A stretch of DNA of 64,000 bases from Brachionus manjavacas (taxonomy: Eukaryota; Rotifera; Eurotatoria; Ploima; Brachionidae): positions 4,340,001-4,404,000 of the forward strand of contig JAHQIY010000004.1 of the NCBI GenBank assembly GCA_019054805.1, given 5' to 3'. How positions within the stretch are numbered: the first letter of the stretch is position 1; each line of letters opens with the position of its first letter. The notes beneath the pieces are model-generated. The model had not been told where the DNA came from and did not search any database. It saw nothing but the letters and a program-made list of their open reading frames with translations. Shown one piece after another: positions 1 through 64,000 of this stretch. The translations under genes and the position numbers were made by a program.

Positions 1-180
1 ATTAAAATATTTAATTTTATTATCCATATGACAATTTAATTATTGAGATGACTGTTAATATGTTGAAGATTAGAGATCGATTATTTAAAATTAAAATTAA
101 TAATTAAACTTTTTATCAATTAAAATATTTAATTTTATTATCCATATGACAATTTAATTATTGAGATGACTGTTAATATG
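1..180. repeat. Two copies of a 62-bp direct repeat, 118-bp period
   Basis: Bases 1-62 recur at 119-180 with essentially no change, separated by 56 bp of AT-rich sequence. The first copy starts at the window edge, so the array may extend further left. No coding potential is visible. Confidence 0.85.
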
Positions 181-1242
181 CATCCTAAAGAGAGATAAAA
201 TTAAGAAAAAATTTTGTGATTTTTTTAACATAAAACCTTGCAAACTATCCCGTGCTTATTATATTTATAGATTATTTTTGATAAAAACCCTAGTGTGCTT
301 TTAAAACGTTTTTTAAATGATCTCATGGGAATAAAAAAAATTTAAATTACACAACCATGAACTCAAAATATTCATGGCTTTTATTTCTGGGATAAAATAA
401 AAATCAACTAAACAGGTATGGCCGCAAAACACCAGAGTGATGACGAATATGATAAGGAATAGAATAATTTTTCATTTTGATTTTTTTGATTTTTTTATCA
501 TTATATTAAATTTTTAGGACTAAAAATCGAAAAAATTCTTTAGAAGCACAGTCAAATTCAATTTTCTTAATTTTATAGCCCCATTTTTATTTATAGATTT
601 TCAAACCCCGGGCTTTTCAATGTTTTTTCCTTTTTAATTAGTAGTAGGAAAATTTCCATTATTTTAGTATCCCATCATTTTGTATTAATAAGCTCATGGG
701 GTAGATTGGAAGGTATTACGGTTAGTTAATTTACTAACCTTAATACCTTTCGTTTAAGTTAATTTACTAAATTTACGAATTTATTGTAATTTTCCGTAAA
801 AAAACGGTAAAATATTAAAAGTAAACACCAGGTAAAAACAAAACAATGACACTGTGATGTTACCAAGTAGCTAACATAGATGCCTTCTCGCACAAGTCAT
901 CTTTGTGACTATAGCTATTTTATTAATATTAATATTATTATCATGATTATTTATAGACATCTAAGATGCATCATATCCTTTAATTAGTTTTTTAATAAAT
1001 GATTTTCAGAGTTTAAAAAGACATTGTCTTTGGTTGTCTTTTTCAACATTTGAGTTTAAAAAGACAACCTAAATGGAAAAAAATTGTTAGAGTGAATAAT
1101 TCACTAGTTGAGTTCCCAGTCGAAAACATTTTAAAGGCTATTTAAAGATTCTTTAAAGGTTTCCGGACGCTTTTTCTTAATAAGTTCTATTAAAATGGAT
1201 ATTTTGTATCAAAAATAATTCTATATGTTATAATTCTATTGA
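181..1242. other. Intergenic, AT-rich, two hairpins
   Basis: I see no gene here. Two stem-loops stand out. At 710-748 a stem of about 17 bp with one mismatch surrounds a loop of about 6 nt. At 1032-1069 a 12-bp stem (ggttgtcttttt / aaaaagacaacc) has a loop of about 15 nt. Either may be a decayed MITE core; no element ends or target duplications could be defined. Confidence 0.5.
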
Positions 1243-1374
1243 TTTATTGATTTAGGAAAATAAAAAAATCATTTTAAATATATTTATTTATTATTTACTA
1301 ATTAATTAAGTTATTTAAAAAGTTTTTAAATAAAAAAGATAAAGTGGTCTTTTAAATTTTTCTAATGATAAATT

Positions 1375-1937
1375 TTACTTCTGTATAACAAGTTTATTGA
1401 TCCCTAAATATGCCGCCAATTTTAGGTGCTTCTCTAATGGCTCGTCTTCTTGATCTAATATGCCATAATAATTTAAAAAATCATCCACTTGTTGACCAGA
1501 CAAATTTTGAAAATCTCTAATTGATTTCATCCTGTGTGGAATGGGCTTTCTATTAATCTAAATTAAAAAAATTAGTAGACCAAAATAATGTTTTGAAACT
1601 AAAAATTACCTTGATGACATAAATTTGAGAATTTATATCTGTGAGCAAACTGTTTGAAAATCTTAATCCTGAGTTTGAACCGATTTCATTTATCGATTTT
1701 GTTAATTTTTTCATCTCTTGTTTCAGACTTGTAAACTTATCGTCTGAATTCTTTGAAATTTTTTAGCTCTTGATTAACCTCTGCAAATTTTAAATTTGAA
1801 TCAGTTATATGATCGGTCAATTTAATTTCCAAGTTATCCATTTGTTTGGAAATTTTTTGGCAAATTTCAACTGAATTGATTAACATTGAGCTTTTTAATG
1901 CCGAAACAAGCTCATTTATTTGTTCATTTTGGCTCAT
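1375..1937 (-). pseudogene. Coiled-coil protein gene, frameshifted copy of 15640-16204
   Basis: This is the left-arm copy of the two-exon coiled-coil gene. It starts identically (MSQNEQINEL...), but the poly-A run after codon 58 has 6 A instead of 8 (plus strand near 1755-1765). The frame shifts and stops after 66 residues, while the remaining exon 1, the intron and exon 2 are still recognisable down to the stop at 1375. It is either a young pseudogene or a homopolymer error in the assembly. The family is unknown to me. Confidence 0.7.
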
Positions 1938-2495
1938 CTAAAGATTAGAAAATCATCAAGAATAATCAGCGAGAAATTTATTTATTTTGTTTAATTTTGT
2001 TTTAGTTGATTTGAAAAAATACAAAAAGAGTTAAAAATTCTTTTTTGATGTGGCGTTTTGGGTTAAGAACACTTTCAAGATGATTCGAATGTTTCTAAAT
2101 TTAAATAATTTGAAAAAGAAATTTCTCACGAGAGCTTAAGAAATTTGAATTCAAATTTTGAAAATTTTTAAAAATTCAACTATCAAGTAAATTTTGTGAT
2201 TACTAACAAGCCTATTTTTAAAAATAAAAAACTTTAATAAATTCGCTTCTAAAAGCAATGACTTTTTTCTTAAATATTAATATAATGAAATTAATAAAAA
2301 TAAAATATTATGAAATCTTACAATCTTAACTTGATATTTTAACAAATAAACTAAAAAATTGTACTCAAGATCAAAGATATTTTGTTTAATTTTGTTAAAT
2401 ATTCTAAATAAAGATGATCAAGCAAAAGCATGTTTAATTATGTGTAGAGTTTTAAGAAAATACAAATGAATTTGATTCTATTAATTAAAAGAATT

Positions 2496-2528
<33 letters not shown>

Positions 2529-2656
2529 TTAGTTATTGTATTTTGAGTCACCTAGTAGTAATTAATAAGCTATTAATTGAATAAAAAATTAAAGAATTAA
2601 ATGACGCATAAAAATTATGAAATGCTTTGTGTTTTGATGATGTTTTGAAGTGGTGT

Positions 2657-4185
<1,529 letters not shown>

Positions 4186-5615
4186 AGATTTTAAATTAAA
4201 AAATTACTTTCTCTTAATTGTGATTTCACCAGAAGAATCACTTTAAAATATATTAATATTGATTGTTTATCAAACTTATTTTCAACATCAAAATTTTTTT
4301 TTAATTTTAACTCTGTTTGCTAAAATTATTTCAATCATAAGTTTTCCATTTTTTTACAAATAATCTGTCAATTTACAAGCCAAAAATAAGTATTTTTAGA
4401 GGCTAATTACCTCTAATTTTTTTTAAATATATGGCTTATGCTTTAATATTTTTTTGAAGTAATTTAGTTTTAAAAAAAAAAATTACAAAAAATCCCATAA
4501 AAGTTTATTCTCAGACTTGCATTATTTTTCAGAAGATTATTTTAAAAATTTTCTTGTTTATGATGCATCTTTAAAATTAAGTTTACATAAAATTTAATTA
4601 AAATAGACGCATAAAAATTTTAAATTAAGATAGTTTTTTTTTAAATTAAAAACTTATTAAGTTATCGATTTTTTTTAAACACAAAATTTAAGCATTTTGA
4701 TGATTTTCCTAGCATCAACATTGAATCAATTTCAAATATCAATTTATTTATTGATTTCAAAAAAAATAAGCATTGTTTAAAAATAAGCTAATATTCTAAT
4801 TAAATTACGAAATGTAATTATTTTGTATTTAAAGCTTAATTTTAAAGTGGCTTCATTTGTTAGAAATTATTTTTTTAAAGAAAATATTTTAAATTAGTTT
4901 ATGTCATATTTTTTAGTTTAGATTTTTGATCAAACTTAACAAAAATGCGACACCTTAAGTTTATTTTCATTTAAGAGATACTTTAATTTTTCAACTTTTA
5001 ATGCCGTTTTAAAAAACATAATTCATTTGACTGCGAAAGAATTTTTTAATATTAGTTCCTAAAACATGTAACAAATGAATTACTACTTATTCTACTTTTA
5101 AAAAAGCATTCTTAGATATGAAAGTTTGATTAATAGTCAGGGATATTTAAGAATTCAATTATAAATGATTAGTCTAACCTCACCAAATCTAAATAAATTC
5201 TTCTTTTTCAAAACTTTGAAAATATTAAAAATTGTTTGGTCAATTAAAAGCTGCTTTTAGAGCTAGTGTGAGGTCGTTTAATCAAACTTAATGCAATTTT
5301 AGGTGGATTTTAAATGTAAGTATCAACCTCATAATTTTCATTAGTTTTCTAATTTAATAAATTCAACAATTCTGAACAAAAATTCTGAAAAATCACCAAT
5401 TGTAATTAAATTTCATTAAAACGACAGAACATTTTTAAATTTATTTTTAAATAACAAAAATGAAGGTTTCCTTTAAAACTCTGTTAATATATTTAAACAT
5501 GTTTTGTTCTAAAGAAAGCTTCCTCTCTATTTAACATTTCCTTGGACTTATTTTTCTACCACGTTTTGTCTAGAAGAGAATAAGAATGAAACACAAGAAT
5601 TTAGAAATTAAAGTA
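4186..5615. other. Intergenic, AT-rich, no gene seen
   Basis: The stretch is low in complexity, with many poly-A/T runs. I found no ORF with family resemblance, no RNA gene and no clear repeat. Confidence 0.5.
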
Positions 5616-6520
5616 ACGGGTGTAGAATAAAAATGGCACAAAAGTTAAGTTTAATTTGCCATAAGAGTGGACAAGACCTATCCTTATTTTTTTCAAAATT
5701 TAAAATCAAGCTGATCCTAGCTTTAAAAATTAAATCATAAAGTTGAATTTTCGATAAGTTGTTTGTAAAAAATGTACGAAACCATCAAAAAATATTTGTA
5801 AAACTTTGTAAAAAGTAACCAAAATTTGCAAAAAGCTGAAGTTGTAAGGCGATTCAGTTTATAGTAGTAACGTTAGCAAGACGCCGGAGAGTTTAAAGAA
5901 CAAGTTCGGTAAAAAATTTGAAGAAAAATTAATGGTCTGGTTGGCTTTTTCACAACGCGGAATAAGCGAACCATATTTTGTACCTAGTGGTTTAGCGGTC
6001 AATCAACATGTCTACCTTGGAGAGTGTATTAAGAAACGACTTGAACCATTGATTTAAAATTATTATCACGATGGCAATTATGTATTATGGTCCGACCTAG
6101 CATCATCTCATTATGCGAACATGGTACAGAATTATATGTTAGATAAAAATATTAGGTATATTGCCAAAGAAGTGGATCCAGCAAACGTACAAAAAACATG
6201 ACCAATCGAAGAATTTTGGGGAAGTTTGAAAGCTTAAGTTTATGAGGGTGATTGGAAGACCAAAAATCTTAAGCAACTCGAAAAAAAAAATTCGCACTTG
6301 CCTGAGCAATATGGACCTAAGGGTTGTACAAGACCATGCCAAGACTGTTCGCTCTAGGCTCGATATCATGCGTCCTCATGGAGTTCACTACCTTAATTGA
6401 TATTATTTTTCAAAAATGAAGGTTCAGTTATAGTTTTAGAAAAAAATTTAAAGCTTTTGATCAATAAAATTTTTTTTTATGGTTAAATCAATTTTGTGCC
6501 AATTTTTATTCTACACCTGT
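5616..6520 (+). mobile_element. Tc1/mariner-type DNA transposon relic (905 bp)
   Basis: Imperfect terminal inverted repeats of about 30 bp (5616 onward, gggtgtagaataaaaa.. ; 6490-6520 in reverse) are flanked by TA on both sides (5614-5615 and 6521-6522), the target-site signature of this superfamily. Between about 5925 and 6400 the plus strand reads as the C-terminal part of a DDE transposase: MVWLAFSQRGISEP, a second catalytic Asp in WSDLASSHYAN, and the third acidic residue in PIEEFWGSLK. At least three in-frame stops and a missing N-terminal half make it inactive. It lies between the two tubulin arms. Confidence 0.85.
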
Positions 6521-6522
6521 TA

Positions 6523-7525
6523 AGCACTTAAAGTAAGCTTTCGATCAATTTGATGATGTATTTTCAAAATTTTCAAAAATTTTGATTTTATTCACGTGTT
6601 CAGAACCTTTTTTTAAGTTTTTCATAATTCTAAAATTTGAAATTGTTAAAATATTAATGAATCATAATGACCATAGGGTTTAAGAAAATATACTTTGAAA
6701 TACTTTGAATCAAAACTAAACATAAAATAAAATAATTTTTGTCTTGGAAATCTTGAAACACACAACGTTGGAACACGATTCTAAATGACCAAAAATAAAA
6801 TCTCTATCGTTTAATATCTCCAACGCAGACTTGAAACCAATCAACTCCAAGATTCGAATAAAATAGACAGCACGATGACATTATGCAAATGAAATTAGAA
6901 TTCGAATGCAAGTAATCGGAAACTAATCAGTAAAGCCATCTAAGAGAGTTTAATGTTGGAATTGATTCCTGAACAAATTTCATAAAGTTAGGTTATACCT
7001 AAAAGACGGATTATTATTTCTCGGATTACATTACTAAAACAGGTGCGTATTTAAGGAAAAAATGTAATATAAAGCCAGTTTTACTTTCTTTATAATACAT
7101 TTTTTCTCAAATATATAGGATATAGGACATTTTAGATAGAATTCCTATATCAAAGTTGGGTATATTCGTGTAGAACTCGATGAGGTGTTTCAGAATGCTC
7201 ACTTATTTTATTTTCATGAGAAATATTTGAGGGTTTAAAAAAAAAACTTTTTTTGATTTAAAAGTATTGGTGAAGTTAAAAAATATCTAAATTTTCGAGT
7301 AATAACTTTAAGACCCTAAGGATCCCATTAATGGATCGTCAAATTCGATTACCAAATTCAAAACCAGTTCCTGGAAACAATCCTTTGTATCCGTAATAAA
7401 TTTTTTTGAAAAGATAAAAAATGTTATTTTCAATGTTTTTTCTTGATTTTCATTTAAATCTTGATTCTTGATTTCAAACTGATTAGTTAATTTTACATTG
7501 AAGTACGACCTAATTGACCATGAAG
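6523..7525. other. Intergenic, no gene seen
   Basis: AT-rich sequence between the mariner relic and the Helitron relic. I see no supported ORF. The part near 7320-7525 may be the degraded 3' end of the Helitron, but its terminal hairpin and CTRR end were not found. Confidence 0.4.
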
Positions 7526-7529
7526 ATAC

Positions 7530-9890
7530 AATTAATAAATTTGGAACTTATTATACCAATTATGTCTTTTAGCAAAAGATCAACAAATTCCAAAATTGTT
7601 CTTGAGACCATTGAAGCTTCATCCATCACAAAGAGGCAACAATCGCGTAGTTCTTGAGCCTTTTCGGAATATAGCAGCATATTGCTTACAACGTTCAGAT
7701 TGGTCGGTTTTGGAATCCTATAGCTTTAATGCATTGTCTATCCACCGCCAATCATCAACGATGAAGTAATACCCGTAAAAGCTGTTGCAATTATTGACAT
7801 ACCACGCAGCCTAACCATATGATATATACACTAATAATTTTAAAGATTAATTATTTTTTAAAGAAGAATTAAAAAATATACATTTATAACAAAAGTTTTG
7901 CCAGTTCCGCCAGGAGCATCCATGTTAAAACTCTCATTTAGGTCAACGTCATCACTCAATACAACGTCTATAATTACATCGATTGCAAAATCGAGTAAAT
8001 TCAATTTACTTGATTTAATAGAATTAACAGTCATGAATCATGGTAAAAATTCACCTCTGTCTAATATTCAGTGTTCTTCTCATTGCCTATGCTGCCTCAG
8101 TATGCTGTTATACTGAGAGTTTATCCATGTTTGGAGGCATGTCTCGATTAGGCTTGTGTAATCCGCCATCATCAGGTATCGGAAGGTTATAGTAAGCTAG
8201 AGTCTTACCTAACGTTTCAAGCACATATCTTTTATGCTAAAAAATAGATAAATTGATCTAAAATTATTATCTAAAATCAACAACTTACATCCAGCGCCTT
8301 GTGATATTTACCATCTCCAACTTCATGACGATAGTCTTCACTCATTGCCTCACGGGATGCTTCCCACAGCTCCAAAACATTCGGGTCGGTTGGGTTGTTG
8401 TGATTCACAACGTAGCAAACAAAAACCTTAGAAATTTTGATCGTTGAATTCCACTGTTGATTATTTTAGACCTAGTTGAGAGCAAAGGCAACATCTTCAA
8501 ATGTTGCATGGAAAACATCATTAACTTTTTCAATGACTCAAAGGAAGTCGAACCACGAATTTCAACAAGAGTTATGGAATCCGTCCAACAACCAGGTTGA
8601 ATTATTACACTTGCACACGTTTAGTCTATCAATGGGTAAAAAAAGCGATGAATAATGTCTTTATACTAGAGTTCTTTGGCTCGATTATCACGAATATTTA
8701 ATTCGAAAAAATCGGTCAGCATAGTACATGGAGGCTCGTTGTTGGCAACACGATTAACATTTACTCTGTTGAATACAATGTTCTATCGATGTTCCGATTG
8801 TTTAAACAAATGAATAATTTAGTGAGACATATCGTAGCGTTTAAAACCAAAAATTTTGTAAAACGATTCGATTGAACTTGAACACACACATGAACACATA
8901 CATGGCCGGGATAAATAATCGACCAATCGCTTCTTCATGATAAAAATTATCGTCTAAGCGATCCATTATTCCTTGATAATCGAGTATCCTTAGCTGTTGT
9001 TGATTTTGGTGCAAAAATTGAAAAAATTTTTTTTTCATGTTTAATCCATTAACAAACAACACTTCTGGAAAAATTTTCTCAAGCGGAATATGGCGTTAGG
9101 CATACTATATCTAACATGAAGTTGATTTTTGTAAAACTCTTTGATAGTCACTCAAGATTTTGCAGTGAGCGTGTCTTGATTGTGTTGATACCTCTCATCA
9201 TATTCAGCTTGGAAACATGACAGGAAAACACAATTGATCATAATTTGGATCTCTCAAATCAATACTAGGGTTAGGGCTACTGACTCTTTGAAGAACAATT
9301 CCAATCACCGGAAGATTCAGGTTTGTTGCTTGAGCATAAGCATTTAGTCCATCATTTGGTAGGCAATCATGATCACCAACATTAAGTACTGAGCAGCTTT
9401 CAAATTCAAATTTCCATTTGGGCCGTTAATAATTGTCGGAATTTGGCAAAAGACGCTTCGATGAACCTTATAAAAGTAAGGTAGAAGATTATTGTGGCGT
9501 TCATTGAATCTCCTCATACCTTTTTTCCTGTCGGCAAATCTTCCGCATCAAAATTAGACTTGACGGCAGCCATTCCAAAGAGAGAATTATATAGAGAATT
9601 AAGATTGACGAATATTTTGCAAAAATTCTTTTATAGGCTCTGTATTTGAATTCATTTTATCTATCAAATTTTCTAAAGTTCGATGAATCCTATCAAAAAT
9701 TTGTACTACAATTTTATTCCTTTGACAGTATTTGGAATAAACCGTGGCAGAATTAACCTCTTTGGCCCAATAGAGTACCCAACAAAACTCACCATAGAGA
9801 TCCAGTTGTCCTTGATCGTCACTATCAACAATTACTTACCCAGGAATACTCCATTCCATGAAAGAAGCTCTATCTAACCTAACGTCGCAT
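7530..9890 (-). mobile_element. Helitron relic encoding a broken Rep/Pif1-like helicase
   Basis: Fragments of the Helitron transposase occur in order on the minus strand in shifting frames. They run from the N-terminal region at 9890-9400 (FGMAAVKSNFDAEDLP; RFNERHNNLLPYFYK), through the Rep-side region at 9060-8700 (NQQQLRILDYQGIMDRL; TMLTDFFELNIRDNRAKE) and a linker at 8440-8300 (NPTDPNVLELWEASREAMSED), to the SF1/Pif1 helicase at 8200-7530. The helicase has a Walker A motif at 7890-7925 (APGGTGKTF), the motif IIATAFTGITSSLMIGGG and a Walker B-like FVMDEASM. Many stops and frameshifts make it inactive. Family assignment rests on the motif order and is firm; the exact ends are not defined. 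Confidence 0.82.
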
Positions 9891-12223
9891 GTTATCATTT
9901 AAAAGATAGTTGTAAATTGATTAATGATTTAAACGGATTTAGTAATTTATCATAATTAACGTAAAAAAATAGTAATTTTACCATATTTTACATAAAATGT
10001 TGTCAATTTACGTAAATTTACAAAAGTAAAAAAACGCTAATTTATCAGATTTTACGTAAAATTTGGTAAATTCGAACATTTAATGTAAATTTATGTTAAA
10101 AAAAAAATATCTTAAAAAATTTAAATAATTTGGCACTTTTTAAAAAAAAAATTTTGTTTTTCCTATATTTATTTTCAAAATTTAGATTTTTAATGAAGAA
10201 ACTTTTTGCTTTGAAATCTAAATAGAGCGAAGTGAACTTAACTTTTAAAGTCACATCTATTGAGTGAAAATCATCAACGCCTGTTGGTGGTTTGATTTTT
10301 TGATTAAAAATTTATTGATCAGAACTTTTGATTTATTTTTTATTTTAAATTGGTCACAAAATTATTTAGTACATTAATAAAAAGTTTTTTGTTTTTAAAA
10401 AATAATGTTCACATAATTCACTGGTCATATGTTTTTGATCAGTGATGGTTTTCTAATGAGCGAAGTGAACCTGGTCACATATTGAGGGAGACCCGAAAAA
10501 TAAAATTTTAAAATTATAACCACCAAATTCAAAATTATTTAAGTAGCGATTACAACCACCAAATTCTCAGCAGAAATTTAATTTTAAATTGTGAATAAAA
10601 TGTTATTTTCTACTCTAATTTTACACACATATTGCAACCATGAGGATTGAAAAGAACTTTCCGTCATTCGGTTCTGCCTGGAAAAAACTTTTCCTTAATT
10701 ATTTTTTTTAAATAAAAAAATCAAAAAAAAACTCGTACAAGGGTTGGTCTCATTTTTGAAAAAAGGTTGTACAAATAGATTTTGATTGAAAGATATGTTG
10801 AATGTTTCAGATCATTAATAAAGAAAATTGTTTTATTAATTTATTTAAATTTTGTAAATAAAATTTAACAATTAAATTTTTTTATTGCTTTTTTAATGAC
10901 TTTTTGCTATTTTTTTTATATTTTCTTTTCGAAATTTCGAGTGTTGTCGAAAATTCAGTCAAATTTACTTTTTTTTTCTTATATCTAAGTCAAAAAATTC
11001 ACCGAGTATTACTTGAAAAAATTATAAAAGCATAAATTATCGATATTTCTTATAATATTATTTCTTGAATTAGTAATTTAATTTAATTAAAATTCAATTT
11101 TTTTTAATTGAAAAAATTTCTCACCATTGATTCGGCTAACCGGAGAAATCTCCGTTTATAGTAAATTTTGTTGCAAATTAGAAATTGCTACAATCAAAAA
11201 TTATTGCATTACAATTCTTAGTTATTATCAAAATCTTTAGAAAGTATTAAAGAAGTTTATACTATTTTTAAAAGTTTCTAAATTTGAAAATATAAGAAGA
11301 TCATATAGGTGTACTCAAAACACTAATTTTTGATTAGCATCACTTCTTATTTGAATTAAATGCAAACTCAATATTACCTTTAATTAGTATACCTTTAAGT
11401 AGTAAATAATTTGATTTATCTTCTTCTTATTTTTCTTATTCCTAATTATTAAATCGCGTATAGATATAATTTTATTATATTGAAATTATATCTAAATTAT
11501 ATTGCTTATGGTCTGAATATAATCAGACTTCACGCGCAAGCGTAGCAATTACTTTATTAGTACTACTACTACTATTTATCCACTGAAAATCATTTAATTA
11601 TTATCTAAAAAAATTTTCAAGTGGTAATTATATTTTACAACTTTTGTAAATCTGTCAAATATGTCAAATCATCTTGATGAATTGATAAAATAATAGTAAA
11701 TGAAATTTGCCAGCATGCAAGAAAAAAAAGGGGAAGACCAAAAAAAAGTTGAATTTATTGCTTTTTATGGTTCACATTTTTAGTTTTTTTTTTTATTTTA
11801 ATTTTCCTCGTCATTAAAAAATTATTTTAAATAAAAAAAAGCTGATGAAAAGCAATTCTTATCTGTTTGTACAACTTATATTTAGGATGCTTTATTAGCT
11901 AGCTAGGAGATATTTTTAAAAATTGAGTCTTTGTAGCGTTTATTGAATAAAAAATATTAAAATTTATTAATTTAAACCGCACATATAAATTTGCAGAGAA
12001 AAATGGCAAATGTTTATGACCAAGTTAAAATGATTATGCTCAAAAATTATTATTAATAGAAGATTTTTAAGTAATCTTTAAATTTTAACTTTTACTGCAG
12101 TCTTGAAAAAAATTGAGACAAACCTTGCATCTTAAAATTTTTTTTTGAAAATTTAATTGATCAGTTTTATATTGAATGAATTTTGCAAAAAATTATAACT
12201 TTTTAAAATATTGTCTTTTTTAT
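9891..12223. other. Intergenic, AT-rich, one weak direct repeat
   Basis: No gene is recognisable. Degraded short repeats built on tttacgtaaa occur at 9940-10100. A 13-bp motif gagcgaagtgaac occurs at 10225-10237 and again at 10458-10470, each followed by loosely similar sequence, which suggests a decayed repeat element. Nothing else could be supported. Confidence 0.4.
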
Positions 12224-12542
12224 TGAACTATAGAAAATGAACTTCTTTTTTTTTAATTATACCCTTGAAAAAAAAGGGTCCTTTTGTATCCTTTTGCGCG
12301 TACTTTGAATATTCTGTCCTTTATTGTCTTTTTTTAAGTAAGATTTTACATTAAAAAAGTAAAATAAAAAAGTCCTCTCTTTTTTTAATCAACCTGATTC
12401 CCTAAACAAGACCCCGCTTTTTTATATAACCTTTTAATACAAAAAAGACATAGTTCAAGACCTTGTATAGGTAAAGTACACAAAAGGATACTATTTATTC
12501 AAAGGTACAATATAAAAAAAAGCAGTTCATTGTCTATAGCTC
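12224..12542. mobile_element. MITE-like inverted-repeat element
   Basis: Bases 12224-12345 match the reverse complement of about 12420-12542 imperfectly. The outer ends read gaactatagaaaatgaac and, inverted, gagctatagacaatgaac. The arms include ccttttgtatcc / ccttttgtgtac. Total length is about 320 bp with no coding potential. I could not establish a target-site duplication. Confidence 0.6.
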
Positions 12543-13382
12543 AAAAGGGAGGCACATTTTGCTGTAAATTGTTTTTCATTCCTTAAAAGCTTTGGTTATT
12601 TCCAGTCTAGAAAATTCTTATTTAATCTAATTTTTTGCTAATTATTTTCTTATAAAATTTTGATGATTTTTTTAGCATAATTTTGGAATTTGGTCCCATA
12701 AAGACACTTCTTTTATTTTTAAGGCAGTTTAAATCACGACACAATTTTTAATCAAATTAAACTTTGATATTTTTGGCCACCGTCAAAGGAATTACCTAAT
12801 TCTAAAATTAATTAGATGATTGTGTCATTTTAAACGGGATTTTGAGATTGACATTTTTTTGTCTTTTTTGGTGAAAAAAAAATGCTTTTTATTAAAATTT
12901 AAATCTTTCATAAGTTTAATTTTCAAAATGAGGGATTTAGATTTTTGAGAGCCTTAAGAGCTTTGATGTTCAGATCAAATTCGCTTATTTGACTACCTTG
13001 ATTTTGATTAATGATTCAGAAAAAGATGGTATTAATTAAAATTAGTTTTGACAATTGTCAGGAGAATGAGACATGGCTAAAAATAAAAAAAATTATGAAC
13101 AAATATTCAGTCTGAAATTTAAATTACTAATGAAAATTTGAAAATATGCTCACGCTGTTTGGAAAATTCTAGTCTAAGCTTACAGCAAATTTTAGTTGCT
13201 AAAGCAAAAGTGTCGCTGCTAAACAACAAAGCCCCCTCTAAAAAAGCAGCCATTTTGTCCGCCATACTTAGCAAACTAAATTTTTTAAAGCCGTACGTTC
13301 TCTCAAAAACTGTTGCTCTTAGCACTGACATATTTTAATTTTTAAAAGTTTTCCTTAGAGCTTATGACTTTGTTTTCAGTTG
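12543..13382. other. Intergenic upstream of tubulin copy 2
   Basis: At 13140-13340 the GC content rises slightly and both strands are open for about 65 codons. Neither reading resembles a known protein and there is no splice context, so I treat it as non-coding or upstream regulatory DNA. Confidence 0.35.
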
Positions 13383-14922
<1,540 letters not shown>

Positions 14923-15639
14923 ACACCACTTCAAAACATCATCAAAACACAAAGCATTTCATGATTTTTTATGCGTCATTTAATTCTTTAATTTTTTATT
15001 CAATTAATAGCTTATTAATTACTACTAGGTGACTCAAAATACAATAACTAAAATAATAATAATAATAATAATAAATAAATAAATTCTTTTAATTAATAGA
15101 ATCAAATTCATTTGTATTTTCTTAAAACTCTACACATAATTAAACATGCTTTTGCTTGATCATCTTTATTTAGAATATTTAACAAAATTAAACAAAATTT
15201 CTCTGATCTTGAGTACAATTTTTTAATTTATTTGTTAAAATATCAAGTTAAGATTGTAAGATTTCATAATATTTTATTTTTATTAATTTCATTATATTAA
15301 TATTTAAGAAAAAAGTCATTGCTTTTAGAAGCGAATTTATTAAAGTTTTTTATTTTTAAAAATAGGCTTGTTAACAATCACAAAATTTACTTGATAGTTG
15401 AATTTTTAAAAATTTTCAAAATTTGAATTCAAATTTCTTAAGCTCTCGTGAGAAATTTCTCCTTCAAATTAATTAAATTTAAAAATATTCGAATAATATT
15501 GAGAGTGTCCTTAAACCATAACGCCACATCAAAAAAGAATTTTTAACTCTTTTTGTATTTTTTCAAATCAACTAAAACAAAATTAAACAAAATAAATAAA
15601 TTTCTCGCTGATTATTCTTGATGATTTTCTAATCTTTAG

Positions 15640-16204
15640 ATGAGCCAAAATGAACAAATAAATGAGCTTGTTTCGGCATTAAAAAGCTCAATGTTAATCA
15701 ATTCAGTTGAAATTTGCCAAAAAATTTCCAAACAAATGGATAACTTGGAAATTAAATTGACCGATCATATAACTGATTCAAATTTAAAATTTGCAGAGGT
15801 TAATCAAGAGCTAAAAAAAATTTCAAAGAATTCAGACGATAAGTTTACAAGTCTGAAACAAGAGATGAAAAAATTAACAAAATCGATAAATGAAATCGGT
15901 TCAAACTCAGGATTAAGATTTTCAAACAGTTTGCTCACAGATATAAATTCTCAAATTTATGTCATCAAGGTAATTTTTAGTTTCAAAACATTATTTTGGT
16001 CTACTAATTTTTTTAATTTAGATTAATAGAAAGCCCATTCCACACAGGATGAAATCAATTAGAGATTTTCAAAATTTGTCTGGTCAACAAGTGGATGATT
16101 TTTTAAATTATTATGGCATATTAGATCAAGAAGACGAGCCATTAGAGAAGCACCTAAAATTGGCGGCATATTTAGGGATCAATAAACTTGTTATACAGAA
16201 GTAA
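15640..16204 (+). CDS. Coiled-coil protein of unknown function, two exons
   Basis: Exon 1 (15640-15969) encodes 110 residues and exon 2 (16022-16204) another 60 plus the stop. The 52-nt intron begins gtaattttt and ends tttag, and the phases close to give 170 residues. Residues about 5-100 are a charged heptad-like helix (for example KQEMKKLTKSINEIG), probably a coiled coil. The C-terminal part (RDFQNLSGQQVDDFLNYYG) is helical. No signal peptide or TM segment is seen. I do not recognise the family. It lies about 720 bp downstream of tubulin on the same strand, and the pair was duplicated together. The other copy (1375-1937) is frameshifted. Confidence 0.75.
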
Positions 16205-16332
16205 AATTTATCATTAGAAAAATTTAAAAGACCACTTTATCTTTTTTATTTAAAAACTTTTTAAATAACTTAATTAATTAGTAAATAATAAATAAATATA
16301 TTTAAAATGATTTTTTTATTTTCCTAAATCAA

Positions 16333-17039
16333 TGAAATTTTAAGCAGAACATTTTAGGCATGATTTTTTTCTAAAAAATGGTTATTTTGTAGTAATAGAT
16401 ATTTTGTGTCAAAAACCAAAAGAAAGCCATTACCACAATTAAGACTAAGATGATAATTTAATCAGTAAGCTTAATACGTCCGGAACAATTAGATAGTTAT
16501 GGTACGAGGCTGCTGATGGTATGGTTTTTGGATCAATTTTTGGTCGCGACCTTTAGGGCCCCATCGTTTTTAATTGCCGATTGTAAGTATGACAGCTTAG
16601 TTAATAATTTTAATGAATTTCTAGCGGTTCATATAAGAAACAAAATAATTCTTTAATTTGGTGCTTTTTTATTAGTAAAATAAAGGATTTTTTTAAAAGA
16701 AATTTAATAATAAAAATTAGAATAAAGTAAGTCTTCAATTTTACATGCATAAATCTTAAATCTTCTTGATAGACATCAAGAAAAATGTCTATCGCTTAAA
16801 CTATTAATTTAATTGTTGATTATGTTTAATTTTCAAAAAAATTAATTGCCAAATCAAGTTTTCATTGTAGAATAATAAATATCAAGTTAAGAAAAAAACG
16901 ATCATTTCTTTGATTTATTTAAAAAAAGAAAATTATAACGTGAATTTTTAGGGAACGATCAAAAACAGAAAAATTCACAACTACACAACTTTTCTCAAAG
17001 AGCCATTCTAATTTTTAAAGAATCTAAAAGAAGTTATAC
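16333..17039. other. Intergenic, no gene seen
   Basis: AT-rich unique sequence immediately outside the duplication arm. A short GC-richer patch near 16500-16580 has no coding or structural signature that I can name. Confidence 0.4.
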
Positions 17040-17632
17040 GAATAAAAGCGAATTGTTAAAATTAGGAATATCAAAGACCAAATGTACTAAATTGAATAAT
17101 AAATTAATTTTTTGGGAACAATGGCTTATTAAATGGAAAATGAAAATATCAGTTGAAAAGTCGTGTTCAGTAGTCTTTTCTAACTCCAAAAAAGAGAGTG
17201 ATAATCTTAACTTAAAAATATATAGACACAGAATAGTGAGCCAAAAAAAATTAAGTCTCTTTGTATTAAATTTGATTCTAAGTTAAATTTTAATATACTG
17301 GTGGACGAAATTAGAGAATACTGCAGTAAAAAGCTCAATATTATTAAGATTATGTAAAACAGATATATTGAATACCCAACTCCATTGTGTAATTGCTTCC
17401 TCACTATTTCTTGTTTTTTTTCCCTGAAATTTGAACTATGTAAACATGTGCCACATGCAACAATCTATTTCAATATATATCTCCTTAATTTTCATTTTTG
17501 TAGCTTATTTACTATATTTTGAATTTTTTTATCTCATTTATTAACTATTATTTTATTTTTTATTTTTTTTAAATGTATTCTGGAGGAGCCCTAGCTCGGT
17601 ACAGAAAACAAATAAATAAATAAATAATAGAA
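17040..17632 (+). mobile_element. 3' fragment of a non-LTR retrotransposon (LINE)
   Basis: At 17053-17240 the plus strand encodes a reverse-transcriptase thumb-like segment (QWLIKWKMKISVEKSCSVVFSN), which continues in a second frame (KIKSLCIKFDSKLNFN, then VDEIREYCSKKLNIIKI) after a frame change near 17245. The 3' end is a GC-richer stretch, ggagccctagctcggtacag, followed by a (TAAA)n-type tail ending near 17632. Similar tails occur at 37563-37620 and 38160-38205. It is a 5'-truncated dead copy. Confidence 0.75.
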
Positions 17633-18763
17633 TAATTAGAGGATTGATTAAAAAATTTCAAAAATTTTTGAAAATTCGATTTATTATTTTAATAAAACAA
17701 TGCAATAGATCTTTTAGCACAATTTGACTCAGAAGAAAAATTTTTAAGTTTGAACATATAAAAAAAAATTTATAATCAGCATTTAAGGTTATTAGTTTAT
17801 TCTATTTATTTAGCTTATTACAAATAAAACATCGCTTATACGACGAATGAGCTCTTGTCAAACCAATTTGAAGCTTTCCTTTTTTTTGGCAATATTTTTT
17901 TGGTATTATGTTTGGTTTTCAAATGCGAATCAAATTCGATTTGTGGACCGACTGATAATTCATCTTTAGAATGGCATCGTTGCTCAATCGTTTTTTCTCA
18001 TACTTCACACATGAGACACATTTTCAAATCCAATCATTTATTTCTAGAAAATTCTTTTACTCGTTAGAACTATTTAGCAGATCTAATAAACTGTCTGATT
18101 TTAACATAAAAAAATGATTTTTCTTAATAAGATTTAGCCTTTTATTGAATCCCATACATTACTTAAGATGTAATTAGATATTCTTATCTGTTATTTCATT
18201 AGCAACATCTGATTCCATATTATTAAAAGTTTTGATTCTTGACATTTAAATGAGCAATGCAAAGACAAAATAAAGTAGCATTAAGAATTTAATTATTTTC
18301 TTAAAATATAACAGGATAAAATCATAAAAAAAATATTATGATGTGTTTGATGCGATTTTAAACAAGTCAAATTTATAAAATTTTTTTTGAATATTTTGAT
18401 TTTTATACAATTTTTCGGGTATTCTTTAAAAACGATACCCGTCAAAAAAGCGAAAAAACAATACCTTGTGTAAACCACTTTAAATATTCTGAAATATTTT
18501 TTTTTTGATATATTTATTTCTATCCACCTGAATTTAAATAATTATTATTCTTTATTTAAAAAAATATTTTCATTATATTTAATTTTTAAATGACAAAATG
18601 ATTTGTATAAACACTCAAAAACAACCTAAAACACCCTCATAACCTTATGAAACACCTAAAAAGTGAAAATATTTTAGAATAAATCATCAGATTAATGTAA
18701 TTATTAACAAAAAAATATGTATCACTTAAAGTCCGGCCACTGCTTTAAGCGTAGTAAAAGATA
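17633..18763. other. Intergenic, weak ORF only
   Basis: Between about 17840 and 18070 the minus strand shows a Cys/His-containing stretch that faintly recalls a zinc-finger fragment, but the frame is broken and I cannot name a family. The rest is AT-rich without features. Confidence 0.35.
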
Positions 18764-19872
18764 CCGTAATTCCGTGTTGGGGAACGCGTTCATTAATACC
18801 CAAAGTCATATGTGAAGTGCATGCACAGACATTAACCCCTTCCATGTTAAAAAAATACTATTAAAGGTTCGACGCACTACATGTGCAACTTTGGGTATTA
18901 ATGTGTGATACTAATAAAAAAACCAAGTTTAAATGTCGAGTTAATAATCAAAAAATCTTTTTTAGAGCATCATTTTTATTTGAAATTTTCTGAAATATTA
19001 AAAAAATAATTTTTTATATTTCAACTTTTAGTGCGACCATTCAAACAAAATTATGAAAATGTTTTTTAATATTAAAAATTATTTTTTTTATGCTTTTCTA
19101 GTTATAGATGCAGCTTTTTTAAAATAATATAAAAATAAAAATATTAAAATAATATGACAAAGACTTGAATTAATTATACGAGCGGCGTTTAAAGACAAAA
19201 TTAAAATGAAAAAAAAATACTATATGAAAATCTTATTTTGATGATTTGTTTTTTGAGCCCTTTTTTGAATGATAATTGATCACTTTGAGCTTGAATTCTA
19301 AATTAAATCTTGTTCTCGTTTTTGGTTGATTTTGAGTGGTGGCTGGTGTGATTGGCGTGTCGGATGTTTCCATTTGAACATTCTCATCAGTTTCAAAATC
19401 CATTTCTTCTAACTTGCTTTAATAAAAAAAAAACTTCGTAAATATAGTCATTTAAAGAGATGCGTCTTTATTTGAAAAAGAAAAAAAATATCGTATGATT
19501 TTTTAAATCTTTAAAAAAAAAGCTGCATCTATAACTAGAAAAGCATAAAAAAAATAATTTTTAATATTAAAAAACATTTTCATAATTTTGTTTGAATGGT
19601 CGCACTAAAAGTTGAAATATAAAAAATTATTTTTTTAATATTTCAGAAAATTTCAAATAAAAATGATGCTCTAAAAAAGATTTTTTGATTATTAACTCGA
19701 CATTTAAACTTGGTTTTTTTATTAGTATCACACATTAATACCCAAAGTTGCACATGTAGTGCGTCGAACCTTTAATAGTATTTTTTTAACATGGAAGGGG
19801 TTAATGTCTGTGCATGCACTTCACATATGACTTTGGGTATTAATGCACGCGTTCCCCAACACGGAATTACGG
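18764..19872 (-). mobile_element. Foldback DNA transposon with 361-bp terminal inverted repeats
   Basis: The left arm 18764-19124 and right arm 19511-19872 are near-perfect reverse complements, starting ccgtaattccgtgttggg. The element is flanked by TA on both sides (18762-18763 and 19873-19874), consistent with a TA target duplication of the pogo/Tc1 group. The roughly 390-bp loop carries a short minus-strand ORF resembling a transposase N-terminus (next entry). The near identity of the arms points to recent origin or ongoing correction between the arms. Confidence 0.88.
19233..19403 (-). CDS. Truncated transposase N-terminus within the foldback element
   Basis: This 56-residue ORF has an acidic, Thr-rich start followed by RTRFNLEFKLKVINYHSKKGS. 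That motif resembles the first helix of the psq-type helix-turn-helix found at the N-terminus of pogo/Tigger/Jerky-like transposases. The ORF stops right after this helix, so no complete DNA-binding domain or DDE catalytic domain is present. It is probably a remnant of the autonomous parent element rather than a working gene. Confidence 0.55.
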   Translation of the reverse strand: MDFETDENVQMETSDTPITPATTQNQPKTRTRFNLEFKLKVINYHSKKGSKNKSSK

Positions 19873-19874
19873 TA

Positions 19875-20908
19875 AGGAATTCGTTTTAAAATATTTATTA
19901 AATAAAATAAGAATGAATATAAAACTAACAATAAAGAATAAGCCACTTAAATTTAAAGTGCAGTTCTTAATGCTAGATTGAGAATGAATATAATAAAAAC
20001 TAAGAAATAAAGTTAAATCATTCTAAGATAAAATTCAACTTATTATATTATTATTATTTGACTGTTACAATAACCGTTATAAACTGTTGTTTGATAGCGT
20101 ATCATAAATCATTGGTTTTTATGTTATCCATAAATATTAATCAACTGATTGAAATAAATATAAATAAAACTATGGAGAGTCGGTGAAATACCGTAACAAA
20201 TATAAAAAACAACATTTAGGTTCTGTAGCAATACACCTTAATTTTCTTGAGAATTTTTTCTATTTTTCGGCATAAAAATACTACCTGGGGTTTCGACCCT
20301 GTGAAATTTATAAGGCTAGATCTCACATATTTAAATTCTAAAAAAGTTTAAGTTTTATGGATTTGTTTAACATATTTTCATTGAATGATTTGCTACGATA
20401 CAAATTTAATATGGCAATCAAGATACAAAAAAAGGAATAGATTTACATAATTTTTTTTCTTTTTAATTTTTTAATAAAATATTGTTAAATTTAAATCCAT
20501 ATTATATAGTATGAAAAATCAAAATCATAGTTAAATTTAAAAATTAAAAATTAAAAAAAATTTGATGTTTTTGATGTTTTGTATCAAATAGAAAAATTCT
20601 CGAGAAAATTGGGTTGTTTTGTCAGAGAGCCTAAAGGTTTTTTTTTTAATTTAAAAAAGATAATTTTAAAAATCAATAAAAAATTTTACGAATGCTTTTT
20701 TAGAAGGATTTTTTATATTAAAGAACGTCTAGAAAATGATTCATAATGTCGAATGGTGTCCGTCTGGCTTCAAAGTTAAGCAATACCACTGCTATTATAT
20801 TGTTGAAGCCGTGCTAAATAACTCATTGATTAAGTTAAAAATAAAGACAAATTAAAAGATATAATTTTTTTTAATTTTTATTTTAAAAAATCCAAAATAA
20901 ATGTAAAC
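19875..20908. other. Intergenic with decayed inverted repeat
   Basis: Bases about 20213-20270 and 20587-20640 are imperfect inverted repeats (attttcttgagaattttttc / gaaaaattctcgagaaaat), suggesting an old MITE of about 430 bp. The alpha-tubulin scrap at 20747-20816 is listed separately. Nothing else is seen. Confidence 0.4.
20747..20816 (+). pseudogene. Tiny alpha-tubulin gene fragment with internal deletion
   Basis: The sequence reads as VEWCPSGFKV of alpha-tubulin (compare [10 protein letters not shown] in both intact genes). It jumps directly to (L)SNTTAI and a degraded continuation resembling AEAWA, followed by stops. About 27 codons between the two blocks are missing. Synonymous and replacement differences from the nearby copies show it is older than the inverted duplication. 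Confidence 0.7.
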
Positions 20909-23900
20909 TTAATAGAGATCATTTTTAGGTTTTACAACGTATGTAACCATTTCTCCTTTTCCTTTTACATAAATTTTTCCTCTGCAATCACATGGATAAC
21001 CATACTCTTCCAATATCTGTTTTGGATCTTCAGGAACCTTGAAAAAAATATTTAACAAAGAAAAAAATTACCATAGATAGAAAAAAAAACTTGAATTCTA
21101 CTCATAACTCCTGTACTTTCCATTCTACTCGCAACGTTAACTGTGTTGCCCCAAATATCATATTGAGGCTTTGATGCACCAATAACTCCCGCGACCACTG
21201 GGCCAATATTTATTCCAATCCTAAGTTGAAAATCGTTGAAGCAGTCCTTATTAATTGATTGAATAATTTGCATCATTGAAAATGCAAAATCAGTCAATGC
21301 AATTAAATAATGATTTGATCTTTCCTTTACCTTAAATCCAATAGATCAGTTTGAGTACAAAATTAAAAAACCTACATTCGTTAGATTTTTGTCAGCTCCA
21401 ATATTTAATCCAGCAGCCGCCATATATGTACTACCTATTGTTTTGATTTTTTCAACACAACTGTACTTATTTTTTGATAAAAGCTAGCCACAAAAAGAGT
21501 TAATTTTTTTTAATGACTAAAATTAATTTACAAGATCAAATTCAGCTATTATTTCGTTCAAAAGTCTCAGACATTCAAGGCCGTCTTTATTTATGTCCGA
21601 TTGGACATAGAATTCCTTGAAATTCGGAATAGAGGCGAACATTACTGCCACACACTCATATTTTTCATGATAAACTTCCTTTAAAATAAAATGAAATTTT
21701 TTTAACTGCTTCACTTTTATTTACATCTTTTTTTCGTTTTGGATCCAAAATAATTCCAACAACATGTTTGGGTAGCATATTTTCCAGCAACAAACGACTC
21801 ATGGTTGATGTTACCTCTACTTCATCGATCTCTCGTTGAAATTTGAGCCGCCATAAAAAATTCAGCCTCGAATTTAGTTCGACCTTAGAGAAAATTTTGG
21901 AAAAATTTTATTAATTAAAAAAAAATTAATTACTCTACGGTCAACTATATGCAAAAATATGACATAAAAAATCATTTGAATTAGCAATTCAATTTTTAGA
22001 AGAGGTTGCACTGAATGAATAGACTGGCCAAGGCATTCATAGATTTCCTGTGTGTTGAACCCAATTATGTAGATTAGAATTCCAATGAGCATCATGGCAA
22101 GTTTTGAATAGAAACACAACTGAATGAATGAGCAACATGATAAAATTGAAAGATTAAAGAGCAGTAGATTCAATTCAAAAAAGTGATAGCCAAGCTGGGG
22201 CGTGATTGCTGTTTTACAAGAAATGCTATAGTCAAATTGGAGCTCTGTCCATGGTTTAAGAACAGATGTTGTTACTTTCTTGAAAGGTCTATTATATTCT
22301 GAATTTATTAAAGTTGAAAATTCATCATTAATTCTATATCCGGTAGTCGTTAAATGTAAAATATTAATAGAATTTAAGTCATGATTTCTGTATGTTGGCT
22401 TGGTGTTTCCCAAAGCTGAGGTGGCCAAATGATCGGCTATTATATGTTGATTGCCAAATTTAGGAGTCCAAACTACGGTCCATGGTAATGCTAGACAAAG
22501 CAAAATTGTTGTTACTGAAAAAATATATTGCAAAAATGTTGACTTTGACATTATTGAAAAAGATTTCATGATATGAGATCCTCTATACTTATTTTTTAAA
22601 AATAATAAAAATTTTAACTCAATTATTTTTAAAGAATACTTTTGACGGTTTTATTACTGAAAGTAAAAGTGCAATCAAATAAATTCCAGAACCAATTCCG
22701 ACAAAGTAATAGTAGACATTTGTCCTTAAAAATAAAAAATTATTATTCTTGAATTTTCATTACTCTTCATCTAAAATCGTTTTTTTTAATTTTATTACTA
22801 GAAAAAGAGATAGCTGTTAGTCTTAAGACTTGTTTTTCATTTTCAATTTATTCTTGAAAAAATAAATTAATTTTTGGGCTTTTCAAAATTTTTTGAAATT
22901 TTCTATTTAGAAGTATCACCAGAAGTTGGTTATTTTTTTTATTTTAAAATTTATAAAATTTTGGTATTTTCCAAAAAATTGAATCTTTTATCAATATTTT
23001 ATTCTGTGAATTGCTTTACATTTCTCTGCAAAAAAAATTGTTTTTTTTTATTTTATAAATTTAAAATAAAAGCTTTTGAACTGAATAAAAATAAATGAAA
23101 TGCTAATTAGTCTTTAAGATAGAGACCTTAGTCTGTTGATTAACCCTGAAATTTATTCAAATTTTTACCAAAATTTAGTCTTTTTACCCAAAAATAAACA
23201 TGTTTCTTAAAATTAAAATTAAAATCAAAATTTTAAGTAAAAAATTTCCAAATTTTTTGAAAATTATTTGTTTTTTTTACTAGAATAAACAAAAAATAAT
23301 GGAAATCTTTCATATCTAGAATTTTACACAATTTACGTGAATTATCTAAAAACTTGGTCAGATCCAAACTATATTTAAACTTTTAGTTAAAAAAATCCTT
23401 TTTTAAATGAAAAGGGTTCAAACATTCGTTCCCTACTGCAGAAATATTTTAAAGATTTGTTTCCCTAAGCGAGTTCTGAACCTTTGGTCCTCTACTTCAA
23501 TAAATAACACACAAACCATCCGGCAATACCGACTTTTTCAAAGTATTTAAACCTATCATTTATCATTTTTTACTTTTTAAAAAAAAAATAATGATAGACC
23601 AAGTTTTATAAGTAAAAAATTATCTTATCCATTTTTTTTTCATTTTTACTGAGACAAAAATCGAATGAAAAATTTATTCAAACTAATTAAATTTAAACTA
23701 ATTTTTATCAATTTTTCCTGATCTATGAGTAAATGTTAAAAAAAATTACTGAAGAAATTTTTTAAAAATTGATTAGTAAATCTTAAAATTTAAAAATTAA
23801 TAATTACTTTTTTAAATCTGAGATGAACAAAATTAAAGCTATTGATAAAAAAATGAGACCGCACATTGCAACAAAATGCTTGAAGTTCTTTAAAGGTTGT

Positions 23901-26900
23901 TGGCTATAGATTAATTCAATTGATTTAACAATAGATCGATATTTTGTATTTTGAGCCAAGCAAGCAATGCAAGCTGAATTCAGATCGTCTATTACCATGT
24001 TTTGCTCACTATGACGTGCTGCATTTACGCCATTTATGTTCGAATATGAAGCAGTGTTTTTAATGTGATTTTTTGAACTATTATGAGTATTGACTAATGA
24101 TTGTCTTGAAAAACACGGTAAAATTCGGTTTTTTGATGTATTCTTATGTCTTTGACAATAATTCGTTTTGAATCTTAGAGTCACCGGATTGAATTCAAAA
24201 TTTTGATTAGGTCTAAATATGAAATTAAAAAAAACTTCTAAAATAAAATTTAAAACATACCTGCATAAACATTTTGAATTGAAAGAACATTTTAAAGGAG
24301 ATAAGGTATCTTCTAAAAGAGTTAAAATAATATTCGATTGCTCTGTTGAACCATCATGAGATAGCTTTATTTTTGAAGAATTGTTATCAATTGCATTATC
24401 ATTAAGCCACAACTCCAATTTTGAATATTTCGAACGTTTTACAGAATCATAGCTTAAGAATTGAATAATTAATTTAAATGAGATTTTATTTTTGATTGAA
24501 ATTTTCCAATTTTACACAGAATTTATAGAAATTTGTATTATATTGTGTTTTATATTTGATAAATTTCGAGATTAAAAAAAATTTTTTTTTCTTTTTTCAA
24601 TTCTTCAGAATATTTTTCTTGTATGTGCTAAAGTTTTTTTATTTTCGAACATTTATTAATTAAAATTCATTGAAATAAAAAATCAACCAAAAATATTACC
24701 CAGAATTCATAAATTTAACTGAATTGTCAGAATCATCAGGTTTGATCAAATAAGTAAGTATATCTTTTTCTCTTAAAAGACTGTCCCTTTTTTTACCATG
24801 ACCCTCTTCCATTTTATAATCTCCTGTCAAATTGGTGTAGGTCTCATGAGAAATATGAACAGAACTAAAAACAATTGTAACAATCAAAGATTTTTTTCTA
24901 AATTAAAAACTTTACCCAGGTATTCCCGCTGATTCCATGTGATTGGCAATTGTAACATCATCTTTGTAAATTAAATTTCAAATCCATATTAAAATATTTT
25001 CTAAAAATTTACCACTCCAAACATCATATTGCCATTTTCTCAAACCAAGAACACCACAGAGAACCTTTCCAGTATGAACACCAATCCTCATATCTACATC
25101 AACACCGGTAGCATCACGAACTTCGCGAATTATTTCAATCATTTCAAGTCCCATCTTAACGCAATTGTCAGCGTGGTTTTGACGTGGAATGGGCAGTCCA
25201 GAAACACAATAGTAGCAATCGCCCAGTATTTTAATACGCATGCAATCATATTCCTGAAATTATTTAAATTTAAATTTTATTTAAATTTTTTTTTATTTTA
25301 CTTTAGCTTTTTGATCGAATTTTGCAAAAAGTTTGTTTAAAATATTGACTAATTCGGGTGGCTCAAATTTATCGGCCAACGGAGTAAAATTGACAATATC
25401 AGCGTAGAGAATACTGACATTATTATGAGATTTTATGTGCAAATCATGGAATGCTGAGGCTTTATGACGGTTTTTATCGACTACAATTACATTTTTTCCA
25501 CTCATTTTTCTGTTTCCTTCTAGGTCATTTTTGGAATTTCTGGCTGAATTTTCATGATTATTGGTTCCATTTTTAGCTGAACCACTTATTCGTCTAGCTG
25601 CCAAATCCACAAAAGAACAAGCCTTAATTACATTTTTCTGAAATCAGGCAATTATTAGTTTTTAAAGAGATTCAATTTCCAAAGCCTACAAATTTTTTCT
25701 GACCAGAGTTCAAATCTTCATTTATAACCATGGATTTGAACTGAGCCTGTCGTGTCTTACGCAACATTTCCGACTTCATTTCAAGTGCTATATGCGCAGG
25801 TAAAACACTAACCATGAGCATTTCCTTTAATTAATATTCTAAGAAAAGAAAAAATCTATGAATATAAATTCACTTGTTGTTGTTTTTCTTTTTCCAGCTT
25901 CATTCGTCCATTCAAAAATTTAATTGTGTTTCGATAAGCATCGTCTTGAGATTTACTTGTCAAAATCTGGTGGTAGACGCCAAAAATATTAGTCATAAAA
26001 TAAACTATGCCATAACAACTAAGCTTTTGTTAGCAAAAAATAATTAAATAAATTTTTTCAATTTTTTATTTTAAAATACTTTTTTAAAAATAATTGTATA
26101 CTCAAATTTCGAATTGTACAAGAAATAAGTTAGCAAAAATATATTTTCAATGCTGATTAAAGATGATAGTAAAATTGTGTATCGTTTTTTAAGCGGTAAT
26201 ATTGAATAAATTGCAATTATGTTGAGAATAGCAAATGGGCCATATTCGATTGTTGCCAATTGTCTGGTTTTTGAACGAATTAATGGTACAATGTGGTTTA
26301 AATTTATCAAGATATAAATTATTAGGCTAAATGACAGGGGGTACTTTTGAAATTTTGATTCATTTCGAGTAAGATAAAATGCAAGTATAAGTGACACTAT
26401 GCTGACTAGAATAAATGTAATCGATTCTAAAATTTGTTGCGTTTTGTCCTAAATTAAAGTTTTTTTTATTACTAATGTTTTAATGAGATTTGATTAATTT
26501 AAAAAAAAGCATCATTTTTTTCCTTATACGATTTAGATTCAGAAAATATTGTTATTTAATTTTTAAAGTTTTTTTTGAAGGTTTAAAAATTATTTTGAAA
26601 TAATTTTTTAGATTATTAAATGGTGTTTTTATTTGTTTTGAATGAGTTGTTTTCTAAGAAATAACTTAATTTAAACTCGAAATAGCAAAATTTCCAAATT
26701 AGTTTAAAGATGTTAATTTTTTTTCTGTTTAATGATTATTCTGTCAATTTTTTTACAAAGATCTCTTTATTATTTTTAAAATAATGGTTTGTGTATATGA
26801 TTCATCAAACTCTGATAAAAATAATTCAATCATTTTTACTTAAATTTTAGTTAACGGAAATACAACTAAATAATGATAATAATTAGCTATTGCAGAAAAC

Positions 26901-29900
26901 ATCCGGATAAGTCTTACAAGGAAGACTCCTATGTATATATGGTAGCTCTTTACAGCGAACATACTAACCTAACATATGACTACTAAATAGGATAAATAAA
27001 ATCAATTTCATGATTAATCAAGTTCCTTATTAAGATAATAATCTAGTTTCCATTTTAAATTACCTGGTAAGATCTATGGTGATCTGTATTATTGTAAAGA
27101 GCAAATTAAATTCTAAAGTAATGGGCACTTTGAAGGTAATTTTTCAATTTTTGATGCTCAAAATGATCAAATCAAATTTTAATTATGAAATAAATTGTTT
27201 TTTTCTTAATAGAATTGATACAGAATTGATTTAATATACTTTGTTAAATTTAAAAGTAAAATCTTCAAAAGTCTGCAAAAAAATACTCACTTATAATAGC
27301 ATCATTTATATAGTGTGCACTCTGCTTTGTGAATTCTGGTAAAGCAGAGGTTACTTTTTATTTAATATACCATGTTAAATTCAAAAATGTATCTCTGAGC
27401 TAATTCTATTAAGAAATAACAATTTATTTGACATTTAAAATTTGATTTGATCATTTTGAGTATCAAAAATTGATCATAAACTTCTAAGTGCCAAGCAAGG
27501 CTGATTATGCGTAAACTCTTCTTTTTTTAAAACTGGTCATCTTTATTTCTAAAATCTTTTATTTATCTTATATTTCATGTCACAATTTTGTAATTTTTAA
27601 AAAAGTCTGATATAATTTAGCTAGACTAACCAAATTTTTCATGTTGAAAACTGGAAATTTTTTGAAATATACCAAAAAATACTATGAATTTTTTTGAGAC
27701 ATCAAGACCTAGCAGACTGATCTAAAACTAAAAATTGCTTCAGAAAAAAATATCGATTATTATTTATATTTTGCGATAGATTATTAGACAAAGATCAAAA
27801 TAAACTGAGAAATTTTGGATGTAATATTCATTCAAGAACAACATCAAAAATAAACAATTTTTGTTAACAAAAACCTATAAATTGCATATCAAATTAAATT
27901 AAGAAAAATTAATAATTTTTTTAAACTAAATTATATTATTAATACAAACAAGGTATTTTAAACTTAATATAAGCTACTGTTCAATTTAAATTTTGAGTAT
28001 TATGAGTCTTTCGTAAGGTAATAGTCACTTTATTTGCGAAAAGATTTATTGATTAATGGAAGAATTAAAAACAAAATTTAGTCAAAAAGGTAATTACAAA
28101 ATTTAGAGGATTCTGAATAATTTTTTTTTTCCCAAATTAGAATAAAATTTTATTTATAAAGTATAAATTTTTTTGTTTCAAATTTTCTTAGAAACAAATA
28201 TTTATAATTTTAAATAAAAAATGCTTTTTTATTTTACTCTTAAATTTTTATCATATTATTTGGTTTTCTTTGAACATTTTGCTACATCAATTTTTATGCC
28301 ATATCATGCATATTTTCAGCTATCAGAAAGAATAATTAAAAATTCGAAAATACACAAAATTTCATTGTCATCTCCAAATTTTGTTATCCTTCTAGTAAAT
28401 GACATCAAAAGATTGAGTAAGAAATTGATAAGCATCCATCACTAGTATTTTTTTAATTATAAATGAAAATAAATTATAAAGATTGCAACTTCTGGCATCT
28501 AATGATGCATTCTGATAACTTTAAATATTTTAAAATTATTTCATTCACAAATAATGATTGATTTCCGGGCATCAATAAAAAATGAAAAAATATTACTTGT
28601 GATTTTAAATAAATTTTTTTTTTGTTTTGCTTAATTTCTGTTTATAATATACTTAGAGTTTAAATTTTTAAATCTTAGAGTTTGTACAAAAGTTATTTTA
28701 TTTACTTTAAGAACAAATATATTAGAAAAAATCAACTAAACAAATTTTGACAATTTTTAATAAAAAATAAGAAATTTCATTTTCTTCCCAATTTCACAAT
28801 ATTGCCGTACAAAAAAACCTTTTGCTTTAGCCTTGCGGCCTTCTTTGGCCTTTGGTTCAATAGCAAATCGAATGGACAATCAAAAACTCAAATTTTCATT
28901 TAATAATTTTATTATCTCCGCTTTTTTGCCTTGGTACGATCATTTCAATCGTTTGCATTCGTCTTTTAGAAATGTTCCTAGCCTAATAGAATCGTACATT
29001 TTTAGAATATAAAAATAATAAATATAAAAAATTGAGTATTGTTAACAATATAAAATAATTATAACCAAAAAAAAATATTTTGTTCAAAAACTAGTTAATT
29101 TATACGCATAAATTAAAAAAAATCAAAAAAAATAAAATGCTGAAAAGTGACAATTTAAAAAAAAGTAATTTAAAAATACAGTCCATAAAAAATTGATATT
29201 CTATTCACCTTTTTTAGCCTAAGTATTGAAAAATTTACCTATCAATATTTAAATGAAAATCGGGTTTTGTTTAATAATCATATTTTTGCAGGTGTTTATT
29301 TGGATTATCTAAGAATAGATATTAAAAACTGCTATTAACTTAAATTTACCAATCGATAAAAAAACAGAAATTAGCTTTTATTACTATGACTTGATGAATA
29401 AACTAAGATTTATTACAAAAATTGCACAGCTTCAAACTTTTCTGAATTTTGTTTTTTTTTTCTATTCTTTAGTTATTTTAATTTAAAAAAGGACAAATTC
29501 AACAGAATAAATTCAAATTATCTATTCTCATATAACTTTTAAGATTTTAAATAATAATTAAACGATGCATTTTTAATTCTAGAACTGTAAAATGGCTAAA
29601 AGTTACCGTTTCTGAAAATTGACTCACTATACACAAAAATAAATTTTGAACAGGTATCAAAATAAGAAAGGACACAATTAGACTATGTTTCATCCGAGTT
29701 TTATAAAAATTATGCATAGATTTGTTCGAAGACGATCTAAATATTTGGCTGCTCTCATCACTTCCAGCATGTTTTTGACCATTATGGCAAGAGCCATTTT
29801 CATTATTGCCTGAATTATCACATTTTTTTACTCTGAATTCAGTTGAGCTAGCAAGTTCAGATAAATTCGAATTCGATTGTATACCACTGTATGCTAAACT

Positions 29901-30002
29901 AGACTGGTTGTTCAGGACAATAGACTCCTCAAATCCTTTCTGAGAATCGTTTTTTCGCATTGACTTAATTGATTCCCTTTTTTTTGCATTACGGTCAGCC
30001 AT
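20909..30002 (-). CDS. Membrane adenylyl cyclase (class III), 17 exons
   Basis: Converts ATP to cAMP at the membrane, normally under G-protein control. My exon model is 30002-29607, 26448-26080, 26023-25874, 25824-25690, 25637-25302, 25253-25013, 24961-24916, 24864-24700, 24452-24261, 24212-23808, 22724-22640, 22587-21934, 21883-21725, 21678-21532, 21483-21376, 21330-21091 and 21037-20909. It closes in phase at 1318 residues. Order: cytosolic N-terminus; six TM segments (about 107-300); C1 with metal Asp about 430 (YADIVNF) and about 474 (LGDCYYC), then [16 protein letters not shown]1b; a second TM cluster (from about 790); and C2 (1059-1318) with the purine Lys in [12 protein letters not shown] and [18 protein letters not shown]. 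All catalytic landmarks are intact. The isoform class is not resolved. The first intron is 3158 nt; most others are about 45-75 nt. Confidence 0.93.
22725..23807. other. Adenylyl cyclase intron 10 (1083 nt)
   Basis: This is the second-longest intron of the gene. It is AT-rich and homopolymer-rich. I see no nested gene, and the open stretch at 22874-23098 on the plus strand looks like chance low-complexity sequence. Confidence 0.6.
26449..29606. other. Adenylyl cyclase intron 1 (3158 nt)
   Basis: Starts GTAACT and ends TTTAG on the minus strand. It holds an inverted-repeat element (27110-27505) and a short GC-richer patch at 28800-28960 that I could not identify. It is the natural place for regulatory elements or an alternative promoter, but none can be shown from sequence. 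Confidence 0.65.
27110..27505. mobile_element. MITE-like inverted repeat within adenylyl cyclase intron 1
   Basis: The left arm (about 27126-27250) matches the reverse complement of the right arm (about 27345-27505). Shared blocks include tttttgatgctcaaaatgatcaaat versus the inverted tttttgatactcaaaatgatcaaat, and tttcttaatagaatt. The arms differ by substitutions and indels, so the element is old. It has no coding capacity, and the target duplication was not resolved. Confidence 0.65.
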
Positions 30003-33000
30003 TTTTTCCAGCTTTGCACCAACCTATAATACAACTAATCTTTTCATTCTTTGTGCGCTTTTTTTTATTTTTGTTGCTAAAAACTTATCTAAATATTTTA
30101 TATGTTCTTATCTAAAAAAATATATATAAAAAAAACATTATTGATTTATGGTTATCGATTTTTGCAATATTTAAAAAAATAGTTTTAATTTTAGATCGTA
30201 GTCTAAACAAAATTTTAAACATGCTTAAGTATATTTTGGTAGAAATAGTTTTTAAAATATCTTTTTATTCAGAGAAAGAGCTCTTTTGATAATGCTTGAA
30301 ATAAGTTTGAACAAATTGCTTTTAAATTCTTAGAAATCTTTTTGAAATTTTGCATTTTTTAGTCTAATTAGACAGATAATTTTTAGAGTCGTCAGAAACA
30401 GGGTCAATTCTGGAAAATTTCGTTTTTTACATTAATTAAAAATTGATAAGAAATTTTAAGTATACAACAAAATAATTTAACTCTAAAAAGTGAGAAAAAA
30501 CTTGTGAATTTTTAATTTTATTTTCTTGTAAATTTGTCTATCGCTCCAAACTAGGCATTTTTTGCTGCCATTTAACTACTGTTGAAAATTTTCTTCTTGA
30601 AAAACAAACATGGATTCATTAGTTGGCAGTCTCTCATTACGAATCAAAAGTCTTAATGGTAAAGCTAAATAGCATCGTGATAAATAATCTGGCTGATTTA
30701 ATCAGAATTGAATTAAATTTTTTGGCTAACCATTACCAAAAATTAATCTATTTTGTAGGATTTTCTGATTAAAACATTTTTTGCTTAGCAACATGTTCTT
30801 TAGAAAACATTCAATTGTTCTAAGAACCCTTAAAATAATATGAGATTGTTAAATTAACCATTTAGAGTTTTTTTTCTTTCAGTTTAAAGATGTAATTGAA
30901 AATTTTAAAGAAAAACTGGAAGAAAATTGGTGTAAATTGATTATTTTTTTTCTATATATTTAGTGATTAATTTTCTATCAAAACTTGTAAGAGCTATTTT
31001 TAAAAAATTAATTTTTATAATTGGCATTTACTGTTTACAAGTTTAGCGCAAAGCTAATCTATAATGCCTTAAATTATCTTCAAATTCTACTTAAACTGTG
31101 TTTTTCGATTCAGTTCAGTATTAATCAACAATTTTAAGATATCTGAACTAACTTCATCAAGTTTTTTATAATCTTTCTAAAATGAAATTTTTTCCAATAC
31201 CATCCGGCGTTCTAAAACAACAAAACAAAAATATCTTGCTGGTTTTACCAAGCAGCTTTTAAACAAAACCATTTTAGACACAAAAACGCTAATATTACAA
31301 TTTTGAAAATTCAACATCCAGTTTGATATTATACAAAAGGAAGTTTAAAAATTTATTTCGATTTTCAGAAATATAATTTAATTTCAATTACGTCAATTAT
31401 AAAATTTTAGATTGAATTATTAATATGATAAAAAAAAACAATAAAATAAATTTTAAAGAAAAAATTTTATTTTTGTTAATTATTATTTTTATGATTTAAC
31501 TAATATCTAGTCACTTTTTTTTTAATAATTACCATAGATATTGACCGAAATAATAAAAAGGATTTTTCTGAATTAAAATAAGCTCTAACCTCAAGTTTAG
31601 CAATTAGCTAGATGCTTTTAATTGCTATTAAAAAGATTTTATTTTCAATTATTTTAATTTAAAAATGATTCGAAAGAATGTCTTTCTAGATAAAATTAAT
31701 CTCATTCATGTTAAGGATATTTTAAGCTAAAATATTTGATAATTTTGCTTAAACTAATTAGCCTTAAAGAAATTAAAAAAATTTCACATTAAAATTTTAA
31801 AAAATGCGGCTACTTTAAATAATTTTGAATTTTTTTTTTGAAAGATTCTTGATCTACTTTAGAAATCTTTGGACTCAAGCTAAAAAGAATCTGCTGCTTA
31901 AATAATCTCTCGAATTAAGTATTCAATGATAATTTTTTTGTTTTTCTACCACCCATTCAAAGAATTATCAAGGTTTTTTTTAGCTTTTTGGCTTTCAAAC
32001 TTTAACGCAAAATCATTAAGCCTAAAAATAACTTTAATAAATGAGGAAATTTGCTGAAAGGATGATGTGGTTAAAATGAAAAGAAGCTTAAAAAAATAAA
32101 TAAGATTTGACTTTAGAATAAGGACTTAAGCTATTGAAGACTCGTATAAAAATTATACCAAAAAAATCATCTGCAAAAATCTGAATAAAAACTTGAACGA
32201 ATCGATTAGAAAAAAATTTGATTATTTAGTTAATAAAAATTTAGAAATTTATGTGTTCATAGAACATAGAAAAATTTTTACGAACACTAAAATACGATTT
32301 TTGGTAAATTTTTTTAGTCTAAAATTTAATCTATAGAAAATCCAATTTTTTTAAGGAATAGTTAAATTTTGGAATAAAATGAAAAAATAAGAGCTGATGA
32401 TTTTTACAAAAAAAAAAATAAATAATTTTCTATTAGTTTTAGCCAAAAATTTCAGCTATTCGCTTCTTTGAATTTAATTTAATCAAAAATCAATCTTCAA
32501 AAAAATGTACTATTTTGTAATAAAAAAAAAAATTATCTAGCAGATAATGTTTTGAGTCAAAAAAGATTCAAATAATATCATCATACTAGATTACTGGAAA
32601 TGTGTAGTTCGAACAAATGGAATTTTTCAGCTCAAAAAGGAAATATAAAAAAAAATAGTGAATGAAAATAAATTGGTTCAGCATAAAAGGAATAAAAGTT
32701 TTTTGCTTGTAAAATTTATAGATTGAATTCATATAAAAATCAATCGTTTGTTTAAATAATTAACAATATTGCATTTTAAAAATAAACTGGTTGTTGGAAA
32801 TTGGAAAATTTGTAAACATTACTGATAAAATTCTAATTTCAGAAACATCATAGCTAAAAAGTCTGTTTTATTAAATGATTTAAGTCAATAAAACATTAGA
32901 CTTGTTATCTAATATGAGTATTTTAATTCGTTCCATTTTCTTCTATAGAATTTTAGTTTATAGATAAAGATTAATTTCAACTTCATAGAGCTTAGAGAAA

Positions 33001-36000
33001 TGTAGTGTCGGATGATTTTTAAATCAATCATTTAAGTTATGCTGTTTTTGACAAGTTAACAGATAATCCTAAATATTTTGAGATCTATTAATATTTAAAA
33101 GCGGAAATTTTTCCTTTTTAAATTATACTTGATTTTTTATTTGGTGTTCTAAGAAGCTTGCTTTTTTATTTACATAAACAAATTTATAAAATAAAATGAA
33201 TTAAAAAGTGCTAATGCTTCAAAAGTACGAACTTGAAAATTCTTTTGAGATTAAAATTAAACTATAAAAGAATTTAAAATATCAAATATCTATTGAATTG
33301 TCTAATTGACTTTGTAAATCTAGGACTAGATGAATGCAAAAAGAGATTTAATGTTCTTAGTAATTTTTGCGTATTATTGAATAATTAATATCTAACTAAT
33401 TTGAAATAATTGAGAAATTTACTTCAAACATTTGTTCTAATTAGAATTTTTTAAAAAATCTTTTTAGGCAAAATAAATTCTTTCACAAATATTGATAAAC
33501 ATTTAAAACTTAAATTTTGAAATAAGCATAAAATTTTATTTAACAGTCAATTTAATTACTATGATAAAATTTTGAAAATATTAATAATTAATAAATCAAA
33601 AATAGATTTAAATTAAATGATGCATACCAGTCTTTAAATTCGATTCGATTAGTTCGAACGGAAATAGAAAAATTAGTCTGATTAAAATGTTTCCGGCATT
33701 GTAAACTCCCAAACACTATAGCCTAAAATTCTTCAATTATTTGATTATTTAATTTTTTCGAATGAATAAACACCTAATTTAATACTGGTGAATTAAAAAA
33801 AAGTCAATTTGATTTTTTATAATTTTCATACAAAAGACCCTAAAATTTCATTTTTTATCTAATCTCATTTTTAACATTAGGAAATTCAAATTTTTTTTTG
33901 TTTTTGCTGCTTTATTAGCTCAATTCATTCTATTTGTTAATATTTATTGTTAAATTTTAATAAATTTTATTTTTTGCTCTTTTGTAAACAACCTAACTAA
34001 ATTATAATTAATTACAACAGAAAAATGAATTGTAAAAAGCATCAGTTTATAAAGATCAACTTTATCTCAAAACATTATTTCCTCTTTTATCATCATTTAA
34101 CAATTTTCATTTCTTCATACCTTATCTACTTGAAAATAAATTAAGTCCCGTGTTGAAATTTAGCCATAATTTTGTTTGATTTATGTTTAAATCGGTTCTT
34201 TAACCAAGTTAAAAGCCTTACGTTATATAATCCTGATTAAAAATAAACATAGATAATATTTCTAGTCAGAAATCAATCTTTCATAAACTCAGAGCTTAAG
34301 TTGAATAGCTTTTTATATAAAATAATCAATATTTTTAAGGTATCATAAAAATATTTCATCAAACCTTTTTTGTTTTTGAGTTTAGATTCTCTCAGTTAGA
34401 ATACGAGATCGCAAGTATTTATTCTTAATTTATCTCATTAAATCGGTGCCGTACTTTCAATTCAAAAAATGCATTTGCCGGATTTAAAGACACACATTAA
34501 TTTCAAATGCCAAATCTATTGATATTTGGATCATGTTGTATAATAAAACGGCTGAATAGATCATTTAAAAATACTTTGCTTCAAAACTATCATTTACCTT
34601 CAAAATTCCATCCAAGCCTTAAGTATTGTATCACTTAGTTGAATTTTATTGAGCAAATAAACTAAAAAGAAATTATATACGCTTTATTATCCTATTTTCA
34701 AATCACGAAATATAAATTAATAAAAAATAAATTTAGCTATTAAGTCAATAAAAAATTGTGCCTTTGCGCAATTGAGGAAACAATGTTAATTAGTTTATTA
34801 ATTTTATTTTTCAATGCAAAACAGACTATTTTAAGCATCAAATTAGTTTGATTGTTAAAAATATGCAAAAGTATCTAGTCTAACTATTATTTCAGCTGAA
34901 AAGTAAATTCGATTCCAAATTAAGAAATAATTAAAATTCTATCATTTGAAATAGAATTTCAAATGGCTGTGAAAGGCAATTTTAGAATAAAAAAAACTTT
35001 CTGGATTTTATCTTTTTCTTTTTGAAAAAGTTATTACTTGGTAAAATTACTTATTTTACCTTTTTTTAAATTAAAAAGTAATAGTAATAATTTTATGAAA
35101 AAAAATGTATCTTTCATTTACCTTCAAAATTCAACCTTGTTAATTAGGAGTTCACTTCAATAGTCAAAATCTAAACGAACATAATTAAATACGGAAATTT
35201 AAAGGTATACTAGGAAGAAAATTACCGAGTCTGAGATTTTTGAAAATTCAATTAAAATAATTATTCGATTATTTGTCATTCAATATTTTGATTTATCTTC
35301 AAAATTTTTAAACCAAAAATTTACAATATTAAAAAAATTTGTAAATTATTTTAATTTTTTTTACAACAAAAAATATATTCACTTTAAAAATGCTCTCTTT
35401 TATAAATAATAACTTAAACATTATTTTAAAACTATAACTAAAACTAAATAAAAATAGTCAAAGCTAAGTCAAGCCAATTAATTGAATTTATTTTGTAATT
35501 GGCTTTAAAAAATTTAAATTTCATCTTAAATTGCTCATTTTTAAAAATCTGTCTATTTTAATAGAAATATCCATCAAAAATCATTTTTTTATACAAAATC
35601 CTAATTTTTGTTGCTTGTGTTAGTCAAAAAATTAGGTTGAAAATATTTCAAGTTATTTTTTTTATAAAAAAAATATTAATTAAAAATTTTCCGGAATTCA
35701 ATAGGATTCTATGCAAATCTGTTTTTTTTTGTTTTCTTTTTAATGTCAGGTAAGTAAAATAATAGAAAATTAGTATTTATTTTTTGTCAGTTTTGCCGTC
35801 TAGGTGCTAAAATCAGCTCTATTTCCTTAAAAATAATAATATAATTAAATTTATTTTATAAAAAAATAAAATTTGTTTTCATTGTCAAAGAAAATAAATT
35901 ATTTCTAATTTACTTTGGTTACAAAAGTTGTCAGATTCTCATTTTGGCTTTATTTAGATGGTTTAAAATTACCTAGATTTCTTATCTTTGCAATATGTTT

Positions 36001-36500
36001 CATTTTTTAAGAATTTTTAGGTCATAATTTATATCTTTATTCAAAAAAATTAATTTTTTTAATTATACAACTGAAAATTATCAAATAGTCTGGTCAAGTT
36101 AATTAGGAAGGAAGTTTGAATGAAATATCCGGTTCAAAATCCAAGATTAAAAAAGCTCAAAAGATAATTAGAAAACATTTTTTTTTCCAAAATTGGAAAT
36201 CATTCAGCTTGTGAAACTCAGTATAAACGAACAGAACAAAATGATAAAAAATTGAATATCTTTTTTTCTATAAGTTAAAAATTAGCTTTGTGAATTTATT
36301 TATTTATAAATGTTTACTAACTAAATCCAATGAGACCTCGGGATTTGATCCCTTTGAGCCCTTATACAATTGAAATTAAATTTTGAATTGATAATATTGA
36401 AAAAATCTATTAAAATAACTGTTTTTAACATCTATATTCTTGACATTTAGCTTTTTAAATTTGGTAATTTTCTTGAATTTTGAGTTTTTCTAAATGGGTC
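30003..36500. other. Gene-poor intergenic region
   Basis: About 6.5 kb of AT-rich sequence upstream of the adenylyl cyclase. No long ORF, RNA gene, tandem array or clear transposon could be supported. The first few hundred bases upstream of 30002 presumably contain the cyclase promoter, but no diagnostic element stands out. Confidence 0.45.
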
Positions 36501-36504
36501 TACT

Positions 36505-37290
36505 TGACCAACATACTATCAAAACTTTTCAGCATCTCCATTTTTCATCCCAGCATACTTTACTCATTAGTACACTTTTTGGTAAAAAAAATACCTGCCT
36601 TTTTAAAAAAATCAAAAAATTGTATAGCATTCTGAAATTAGCATACTGTTTATCATATTGAAATAAAAAAAAATTTTATAAAAATATTTTAAATTTATCT
36701 AAAAAAATTCGAGAAGAATAAAAATAAATCGTAATAGTATGTTATTAAGGAGTTTGGTATGTTAATAATGCAAGTATGGTGGGATGAATAATGGGTATGT
36801 TAAAAAGTTTTATCGGCATTGTAAAACAACAATCAACAACAATAACATGCTAATACCATCTATTCCATAAGTCTTCTCGAATTTTCACTTTAATCATCTT
36901 CCGGTAGCTAGTGCAAACAATTCAACAAAATTTTGTTTCAAATTTAAAATGTGTGGTGGTGATTTTATACAATAAGATAATTACAAGAGACTTAAATTTT
37001 TTTTAACAAACCCAAGCTTGATGATCTGAAAAATTAGAGAGCGCATTGATATAGAGATCAAATTAATTTTTTTTTGACATTTACTCAAATTTACTTAAAC
37101 TTAAAATATTTTTATGTAAATTTTTTTATTTATTTCAAAAATTCAGTATCCTAAACAGTTTTTTGATTGTTTTAGAAAGGCAGGAATTTTTTTCAGCAAA
37201 AAGTGTGCTAATGAGTAAAGTATTCTGGGATGAAAAATGGGAATGCTGAAAAGTTTTACCGATATGTTAAAACAACAATCCCTAGAGTCG
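36505..37290. mobile_element. Inverted-repeat element with a third internal copy of its terminal motif
   Basis: The left arm (about 36510-36622) and right arm (about 37160-37275) are imperfect reverse complements, sharing aaaacttttcagcat, ttttcatccca and tttactcattag. An internal block at about 36765-36840 repeats the right-arm motif in direct orientation (gggatgaataatggg.. gttaaaaagttttatcgg.. aaaacaacaatc). The result looks like one MITE nested in, or recombined with, another. No ORF is present. Confidence 0.6.
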
Positions 37291-37562
37291 TATACCTAAA
37301 ACACCTTTTCAATAAACCTCTGAATCTAATTCCCAAACGCAGACATTGTCTAAAATTAATTTAATTATTAAGTTATTTTTTAATGTTGCTCTAAACAAGT
37401 ATTAGTCCAAGAGTTTGAAGGATCTTGTATTCATAATTTTATCTAAACTCAGTCCTTTATACATTTGTCTAGTACTCACATATAAACTACTACCACATAT
37501 TTAGATCTGTACAAGTTTTTAGCCACCATTTTGATTTATGCGCTAATTTTTTCTTTTATTTG

Positions 37563-37810
37563 ATCTGTTAATATTTATTTATTTGTTTATCTGTATCGAG
37601 ATAAAGCTCATTTAGAACAAAATATAAAACAAAAATAAAGTAAAATAAAATTAAAAAGATCAAGTAAAATTAAATTATATTTTTTTTTATTATTTTGTTT
37701 TTATTTTTTTTTTAATATTCCTTCCCATACATCGGGAGATGTATTCTGCAGGTGTGAGAAAAATGTAACACCTCCTGTATTACAGAGCCATTTCTGTCTT
37801 TCTCTTTCCT
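37563..37810 (-). mobile_element. LINE 3' end (minus orientation)
   Basis: Read on the minus strand, the segment ends in gagctttatctcgatacag followed by ataaacaaataaataaat. This is the same consensus tail as at 17580-17632 and 38160-38205. The upstream part (37725-37810) is GC-richer and probably LINE 3' untranslated sequence. No reverse transcriptase remains. Confidence 0.6.
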
Positions 37811-38159
37811 TTCTATATATATTATAATTTAGTTTAGTTTTAGTAGTTACTAGTTTTAGAATAAAGATTTAGAAGAGAAAATCTTCTTTTTAAATTTATA
37901 AATAGTGCCACACTATTATAGAAACAATATGAGTTAAAAAATAGAGGAAAATTATAAAAAAAATTTAGATAGAAAGTTACAAGGTGTAGATATTTAAATA
38001 TTGGGGTTTATTTAATTTGTATTTAAACCATACATGAACAGTCTTTTTTATAGAGATTTTAAAAACCCTTATTTTTTGTCATTTTTTTGTTGTTTTCATC
38101 TGATTTTTTTATTGTTTATTACCTTATTTTTAACTTCATTTGTTTTTTGAACTCTATCT

Positions 38160-38205
38160 TTATTTTAATCTAAAGGAACTTTAACTCGACACAGATAGAC
38201 AAATA
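38160..38205 (+). mobile_element. LINE 3' tail (plus orientation)
   Basis: ggaactttaactcgacacag followed by atagacaaataaataataa matches the LINE tails at 17580-17632 and 37563-37620. Only the very 3' end can be recognised. Confidence 0.55.
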
Positions 38206-38471
38206 AATAATAAGTCCAGTTTTTCAACTTTCTCGCTTTTCTCTTCGGCTTGAATATTGAGCCTGGCAGAATCATACTGAAAGAATAGAACTTTTATCTT
38301 GAGTGACAAAGGATTTGGTGATAATTGAATATTTTACACAGCTTTTCAATGCTAAGGTGATGTCGTCTACAAACTCTGTTATTTCACTTCATTTTTTTGG
38401 TTTTCGTGTTTTTAGTTTGCCTGCTTCGATTATCGATAATTATTTAAATTATTCTTCTTCAAATTTCTTAA

Positions 38472-38892
38472 GGCAATGTGAAATTTTAGTACAAAAATTA
38501 AAGTACAAAAAGTAAAAACTTTAAAATTTTTTTTCTAATTGTGTAAAAAAGATTCTGTAAACAGTACAATATTGTACAAATTTGTACAAAAGAATTCTAA
38601 GCTATTAGTTAGTTAATAATAATAAAAGCTACAGTTATTAGTTTTTTTATACTATTGTACAATTATTTAATTTATTTTTTATTAATTTCTTATTAATGAC
38701 AAATTTTTTTTGAATTACTTTAAATCTACTTAACTCATCAATCTGTATAATCTCTCGTATTCGTCTTGTACCTCAGTTTCGTCTCTGTAACTTTTATTGT
38801 AGTTCCTTAATTTATCTCTCGATTTTTGTGCAATTAGCTACCATAGATGGCTTCCGAGTAAGCTTTCTCCGCAACCTCGCTTGCTGTAGCTC

Positions 38893-38924
<32 letters not shown>

Positions 38925-39145
38925 GCTCTGCAAAAACTCTGCAATTTATTGCAAATTTTAATCAAATTTATTTTAATGGTGTGCATTTCACAGAAAATTG
39001 CAGAGTTTTTGCAGAGCCTAGAATTCTTTTGTACAAATTTGTACAATATTGTACTGTTTACAGAACCTTTTTTGCACAATTAGAAAAAAATTATTAAGTT
39101 TTTACTTTTTGTACTGTAATTTTTGTACTAAACTTTCACATTGCC
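38472..39145. mobile_element. Mutator-like MITE with 9-bp target duplication
   Basis: The 674-bp element has TIRs of about 135 bp (38472-38606 and 39010-39145) starting ggcaatgtgaaa. It is flanked by the same 9-bp word atttcttaa at 38463-38471 and 39146-39154. A 9-bp duplication and long G-starting TIRs fit Mutator-like (MULE) non-autonomous elements. The TIRs contain nested palindromes (gtacaatattgtac, gtacaaatttgtac), and the interior has a (TTA)n microsatellite at 38894-38922. ORFs in it are spurious. Confidence 0.8.
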
Positions 39146-39170
39146 ATTTCTTAACAGTGATACTTTTTTG

Positions 39171-39498
39171 TAGTGTTGGTGTCCGTGCAAGCGGACAGTA
39201 AACGAGCCAAAATTTTTCAAAACCGTGGCCGTAATAACCCTACAGTTTTTCACTCATGGTTGTTGGCCCGTTTATTTTGGCGGGCTAGTTGAAAATTTAA
39301 ACGGGCGGCCTAAGAAACCGTCCCAATTCTGACCGGCGGGTAGGGTTTCTTAAAAATTGTATAGTTTCTTAGACCGCCCGTTTAAATTTAAACGGTTACT
39401 AAACAGGTCAAAAAGTAGCCCGCTAAAATAAACGGGCTAACAACCGCGAGTAACTGCTCGTCTATAGGACCGGTTAGCTCTGTCCGCATCCAACACTA
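39171..39498. mobile_element. hAT-type MITE with 8-bp target duplication
   Basis: This 328-bp palindromic element begins tagtgttgg and ends ccaacacta. It is flanked by identical 8-bp duplications, cttttttg, at 39163-39170 and 39499-39506. The TIRs continue inward (aaatttaaacgggcgg.. ; cccgtttattttagcggg) over most of the length. Eight-base duplications and a TAGTG terminus are typical of hAT elements. It is much GC-richer than the host DNA and only 17 bp from the preceding MITE's flank. Confidence 0.88.
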
Positions 39499-39506
39499 CT
39501 TTTTTG

Positions 39507-40228
39507 AAACATTTTTTTTAAGACTTACATGAAAGTTTAATAATATTTGGCACGTGATTATTGACTAACAGTTTGCATTCACAGAACTAATTTTGAAAAA
39601 AAGTTATTCAATTTTTTAATAATTTGCATCCATCGATGAATCTGCAATTAAAAGATGAACCTTTCATTTCCAACAAGACAATGAACCGTGTCATTGAGCC
39701 AGATTAGTCAAAGAGTTGTTTCAAGAGCAAGTCAAAAGTATCATATTTAAAAGTTGGCTGAGGTTAATAAAATTATTTCAACACTTAATAGAACTAAATA
39801 GACACAATTCAAAACAGAATAAATGAGATGATAGAGAACAAACGGATGATAATTTAGAAGCTAAAATCAGTTCAGTTCAGTTTAGTTGGCTTCTTTAGTT
39901 TTTCACAAAATTTTTAAAATAAAATTGAATTTTTTTTTGTCGATTGAACCTAATTTTAAATTTTGTTTTAAGATCAAAATGCAAAATTTTGTTTGAGCCA
40001 AAATTTTTTTCCAAATTATTATTTTGTGAGAATAAAGTTTTAACAAAAAAATAAAATTAAAGCATTCGTTTGTTGAATTCTCCGAAATACTGAAAAATGA
40101 AAATTCCTTAACATTATTTATTATTAAACTTTTTTTTTTGTTATTAAAAATAATATTTTTATTCTAATAAACGACCAAGTGTCAAAAATAAATAAAATTT
40201 TTTTTGGACAAAGAACTCAACAAAAAAT
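39507..40228. other. Intergenic, no gene seen
   Basis: Sequence downstream of the NFX1-type gene. A short patch near 39620-39760 is less AT-rich (caatgaaccgtgtcattgagcc) and may be an eroded Tc1-like transposase remnant, but it is too short to assign. Confidence 0.4.
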
Positions 40229-43186
40229 TTATTCAAAATCAAAATAGTCTATCGCTTGTTCATTATTTTTTTCATGTGTAACATTTTCCTGATTTTCACT
40301 AGTGTCTTCTTTCTCATCCACCAAAGCACAAAATGCTTTCGATACAGCTATAGGCTCATTTTCAGCTACCAAACTTTTCATATTGGTACTAACTGGATTG
40401 GAGATTTTTTTGTTCAATTGTTTGATAGCAATCTTTGGCATGTTGGTTTGCTTGGACTTGAGGTCTATACTTTTGGACAGTAACAACGAGGGAACATAGC
40501 ATTTTTCTTTATTTCCGTATAGAGTGACTGTGCGATACGGTTCTGGGTCTTCTGATACCGTTTCTATTCCATAATAAGTTGCCAACTCATGAACAAACCT
40601 TCTTTCGTTGGACTTCAGTATGGGCAAATAGGCCGCTTTTTTTGTCTTAAAAAGTCTACACTCATTTACCAGAGATGCAAATTTCTGCTCAATACTGAAC
40701 ACAAAATCTGGCTCTTCTCTGGCAAAGCTTTTCAAGAACTCGTCATAAATCGGCTGAGGCCTGCTTTGAGCTTCGATTTTGAGCGCCTCGCCGATAGCCC
40801 GGTTTCTCTCGGCCAAATAACAATCTTCATCACAATCAATTTTGTATCTTTTTTTCATAGTTTCTTCTTTGTTAAATGTCGAAACGTCAATGGTTCGATT
40901 AGAGAGCATTTCTTTGAGCTGGGAGGCTATGTTCTCGAAAACAACTGTTGACTCGCCGTACATTTTTTGCATGCACTTAACTTGCTTAGTTTTTAGGCCA
41001 CATTTGCATTTGGCTGTGATCAGCTCCTGGCAAATGGTGTCTGGACAAGAGGTGTCGCCGTGACACACCGATTTACATAGATGTTCACAATGAGGTCTTT
41101 GTTTGAGACATGGCTGTGTGCAAACTTGATGCTGTTCATCAACACACTCGCCCTTGTGGCACGTTCTAATACAAGTGTGCAAACAATTGGGCAATTGCTT
41201 GCCGCATGGCTTTCCGCAACTCACGTCTTTTAGGTGACATGGTATGTTGTGTCGAACCTCGTGATTTCCCATGCACATTTTAGAAGTTAGAAAAGAACAA
41301 GGTGGGCAGTTAGCTTCAAAGTGGCAATTGTGAGTCACGGGGTGATCGCAGGAATGAGCTCGTGTGCACGGATGGGCACATTCCAGAGGCTTTGTTCCGC
41401 ATCTAATTGGAGGATACTGGATCGTGTTGCCACATTCGCATATTCTCTCTTCAAAACTTGCCACCAGACACCTCTTGCATGGTCCCCGATGGCACAAATC
41501 TTCACACTTGTGCAAACCACAGTTCAGCAATCTGTTACATATCTGCATACAGATGTGGTCCTTGTCGTTGCAGCACAACTCATTGCATTGATGCTTGCCA
41601 CATGATTTCTTCTTTTGGCATCGTCTATTGCACAACTGTGCTCCATTTGCCTGGCTACATTCTACCGGAAAAGTCTGCTTGCCGCACTTGCACTTAACTT
41701 GAACACTTTTTTCACACGGAGGACATTCGCCAACATGGCACTCGCTTTCACAAACATGAACTTCATTAGCATGACTAGAATTACATGGGAGAATTTTTGA
41801 GCATTGTTTGTCGCATGTTGGCACTGGATCTGTGCACTGTGTTCGTATGATCTTTTGGTTGATTAACAAGAATTTTATTTGGGTTTTGGCGCACGGACAA
41901 TGGGTTAGCTTGGATGGCATGAGCACACACGACTGGCACTCGCCTTCATGGCACTTTTCTTGGCATCTATGCTTTTTGCAGTCAAGTAGCCTATCGCATA
42001 CTCGATCACAATTGAACATTAAATTTTTGGACTGTTTGTGCTCATTAGAACCACATTTTACCATTTTTACGTCCTGATGAGAATGACATTTTATTTCTAC
42101 GTCGTGGTCACACGGCCCACATGTTCCTGAGTGACAAATTTTTTCGCATTTATGCACCAAACAATTGAGAACTTGAGCGCATTCTTCATCACACTGCGGC
42201 ACTTTGCTTGAGCTGCATTTTACTTGGAATTTGGCCCGGCCACAATTGCATGTGCGGTTCACTACCGCTTCGCACGGATGGCAAGGTCCCGGGTGACATA
42301 TTTCGGTGCATTTGTGTTTGCATTCCAGACCCTCTGGTTGGCCAGAGCTGCCCAGCGATTTAGCGCACACTTCATTGCAGCTGTGCGGAATCAACTTCAG
42401 TTGGTAAAATGGACGATTTTCTTTTTCGGGGTTGGTTTTTTTTCCGCAAAAACAAACGTATCTGTTCGGCACTGAGTCGAGTATTGTTTGACAGCCAGGA
42501 CAACGCCACTTTGGACTATTTTCGGCAATCTTGGCAGCCGGTGACAAGGCCCATTTTTTAATGCAACTCAAATGAAATATGTGAAAACAACATCCACAGC
42601 TCCAAATTTGCTTATCGTTTCTAATTATTGAGTAACAAACCATGCATTCGCACTTGTTTTTTTTTAATTGATCGATAAGCATTTCGCTACGCGATAAATT
42701 GGCAAATTTGTCTTTAGTTGGTGCTTTGGCAGTCGGCTCTTTGGGCTTGTTGTCTTTGGAATCCATTGGTTTTTTAGTTCTTTGTTTATTTCGCCTTGAT
42801 TCATTTTTTTCTGCATTTAATTCACTTGTTTGGTTTGAAGGCTTTTCTTTGTTATCAGTGTTGGTCTTTTTCGGCTTTTGCCAAGAACTATGAGGTCTAA
42901 AATTAGAATTTCTATTCTGGTTAAAATTCCTGTTAAATGAATGGTCATTGGAATTTTGCTCTGCTTGGCCATAGAAGTTATATTGGTTTGTTTGACTACT
43001 GGCATAATTTGAGTAGCCATAATCTTCTTGATAATTTTGGTAAGAGTCATAATTTGAATTATTAAAAGGCCGGTTAAAATGTCTAGGATTTCTAAAGGGC
43101 TGCTTATTTCGCCTATGGCTATTTTGACGATTTGGATTCTCGTTTACATTTAGATTATTGTGATCTAATACACCTGTTTCGGTCAT
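40229..43186 (-). CDS. NFX1 / shuttle craft-type zinc-finger protein, intronless
   Basis: An NFX1-family nuclear protein; relatives act as X-box transcription regulators and RNA-binding or ubiquitin-ligase-like proteins. The single 985-residue ORF has a disordered Asn/Gln/Arg/Tyr-rich N-terminus (about 1-120), a Lys-rich linker, a RING-type finger from about C179 (CECMVCYS ... CCFHIFHLSC ... WRCPGC), and then eight or nine NFX1-type fingers (CKHKCTEICHPGPC, CKKHRCQEKCHEGEC, CGLHKCEDLCHRGPC and others). The C-terminal R3H domain contains RRFVHELATYYGIE, matching the Arg-x3-His signature. Length is close to family members. The lack of introns is unusual beside its neighbours. The first Met gives the whole N-terminus and no upstream in-frame coding is seen. 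Confidence 0.94.
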   Translation of the reverse strand: MTETGVLDHNNLNVNENPNRQNSHRRNKQPFRNPRHFNRPFNNSNYDSYQNYQEDYGYSNYASSQTNQYNFYGQAEQNSNDHSFNRNFNQNRNSNFRPHSSWQKPKKTNTDNKEKPSNQTSELNAEKNESRRNKQRTKKPMDSKDNKPKEPTAKAPTKDKFANLSRSEMLIDQLKKNKCECMVCYSIIRNDKQIWSCGCCFHIFHLSCIKKWALSPAAKIAENSPKWRCPGCQTILDSVPNRYVCFCGKKTNPEKENRPFYQLKLIPHSCNEVCAKSLGSSGQPEGLECKHKCTEICHPGPCHPCEAVVNRTCNCGRAKFQVKCSSSKVPQCDEECAQVLNCLVHKCEKICHSGTCGPCDHDVEIKCHSHQDVKMVKCGSNEHKQSKNLMFNCDRVCDRLLDCKKHRCQEKCHEGECQSCVLMPSKLTHCPCAKTQIKFLLINQKIIRTQCTDPVPTCDKQCSKILPCNSSHANEVHVCESECHVGECPPCEKSVQVKCKCGKQTFPVECSQANGAQLCNRRCQKKKSCGKHQCNELCCNDKDHICMQICNRLLNCGLHKCEDLCHRGPCKRCLVASFEERICECGNTIQYPPIRCGTKPLECAHPCTRAHSCDHPVTHNCHFEANCPPCSFLTSKMCMGNHEVRHNIPCHLKDVSCGKPCGKQLPNCLHTCIRTCHKGECVDEQHQVCTQPCLKQRPHCEHLCKSVCHGDTSCPDTICQELITAKCKCGLKTKQVKCMQKMYGESTVVFENIASQLKEMLSNRTIDVSTFNKEETMKKRYKIDCDEDCYLAERNRAIGEALKIEAQSRPQPIYDEFLKSFAREEPDFVFSIEQKFASLVNECRLFKTKKAAYLPILKSNERRFVHELATYYGIETVSEDPEPYRTVTLYGNKEKCYVPSLLLSKSIDLKSKQTNMPKIAIKQLNKKISNPVSTNMKSLVAENEPIAVSKAFCALVDEKEDTSENQENVTHEKNNEQAIDYFDFE

Positions 43187-43530
43187 TGTTTATTTTCAAG
43201 TAAAACAAAGTCTGTATCTATGAATGTACTTCAGATCTTAGAAGTAATAATTTAAAATTAGAAGTTAATTATAATGCCTAATTATCTATACGAATTTATA
43301 CCCAAAAAAGATAATAAAGAAAATCGTTCAAAAATTGTGTAATATGAAATTGAGTTAAATTTCATTTTGTTGAGAAATTAGGAAATACAAGCACCTTCCA
43401 AAATATTAAAATTTCTATTTTTTATTATTTTAAATTCTAATTTATGATTTTTTTTCTTAATTACAAGTTGAGTCAAATCCAACTAGAATTTATCTTTGAC
43501 AAGCTTTTTAAGTTGTAGTATAATTGATGT
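43187..43530. other. Upstream region of the NFX1-type gene
   Basis: AT-rich sequence that presumably contains the promoter and 5' UTR of the NFX1-type gene. No specific element could be identified. Confidence 0.4.
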
Positions 43531-43625
43531 ACAGTCAATCCTCGGTATAAAGAACTACTTGGGCGGAAAATTCGGTATTCGTTATATCGAAATTCCCATA
43601 TAAAATGATAAGGACAAAAAAAATT
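43531..43625. mobile_element. Terminal fragment of a pogo/Tigger-like DNA transposon
   Basis: After a TA dinucleotide the sequence reads cagtcaatcctcggtataa and continues with gaactacttgggcgg, then ttcggtattcgttatatcgaaat. The CAGT start and the repeated 'cggtat...gttatatcgaa' style are characteristic of pogo/Tigger ends. No matching opposite terminus is found nearby, so this is one end only. Confidence 0.5.
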
Positions 43626-43714
43626 TTAAACCAAATTTTATTGATTAAATAAACTTAAATAAAAATTAGCAATGAGTTTTGTTCTAATAATCTATATAAT
43701 CTATATAATATTAA

Positions 43715-44125
43715 CTATATAATCTTGAGTAGACGACACGTAAGGTTATGAATTTGGTCTGGTCCCGAAGCTGCTCCCTCTTTTAACCTTTTTATGGCTG
43801 ATGTAATCTCTTTAGTGCAAACAGGCTCGTCAAATTTACATTGATTTTCCTTATTAAAAAACTCAAGATTATAATCAATTATTTCTCTATCTTTTTGGGG
43901 ATTAATTAGATCATTATTAGGACTAAAAGTTTTTTGAAGAAATTCACCAAAAAAGGTAGCCTTTTCTTCATCAGTTCTAAGTTCATTATTATTAGAGATT
44001 AAAGTAGGTAGTAGTCCAGATCCTTTCTTTGATCAAAACTTATTAATTTTTTTCCAGAATGGTCTACTTGAAAGCGGATTTTTCACAATTTTTTTAATAA
44101 AATCAGACCAGTTTTGATTCTAATT
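43715..44125 (-). mobile_element. LINE fragment: linker and start of reverse transcriptase
   Basis: Minus-strand translation gives FWKKINKF, a stop, then KGSGLLPTLISNNNELRTD, EEKATFFGEFLQKTFSPNN and EPVCTKEITSAIKRLKEGAASGPDQIHNLT. This is the typical run from the endonuclease-RT linker into RT motif 1 of Jockey/CR1-like elements. It is truncated at both ends. The segment differs from the LINE at 56911-58816, which ends before this region. Confidence 0.78.
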
Positions 44126-45014
44126 TTGATTCTTAACTGATTCTTAACTCTGAAGTCATTTGGTTGAATTTTTTTTTTGTATTTTGACTTTAAATTTTTT
44201 TCCAGTCATAAAAATGTACTAGTTTGGTATTTTGTAGTCAGAAAATATATTTTATTAAAAAACATTCAAATTTTATTTTGATTTTAAAAATTTGTTAGTC
44301 GTTGGGCTAAATCTGCATTCTTTGGGCAAGTAAATTTCGGAAGGTAATTTTATAAATTCGACAAGAATTTCAATTTGACAATTAAAAATTCGACAAAAAT
44401 ATTTAAGAAGAAAAATGTTATATTGAAAAATTCTTAGAAGAGTGGAAACAAATATAAATTGGTTAGATATTGATTACATCTTAAGTATGTAATCAATTAT
44501 AATTTGATTGATATGTTCTTCCAAAATGTTACTAGGCTTTCTTTTCCCAACAATTATTTACTTAAATAAAGGATAAAAAAATAAATAAAAAAATTTGTTT
44601 ATTTATAGAGTTGTAATTAATATAATTTATTATTCTAGTGTCTAATTTTAATTAAATTTAAGATTAATTTTTTTTTTTACATTTTATTTTAAAAAAATAT
44701 TTATCTTTTATAGAAAAAAAAGAAAATTAATTTTCTTAATTTTCTTCAGATCAAATTATGTTGTCGAAAATTGTCTTAACGTAATTAACTTGCCGAAAAA
44801 ATAATGTGCCCGTTGGACTAAATAATATTTTTTTAGAAACACAAGCTAAAAATTTAACTTATAAATAAATACTTCAAGAAAAAAAAAAAACTATTGCAAC
44901 TAAATAATCTCTTTGTCTAATTTACTTAATTTAATAATTAAATAATTTCAACTTTTAAATAAAAAGTATAACAATTTATTGAATTTTTAAATAAAATAAT
45001 AAAAAGTTTAATTT
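44126..45014. other. Intergenic, 3' of the lipase
   Basis: Very AT-rich sequence with several poly-A/T runs. No gene or repeat could be supported. Confidence 0.45.
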
Positions 45015-46385
45015 TTATTTTATGCAATATGGTGAATCATGATTGGTATTTAGATAATAAGTTCCTTGGCTATAAAAAGGTTCGGTAAAATATCCCATAG
45101 GAGCACATCCTGTTTTAGGATCGCATTTACATCTTCCATTTGCGAAACTATCTGAAATTAATTTGTTTTTTTATTTTTTAATTAAATCATCGTAAAAAAA
45201 AATAATCACCATAATCATCACATGGTACAGAATGGAATTTGCACTTTGAAATAATACTTTCAGCAAAGTAAGCCGGAGCTCTATTATGACTACAAGCTAT
45301 TTTAATGACTGAAACAAATGAAAAATTTAAACTAAAATTAATTAAAATTTCCATCTTTCAAAAATTACTTTCAGGCAATTTAGGGTCCAATTTAAGTACA
45401 AGAATTTTAGCTTCTTTTCTCAGCATGTGAATTAAACCACACCCCGCTTGAAATAGTCCTCCGTTTGGAAAAAAATCCAAATGACCGATTACCTTTCCGA
45501 TTCCGAGAGTTCCTGCATCAGTGTGAATTATGTCAACAAATCTAGGAAAAAAGACATTAAAAATTTTTAAATTATTACTAACTAATTTTACTCAGCATCG
45601 TTTTTATTTAATCTTCTTTCCGAATGACGATTAAAAAATAATGGGCCTTGTTAAATATTCAGATTATAAGAAAATTGTTAATTTTTAAATAAAATATAAA
45701 TCTTACCTGCCGGATCCATTCCAGTTATTCTTTTAACTTTTATCTCTTTACCAGAAAATCCACATACCTAAAAAATATTTTTTACTAAATTAATATATTA
45801 TATTTACTGTTATTTACATGAGCTCCTTAAAAATTAAAAATTAATAAATTTATTGATTTAAATTAATGATTATACCAAGACTATGTCCAATGCAATGTAC
45901 TTTTGAAGGATCAATCTTTGCTTCTTTGATAAATGAACCAACTTTATTACCCGCTACCTCCACATTTTCAACAGCAGTGAAATAATTAGGTCCCTTGGCT
46001 CCTTCTTTCCAATCGACATTGATCACATTTAGATTTTTCTTTTTTTTTAATCTAATAATTAAATTAATTTCTACCAAATTGTTTGATTAACATACTTCGA
46101 TTTTTAAAAAATTATCTTTGATTAGAACTATTTTTTCATCTAATCCTTCATCAGTAAATCCATGAATAATGAACTTTGTCTCTTGGGAATAATTAAAACC
46201 AGACCTAAGAATTTTTACGATATATTTCAAAATATATAAATTCAAATTTATTAAAATTACGATCCAATATTTTCGAGTGTTAATTTAATCGGAAAATCAG
46301 GATTTTTTTGGCTAAAGAACAAAAAATCAGGCCAGCAGACTGTTAATTTAAATATTGCCAGAAAAATAATTTTGTGGTAAAACAT
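45015..46385 (-). CDS. Secreted pancreatic-lipase-family lipase/phospholipase, nine exons
   Basis: An alpha/beta-hydrolase of the pancreatic lipase / PLA1 family, likely secreted. Exons: 46385-46261, 46204-46096, 46038-45876, 45825-45818 (8-nt microexon), 45767-45707, 45646-45592, 45541-45369, 45308-45210 and 45151-45015. All phases close, giving 309 residues. Residues 1-17 look like a signal peptide ([17 protein letters not shown]). Landmarks: oxyanion-loop FIIHGF; nucleophile elbow GHSLGAHVCGF with the catalytic Ser, split across exons 3-5; catalytic Asp in [11 protein letters not shown]; catalytic His in [11 protein letters not shown]. The short C-terminus lacks a PLAT domain, as in PLA1-like members, so substrate choice (triacylglycerol or phospholipid) is open. 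Gene order is lipase, PARP, phosphatase, all on the minus strand. Confidence 0.9.
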
Positions 46386-46772
46386 TTTTGAGCTAGTCGT
46401 ACTGATTGAAATATCAAATTTTTCATCATTGTTAAATAAAGGTCTCTAATAAATGACGATTTAATTTTTTTATAAAATGATGTGAAAAATCGTAGGATTT
46501 AACATCTTTGATTTTTCATCTCAAAGAATTTGATATCAAAATTTTTAGGAATTATTAAATTTATTTTTCAAGCTGAACTTCATTTTTTTTTTATAAAATA
46601 TCATTATTACAATTCGGATAGGCAAATCATAAAAAAGTTACAATATAAAAGAAAAAATTTATTTACTTAAAATTTTCATTTTCTTAAACAAAGAAAATGA
46701 AATTCTTGTACTTAAATTTTTATTACTTAAAAAAAATTCAAACTTCTGAGAGTAAGTCTTTTGAGAATAATT
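46386..46772. other. Spacer between PARP 3' end and lipase 5' end
   Basis: About 390 bp, AT-rich. It contains the lipase promoter region and the PARP 3' UTR. No distinct element was recognised. Confidence 0.4.
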
Positions 46773-49700
46773 TTAAATAAAATAAATTAAATATTCAGGA
46801 TAGCATTGATTATCATGATAGCAAACAAAAATTGATCTTCCTTGATCACATGTCGAATCATATGGTATAAGTGTATTTGGCTGGGTTGGCGGTACCCTCA
46901 TTTGTGAATTTCCCAGACAACTTTGACCAACTATTACTTTTGCTTGAATCATGCATTTATGGTTATGGTGGCCTCTTGAGCTATAATTCAATTTATAAGC
47001 TGAATTTACTGCAAAGTAGACTCCCTGACCGAACGCAACTCCATTTATTCCACAAAAACTTCTGTTAAATCCGAAACGGCAGATTTTTAGCAACGAATCT
47101 TCAGTGGATCCATGAAATAGGGTCATTTCATTTGGATTTTTTTTTTCGTTGATAAATTTTTCTTTGAAAATTTGAAACTGTTTGAACAAGTATTTATTTT
47201 GAATTCGTTGAATCTTTAATAAAAGGAATGAATTAAAATCATATGTTAACATTTAAGTTTCAAAAAATAAAATTTACTTTCGATATTGTCACAGAATTAT
47301 TTTGTAATTTTGATTTGAAATGATTGTAAACATTTTGAAATTCATTTGAATCTGTTTTTAGATCTACAAGATCATATTCATTGCCTGAGTTTGTCGAAAT
47401 CCAATTTGATGGTAAATCAAAAGAATCTTTACCCACTTAAATAAAAAGTATGTTTTAAATCTTCTCGGGTCAAAATAAGATATTTTTACATTTGGCGATA
47501 TCTATTCTACGCACATTTATTCTAGTTTGATCTATTAAATAAACCATCGGCTCCATGTTGAAAAAAATGGTTCCCATTTGATTGCTTTCATCCTCAAAAT
47601 TCACCTAAAAAAGAAATTTAATTATAAAAAAATTTGATTTTTATCATTAAATTAAAAATAAAATATACTTGAGATCCTTTTTTTAAATAAGTAGACTCAA
47701 TCAAGCTGTTCAGATAGACTGAAAAATTTTTCCAATCATTCGAGCTACTTAAAAATTGCCATTGAATATCGGTTGACGCTTTCATTTGTTCTATCATTGA
47801 TGAGAAATGGCCAGCCATTTTATTATTAATTAGCAGAGCCAATTCAGCCTTTGCAGACCAAACAATATTTTTGTATCCAAACAAATTTAAACTTTTGTTT
47901 TCGTACTCTATTTCAATATCGGGAAATTTAAAAAATAATTCTTGTAGCTAAAAAAGATGAGAAATTAAATTTTTTTTTTTATGAAATAAAATATTTACAT
48001 CTTTGACAGTGAGTGATGTCAGATTTTTCATATTTGACTCGTTCAAACTTTCTCTTTTAAATTCATCAGCTATAAAGACTTTTAATTGAGAAAGAGCTGC
48101 ATTGTATTCAACTTTCGATTTAAAATAAATTGTAAATTCTTAAAAAATATAAAGAGCAGCTTTTTAGACATTTGTTTAAGAAAATGAAAATTTGAACTTA
48201 CTTCCTTTCGCTTTTAAATTTGAGAAAGATATTTTGTGATTTAAATCTTTGAGCTTTTTTTCTTCAGATTTCATCTTGTTCAGATGCGGTTTTTCACAAG
48301 ATAAAAATTCATATTCAAAATTCTTGAGAGAAACATTTTTTAAAATTTTAAAATTTTTGATTCTCATTCAAGAAAAATAACCATAATTAAATAATAAGAT
48401 TAGGATAAAACTAAATATTTCTTTTTTATTTTCTTTTTACCTTAATTAATTCGGTCTCCTTTTCGTGCAACACAATATTTACATTTAAACTATTTTTGTC
48501 CATTTTTAAAAAATTTGAAATGCACTCAATCATTTGTTTAGAAACTAAATTGGATGGAAAACCAAATCCACCTGCTCCCAATGCTGGAAGTGAAATACTA
48601 GTTAAACCATTTGATCTTAATTCAATGAAACTGGCATTAATGATACTTTCAATAGCCTTAAAAAGTTGAGCATTTAAACAAAAAGTTATCATAAAAAAAA
48701 AAAATTTAAATAAAATTATCTATTAAATACTTTCGAAGCATTCAGCTCATTTACAAAATGTGATAAGGCAGCATGAAATAGATATTTCACCCCACTGATT
48801 CTTCCGGCACTGGTTATAGCTATCGAATTGTTATTTATACCATTTGGATAGTTATTTTTTCCCTCATCAATAACTGAACTTCCAGCTGCTTGAACAAGCA
48901 ATTTTGAAAGCACACCAGAGCCCAAATTCAGTGATTTAGAATTAGTGCTTACAATCACATCAGCCTTGAGATCATTTTTTGTTGATTTAAAATTTTGATA
49001 TTACTTAATATTTGAATGTACTTTTGTTTTGGTAATGCATCCAACTTCAAGTCTCAAAACAGAATTTCCAATTTTTAGGACTGTTAACACTTTATTTAAA
49101 TCAGCTTTAAAAACAATAATTTAAATATTTTGATTGAATTAAAAATTAAAAGTACATTTTTTATCATTGATTTGAAGATTTTCTGCTTGGATATTTAAAT
49201 TTTCGGTTTCTTCCTGTATAACTGCGCTGCACTCAATAACTGTTTTGGTTTGATCTAAAGAACACAAAAAATATTTTTTCAATATTTAAAATTTCGACAT
49301 TTTTTTTATCAACAAATAAGCCAAACCTTGAATATTCTTAATCGTATTCTGAATTCCAATTTTTTTATCGTTTAGCAATTTATCAAAAGCTGGAAAATAT
49401 TCGGAAAAAATAACCCCTTTTTGTCGCATGCTCATCAAACTTTTGATTTCTCGTTCAATAATTTGATTTAAATTTTTTGGATGATTTTTGACCACTATTT
49501 TTGAGCTCATTCCATCTTTATCACATATCACCTCAATTTTGACTTCGAACTTTTTTTCTATATTCTTTATTTCATCACTTGATGTAAGCTTAATAAACTC
49601 AGCCTTTAATTAAACAGATCATTATTTAGAAAACAAGTTTAAAAAATAAATCTACATTGATAAAATCAACAGGTATTTCAAGAGTGTTTTTTTCATTATT

Positions 49701-52700
49701 TGCCAAAAAAGCTTCGATTTTTAGTTTGTTTGCTTGAACATAGTCTTTTTTTCCACATATCAGGACAAAATTTTGATTATTAAAACCTGCATACACCGTC
49801 ACCCAAAAATTAGTCCCCATCAATTCAGATCGCAAATTATTTCGTTCAAAAATTTTCCATTTTTCGCTTATAAGCACATCAGAATAGCTGGTAACATTTA
49901 TTTCTTCAAGATACAAGTTCTCTTTGATAAATGAAGAAGCTTGGTCAAAAACCGAGTCGTTTGGACAGTCTATTTCTTCCAAGTTTTGAATATAGCTGAC
50001 ATAAAAACCAGGCAAATTTGGACCATCAATTAATTTTACTTCGACTGTAAAAGCTTATCAACCAAAGACAATAGCAAGTCTTCGGTTATTTGAGGCAAGG
50101 TTTTACATTTAAAAAAATTTATGCTCATTCCATCGATTTTTTTGATTCGAATGCTGTTCGATATTTTGTTTACCAACTCAATAGATTTATTTACATCAAT
50201 TACAGTTCCAGTAATGGACAAAATAGAATCTCTATCAATAGAATAATCTTCAAGGAAATATTTTTTCTTTATTCTTTCAATAGAATTGAAGTAAAGGCTC
50301 TTGTAAGTAACATATGAAATCTGTGGCAGTTTAATTGACTTGTTTGTACTGGGTTCTTTAGTTAGACTTTTCAAAAAATTACTATTTACATCTCTCTTGG
50401 ATGCAATCGGTTTATTTTCTTTCTTTTTGTATCTTCTTCTTCATTTGTGTGAAAATCGGTAAGTTCATTTAGTTGAGCACACTTTATTTTCAAATCATTG
50501 TAATGAATCTTTTTGATCATGAAATGAAATTTTGACTCTTTTGCATCATCAAAATAATCAATGAGAAATAACATTTTTAACTCTTCAAATTTTTTTTTAA
50601 TCAAATATATCAGTTCTAACATTTTGATGTTATAAGTCAAACTTTTAGTCTCAAAGTTTCTAAAAAACTGTTTTAAAACATTATCAACTTCTTTCTTCCA
50701 GTGAGCTAAGTTTTTTTGTGGATTGTGACAGGCAAAAACTCGGAAAAATTCAGGGTCAACTGAGATTGAGCAGTTAAAATTTTTCATTCCTTCAATTAAT
50801 TCATTTTTCCAAGGCAGATTTTTTTCGTTTAGAACCATTTTTAAAAAAATGTTGTATTTCAAATCTTTAACAAGATTATAATTCATTATTTTGTCATTTT
50901 TCAAAAGCTTCTGATTTTTAAACAAATTTTGATCATTGCTAGTATCGATTGCGCTAGGTAAATTCTTATTAATAAGTTCAAAATTGTTTTCCAATTCTGT
51001 TCGATCTTAAAAATACATAAAGCTTTAATTATAATTTTTAAAAATTATCAAAACAATAACAAAATTAAAAATAGAGAATTCTTAGTTAATGTAAAAAAAA
51101 AGTTTTGCTTTTTAATTAAATTTAAAAAAAATACTTCTATGGTTATCAAATTGTACAGATAGCTTTTCGATATAGCTTGTATCGATGTTGATTTCGCTGG
51201 GTAGATTGTTCCTTACAAGTTTAAAATTGTTCTCCAGTTCTGCTCTATCTTTGAAAAAAAATTTAATTTTTGATAATTAAAATTAAAATTGATTTTTAAT
51301 TTTTAATTTTGCATAAAAATCTATTTAAATAATTTTTTTCTGATTTTTAATATTTAAAATTATATTTTTATTTTTGATTGTTTTAGCTACTAATAATTAA
51401 ATCGTTCTTTTTAATTAACTGTTTTTATATAAAAAATGAATACTTTATGAAACTGAACCAGAGTTGTTTAAAAGTCTTAAAATAAAGTTCAAGTCATTAA
51501 AAAAAAATCCTTTTTTTTAATTTTTTTCAGAAGTCCAAGTCCGGACTTGAAATTTTTTTTTTAAAAGTCCACTTTTTTGTTTAATTTGCTAGATCATACT
51601 TTATATCAAAAAATTTATACTCTTGAGTTGTCTTATGCGTATAGATTCGCCATATTTCAGAATTTTCTAAATTTTCTAAAATTTTTATTGCAGTATTATA
51701 AGAATATCTTCTTTTCTTATTTAACGATTTAATATATTAAGTTTATTACAGTTTAATTATGGACATGACTAAAAATACTTTTTTTCAATCTAAAACTTAA
51801 AACTTTTTTGATTTGAAATGTATTTATAATTTAGTGCAAATAGAAAAACCGACCGAGTTTAAGCGAAAATAGAAAAAAATCTCTCTTTTTTCAAATTACA
51901 TAATTTGATACAATACTACTTGATAATAATTAAATTTTTTCTTGATTTTAAATTTTTTATATGGAGAAATTATAATAAAAATACCCAGATTTCTAACAAA
52001 TTGTACTTTCCAAATTCCTTTTTCATTATCAATCAGATTTGCAGAATTTGGTGCTAATCTTGCTATAATTGCAGCAAATCGCAGTATATCAGTTTTATTT
52101 TTGTCATTTGGTGCATTTTTTATTAATAAAATGTTGGAATTTGAAGAATCATAATTTTTATGTTCCGAATCTGTGTTGAGATTTGTCTTATTATTAGATT
52201 CATCATTTTTTCCGTAATCATTTGCAGTTTTTGAAATAGCAAAGTGGTAATTTCTATATTTAACTTCTTTAGTACTAATTAGTTTTTCAGCTACCGAATC
52301 ATCTTTAAATGCGATATATGCCTTCCATTTATTTGGTAAATATTTGCATTTTACAGTTGGGCCCCCGCCTGATTTAAATGAATCGCTAAATATTTCATTC
52401 AGCAGTTTCCTGCTTCCTTCTTCAATAAAATTTTTTGGCAGTCGAATTTGAATTTCAATCTTATCTCTGGACGAAAGAGTACTCATGTTGTTTTGTGAAA
52501 ACGAGGATTTGTTGTCATCTTCCTCTGCATTATTTGAGAAAACCTTTGTACAAGAATTTAGAAAAAAATTGAGAATTAAAACATTTTTTTCTAAATATTA
52601 CTTGAAAAAATTTCAAAACTAAATCAAAACTTCCATTTATATTTAAATTTGTTAAAATATTTTTTGTCTGAAAGAACTTCAATGTATGATTTAGTTTACA

Positions 52701-53063
52701 ACTTTCATTCTTACATCTTGAATTTAGAAGCTTTTGTTTACAAATATGTAGCTCCTGACATAGGTTATGGTTACAATGAATGGATAAATTGTATTTGTCA
52801 CAAGCTTTGATCTAGATAATTATAATTAATCATTAAGGTATTTAAAAAATTTTAAATTTTTAAAATACGTCTATGTAAATTTTGATTATTGTTTGATTAC
52901 CAATCTTTACTAACCGAAAAAATGTGGGCACTTTTTCAATGATCTGTAGTATTTGATTTCCATTCAGTCCAGGGATATTTATTTTATCAATATCACATAT
53001 TATGGTTCCGTTTTCAATGAAAAATTTTATTATTTCATTAAAGGCACTACTAAAATCCATCAT
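46773..53063 (-). CDS. ZAP/PARP12-like N-terminus joined to PARP10/14-like macro-WWE-ART protein, copy A, 16 exons
   Basis: Predicted mono-ADP-ribosyltransferase. Exons: 53063-52869, 52811-52602, 52543-51985, 51248-51135, 51005-49656, 49603-49327, 49254-49156, 49104-49022, 48964-48731, 48656-48441, 48322-48202, 48138-47999, 47947-47669, 47604-47490, 47435-47278, 47213-46773. About 1530 codons. Order: winged-helix-like (1-65); CCCH-rich region (66-110; CNHNLCQELHIC); two RRM-like domains in exon 3, the first with the SGGGP signature of the PARP10/14 group; repeated KH-like region (320-960); macro domain (964-1113; IVSTNSKSLNLGSGVL, SLPALGAGGFGF); WWE (about 1263-1331); ART (1345-1530) with LFHGST, GVYFA and Ile in SIFVCY, an H-Y-I triad expected to give mono-ADP-ribosylation. 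Exon 5 lacks one base at each of two homopolymers (near 50050 and 50425), breaking the frame as sequenced. Exons 1-5 are repeated at 58818-62162. Confidence 0.85.
51234..51403. repeat. Source of an intra-locus 170-bp repeat (end of PARP intron 3 plus start of exon 4)
   Basis: This 170-bp stretch, including the intron 3 acceptor and about 14 nt of exon 4, is copied at 53365-53505 (with a 29-bp deletion) and, in the second tandem copy, at 62465-62634 (full length). See the finding on the 65-bp flanking duplication. Confidence 0.85.
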
Positions 53064-53290
53064 CTAAAAAACACAGCTAAAAATTTTTATTTGAAATTTT
53101 AAAAGCGTTCTTCAAATTTAATTTTAATAATAAATCCAATTTTGAAATTAAAAAAATTCTTAAAATAATCACACAGAAAATAAAAATGTACATATACTTT
53201 ATGATTTTAATTTTAAACATTATCATATGAAATTATTTTCATCATTAGATACGATTTAATTCAAAATGTATTGTTAATTAATAAATGCAA

Positions 53291-53575
53291 TTTCATTTTC
53301 AATGTAATGTAATCGATTGAATTTCGATTTCATTGATTAGATATTAGATATCTTAGCAAAATATCCAGTTCTGCTCTATCTTTGAAAAAAAATTTAATTT
53401 TTGATAATTTTTGCATAAAAATCTATTTAAATAATTTTTTTCTGATTTTTAATATTTAAAATTATATTTTTATTTTTGATTGTTTTAGCTACTAATAATT
53501 AAATCCTGCTTTTCATTTTCAATGTAATGTAATCGATTGAATTTCGATTTCATTGATTAGATATTAGATATCTTA
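53291..53575. repeat. 65-bp direct repeat flanking a copied PARP intron segment
   Basis: Bases 53291-53355 and 53511-53575 are identical 65-bp words beginning tttcattttcaatgtaatg. Between them lie about 10 bp, the copy of the PARP intron segment, and about 5 bp. The same arrangement is found in copy B, with the first word starting at 62391 and the second at 62640, so the insertion predates the tandem duplication. It lies just upstream of the PARP start codon. Confidence 0.85.
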
Positions 53576-53631
53576 TCTAGTGCGATACTTAATCACAGTT
53601 TATGGTTATATTCGCTCTATAGATCGTATTG

Positions 53632-53860
53632 TTCAGGGCATTCTGTTAAAATTGTAAAAGTAAATACTTATACAACAATTAGCCTGACCTTGCAGCCGGA
53701 GCCGGGTCTCCCGATCAAAAAGAAATACCCATAATTCCTCTTTAGGGAAGGCTTGGAATTCCTGCTTTAATTTTCCTTGCTTAAGTATTAGAAGGCACTC
53801 GACCATTTTACAGGCTTTGGGTTTGCGATGGGTACACTTTTCTGGGTCAAAGGCAAAAGT
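53632..53860 (-). other. Coding-like, GC-richer island, unidentified
   Basis: On the minus strand this reads as about 75 open codons (TFAFDPEKCTHRKPKACKM ... FPKEELWVFLFDRETRLRL). The base composition is clearly richer than its surroundings, and an intron-like acceptor (tcaatag) precedes it. The 5' third is missing in copy B because the 909-bp indel cuts through it. It could be an exon of an unrecognised gene or a transposon scrap. Confidence 0.35.
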
Positions 53861-54708
53861 CTATTGATCAGAAAAGGGCCTTTTCTCTATTTTTTTCCTT
53901 AATAAATTTAAAACTCTCATAATTATTTACCCTTAAAGTTTTTAAGCAGCATTAACTTTATTTATTTATCTTATTATTATTATTCTGAAAATTCTTTTTT
54001 TTGTTCTGTTTCAGATCCATTTCCAAAAACAAGGTAACTATAATTTTATCCTATTTTACTGAAAGTTAAGTAAATTTGTCAAATTACTAATAAATTAATA
54101 AAAAAGAGGAAAAAATAAAAAATAATCTACCGATTTTTTAAAAAACTTAGGCAAATTGTAAAGAATTAAAAAATATTTAATTTTATAAAAAAAATTTTTT
54201 CTAAATTTAAAAAAAAAAAAAATTCAAAATCAATATTTTATCGATATCGACTAAAGATATTGATACACTGTTCTGGATAATTTATTTAAATTACAAATTT
54301 GTTAAAATAATATTTAAACATTAACTAATTTTTTTAATTTTTTGCATTTTTATATTTTATTTTATTCTCTATTCCGAATATTCCGAATAATATTAAAGAA
54401 AATAGGGCCCCTATTTTCTTTAACTATTATTCTGCTTAAATTAAATGAAATAAAAAAATAAATTTGAGATTTTTGTACTCCTACACTGTCATTTCCATAA
54501 GGAGAATTTTTTTTTAATGTCGAGAAATTAGTCGAGAATAAAGAGCAATCTGTATCAATTAAGTCAAGAAAATTTTAAAAAATTCTATAAGAGTTTTGCT
54601 GACTGCTCCAAATCTGTCTTATATATATAGATATTGGTATCCAAATAGCATCAAAACTTAATTAACTTTTTGAAAATTTTTTATTCAAATTTTTCTTTAA
54701 ATTTTTTT
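53800..54708. other. 909-bp segment present in copy A, absent from copy B
   Basis: Copy A and copy B align up to gaaggcact and resume at tgttttgaaaatattt. Copy B joins the two with about three extra bases (62929-62932). No TIRs or target duplication frame the segment, so a deletion in copy B with a small filler is more likely than an insertion in A. Apart from the end of the coding-like island it contains AT-rich sequence only. Confidence 0.7.
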
Positions 54709-55180
54709 TGTTTTGAAAATATTTTTTTAATTATTTAATTTTTTTAATTACAAAATCTTATATTTATTATATTCGGTTTTATATTCAAAATTTTTCTTTT
54801 TTCAAATTTTAATTCGAATGTTTTAGAGATTCAGTTTTTAAATTAAAATGAAATAATATTTAAATATGTTTTAAAATTTTTTTTAGATTCAAATATTATA
54901 TTCGAAGCTGATCTCCTTTCAAAAAGCTACTTTTTAAAAATATCGGTTCGAATATGAATATTTGATTTAATCACTAGACATTACACAATTCGATTTTATT
55001 TTTTATTTTTTAAAATATTTCACTAGTTTCCATAGTGAGTGAAGAAAAATTTATTTAAACATAAAAAAAAGCTTGAAAATTTTGAAAAATTGGAAAATAA
55101 AATTTTTTTTTCCTATTTTATTTTAGACTAAAAGCTGTTCGACTTAAAACTGATGCGTTGTACAAAAATTGTCCATCATC
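53861..55180. other. Intergenic between phosphatase and PARP
   Basis: AT-rich sequence, including most of the 909-bp copy-A-specific segment. Nothing codes with confidence beyond the island at 53632-53860. Confidence 0.4.
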
Positions 55181-56538
55181 TCAAATAAAAGAAATGTTCA
55201 TGATTTTTGAATCAGCTTGAACAAAACCTAGTGCTCCATTAAACTTCAATTCATTGGAAAAATACCGGTAAGAACCTTTAGGTATGCATGTAATATTTGA
55301 TTTTGTTCTATAAATTGAGCTTGAAGCACCATTTATTATGTAATCAACCGTCCAATTTAAAAAGCTGTCTTCAACATGTTCTGAATCATGTTCGTGACCT
55401 TAAAAAGAAAAATATTCAATTTATAGTATAATTTTCAATCTTTTGACTAAAAATTAAAATAAAAAGTTGAGTTTTGTTTTCGTAACAAAAAAGAAACTTA
55501 AAAATAGCAACTTTTTCTATATTAAAATAATTTGTTTTAAAAAATTTATTTGAATAAATAAATCCCACAATTTAATCGTCAAAAGTTCAATTTCTAAAAA
55601 AATTTTTAATTACCAGAAAAATAGACATTAACTTTATATTTATGCAAAAATGGTCTCAATTTCTTAACTAAGCATTGATTTGAGCTATGATAGCCCATTG
55701 ACCAAACTGGATGATGACCAACTATAATTAAAAATGGAAAGCTTTGCGAAATCGTTGACTTTAAATGTCACTCTAAATTTCCAAGAATCCTACTTGAAGA
55801 CGATTTTCTACAAATGAGCATAGTGTCGATAAAAATGGCATAAATTAGCTTTTGATTTTCATTTAAAGTCTTAATTTCCAAATTATAATTGTAATCAGGC
55901 AAAATCCTTTGAATATTTAAAAAGATAAAAAAATTCAAAAACTGTATATTGAATTTGAGCAAAAGTATTACCCTTGTGGTCATGATTTCCTAGAACAAAA
56001 AAAAATTAAATTAAATAATTTAAAGCAAAATCTAAAACCTAGAACATTGAACCATGGAATTTTAGATCCGTGATAAACATTTTCAAAAGTCACCTTTATT
56101 GACTTTAAAATTTAATCAGAAAATCCAATTTTCTAAGATACCTTAAACCTAAAATCAAATTGGTCATTCACTCCTGAAGGATAAAAGTTGTCACTTAGTC
56201 CTAGATGAAATTGCACTTGATGATTGACAGCATATTGTTTCATTAATTTTGAAATTCGCTGCTGAATCACAGTTTTATACGGATAGAATGAAATACCACC
56301 CCAGTCTCCGAAAAAAAAGAATTTATCCAAATCATTTTTTATTTCAAGCTCTAGAGGTTGCGATAAATCTAGATTTAGATTTACAATGAGTTTTTATATA
56401 TTTAAATTGGAAAAACGTTGTACTTTCTGGTATTTTTAGTCTGGAATATGGATAAAATCGATAGTTTGCAAAAGTTGAAGTAGCATCTGCAATATTTATC
56501 AAAAAATGTATCTTGAAAATCCAATGTTGAAGCTTCAT
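55181..56538 (-). pseudogene. Purple acid phosphatase (tartrate-resistant type 5-like), disrupted as sequenced
   Basis: A metallophosphatase of the TRAP group, which hydrolyses phosphomonoesters with a two-metal centre; probably secreted (hydrophobic start MKLQHWIFKIHFLINIADA). Exons: 56538-56424, 56368-56142, 56093-56039, then from 55989 on. Metal-site motifs appear in order: FFGDWGG, LGLSDNFYPSG (Ser where the family has Gly), GNHDHKG, IIVGHHPVWSMG and GHEHD. Two defects: a frame change in a T7 run near 55930-55945, between QIQYT and RILPDYNYNL, and a TGA at about 55768-55770 where the family has Trp (family pattern QLxWL; here NLE-stop-HLK). The TGA is also in copy B, so it predates the duplication. 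An alternative upstream Met lies at 56553. Downstream sequence to the stop at 55181 is otherwise well conserved. Confidence 0.75.
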
Positions 56539-56553
56539 TATTTTATAAATCAA

Positions 56554-56910
56554 ATTCGATACTTAAAATGTTATGTAAAAAACTATTCTTTTAAAATAAA
56601 GAATTTTATTTTGATGATTTCTCAATTTTTTTTTAATTATACTCTATTATATATTTCAAAAGCAATTTAAGAACATTGTTGGGCTAATGCTGCTAATTTT
56701 GAATAGAACTATCAATTTTTATTAATTGGAGTAAGTTAAAAAAAATTAAATTAACATTTGTTAGGAAAAATACAATAAATTTAATTAAATTTTTTTAAAG
56801 AAATTATTTTAAAAAGAACACACCAAAATATAAGCACACGTAAGCCAAAAGTAAGGAAAAAAAAAGCACAAGTAAGCCAAAATAAATAAAAAGCACGCAG
56901 TTTTTGTCAA
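56554..56910. other. Phosphatase upstream region and LINE 5' UTR
   Basis: The left part is the phosphatase 5' flank. From about 56810 a pattern of acacgtaagcc / gcacaagtaagcc / gcacgcag precedes the LINE ORF1 start and is probably the LINE 5' untranslated region. Confidence 0.45.
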
Positions 56911-57667
56911 ATGGACTCAAATTTTTTGCTTGAAACAAACTGGCCAACGTTTGGACAGGGTACCGTATCTGGGCATTCAAAAACTTTGCATGAATGGTGC
57001 GGTAATATTTCGAAATTCGTCCTGGAGCTTTCAAATCATGTGAAACATCTGGAGGAAAGAGAAATTGAGAAAGACATTGAAATAAACAAACTGAAATCTG
57101 AATTGGCAGCAGCAAATAAAACAGCAAACTCATCCAACATCAGTAGTCAGTGGGTTCAAGTTGTAAAACAAGGGACAAAAAATGCAAAAACCAGCCGATC
57201 AGATAGCTGTAGCAAATGCAACCATCAGCGAAATGAATGAAAGAATCAAAAGAAAAAAAAATGTGATCATTTATGGTGTGCCAGAATCAAAGAAAGAGAT
57301 TCTAACAGACAGGAGGGCAGAAGATGAAGAAAAAATCAAACAAATTTTGACCACTATTGGAAAAGATGATGTCAAGCCAGCGTATTCAAGACGCTTGAGA
57401 TCGAAAGACCAAAGTAAACCAGGCCCAATTCTAGTAGAACTCAAAGAAGAAGCAAACAGAAATCCACTACTCCTAGCAGCCAAAAAGTTGCGAGATTCAA
57501 ATAATTTCAAATCTATTTATCTTAGTCCAGATTTGACTGAAACCGAAAGAGCTTTAGACTATGAATTGAGGAAACAAAGAAACGAAGCAAATAATGGTCT
57601 TTCACAAGACTCGCCCTTTCGATATGGCATCCGTGGAAATCAGATCGTCAAATTCAAGAAGCAATAA
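56911..57667 (+). pseudogene. LINE ORF1 protein (frameshifted)
   Basis: ORF1 of CR1/Jockey-like elements encodes a nucleic-acid-binding chaperone. Residues from 56911 form a coiled-coil segment (HVKHLEEREIEKDIEINKLK). At an A6 run near 57175-57182 the frame moves by one, and the rest continues from 57182: RKKNVIIYGVPES, YSRRLRSKDQSKPGPILVE, ANRNPLLLAAKKLRDSN and LSPDLTETERALDYELRKQR. These are the conserved RRM-like blocks of LINE ORF1. Restoring one frame needs one base fewer in the A run, so this is a mutation or a read error. Confidence 0.8.
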
Positions 57668-58816
57668 TAGTTCATCAAAAGCGTCATCACGTGTGGATAA
57701 TCTCGAATCTTTAAAATGTATGTATTTAAATGCTACTTCTTTGGACAATAAACTCGATGAATTCAGTGTTGTTATTGAAACATATAATCCACAAATTGTG
57801 GCAGTTAGTGAGACTTGGTTTAAGAGCAACTCAAATGCAAACATTAAAGGATACAATTTGTACAGAAAGGACAGAAGTGATGGACGCAGAGGCGGGGGTG
57901 TATGTCTCTACATTGATGAAAATATCGATTCATTTGAATTAAATGATGCAGGTTTTAATTTAAGTAAAATAGAACAAATTTGGGTAGTTGTTAACTTTAA
58001 CTGTGAAAAGTATTTAGTTGGCTGTCTTTATAGGCCAAACGATTTTGTTGATATGAACGATTTTGATTTAGTCTTCAAACAAGCTAAAGACTATGTGGAT
58101 GAAAGAGGTTTTAAGGATATTCTAATAATGGGTGATTTTAACTTTCCATCGATCATCTGGTCAAATGGCTGTGTTTCAGAAATCTTAAACGAAAATGGCA
58201 TCGAACATAAATTCAGCGAGACGCTAAGCGACACTTTTTTATATCAGCATGTAAATGTTCCAACATTTCAAATGTCAAACGAAAAAGCTGTCAACACTTT
58301 GGATTTGATTTTCACGACTCAGTCTGGCAGTGTGTATGCAATCGATACAAAATTTGTGCTTGGTAACATTAATAAAGGACATCTGGTCATCTTTTTCAAT
58401 TTTGTTCTCAAAAACAAGGTTAGTAAGGAATCATATATTATTGAAAAATTTCTTTATAGTAAAGCTGACTTTGAAAAAATTTCTGATTTTTTATCAAATA
58501 TTGATTGGGTGCACTTATTTGAGAATTTAAATATTCAGGAAATGTACAATGAGTTTATTTTCTATGTCAGTGAAGCTAGTAATCGATTCATTCCAGTGAC
58601 AGATGGCTCTAAAAAGAAAAGTATCTCAAAACCTTGGATAAAAGATGATCTCAAGATCTTAATTAGGAATAAGAAAAATCTTAGATACAGGAACTGTTCA
58701 TGTAACTGGAAGGATATGAATCTTTATAATGATTACAAAAGTATCTGTAAATTAGTTTCTTCGGAAATAAAAAGAGCCAGACTAACTTATGAACAAAATT
58801 TAGTGGATAAAGCTAA
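57594..58816 (+). pseudogene. LINE ORF2, endonuclease domain only
   Basis: The ORF overlaps the ORF1 end by 74 nt. It encodes an apurinic-like (EEP) endonuclease: YLNATSLDNKLDEF, VAVSETWF with the catalytic Glu, a Gly-rich GGGVCLYI, VGCLYRPN, and ILIMGDFNFPSIIW with the catalytic Asp-Asn pair, then NTLDLIFT and the GNINKGHLVIF region, where the family has SDH. Here the expected SDH reads KGH, a possible inactivating change. A linker (RARLTYEQNLVDKAKK) follows, then the truncation. The open frame continues by chance for about 70 codons into antisense PARP sequence, which is not real protein. Confidence 0.85.
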
Positions 58817-58817
58817 G

Positions 58818-61800
58818 AAGTTTGTTTGCTTGAACATAGTCTTTTTTTCCACATATCAGGACAAAATTTTGATTATTAAAACCTGCATACACCGTCACCC
58901 AAAAATTAGTCCCCATCAATTCAGATCGCAAATTATTTCGTTCAAAAATTTTCCATTTTTTGCTTATAAGCACATCAGAATAGTTGGTAACATTTATTTC
59001 TTCAAGATACAAGTTCTCTTTGATAAATGAAGAAGCTTGGTCAAAAACCGAGTCGTTTGGACAGTCTAATTCTTCCAAGTTTTGAATATAGCTGACATAA
59101 AAACCAGGCAAATTTGGACCATCAATTAATTTTACTTCGACTGTAAAGCTTATCAACCAAAGACAATAGCAAGTCTTCGGTTATTTGAGGCAAGGTTTTA
59201 CATTTAAAAAAATTTATGCTCATTCCATCGATTTTTTTGATTCGAATGCTGTTCGATATTTTGTTTACCAACTCAATAGATTTATTTACATCAATTACAG
59301 TTCCAGTAATGGACAAAATAGAATCTCTATCAATAGAATAATCTTCAAGGGAATATTTTTTCTTTATTCTTTCAATAGAATTGAAGTAAAGGCTCTTGTA
59401 AGTAACATATGAAATCTGTGGCAGTTTAATTGACTTGTTTGTACTGGGTTCTTTAGTTAGACTTTTCAAAAAATTACTATTTACATCTCTCTTGGATGCA
59501 ATCGGTTTATTTTCTTTCTTTTTTGTATCTTCTTCTTCATTTGTGTGAAAATTGGTAAGTTCATTTAGTTGAGGACACTTTATTTTCAAATCATTGTAAT
59601 GAATCTTTTTGATCATGAAATGAAATTTTGACTCTTTTGCATCATCAAAATAATCAATGAGAAATAAAATTTTTAACTCTTCAAATTTTTTTTTAATCAA
59701 ATATATCAGTTCTAACATTTTGATGTTATAAGTCAAACTTTTAGTCTCAAAGTTTCTAAAAAACTGTTTTAAAACATTATCAATTTCTTTCTTCCAGTGA
59801 GCTAAGTTTTTTTGTGGATTGTGACTGGCAAAAACTCGGAAAAATTCAGAGTCAACCGAGATTGAGCAGTTAAAATTTTTCATTCCTTCAGTTAATTCAT
59901 TTTTCCAAGGCAGATTTTTTTCGTTTAGAACCATTTTTAAAAAAATGTTGTATTTCAAATCTTTAACAAGATTATAATTCATTATTTTGTCATTTTTCAA
60001 AAGCTTCTGATTTTTAAACAAATTTTGATCATTGCTAGTATCGATTGCGCTAGGTAAATTCCTATTAATAAGTTCAAAATTGTTTTCCAATTCTGTTCGA
60101 TCTTTAAAATAAATAAAGCTTTAATTATAATTTTTAAAAATTATCAAAACAATAACAAAATTAAAAATAGAGAATTCTTAGTTAATGTAAAAAAAAAGTT
60201 TTGCTTTTTAATTAAATTTAAAAAAAATACTTCTATGGTTATCAAATTGTACAGATAGCTTTTCGATATAGCTTGTTTCGATGTTGATTTCGCTGGGTAG
60301 ATTGTTCCTTACAAGTTTAAAATTGTTCTCCAGTTCTGCTCTATCTTTGAAAAAAAATTTAATTTTTGATAATTAAAATTAAAATTGATTTTTAATTTTT
60401 AATTTTGCATAAAAATCTATTTAAATAATTTTTTTCTGATTTTTAATATTTAAAATTATATTTTTATTTTTGATTGTTTTAGCTACTAATAATTAAATCG
60501 TTCTTTTTAATTAACTGTTTTTATATAAAAAATGAATACTTTATGAAACTGAACCAGAGTTGTTTAAAAGTCTTAAAATAAAGTTCAAGTCATTAAAAAA
60601 AAATCCTTTTTTTTTAATTTTTTTTCAGAAGTCCAAGTCCGGACTTGAAATTTTTTTTTTTAAAAGTCCACTTTTTTGTTTAATTTGCTAGATCATACTT
60701 TATATCAAAAAATTTATACTCTTGAGTTGTCTTATGCGTATAGATTCGCCATATTTCAGAATTTTCTAAATTTTCTAAAATTTTTATTGCAGTATTATAA
60801 GAATATCTTCTTTTCTTATTTAACGATTTAATATATTAAGTTTATTACAGTTTAATTATGGACATGACTAAAAATACTTTTTTTCAATCTAAAACTTAAA
60901 ACTTTTTTGATTTGAAATGTATTTATAATTTAGTGCAAATAGAAAAACCGACCGAGTTTAAGCGAAAATAGAAAAAAATCTCTCTTTTTTCAAATTACAT
61001 AATTTGATACAATACTACTTGATAATAATTAAATTTTTTCTTGATTTTAAATTTTTTATATGGAGAAATTATAATAAAAATACCCAGATTTCTATCAAAT
61101 TGTACTTTCCAAATTCCTTTTTCATTATCAATCAGATTTGCAGAATTTGGTGCTAATCTTGCTATAATTGCAGCATATCGCAGTATATCAGTTTTATTTT
61201 TGTCATTTGGTGCATTTTTTATTAATAAAATGTTGGAATTTGAAGAATCATAATTTTTATGTTCCGAATCTGTGTTGAGGTTTGTCTTATTATTAGATTC
61301 ATCATTTTTTCCGTAATCATTTGCAGTTTTTGAAATAGCAAAGTGGTAATTTCTATATTTAACTTCTTTAGTACTAATTAGTTTTTCAGCTACCGAATCA
61401 TCTTTAAATGCGATATATGCCTTCCATTTATTTGGTAAATATTTGCATTTTACAGTTGGGCCCCCGCCTGATTTAAATGAATCGCTAAATATTTCATTCA
61501 GCAGTTTCCTGCTTCCTTCTTCAATAAAATTTTTTGGCAGTCGAATTTGAATTTCAATCTTATCTCTGGACGAAAGAGTACTCATGTTGTTTTGGGAAAA
61601 CGAGGATTTGTTGTCATCTTCCTCTGCATTATTAGAGAAAACCTTTGTACAAGAATTTAGAAAAAAATTGAGAATTAAAACATTTTTTTCTAAAAATTAC
61701 TTGAAAAAATTTCAAAACTAAATCAAAATTTCCATTTATATTTAATTTTGTTAAAATATTTTTTGTCTGAAAGAACTTCAATGTATGATTTAGTTTACAA

Positions 61801-62162
61801 CTTTCATTCTTACATCTTGAATTTAGAAGCTTTTGTTTACAAATATGTAGCTCCTGACATAGGTTATGGTTACAATGAATGGATAAATTGTATTTGTCAC
61901 AAGCTTTGATCTAGATATTTTTAATTAATCATTAAGGTATTTAAAAAATTTAAAATTTTTAAAATACGTCTATGTAAATCTTGATTATTGTTTGATTACC
62001 AATCTTTACTAACCGAAAAAATGTGGGCACTTTTTCAATGATCTGTAGTATTTGATTTCCATTCAGTCCAGGGATATTTATTTTATCAATATCACATATT
62101 ATGGTTCCGTTTTCAATGAAAAATTTTATTATTTCATTAAAGGCACTACTAAAATCCATCAT
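58818..62162 (-). pseudogene. 3'-truncated copy B of the ZAP/PARP14-like gene (exons 1-5)
   Basis: Exons 1-5 correspond to 62162-61968, 61910-61701, 61642-61084, 60344-60231 and 60101 down to the break at 58818. The winged-helix-like domain, CCCH-rich region, both RRM-like domains and part of the KH-like region are present. Macro, WWE and ART domains are lost. At the homopolymer near 50425 in copy A this copy is intact, but at the one matching 50050 (about 59146) it has two bases fewer than needed, so its frame also breaks. If transcribed, it would at most give a catalytically dead, RNA-binding-type N-terminal protein, which recalls the short, ART-inactive ZAP forms; that is speculation. Confidence 0.85.
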
Positions 62163-63404
62163 CTAAAAAACACAGCTAAAAATTTTTATTTGAAATTTTA
62201 AAAGCGTTCTTCAAATTTAATTTTAATAATAAATCCAATTTTGAAATTAAAAAAAATTCTTAAAATAATCACACAGAAAATAAAAATGTACATATACTTT
62301 ATGATTTTAATTTTAAACATTATCATATGAAATTATTTTCATCATTAGATACGATTTAATTCAAAATGTATTGTTAATTAATAAATGCAATTTCATTTTC
62401 AATGTAATGTAATCGATTGAATTTCGATTTCATTGATTAGATATTAGATATCTTAGCAAAATATCCAGTTCTGCTCTATCTTTGAAAAAAAATTTAATTT
62501 TTGATAGTTAAAATTATAATTGATTTATAATTTTAAATTTTGCATAAAAATCTATTTAAATAATTTTTTTCTGATTTTTAATATTTAAAATTATATTTTT
62601 ATTTTTGATTGTTTTAGCTACTAATAATTAAATCCTGCTTTTCATTTTCAATGTAATGTAATCGATTGAATTTCGATTTCATTGATTAGATATTAGATAT
62701 CTTATCTAGTGCGATACTTAATCACAGTTTATGGTTATATTCGCTCTATAGATCGTATTGTTCAGGGCATTCTGTTAAAATTGTAAAAGTAAATACTTAT
62801 ACAACAATTAGCCTGACCTTGCAGCCGGAGCCGGGTCTCCCGATCAAAAAGAAATACCCATAATTCCTCTTTAGGGAAGGCTTGGAATTCCTGCTTTAAT
62901 TTTCCTTGCTTAAGTATTAGAAGGCACTGTATTGTTTTGAAAATATTTTTTTAATTATTTAATTTTTTTAATTACAAAATCTTATATTTATTATATTCGG
63001 TTTTATATTCAAAATTTTTCTTTTTTCAAATTTTAATTCGAATGTTTTAGAGATTCAGTTTTTAAATTAAAATGAAATAATATTTAAATATGTTTTAAAA
63101 TTTTTTTTAGATTCAAATATTATTTTCGAAGCTGATCTCCTTTCAAAAAGCTACTTTTTAAAAATATCGGTTCGAATATGAATATTTGATTTAATCACTA
63201 GACATTACACAATTCGATTTTATTTTTTATTTTTTAAAATATTTCCCTAGTTTCCATAGTGAGTGAAGAAAAATTTATTTAAACATAAAAAAAAGCTTGA
63301 AAATTTTGAAAAATTGGAAAATAAAATTTTTTTTTCCTATTTTATTTTAGACTAAAAGCTGTTCGACTTAAAACTGATGCGTTGCACAAAAATTGTCCAT
63401 CATC

Positions 63405-64000
63405 TCAAATAAAAGAAATGTTCATGATTTTTGAATCAGCTTGAACAAAACCTAGTGCTCCATTAAACTTCAATTCATTGGAAAAATACCGGTAAGAACC
63501 TTTAGGTATGCATGTAATATTTGATTTTGTTCTATAAATTGAGCTTGAAGCACCATTTATTATGTAATCAACCGTCCAATTTAAAAAGGTGTCTTCAACA
63601 TGTTCTGAATCATGTTCGTGACCTTAAAAAGAAAAATATTCAATTTATAGTATAATTTTCAATCTATTGACTAAAAATTAAAATAAAAAGTTGAGTTTTG
63701 TTTTCGTAACAAAAAAGAAACTTAAAAATAGCAACTTTTTCTATATTAAAATAATTTGTTTTAAAAAATTTATTTGAATAAATAAATCCCACAATTTAAT
63801 CGTCAAAAGTTCAATTTCTAAAAAAATTTTTAATTACCAGAAAAATAGACATTAACTTTATATTTATGCAAAAATGGTCTCAATTTCTTAACTAAGCATT
63901 GATTTGAGCTATGATAGCCCATTGACCAAACTGGATGATGACCAACTATAATTAAAAATGGAAAGCTTTGCGAAATCGTTGACTTTAAATGTCACTCTAA
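63405..64000 (-). pseudogene. Partial second copy of the purple acid phosphatase
   Basis: This matches copy A 55181-55776 at near identity. It contains GHHPVWS (near 63930-63950), the GHEHD exon and the stop at 63405-63407. The TGA replacing the conserved Trp is also present at the window edge (about 63992-63994). The 5' half lies outside the window. Confidence 0.8.

Follow-up and report, generated by a model that had tools for sequence, protein, structure and literature searches.

A putative clade 3 mono-ADP-ribosyltransferase gene of Brachionus manjavacas that may combine a ZAP/PARP12-like front with a PARP14/10/15-type back end

The gene considered here lies within the window, as we call the whole stretch of 64,000 nucleotides of Brachionus manjavacas DNA that was analyzed, and runs on the minus strand from 53063 to 46773 in 15 exons, which bears out the position given in the preliminary description. 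Exon borders were chosen by eye at GT-AG sites and then verified by script; when identical borders were applied to a paralogue (copy 3), 1379 codons without a stop were obtained. The genome is AT-rich, with a GC content of 27%, monogonont rotifer genomes being placed at 25 to 31% in an excerpt of PMC11954553. The features of the window copy (copy 1), together with a tandem partial copy (copy 2), are as follows.

52869..53063, minus strand: exon 1, start codon and predicted winged-helix domain; donor GAC/GTATTT, phase 0
52602..52811, minus strand: exon 2, two CCCH zinc fingers; Pfam match at 52677-52778
51985..52543, minus strand: exon 3, linker, RRM1 (SGGGP type, ~52414-52268) and RRM2-like stretch (by eye)
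51135..51248, minus strand: exon-like segment of 114 nt within intron 3, both of its ends in phase 1
49656..51005, minus strand: exon 4, reading frame shifted near 50,430 and near 50,050 when compared with copy 3
49327..49603, minus strand: exon 5, KH-like, weak (KH_11 E 0.054, KH_DTX3L E 0.081)
49156..49254, minus strand: exon 6
49022..49104, minus strand: exon 7, leads into the macro domain
48731..48964, minus strand: exon 8, first half of the macro domain
48441..48656, minus strand: exon 9, second half of the macro domain
48202..48322, minus strand: exon 10
47999..48138, minus strand: exon 11
47669..47947, minus strand: exon 12, KH-like (weak, KH_PARP14_3 E 0.045) and start of WWE
47490..47604, minus strand: exon 13, remainder of WWE
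47278..47435, minus strand: exon 14, beginning of the ADP-ribosyltransferase (ART) domain, aligned to PARP15
46773..47213, minus strand: exon 15, catalytic ART domain (triad H-Y-I) and stop codon
58819..62928, minus strand: copy 2, tandem partial copy covering exons 1 to 3 and the greater part of exon 4; its coding sequence starts at 62162

Copy 3, about 44 kb away, is an intact paralogue of 1379 amino acids with no internal stop, the same exon order and the same phases; its exon 4 is open over 452 codons, and its exon lengths equal those of copy 1 save in exons 1, 3, and 4. Copy 2 ends at 58819, adjoining a retrotransposon fragment, and its exon 3 frame extends over 60995-61696, the start of that exon being unmatched by the start pattern used. 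Positions 49723-53799 and 58819-62928 are 98.4% identical, which confirms the recent duplication mentioned earlier.

Copy 1 is not open from end to end, because of the two exon 4 frameshifts, which may represent either assembly error or decay, and a full-length protein may not be produced from it. We regard as evenly poised the possibility that copy 1 is a decaying or chimeric duplicate without a full-length product, copy 3 being the sole working gene: in addition to the two frameshifts, intron 3, which is 125 bp long in copy 3, extends over 979 bp in copy 1 and there includes an exon-like segment, while copy 2 is truncated and likewise shifted at one of the same two sites. Against decay, the remaining exons keep their lengths and borders, the differences in exons 1 and 3 are in-frame, and both shifts fall within short homopolymer runs, which are prone to assembly error. 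The segment in intron 3 (51248-51135), present in copies 1 and 2 and flanked by AG and GTATTT, resembles the start of exon 4 and may be an optional exon or a relic.

The copies are mosaics, with an old front and a very recent tail. A comparison of copies 1 and 3 over exons 5 to 15 gives 8 differences in 2163 exon sites and 15 in 668 ungapped intron sites, the pattern to be expected of a protein that is maintained. Copy 1 would combine an older sister front with a recently homogenized tail, its exon 4 being frameshifted in this assembly.

The main doubt raised in the preliminary description, namely, that exons 1 and 2 constitute a separate small upstream gene and that the PARP begins at exon 3, has been largely answered, and we consider such a gene very unlikely. 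The joins from exon 1 to exon 2 and from exon 2 to exon 3 are in phase 0 in copies 1 and 3, with GT-AG borders at exons 1 to 3 that are identical in these two complete copies; the gap between exons 2 and 3 is just 58 bp in copy 1 and 50 bp in copy 3, and the read-through tails past exon 2 are unlike between the two. Exons 1 and 2 are under purifying selection, with a dN/dS of 0.28 between copies (Fisher p 9e-6). The translation of exon 3 in copy 3 contains no Met as a possible protein start, whereas in copy 1 an in-frame ATG occurs 20 codons into the exon, a point in favor of a separate gene, as is the difference in divergence (dS of ~0.47 in exons 1 and 2 versus 0.007 in exons 5 to 15); however, the step in divergence sits at the exon 3/exon 4 boundary and not at exon 2/exon 3. 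Since order, phases, and gaps of 50 to 58 bp recur in the intact copy 3, and since selection is purifying, exons 1 and 2 very probably belong to the PARP gene.

The back end is of the PARP14/10/15 type; a PARP10/14 type had been proposed. The spliced exons 7 to 9 match Pfam Macro (E 7.7e-9), with PARP14 as the best PDB match of exons 8 and 9 (E 6e-12), and a single macro match, not three in tandem, is present in the 1379 residues of copy 3. WWE is recognized over exons 12 and 13 (E 2.8e-4) with 21.7 bits, just above the cut-off of 21.1. The ART domain matches Pfam PARP (E 1.5e-23), and its ranking against the PDB places PARP15 (2.2e-30), PARP10 (1.2e-29), and PARP14 (4.4e-27) ahead of PARP12 (1.5e-24) and ZAP (1.1e-13), followed by tankyrase; the catalytic domain is thus nearest to the PARP7/9-15 group, as in clade 3. 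With regard to the triad, the H-Y-I reading was confirmed by the alignment with PARP15, in which the Ile preceding FVCYHDNQ falls under the Leu preceding FVVFFDNQ, which we take to be the third triad column; the Leu in PEYLIYF, considered as an alternative third residue, was excluded by the same alignment. A third residue other than Glu is a feature of clade 3 mono-ARTs. Among eight other ART loci found in the genome, the third residue was determined in six, being Glu in five and Gln in one; none of the eight was recognized as clade 3, one of them being unplaced.

Upstream of the macro domain, the evidence is uneven. The SGGGP segment (RRM1) matches RRM_PARP14_3 with an E value of 1.4e-4, in keeping with the RRM claimed earlier, though its 22.3 bits lie below the cut-off of 24, and this domain is missing from copy 3, where a gap of 321 nt occurs. 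The RRM2-like piece of exon 3 gave no match to an RRM profile, its RRM call being made by eye only. The KH-like domains are weaker than the preliminary description had it: E values range from 0.045 to 0.18, unrelated families score alike in the same scans (Astro_p19, 0.09; TipE, 0.099), and two pieces of exon 4 had no match in the profile scan. An NCBIfam scan of three pieces gave no match. The AF2 model of the exon 4 block (326 residues, copy 2) reached a pLDDT of 35. On these profile scores, KH domains cannot be taken as established.

In the front end, CCCH fingers follow a winged helix at the N terminus. This layout is shared with ZAP and PARP12, to which the homology of the front appears moderate. 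The C-x8-C-x4-C-x3-H motif can be read twice in exon 2, where PF25261 (zf-CCCH_PARP12) was found with an E value of 4.1e-4; its scores of 18.5 to 22.7 bits are below the curated Pfam cut-off of 27, yet it is the sole Pfam family listed at an E value of ≤10 for exons 1 and 2 of copies 1 and 3. Pfam contains other CCCH models. Compared with the PDB, the front of copy 1 has rat ZAP as its top match (E 0.013), in an alignment that spans the splice junction and runs co-linearly through the winged helix and the fingers, whereas the front of copy 3 alone has no match at an E value of ≤10. In a shuffle test with Cys/His positions held fixed, the local score to ZAP residues 40-132 was reached by 3 of 5000 shuffles for each of copies 1 and 3, and that to ZAP fingers 3-4 by 477 and 210 of 5000; exon 1 alone compares weakly with the winged-helix part of ZAP (89 and 179 of 5000). 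The best of five AF2 single-sequence models of exon 1 has a pLDDT of 84 (range, 51 to 84) and is predicted to be a winged helix. In the corresponding Foldseek search, the best 50 of 764 matches, with E values between 0.056 and 0.60, included ribosomal proteins as well as winged helices such as those of Cdt1 and of the ArsR type; none of these 50 passed an E value of 0.001, and ZAP was absent from among them.

The fingers are two in number, not five as in ZAP and PARP12 (both with five CCCH fingers in human, according to a passage of PMC8102003), and copy 3 holds no further Pfam CCCH match. With reference to the ZAP residues that contact CpG, given in the same paper as K89, Y98, K107, and Y108, inspection by eye of the rat ZAP alignment indicates that the two Lys are kept and the two Tyr apparently not, so that CpG specificity is not predicted. 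Could the front be an unrelated winged helix and pair of CCCH fingers that came to resemble the ZAP/PARP12 layout by convergence, added as a private N terminus to an ordinary PARP14-like gene? The marginal scores of all sequence matches, the copy 3 front without a PDB match, the weak result for exon 1 alone, and the generic Foldseek result speak for this reading, but a likeness that exceeds the Cys/His pattern, the co-linearity with ZAP over both elements, and PF25261 as the only family listed make it, in our opinion, unlikely. In two genome searches for the finger exon, copies 1 to 3 led both, with no further exon of the PARP12 finger type standing out, and no separate PARP12-type gene was seen. 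A fourth match, on contig C16, was set aside, as it sits in a frame that we named by eye as cadherin-like.

Taken together, the domain order would be winged helix, two CCCH fingers, RRM, RRM/KH-like stretch, macro, WWE, and ART with the H-Y-I triad, and we think it probable that this is one gene encoding a clade 3 mono-ADP-ribosyltransferase of composite architecture. The core of the preliminary description, a ZAP/PARP12 front and a PARP10/14 back in one gene, is supported, the number of fingers and the moderate likeness of the front being its limits.

Among known systems, PARP14 (with PARP15 and PARP9; macroPARPs, clade 3B/3C) shares the PARP14_3-type RRM, the macro domain, for which PARP14 is the best match, WWE, and a non-Glu ART triad. 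It differs in having three macro domains instead of one, a longer RRM/KH array (KH not being established here), and Leu in place of the triad Ile; a winged-helix/CCCH front goes unmentioned in the excerpted PARP14 descriptions compared. Three tandem macro domains are considered the ancestral macroPARP form in a passage of PMC10221186. PARP12 and ZAP/PARP13 (clade 3E) share N-terminal CCCH fingers behind a winged helix, WWE ahead of ART, and the triad Ile, which an excerpt of Citarelli 2010 (PMC2964712) reports for all but two members of clade 3E, ZAP counting among the exceptions; different from these proteins, the present one has two fingers instead of five, RRM and macro parts, and an ART nearer to PARP15/10/14. 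As for PARP10, the shared elements are RRM, KH (weak here), and the ART, second in the PDB ranking. The PARP10 RRM is of the SGGGP type, and its ART triad is H-Y-I. No macro domain or zinc fingers belong to PARP10 as described in passages of PMC4245714 and PMC10450202.

From these homologues it is possible to hypothesize a mechanism combining RNA binding with ADP-ribosylation. RNA would be bound by the front, through its winged helix and zinc fingers, and by the RRM/KH-like stretch, and the ART would add single ADP-ribose units to itself, to bound proteins, or to RNA ends, mono-transfer being predicted because the H-Y-I triad supports it. The single macro domain would read the mark rather than remove it, since it is nearest to a nonhydrolyzing PARP14 macrodomain, and could hold the complex together. 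Such a machine would likely serve to restrict foreign or aberrant RNA or to respond to RNA stress; RNA sensing, an antiviral role, and ancestry are all extrapolated from the homologues, and an immune role is suggested by analogy with relatives. A housekeeping role of the same RNA-binding mono-ART, in stress granules, translation, or control of transposon RNA, is a somewhat less probable but serious alternative: clade 3 PARPs act in stress granules too, according to a passage of PMC4245714, and the present data contain nothing that shows immunity. Nevertheless, tandem copies with homogenized tails fit a gene of fast turnover, as excerpted for PARP14 relatives in PMC13224862.

ZAP/PARP12 and PARP14 belong to separate clade 3 branches in the relevant passages of Perina 2014 (PMC4245714) and Citarelli 2010 (PMC2964712). 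The combination of a winged-helix/CCCH front with an RRM-macro-ART back did not turn up in the titles, opening lines of abstracts, and passages among the matches listed from the literature on PARP architecture; a database entry may exist. According to a passage of Perina 2014, C3H1 fingers were gained by two PARP12-branch proteins of lancelets, only one of which has the vertebrate domain set, and the second is a possible precedent for a composite architecture. It is conceivable, though in our view distinctly improbable, that the rotifer gene retains the original form of clade 3 PARPs, an RNA-sensing mono-ART with winged-helix/CCCH and RRM-macro modules. The ZAP/PARP12 and PARP10/14 branches of other animals would then have come from such a gene by splitting and loss, and the rotifer gene would not be the product of a fusion in its own lineage.

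In vertebrates, the modules for RNA sensing by zinc fingers (ZAP, PARP12) and for writing and reading ADP-ribose (PARP14) reside in different interferon-induced genes. If the composite architecture is true, it would serve as a natural experiment on whether the recognition of RNA and its coupling to ADP-ribose marking form one machine, and on which architecture arose first, in a small animal where the role could be tested through removal of one gene family. New in this analysis are the double frameshift in exon 4 of copy 1, the mosaic nature of the copies, and the finding that the genome showed no separate PARP12-type gene.

The genome (114 Mb, 61 contigs, 27% GC) contains three related loci, every one on contig C4, of which the window represents C4:4340001-4404000:

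53063 to 46773 (window), minus strand: copy 1, the reported gene
58819-62928 (window): copy 2, tandem and partial, 98.4% identical to copy 1
C4:4437194-4442288 (L012:3194-8288, in the stretch L012), inverted, about 44 kb distant: copy 3, whose 15 exons are the same

The 15 exons that accommodate the gene in copy 1 were delimited by eye at GT-AG sites and then checked by script, and the layout is supported by the absence of stops in copy 3, which, with identical borders, keeps one open frame of 1379 codons from its start codon to its stop. The introns of copy 1 measure 51-118 bp, with the exception of intron 3 (979 bp). The encoded elements are the following:

exon 1, minus strand: winged helix, the N-terminal-most part
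exon 2, minus strand: two CCCH fingers
exon 3 into 4, minus strand: RRM of the PARP14_3 type, then a second RRM-like stretch recognized by eye
exons 5 and 12, minus strand: weak KH matches
exons 7-9, minus strand: macro domain
exons 12-13, minus strand: WWE
exons 14-15, minus strand: ADP-ribosyltransferase (ART) domain

Exons 1-2 are very probably part of the PARP gene. As the preliminary description had proposed, they splice in phase into exon 3, with identical borders and phase 0 in the two full copies; moreover, the gap between exons 2 and 3 (58 bp in copy 1, 50 bp in copy 3) is very short for an intergenic spacer. Exon 3 of copy 3 contains no Met, and exons 1-2 have accumulated 26.0 synonymous changes over 74.2 sites and 39.0 nonsynonymous changes over 318.8 sites, giving a dN/dS of 0.28, with a Fisher p of 9e-6 when the counts are rounded. 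The earlier doubt that these exons form a separate upstream gene is thus very unlikely to hold, though its slight probability is raised a little by a Met codon that copy 1 has in frame, 20 codons into its exon 3. In the genome, the finger-exon protein gave four matches, three of them being the copies, while the fourth lies in a cadherin-like frame (named by eye), so that the finger exon was encountered solely next to this gene. The Pfam finger family gave 10 matches, headed by the three copies (21.1-22.7 bits), the remaining seven scoring at most 17.7 bits.

The front end formed by these two exons is probably ZAP/PARP12-like. PF25261 (zf-CCCH_PARP12, the PARP12-like CCCH tandem) was the sole Pfam family listed for them at E<=10, with E 5.6e-4 in copy 1 and 1.3e-4 in copy 3, each below the family cut-off. 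Against the PDB (177,635 distinct sequences), the front of copy 1 found rat ZAP at the top (E 0.013), with a co-linear alignment (residues 37-125), followed by a second ZAP entry (0.16), and a three-copy profile reached E 0.033; however, the front of copy 3 alone matched no entry at E<=10. The local score to ZAP 40-132 was equalled, for each copy, by 3 of 5000 shuffles with Cys and His fixed, while that to ZAP fingers 3-4 was not special (reached by 477/5000 and 210/5000 shuffles). Exon 1 alone is predicted to adopt a winged-helix fold (best single-sequence model pLDDT 84, five models 51-84), and its likeness to the ZAP winged helix is weak (89/5000 and 179/5000 shuffles reach the score). With Foldseek, the best 50 of 764 rows for the exon 1 model contained winged helices of generic type as well as ribosomal proteins, each at E>=0.056, and ZAP was absent from these rows.

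At the other end, the ART and macro domains are PARP14-like, in agreement with the PARP10/14-type C terminus described previously. In the PDB, the ART scores nearer PARP15 (2.2e-30), PARP10 (1.2e-29) and PARP14 (4.4e-27) than PARP12 (1.5e-24) or ZAP (1.1e-13). The macro domain best matches PARP14 (6e-12; second macrodomain of chain 3vfq), PARP9 following at 8.6e-8 among other proteins. The catalytic triad is H-Y-I; a third residue other than Glu is associated with mono-ADP-ribosylation in PMC2964712. For the macrodomains, PMC10221186 describes the catalytic residues of PARP14 macrodomains 2 and 3 as poorly conserved across animals. As for the RRM-KH array, RRM1 corresponds to RRM_PARP14_3 (E 1.4e-4, slightly under the cut-off), but the KH domains are putative and the second RRM is a by-eye assignment.

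The claimed recent duplication is borne out by copy 2. In exons 5-15, copies 1 and 3 differ at 8/2163 sites (introns 5-14: 15/668 ungapped sites). Identity falls to 85% in exon 1, 82% in exon 2 and 68% in the shared part of exon 3, copy 3 being devoid of RRM1 (321-nt gap), and at synonymous sites the divergence amounts to about 0.47 for exons 1-2 versus 0.007 for exons 5-15. These values point to a mosaic history, in which the front ends are old sisters and the tails were homogenised very recently, via conversion or segmental copying. The step in divergence coincides with copy 1's intron 3, at the start of the long match (51157). Intron 1 (52812-52868) is identical at 56/57 sites between copies 1 and 3, although the exons flanking it are 82-85% identical, perhaps a small conversion tract. 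A lipase-like fragment, named by eye, lies beside copy 1 (45384-45567) and recurs beside copy 3 (L012:9137-9320, 99.5% identical), so the duplicated block extended past the PARP gene.

Within intron 3, a 114-nt exon-like segment resembling the start of exon 4 (51248-51135 in copy 1, 60344-60231 in copy 2) has the appearance of a remnant from a former start of exon 4; its two phase 1 ends would also permit its use as an optional exon. Copy 2 is truncated beside a non-LTR retrotransposon endonuclease frame (Exo_endo_phos, 4.2e-8; 57570-59030) terminating about where the copy starts, and the junction is a single 486-aa open frame continuing into antisense PARP exon sequence. A second duplicated stretch (99.0-99.5% identical) lies upstream of copies 1 and 2 (54708-56783, and 62932-64000 with L009:1-1008); its frames resemble acid phosphatase by eye, and a Pfam scan of two pieces gave no match at E<=0.01.

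Relative to copy 3, exon 4 of copy 1 carries two frameshifts, near 50,430 and 50,050, each in a short homopolymer run, and copy 2 is likewise shifted at the second place. Whether they represent decay or assembly error, claims on the working protein should be based on copy 3.

Direct support concerns the gene layout, the selection on exons 1-2, the domain matches, the intact triad and one intact copy. The winged helix and fingers at the front, together with the RRM/KH-like stretch, would bind RNA, the ART would perform mono-ADP-ribosylation and the macro domain would read ADP-ribose, an antiviral purpose being the least certain point. We regard a composite gene joining both ends as a reasonably probable explanation overall, with a slight deduction for the KH and second-RRM parts, which are less well backed. 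It would be a clade 3 mono-ART with a domain combination of which no description was found among the papers listed in searches of the architecture literature. The simpler history is a fusion specific to this lineage; the ancestral origin suggested earlier, with an architecture predating the separate genes, is a less likely alternative.

Twelve ART matches in the genome correspond to 10 loci, two of them accounted for by the composite gene; the search read exon by exon and scored the best candidates alone, so that divergent copies may be missed. The other eight are:

C1:3449213-3449871 and C1:3458623-3459281: two PARP catalytic domains in tandem, separated by about 9 kb, the former nearest PARP1
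C4:4524500-4531500 (stretch L050; matches at C4:4526528 and 4528849): WWE-WGR-PARP locus
C1:4411000-4419000 (stretch L051; frame 1626-4709): ankyrin-WGR-PARP gene
VIT-PARP, PARP4 type
ARTD15_N-PARP, PARP16 type
ART locus with a weak match, no PARP type given
C2:2571806: ART match

At six of these eight loci the third triad position is Glu (five) or Gln (one), so the composite gene seems the sole clade 3 type within this search. In L050, a WWE frame (4.3e-14) directly precedes another with WGR-PARP_reg-PARP (PARP 1.8e-71), the two apparently forming one gene, an arrangement that differs from human PARP1/2/3. In L051, ankyrin repeats, WGR, PARP_reg and PARP share a single 1028-aa frame, with Gln replacing the catalytic Glu.
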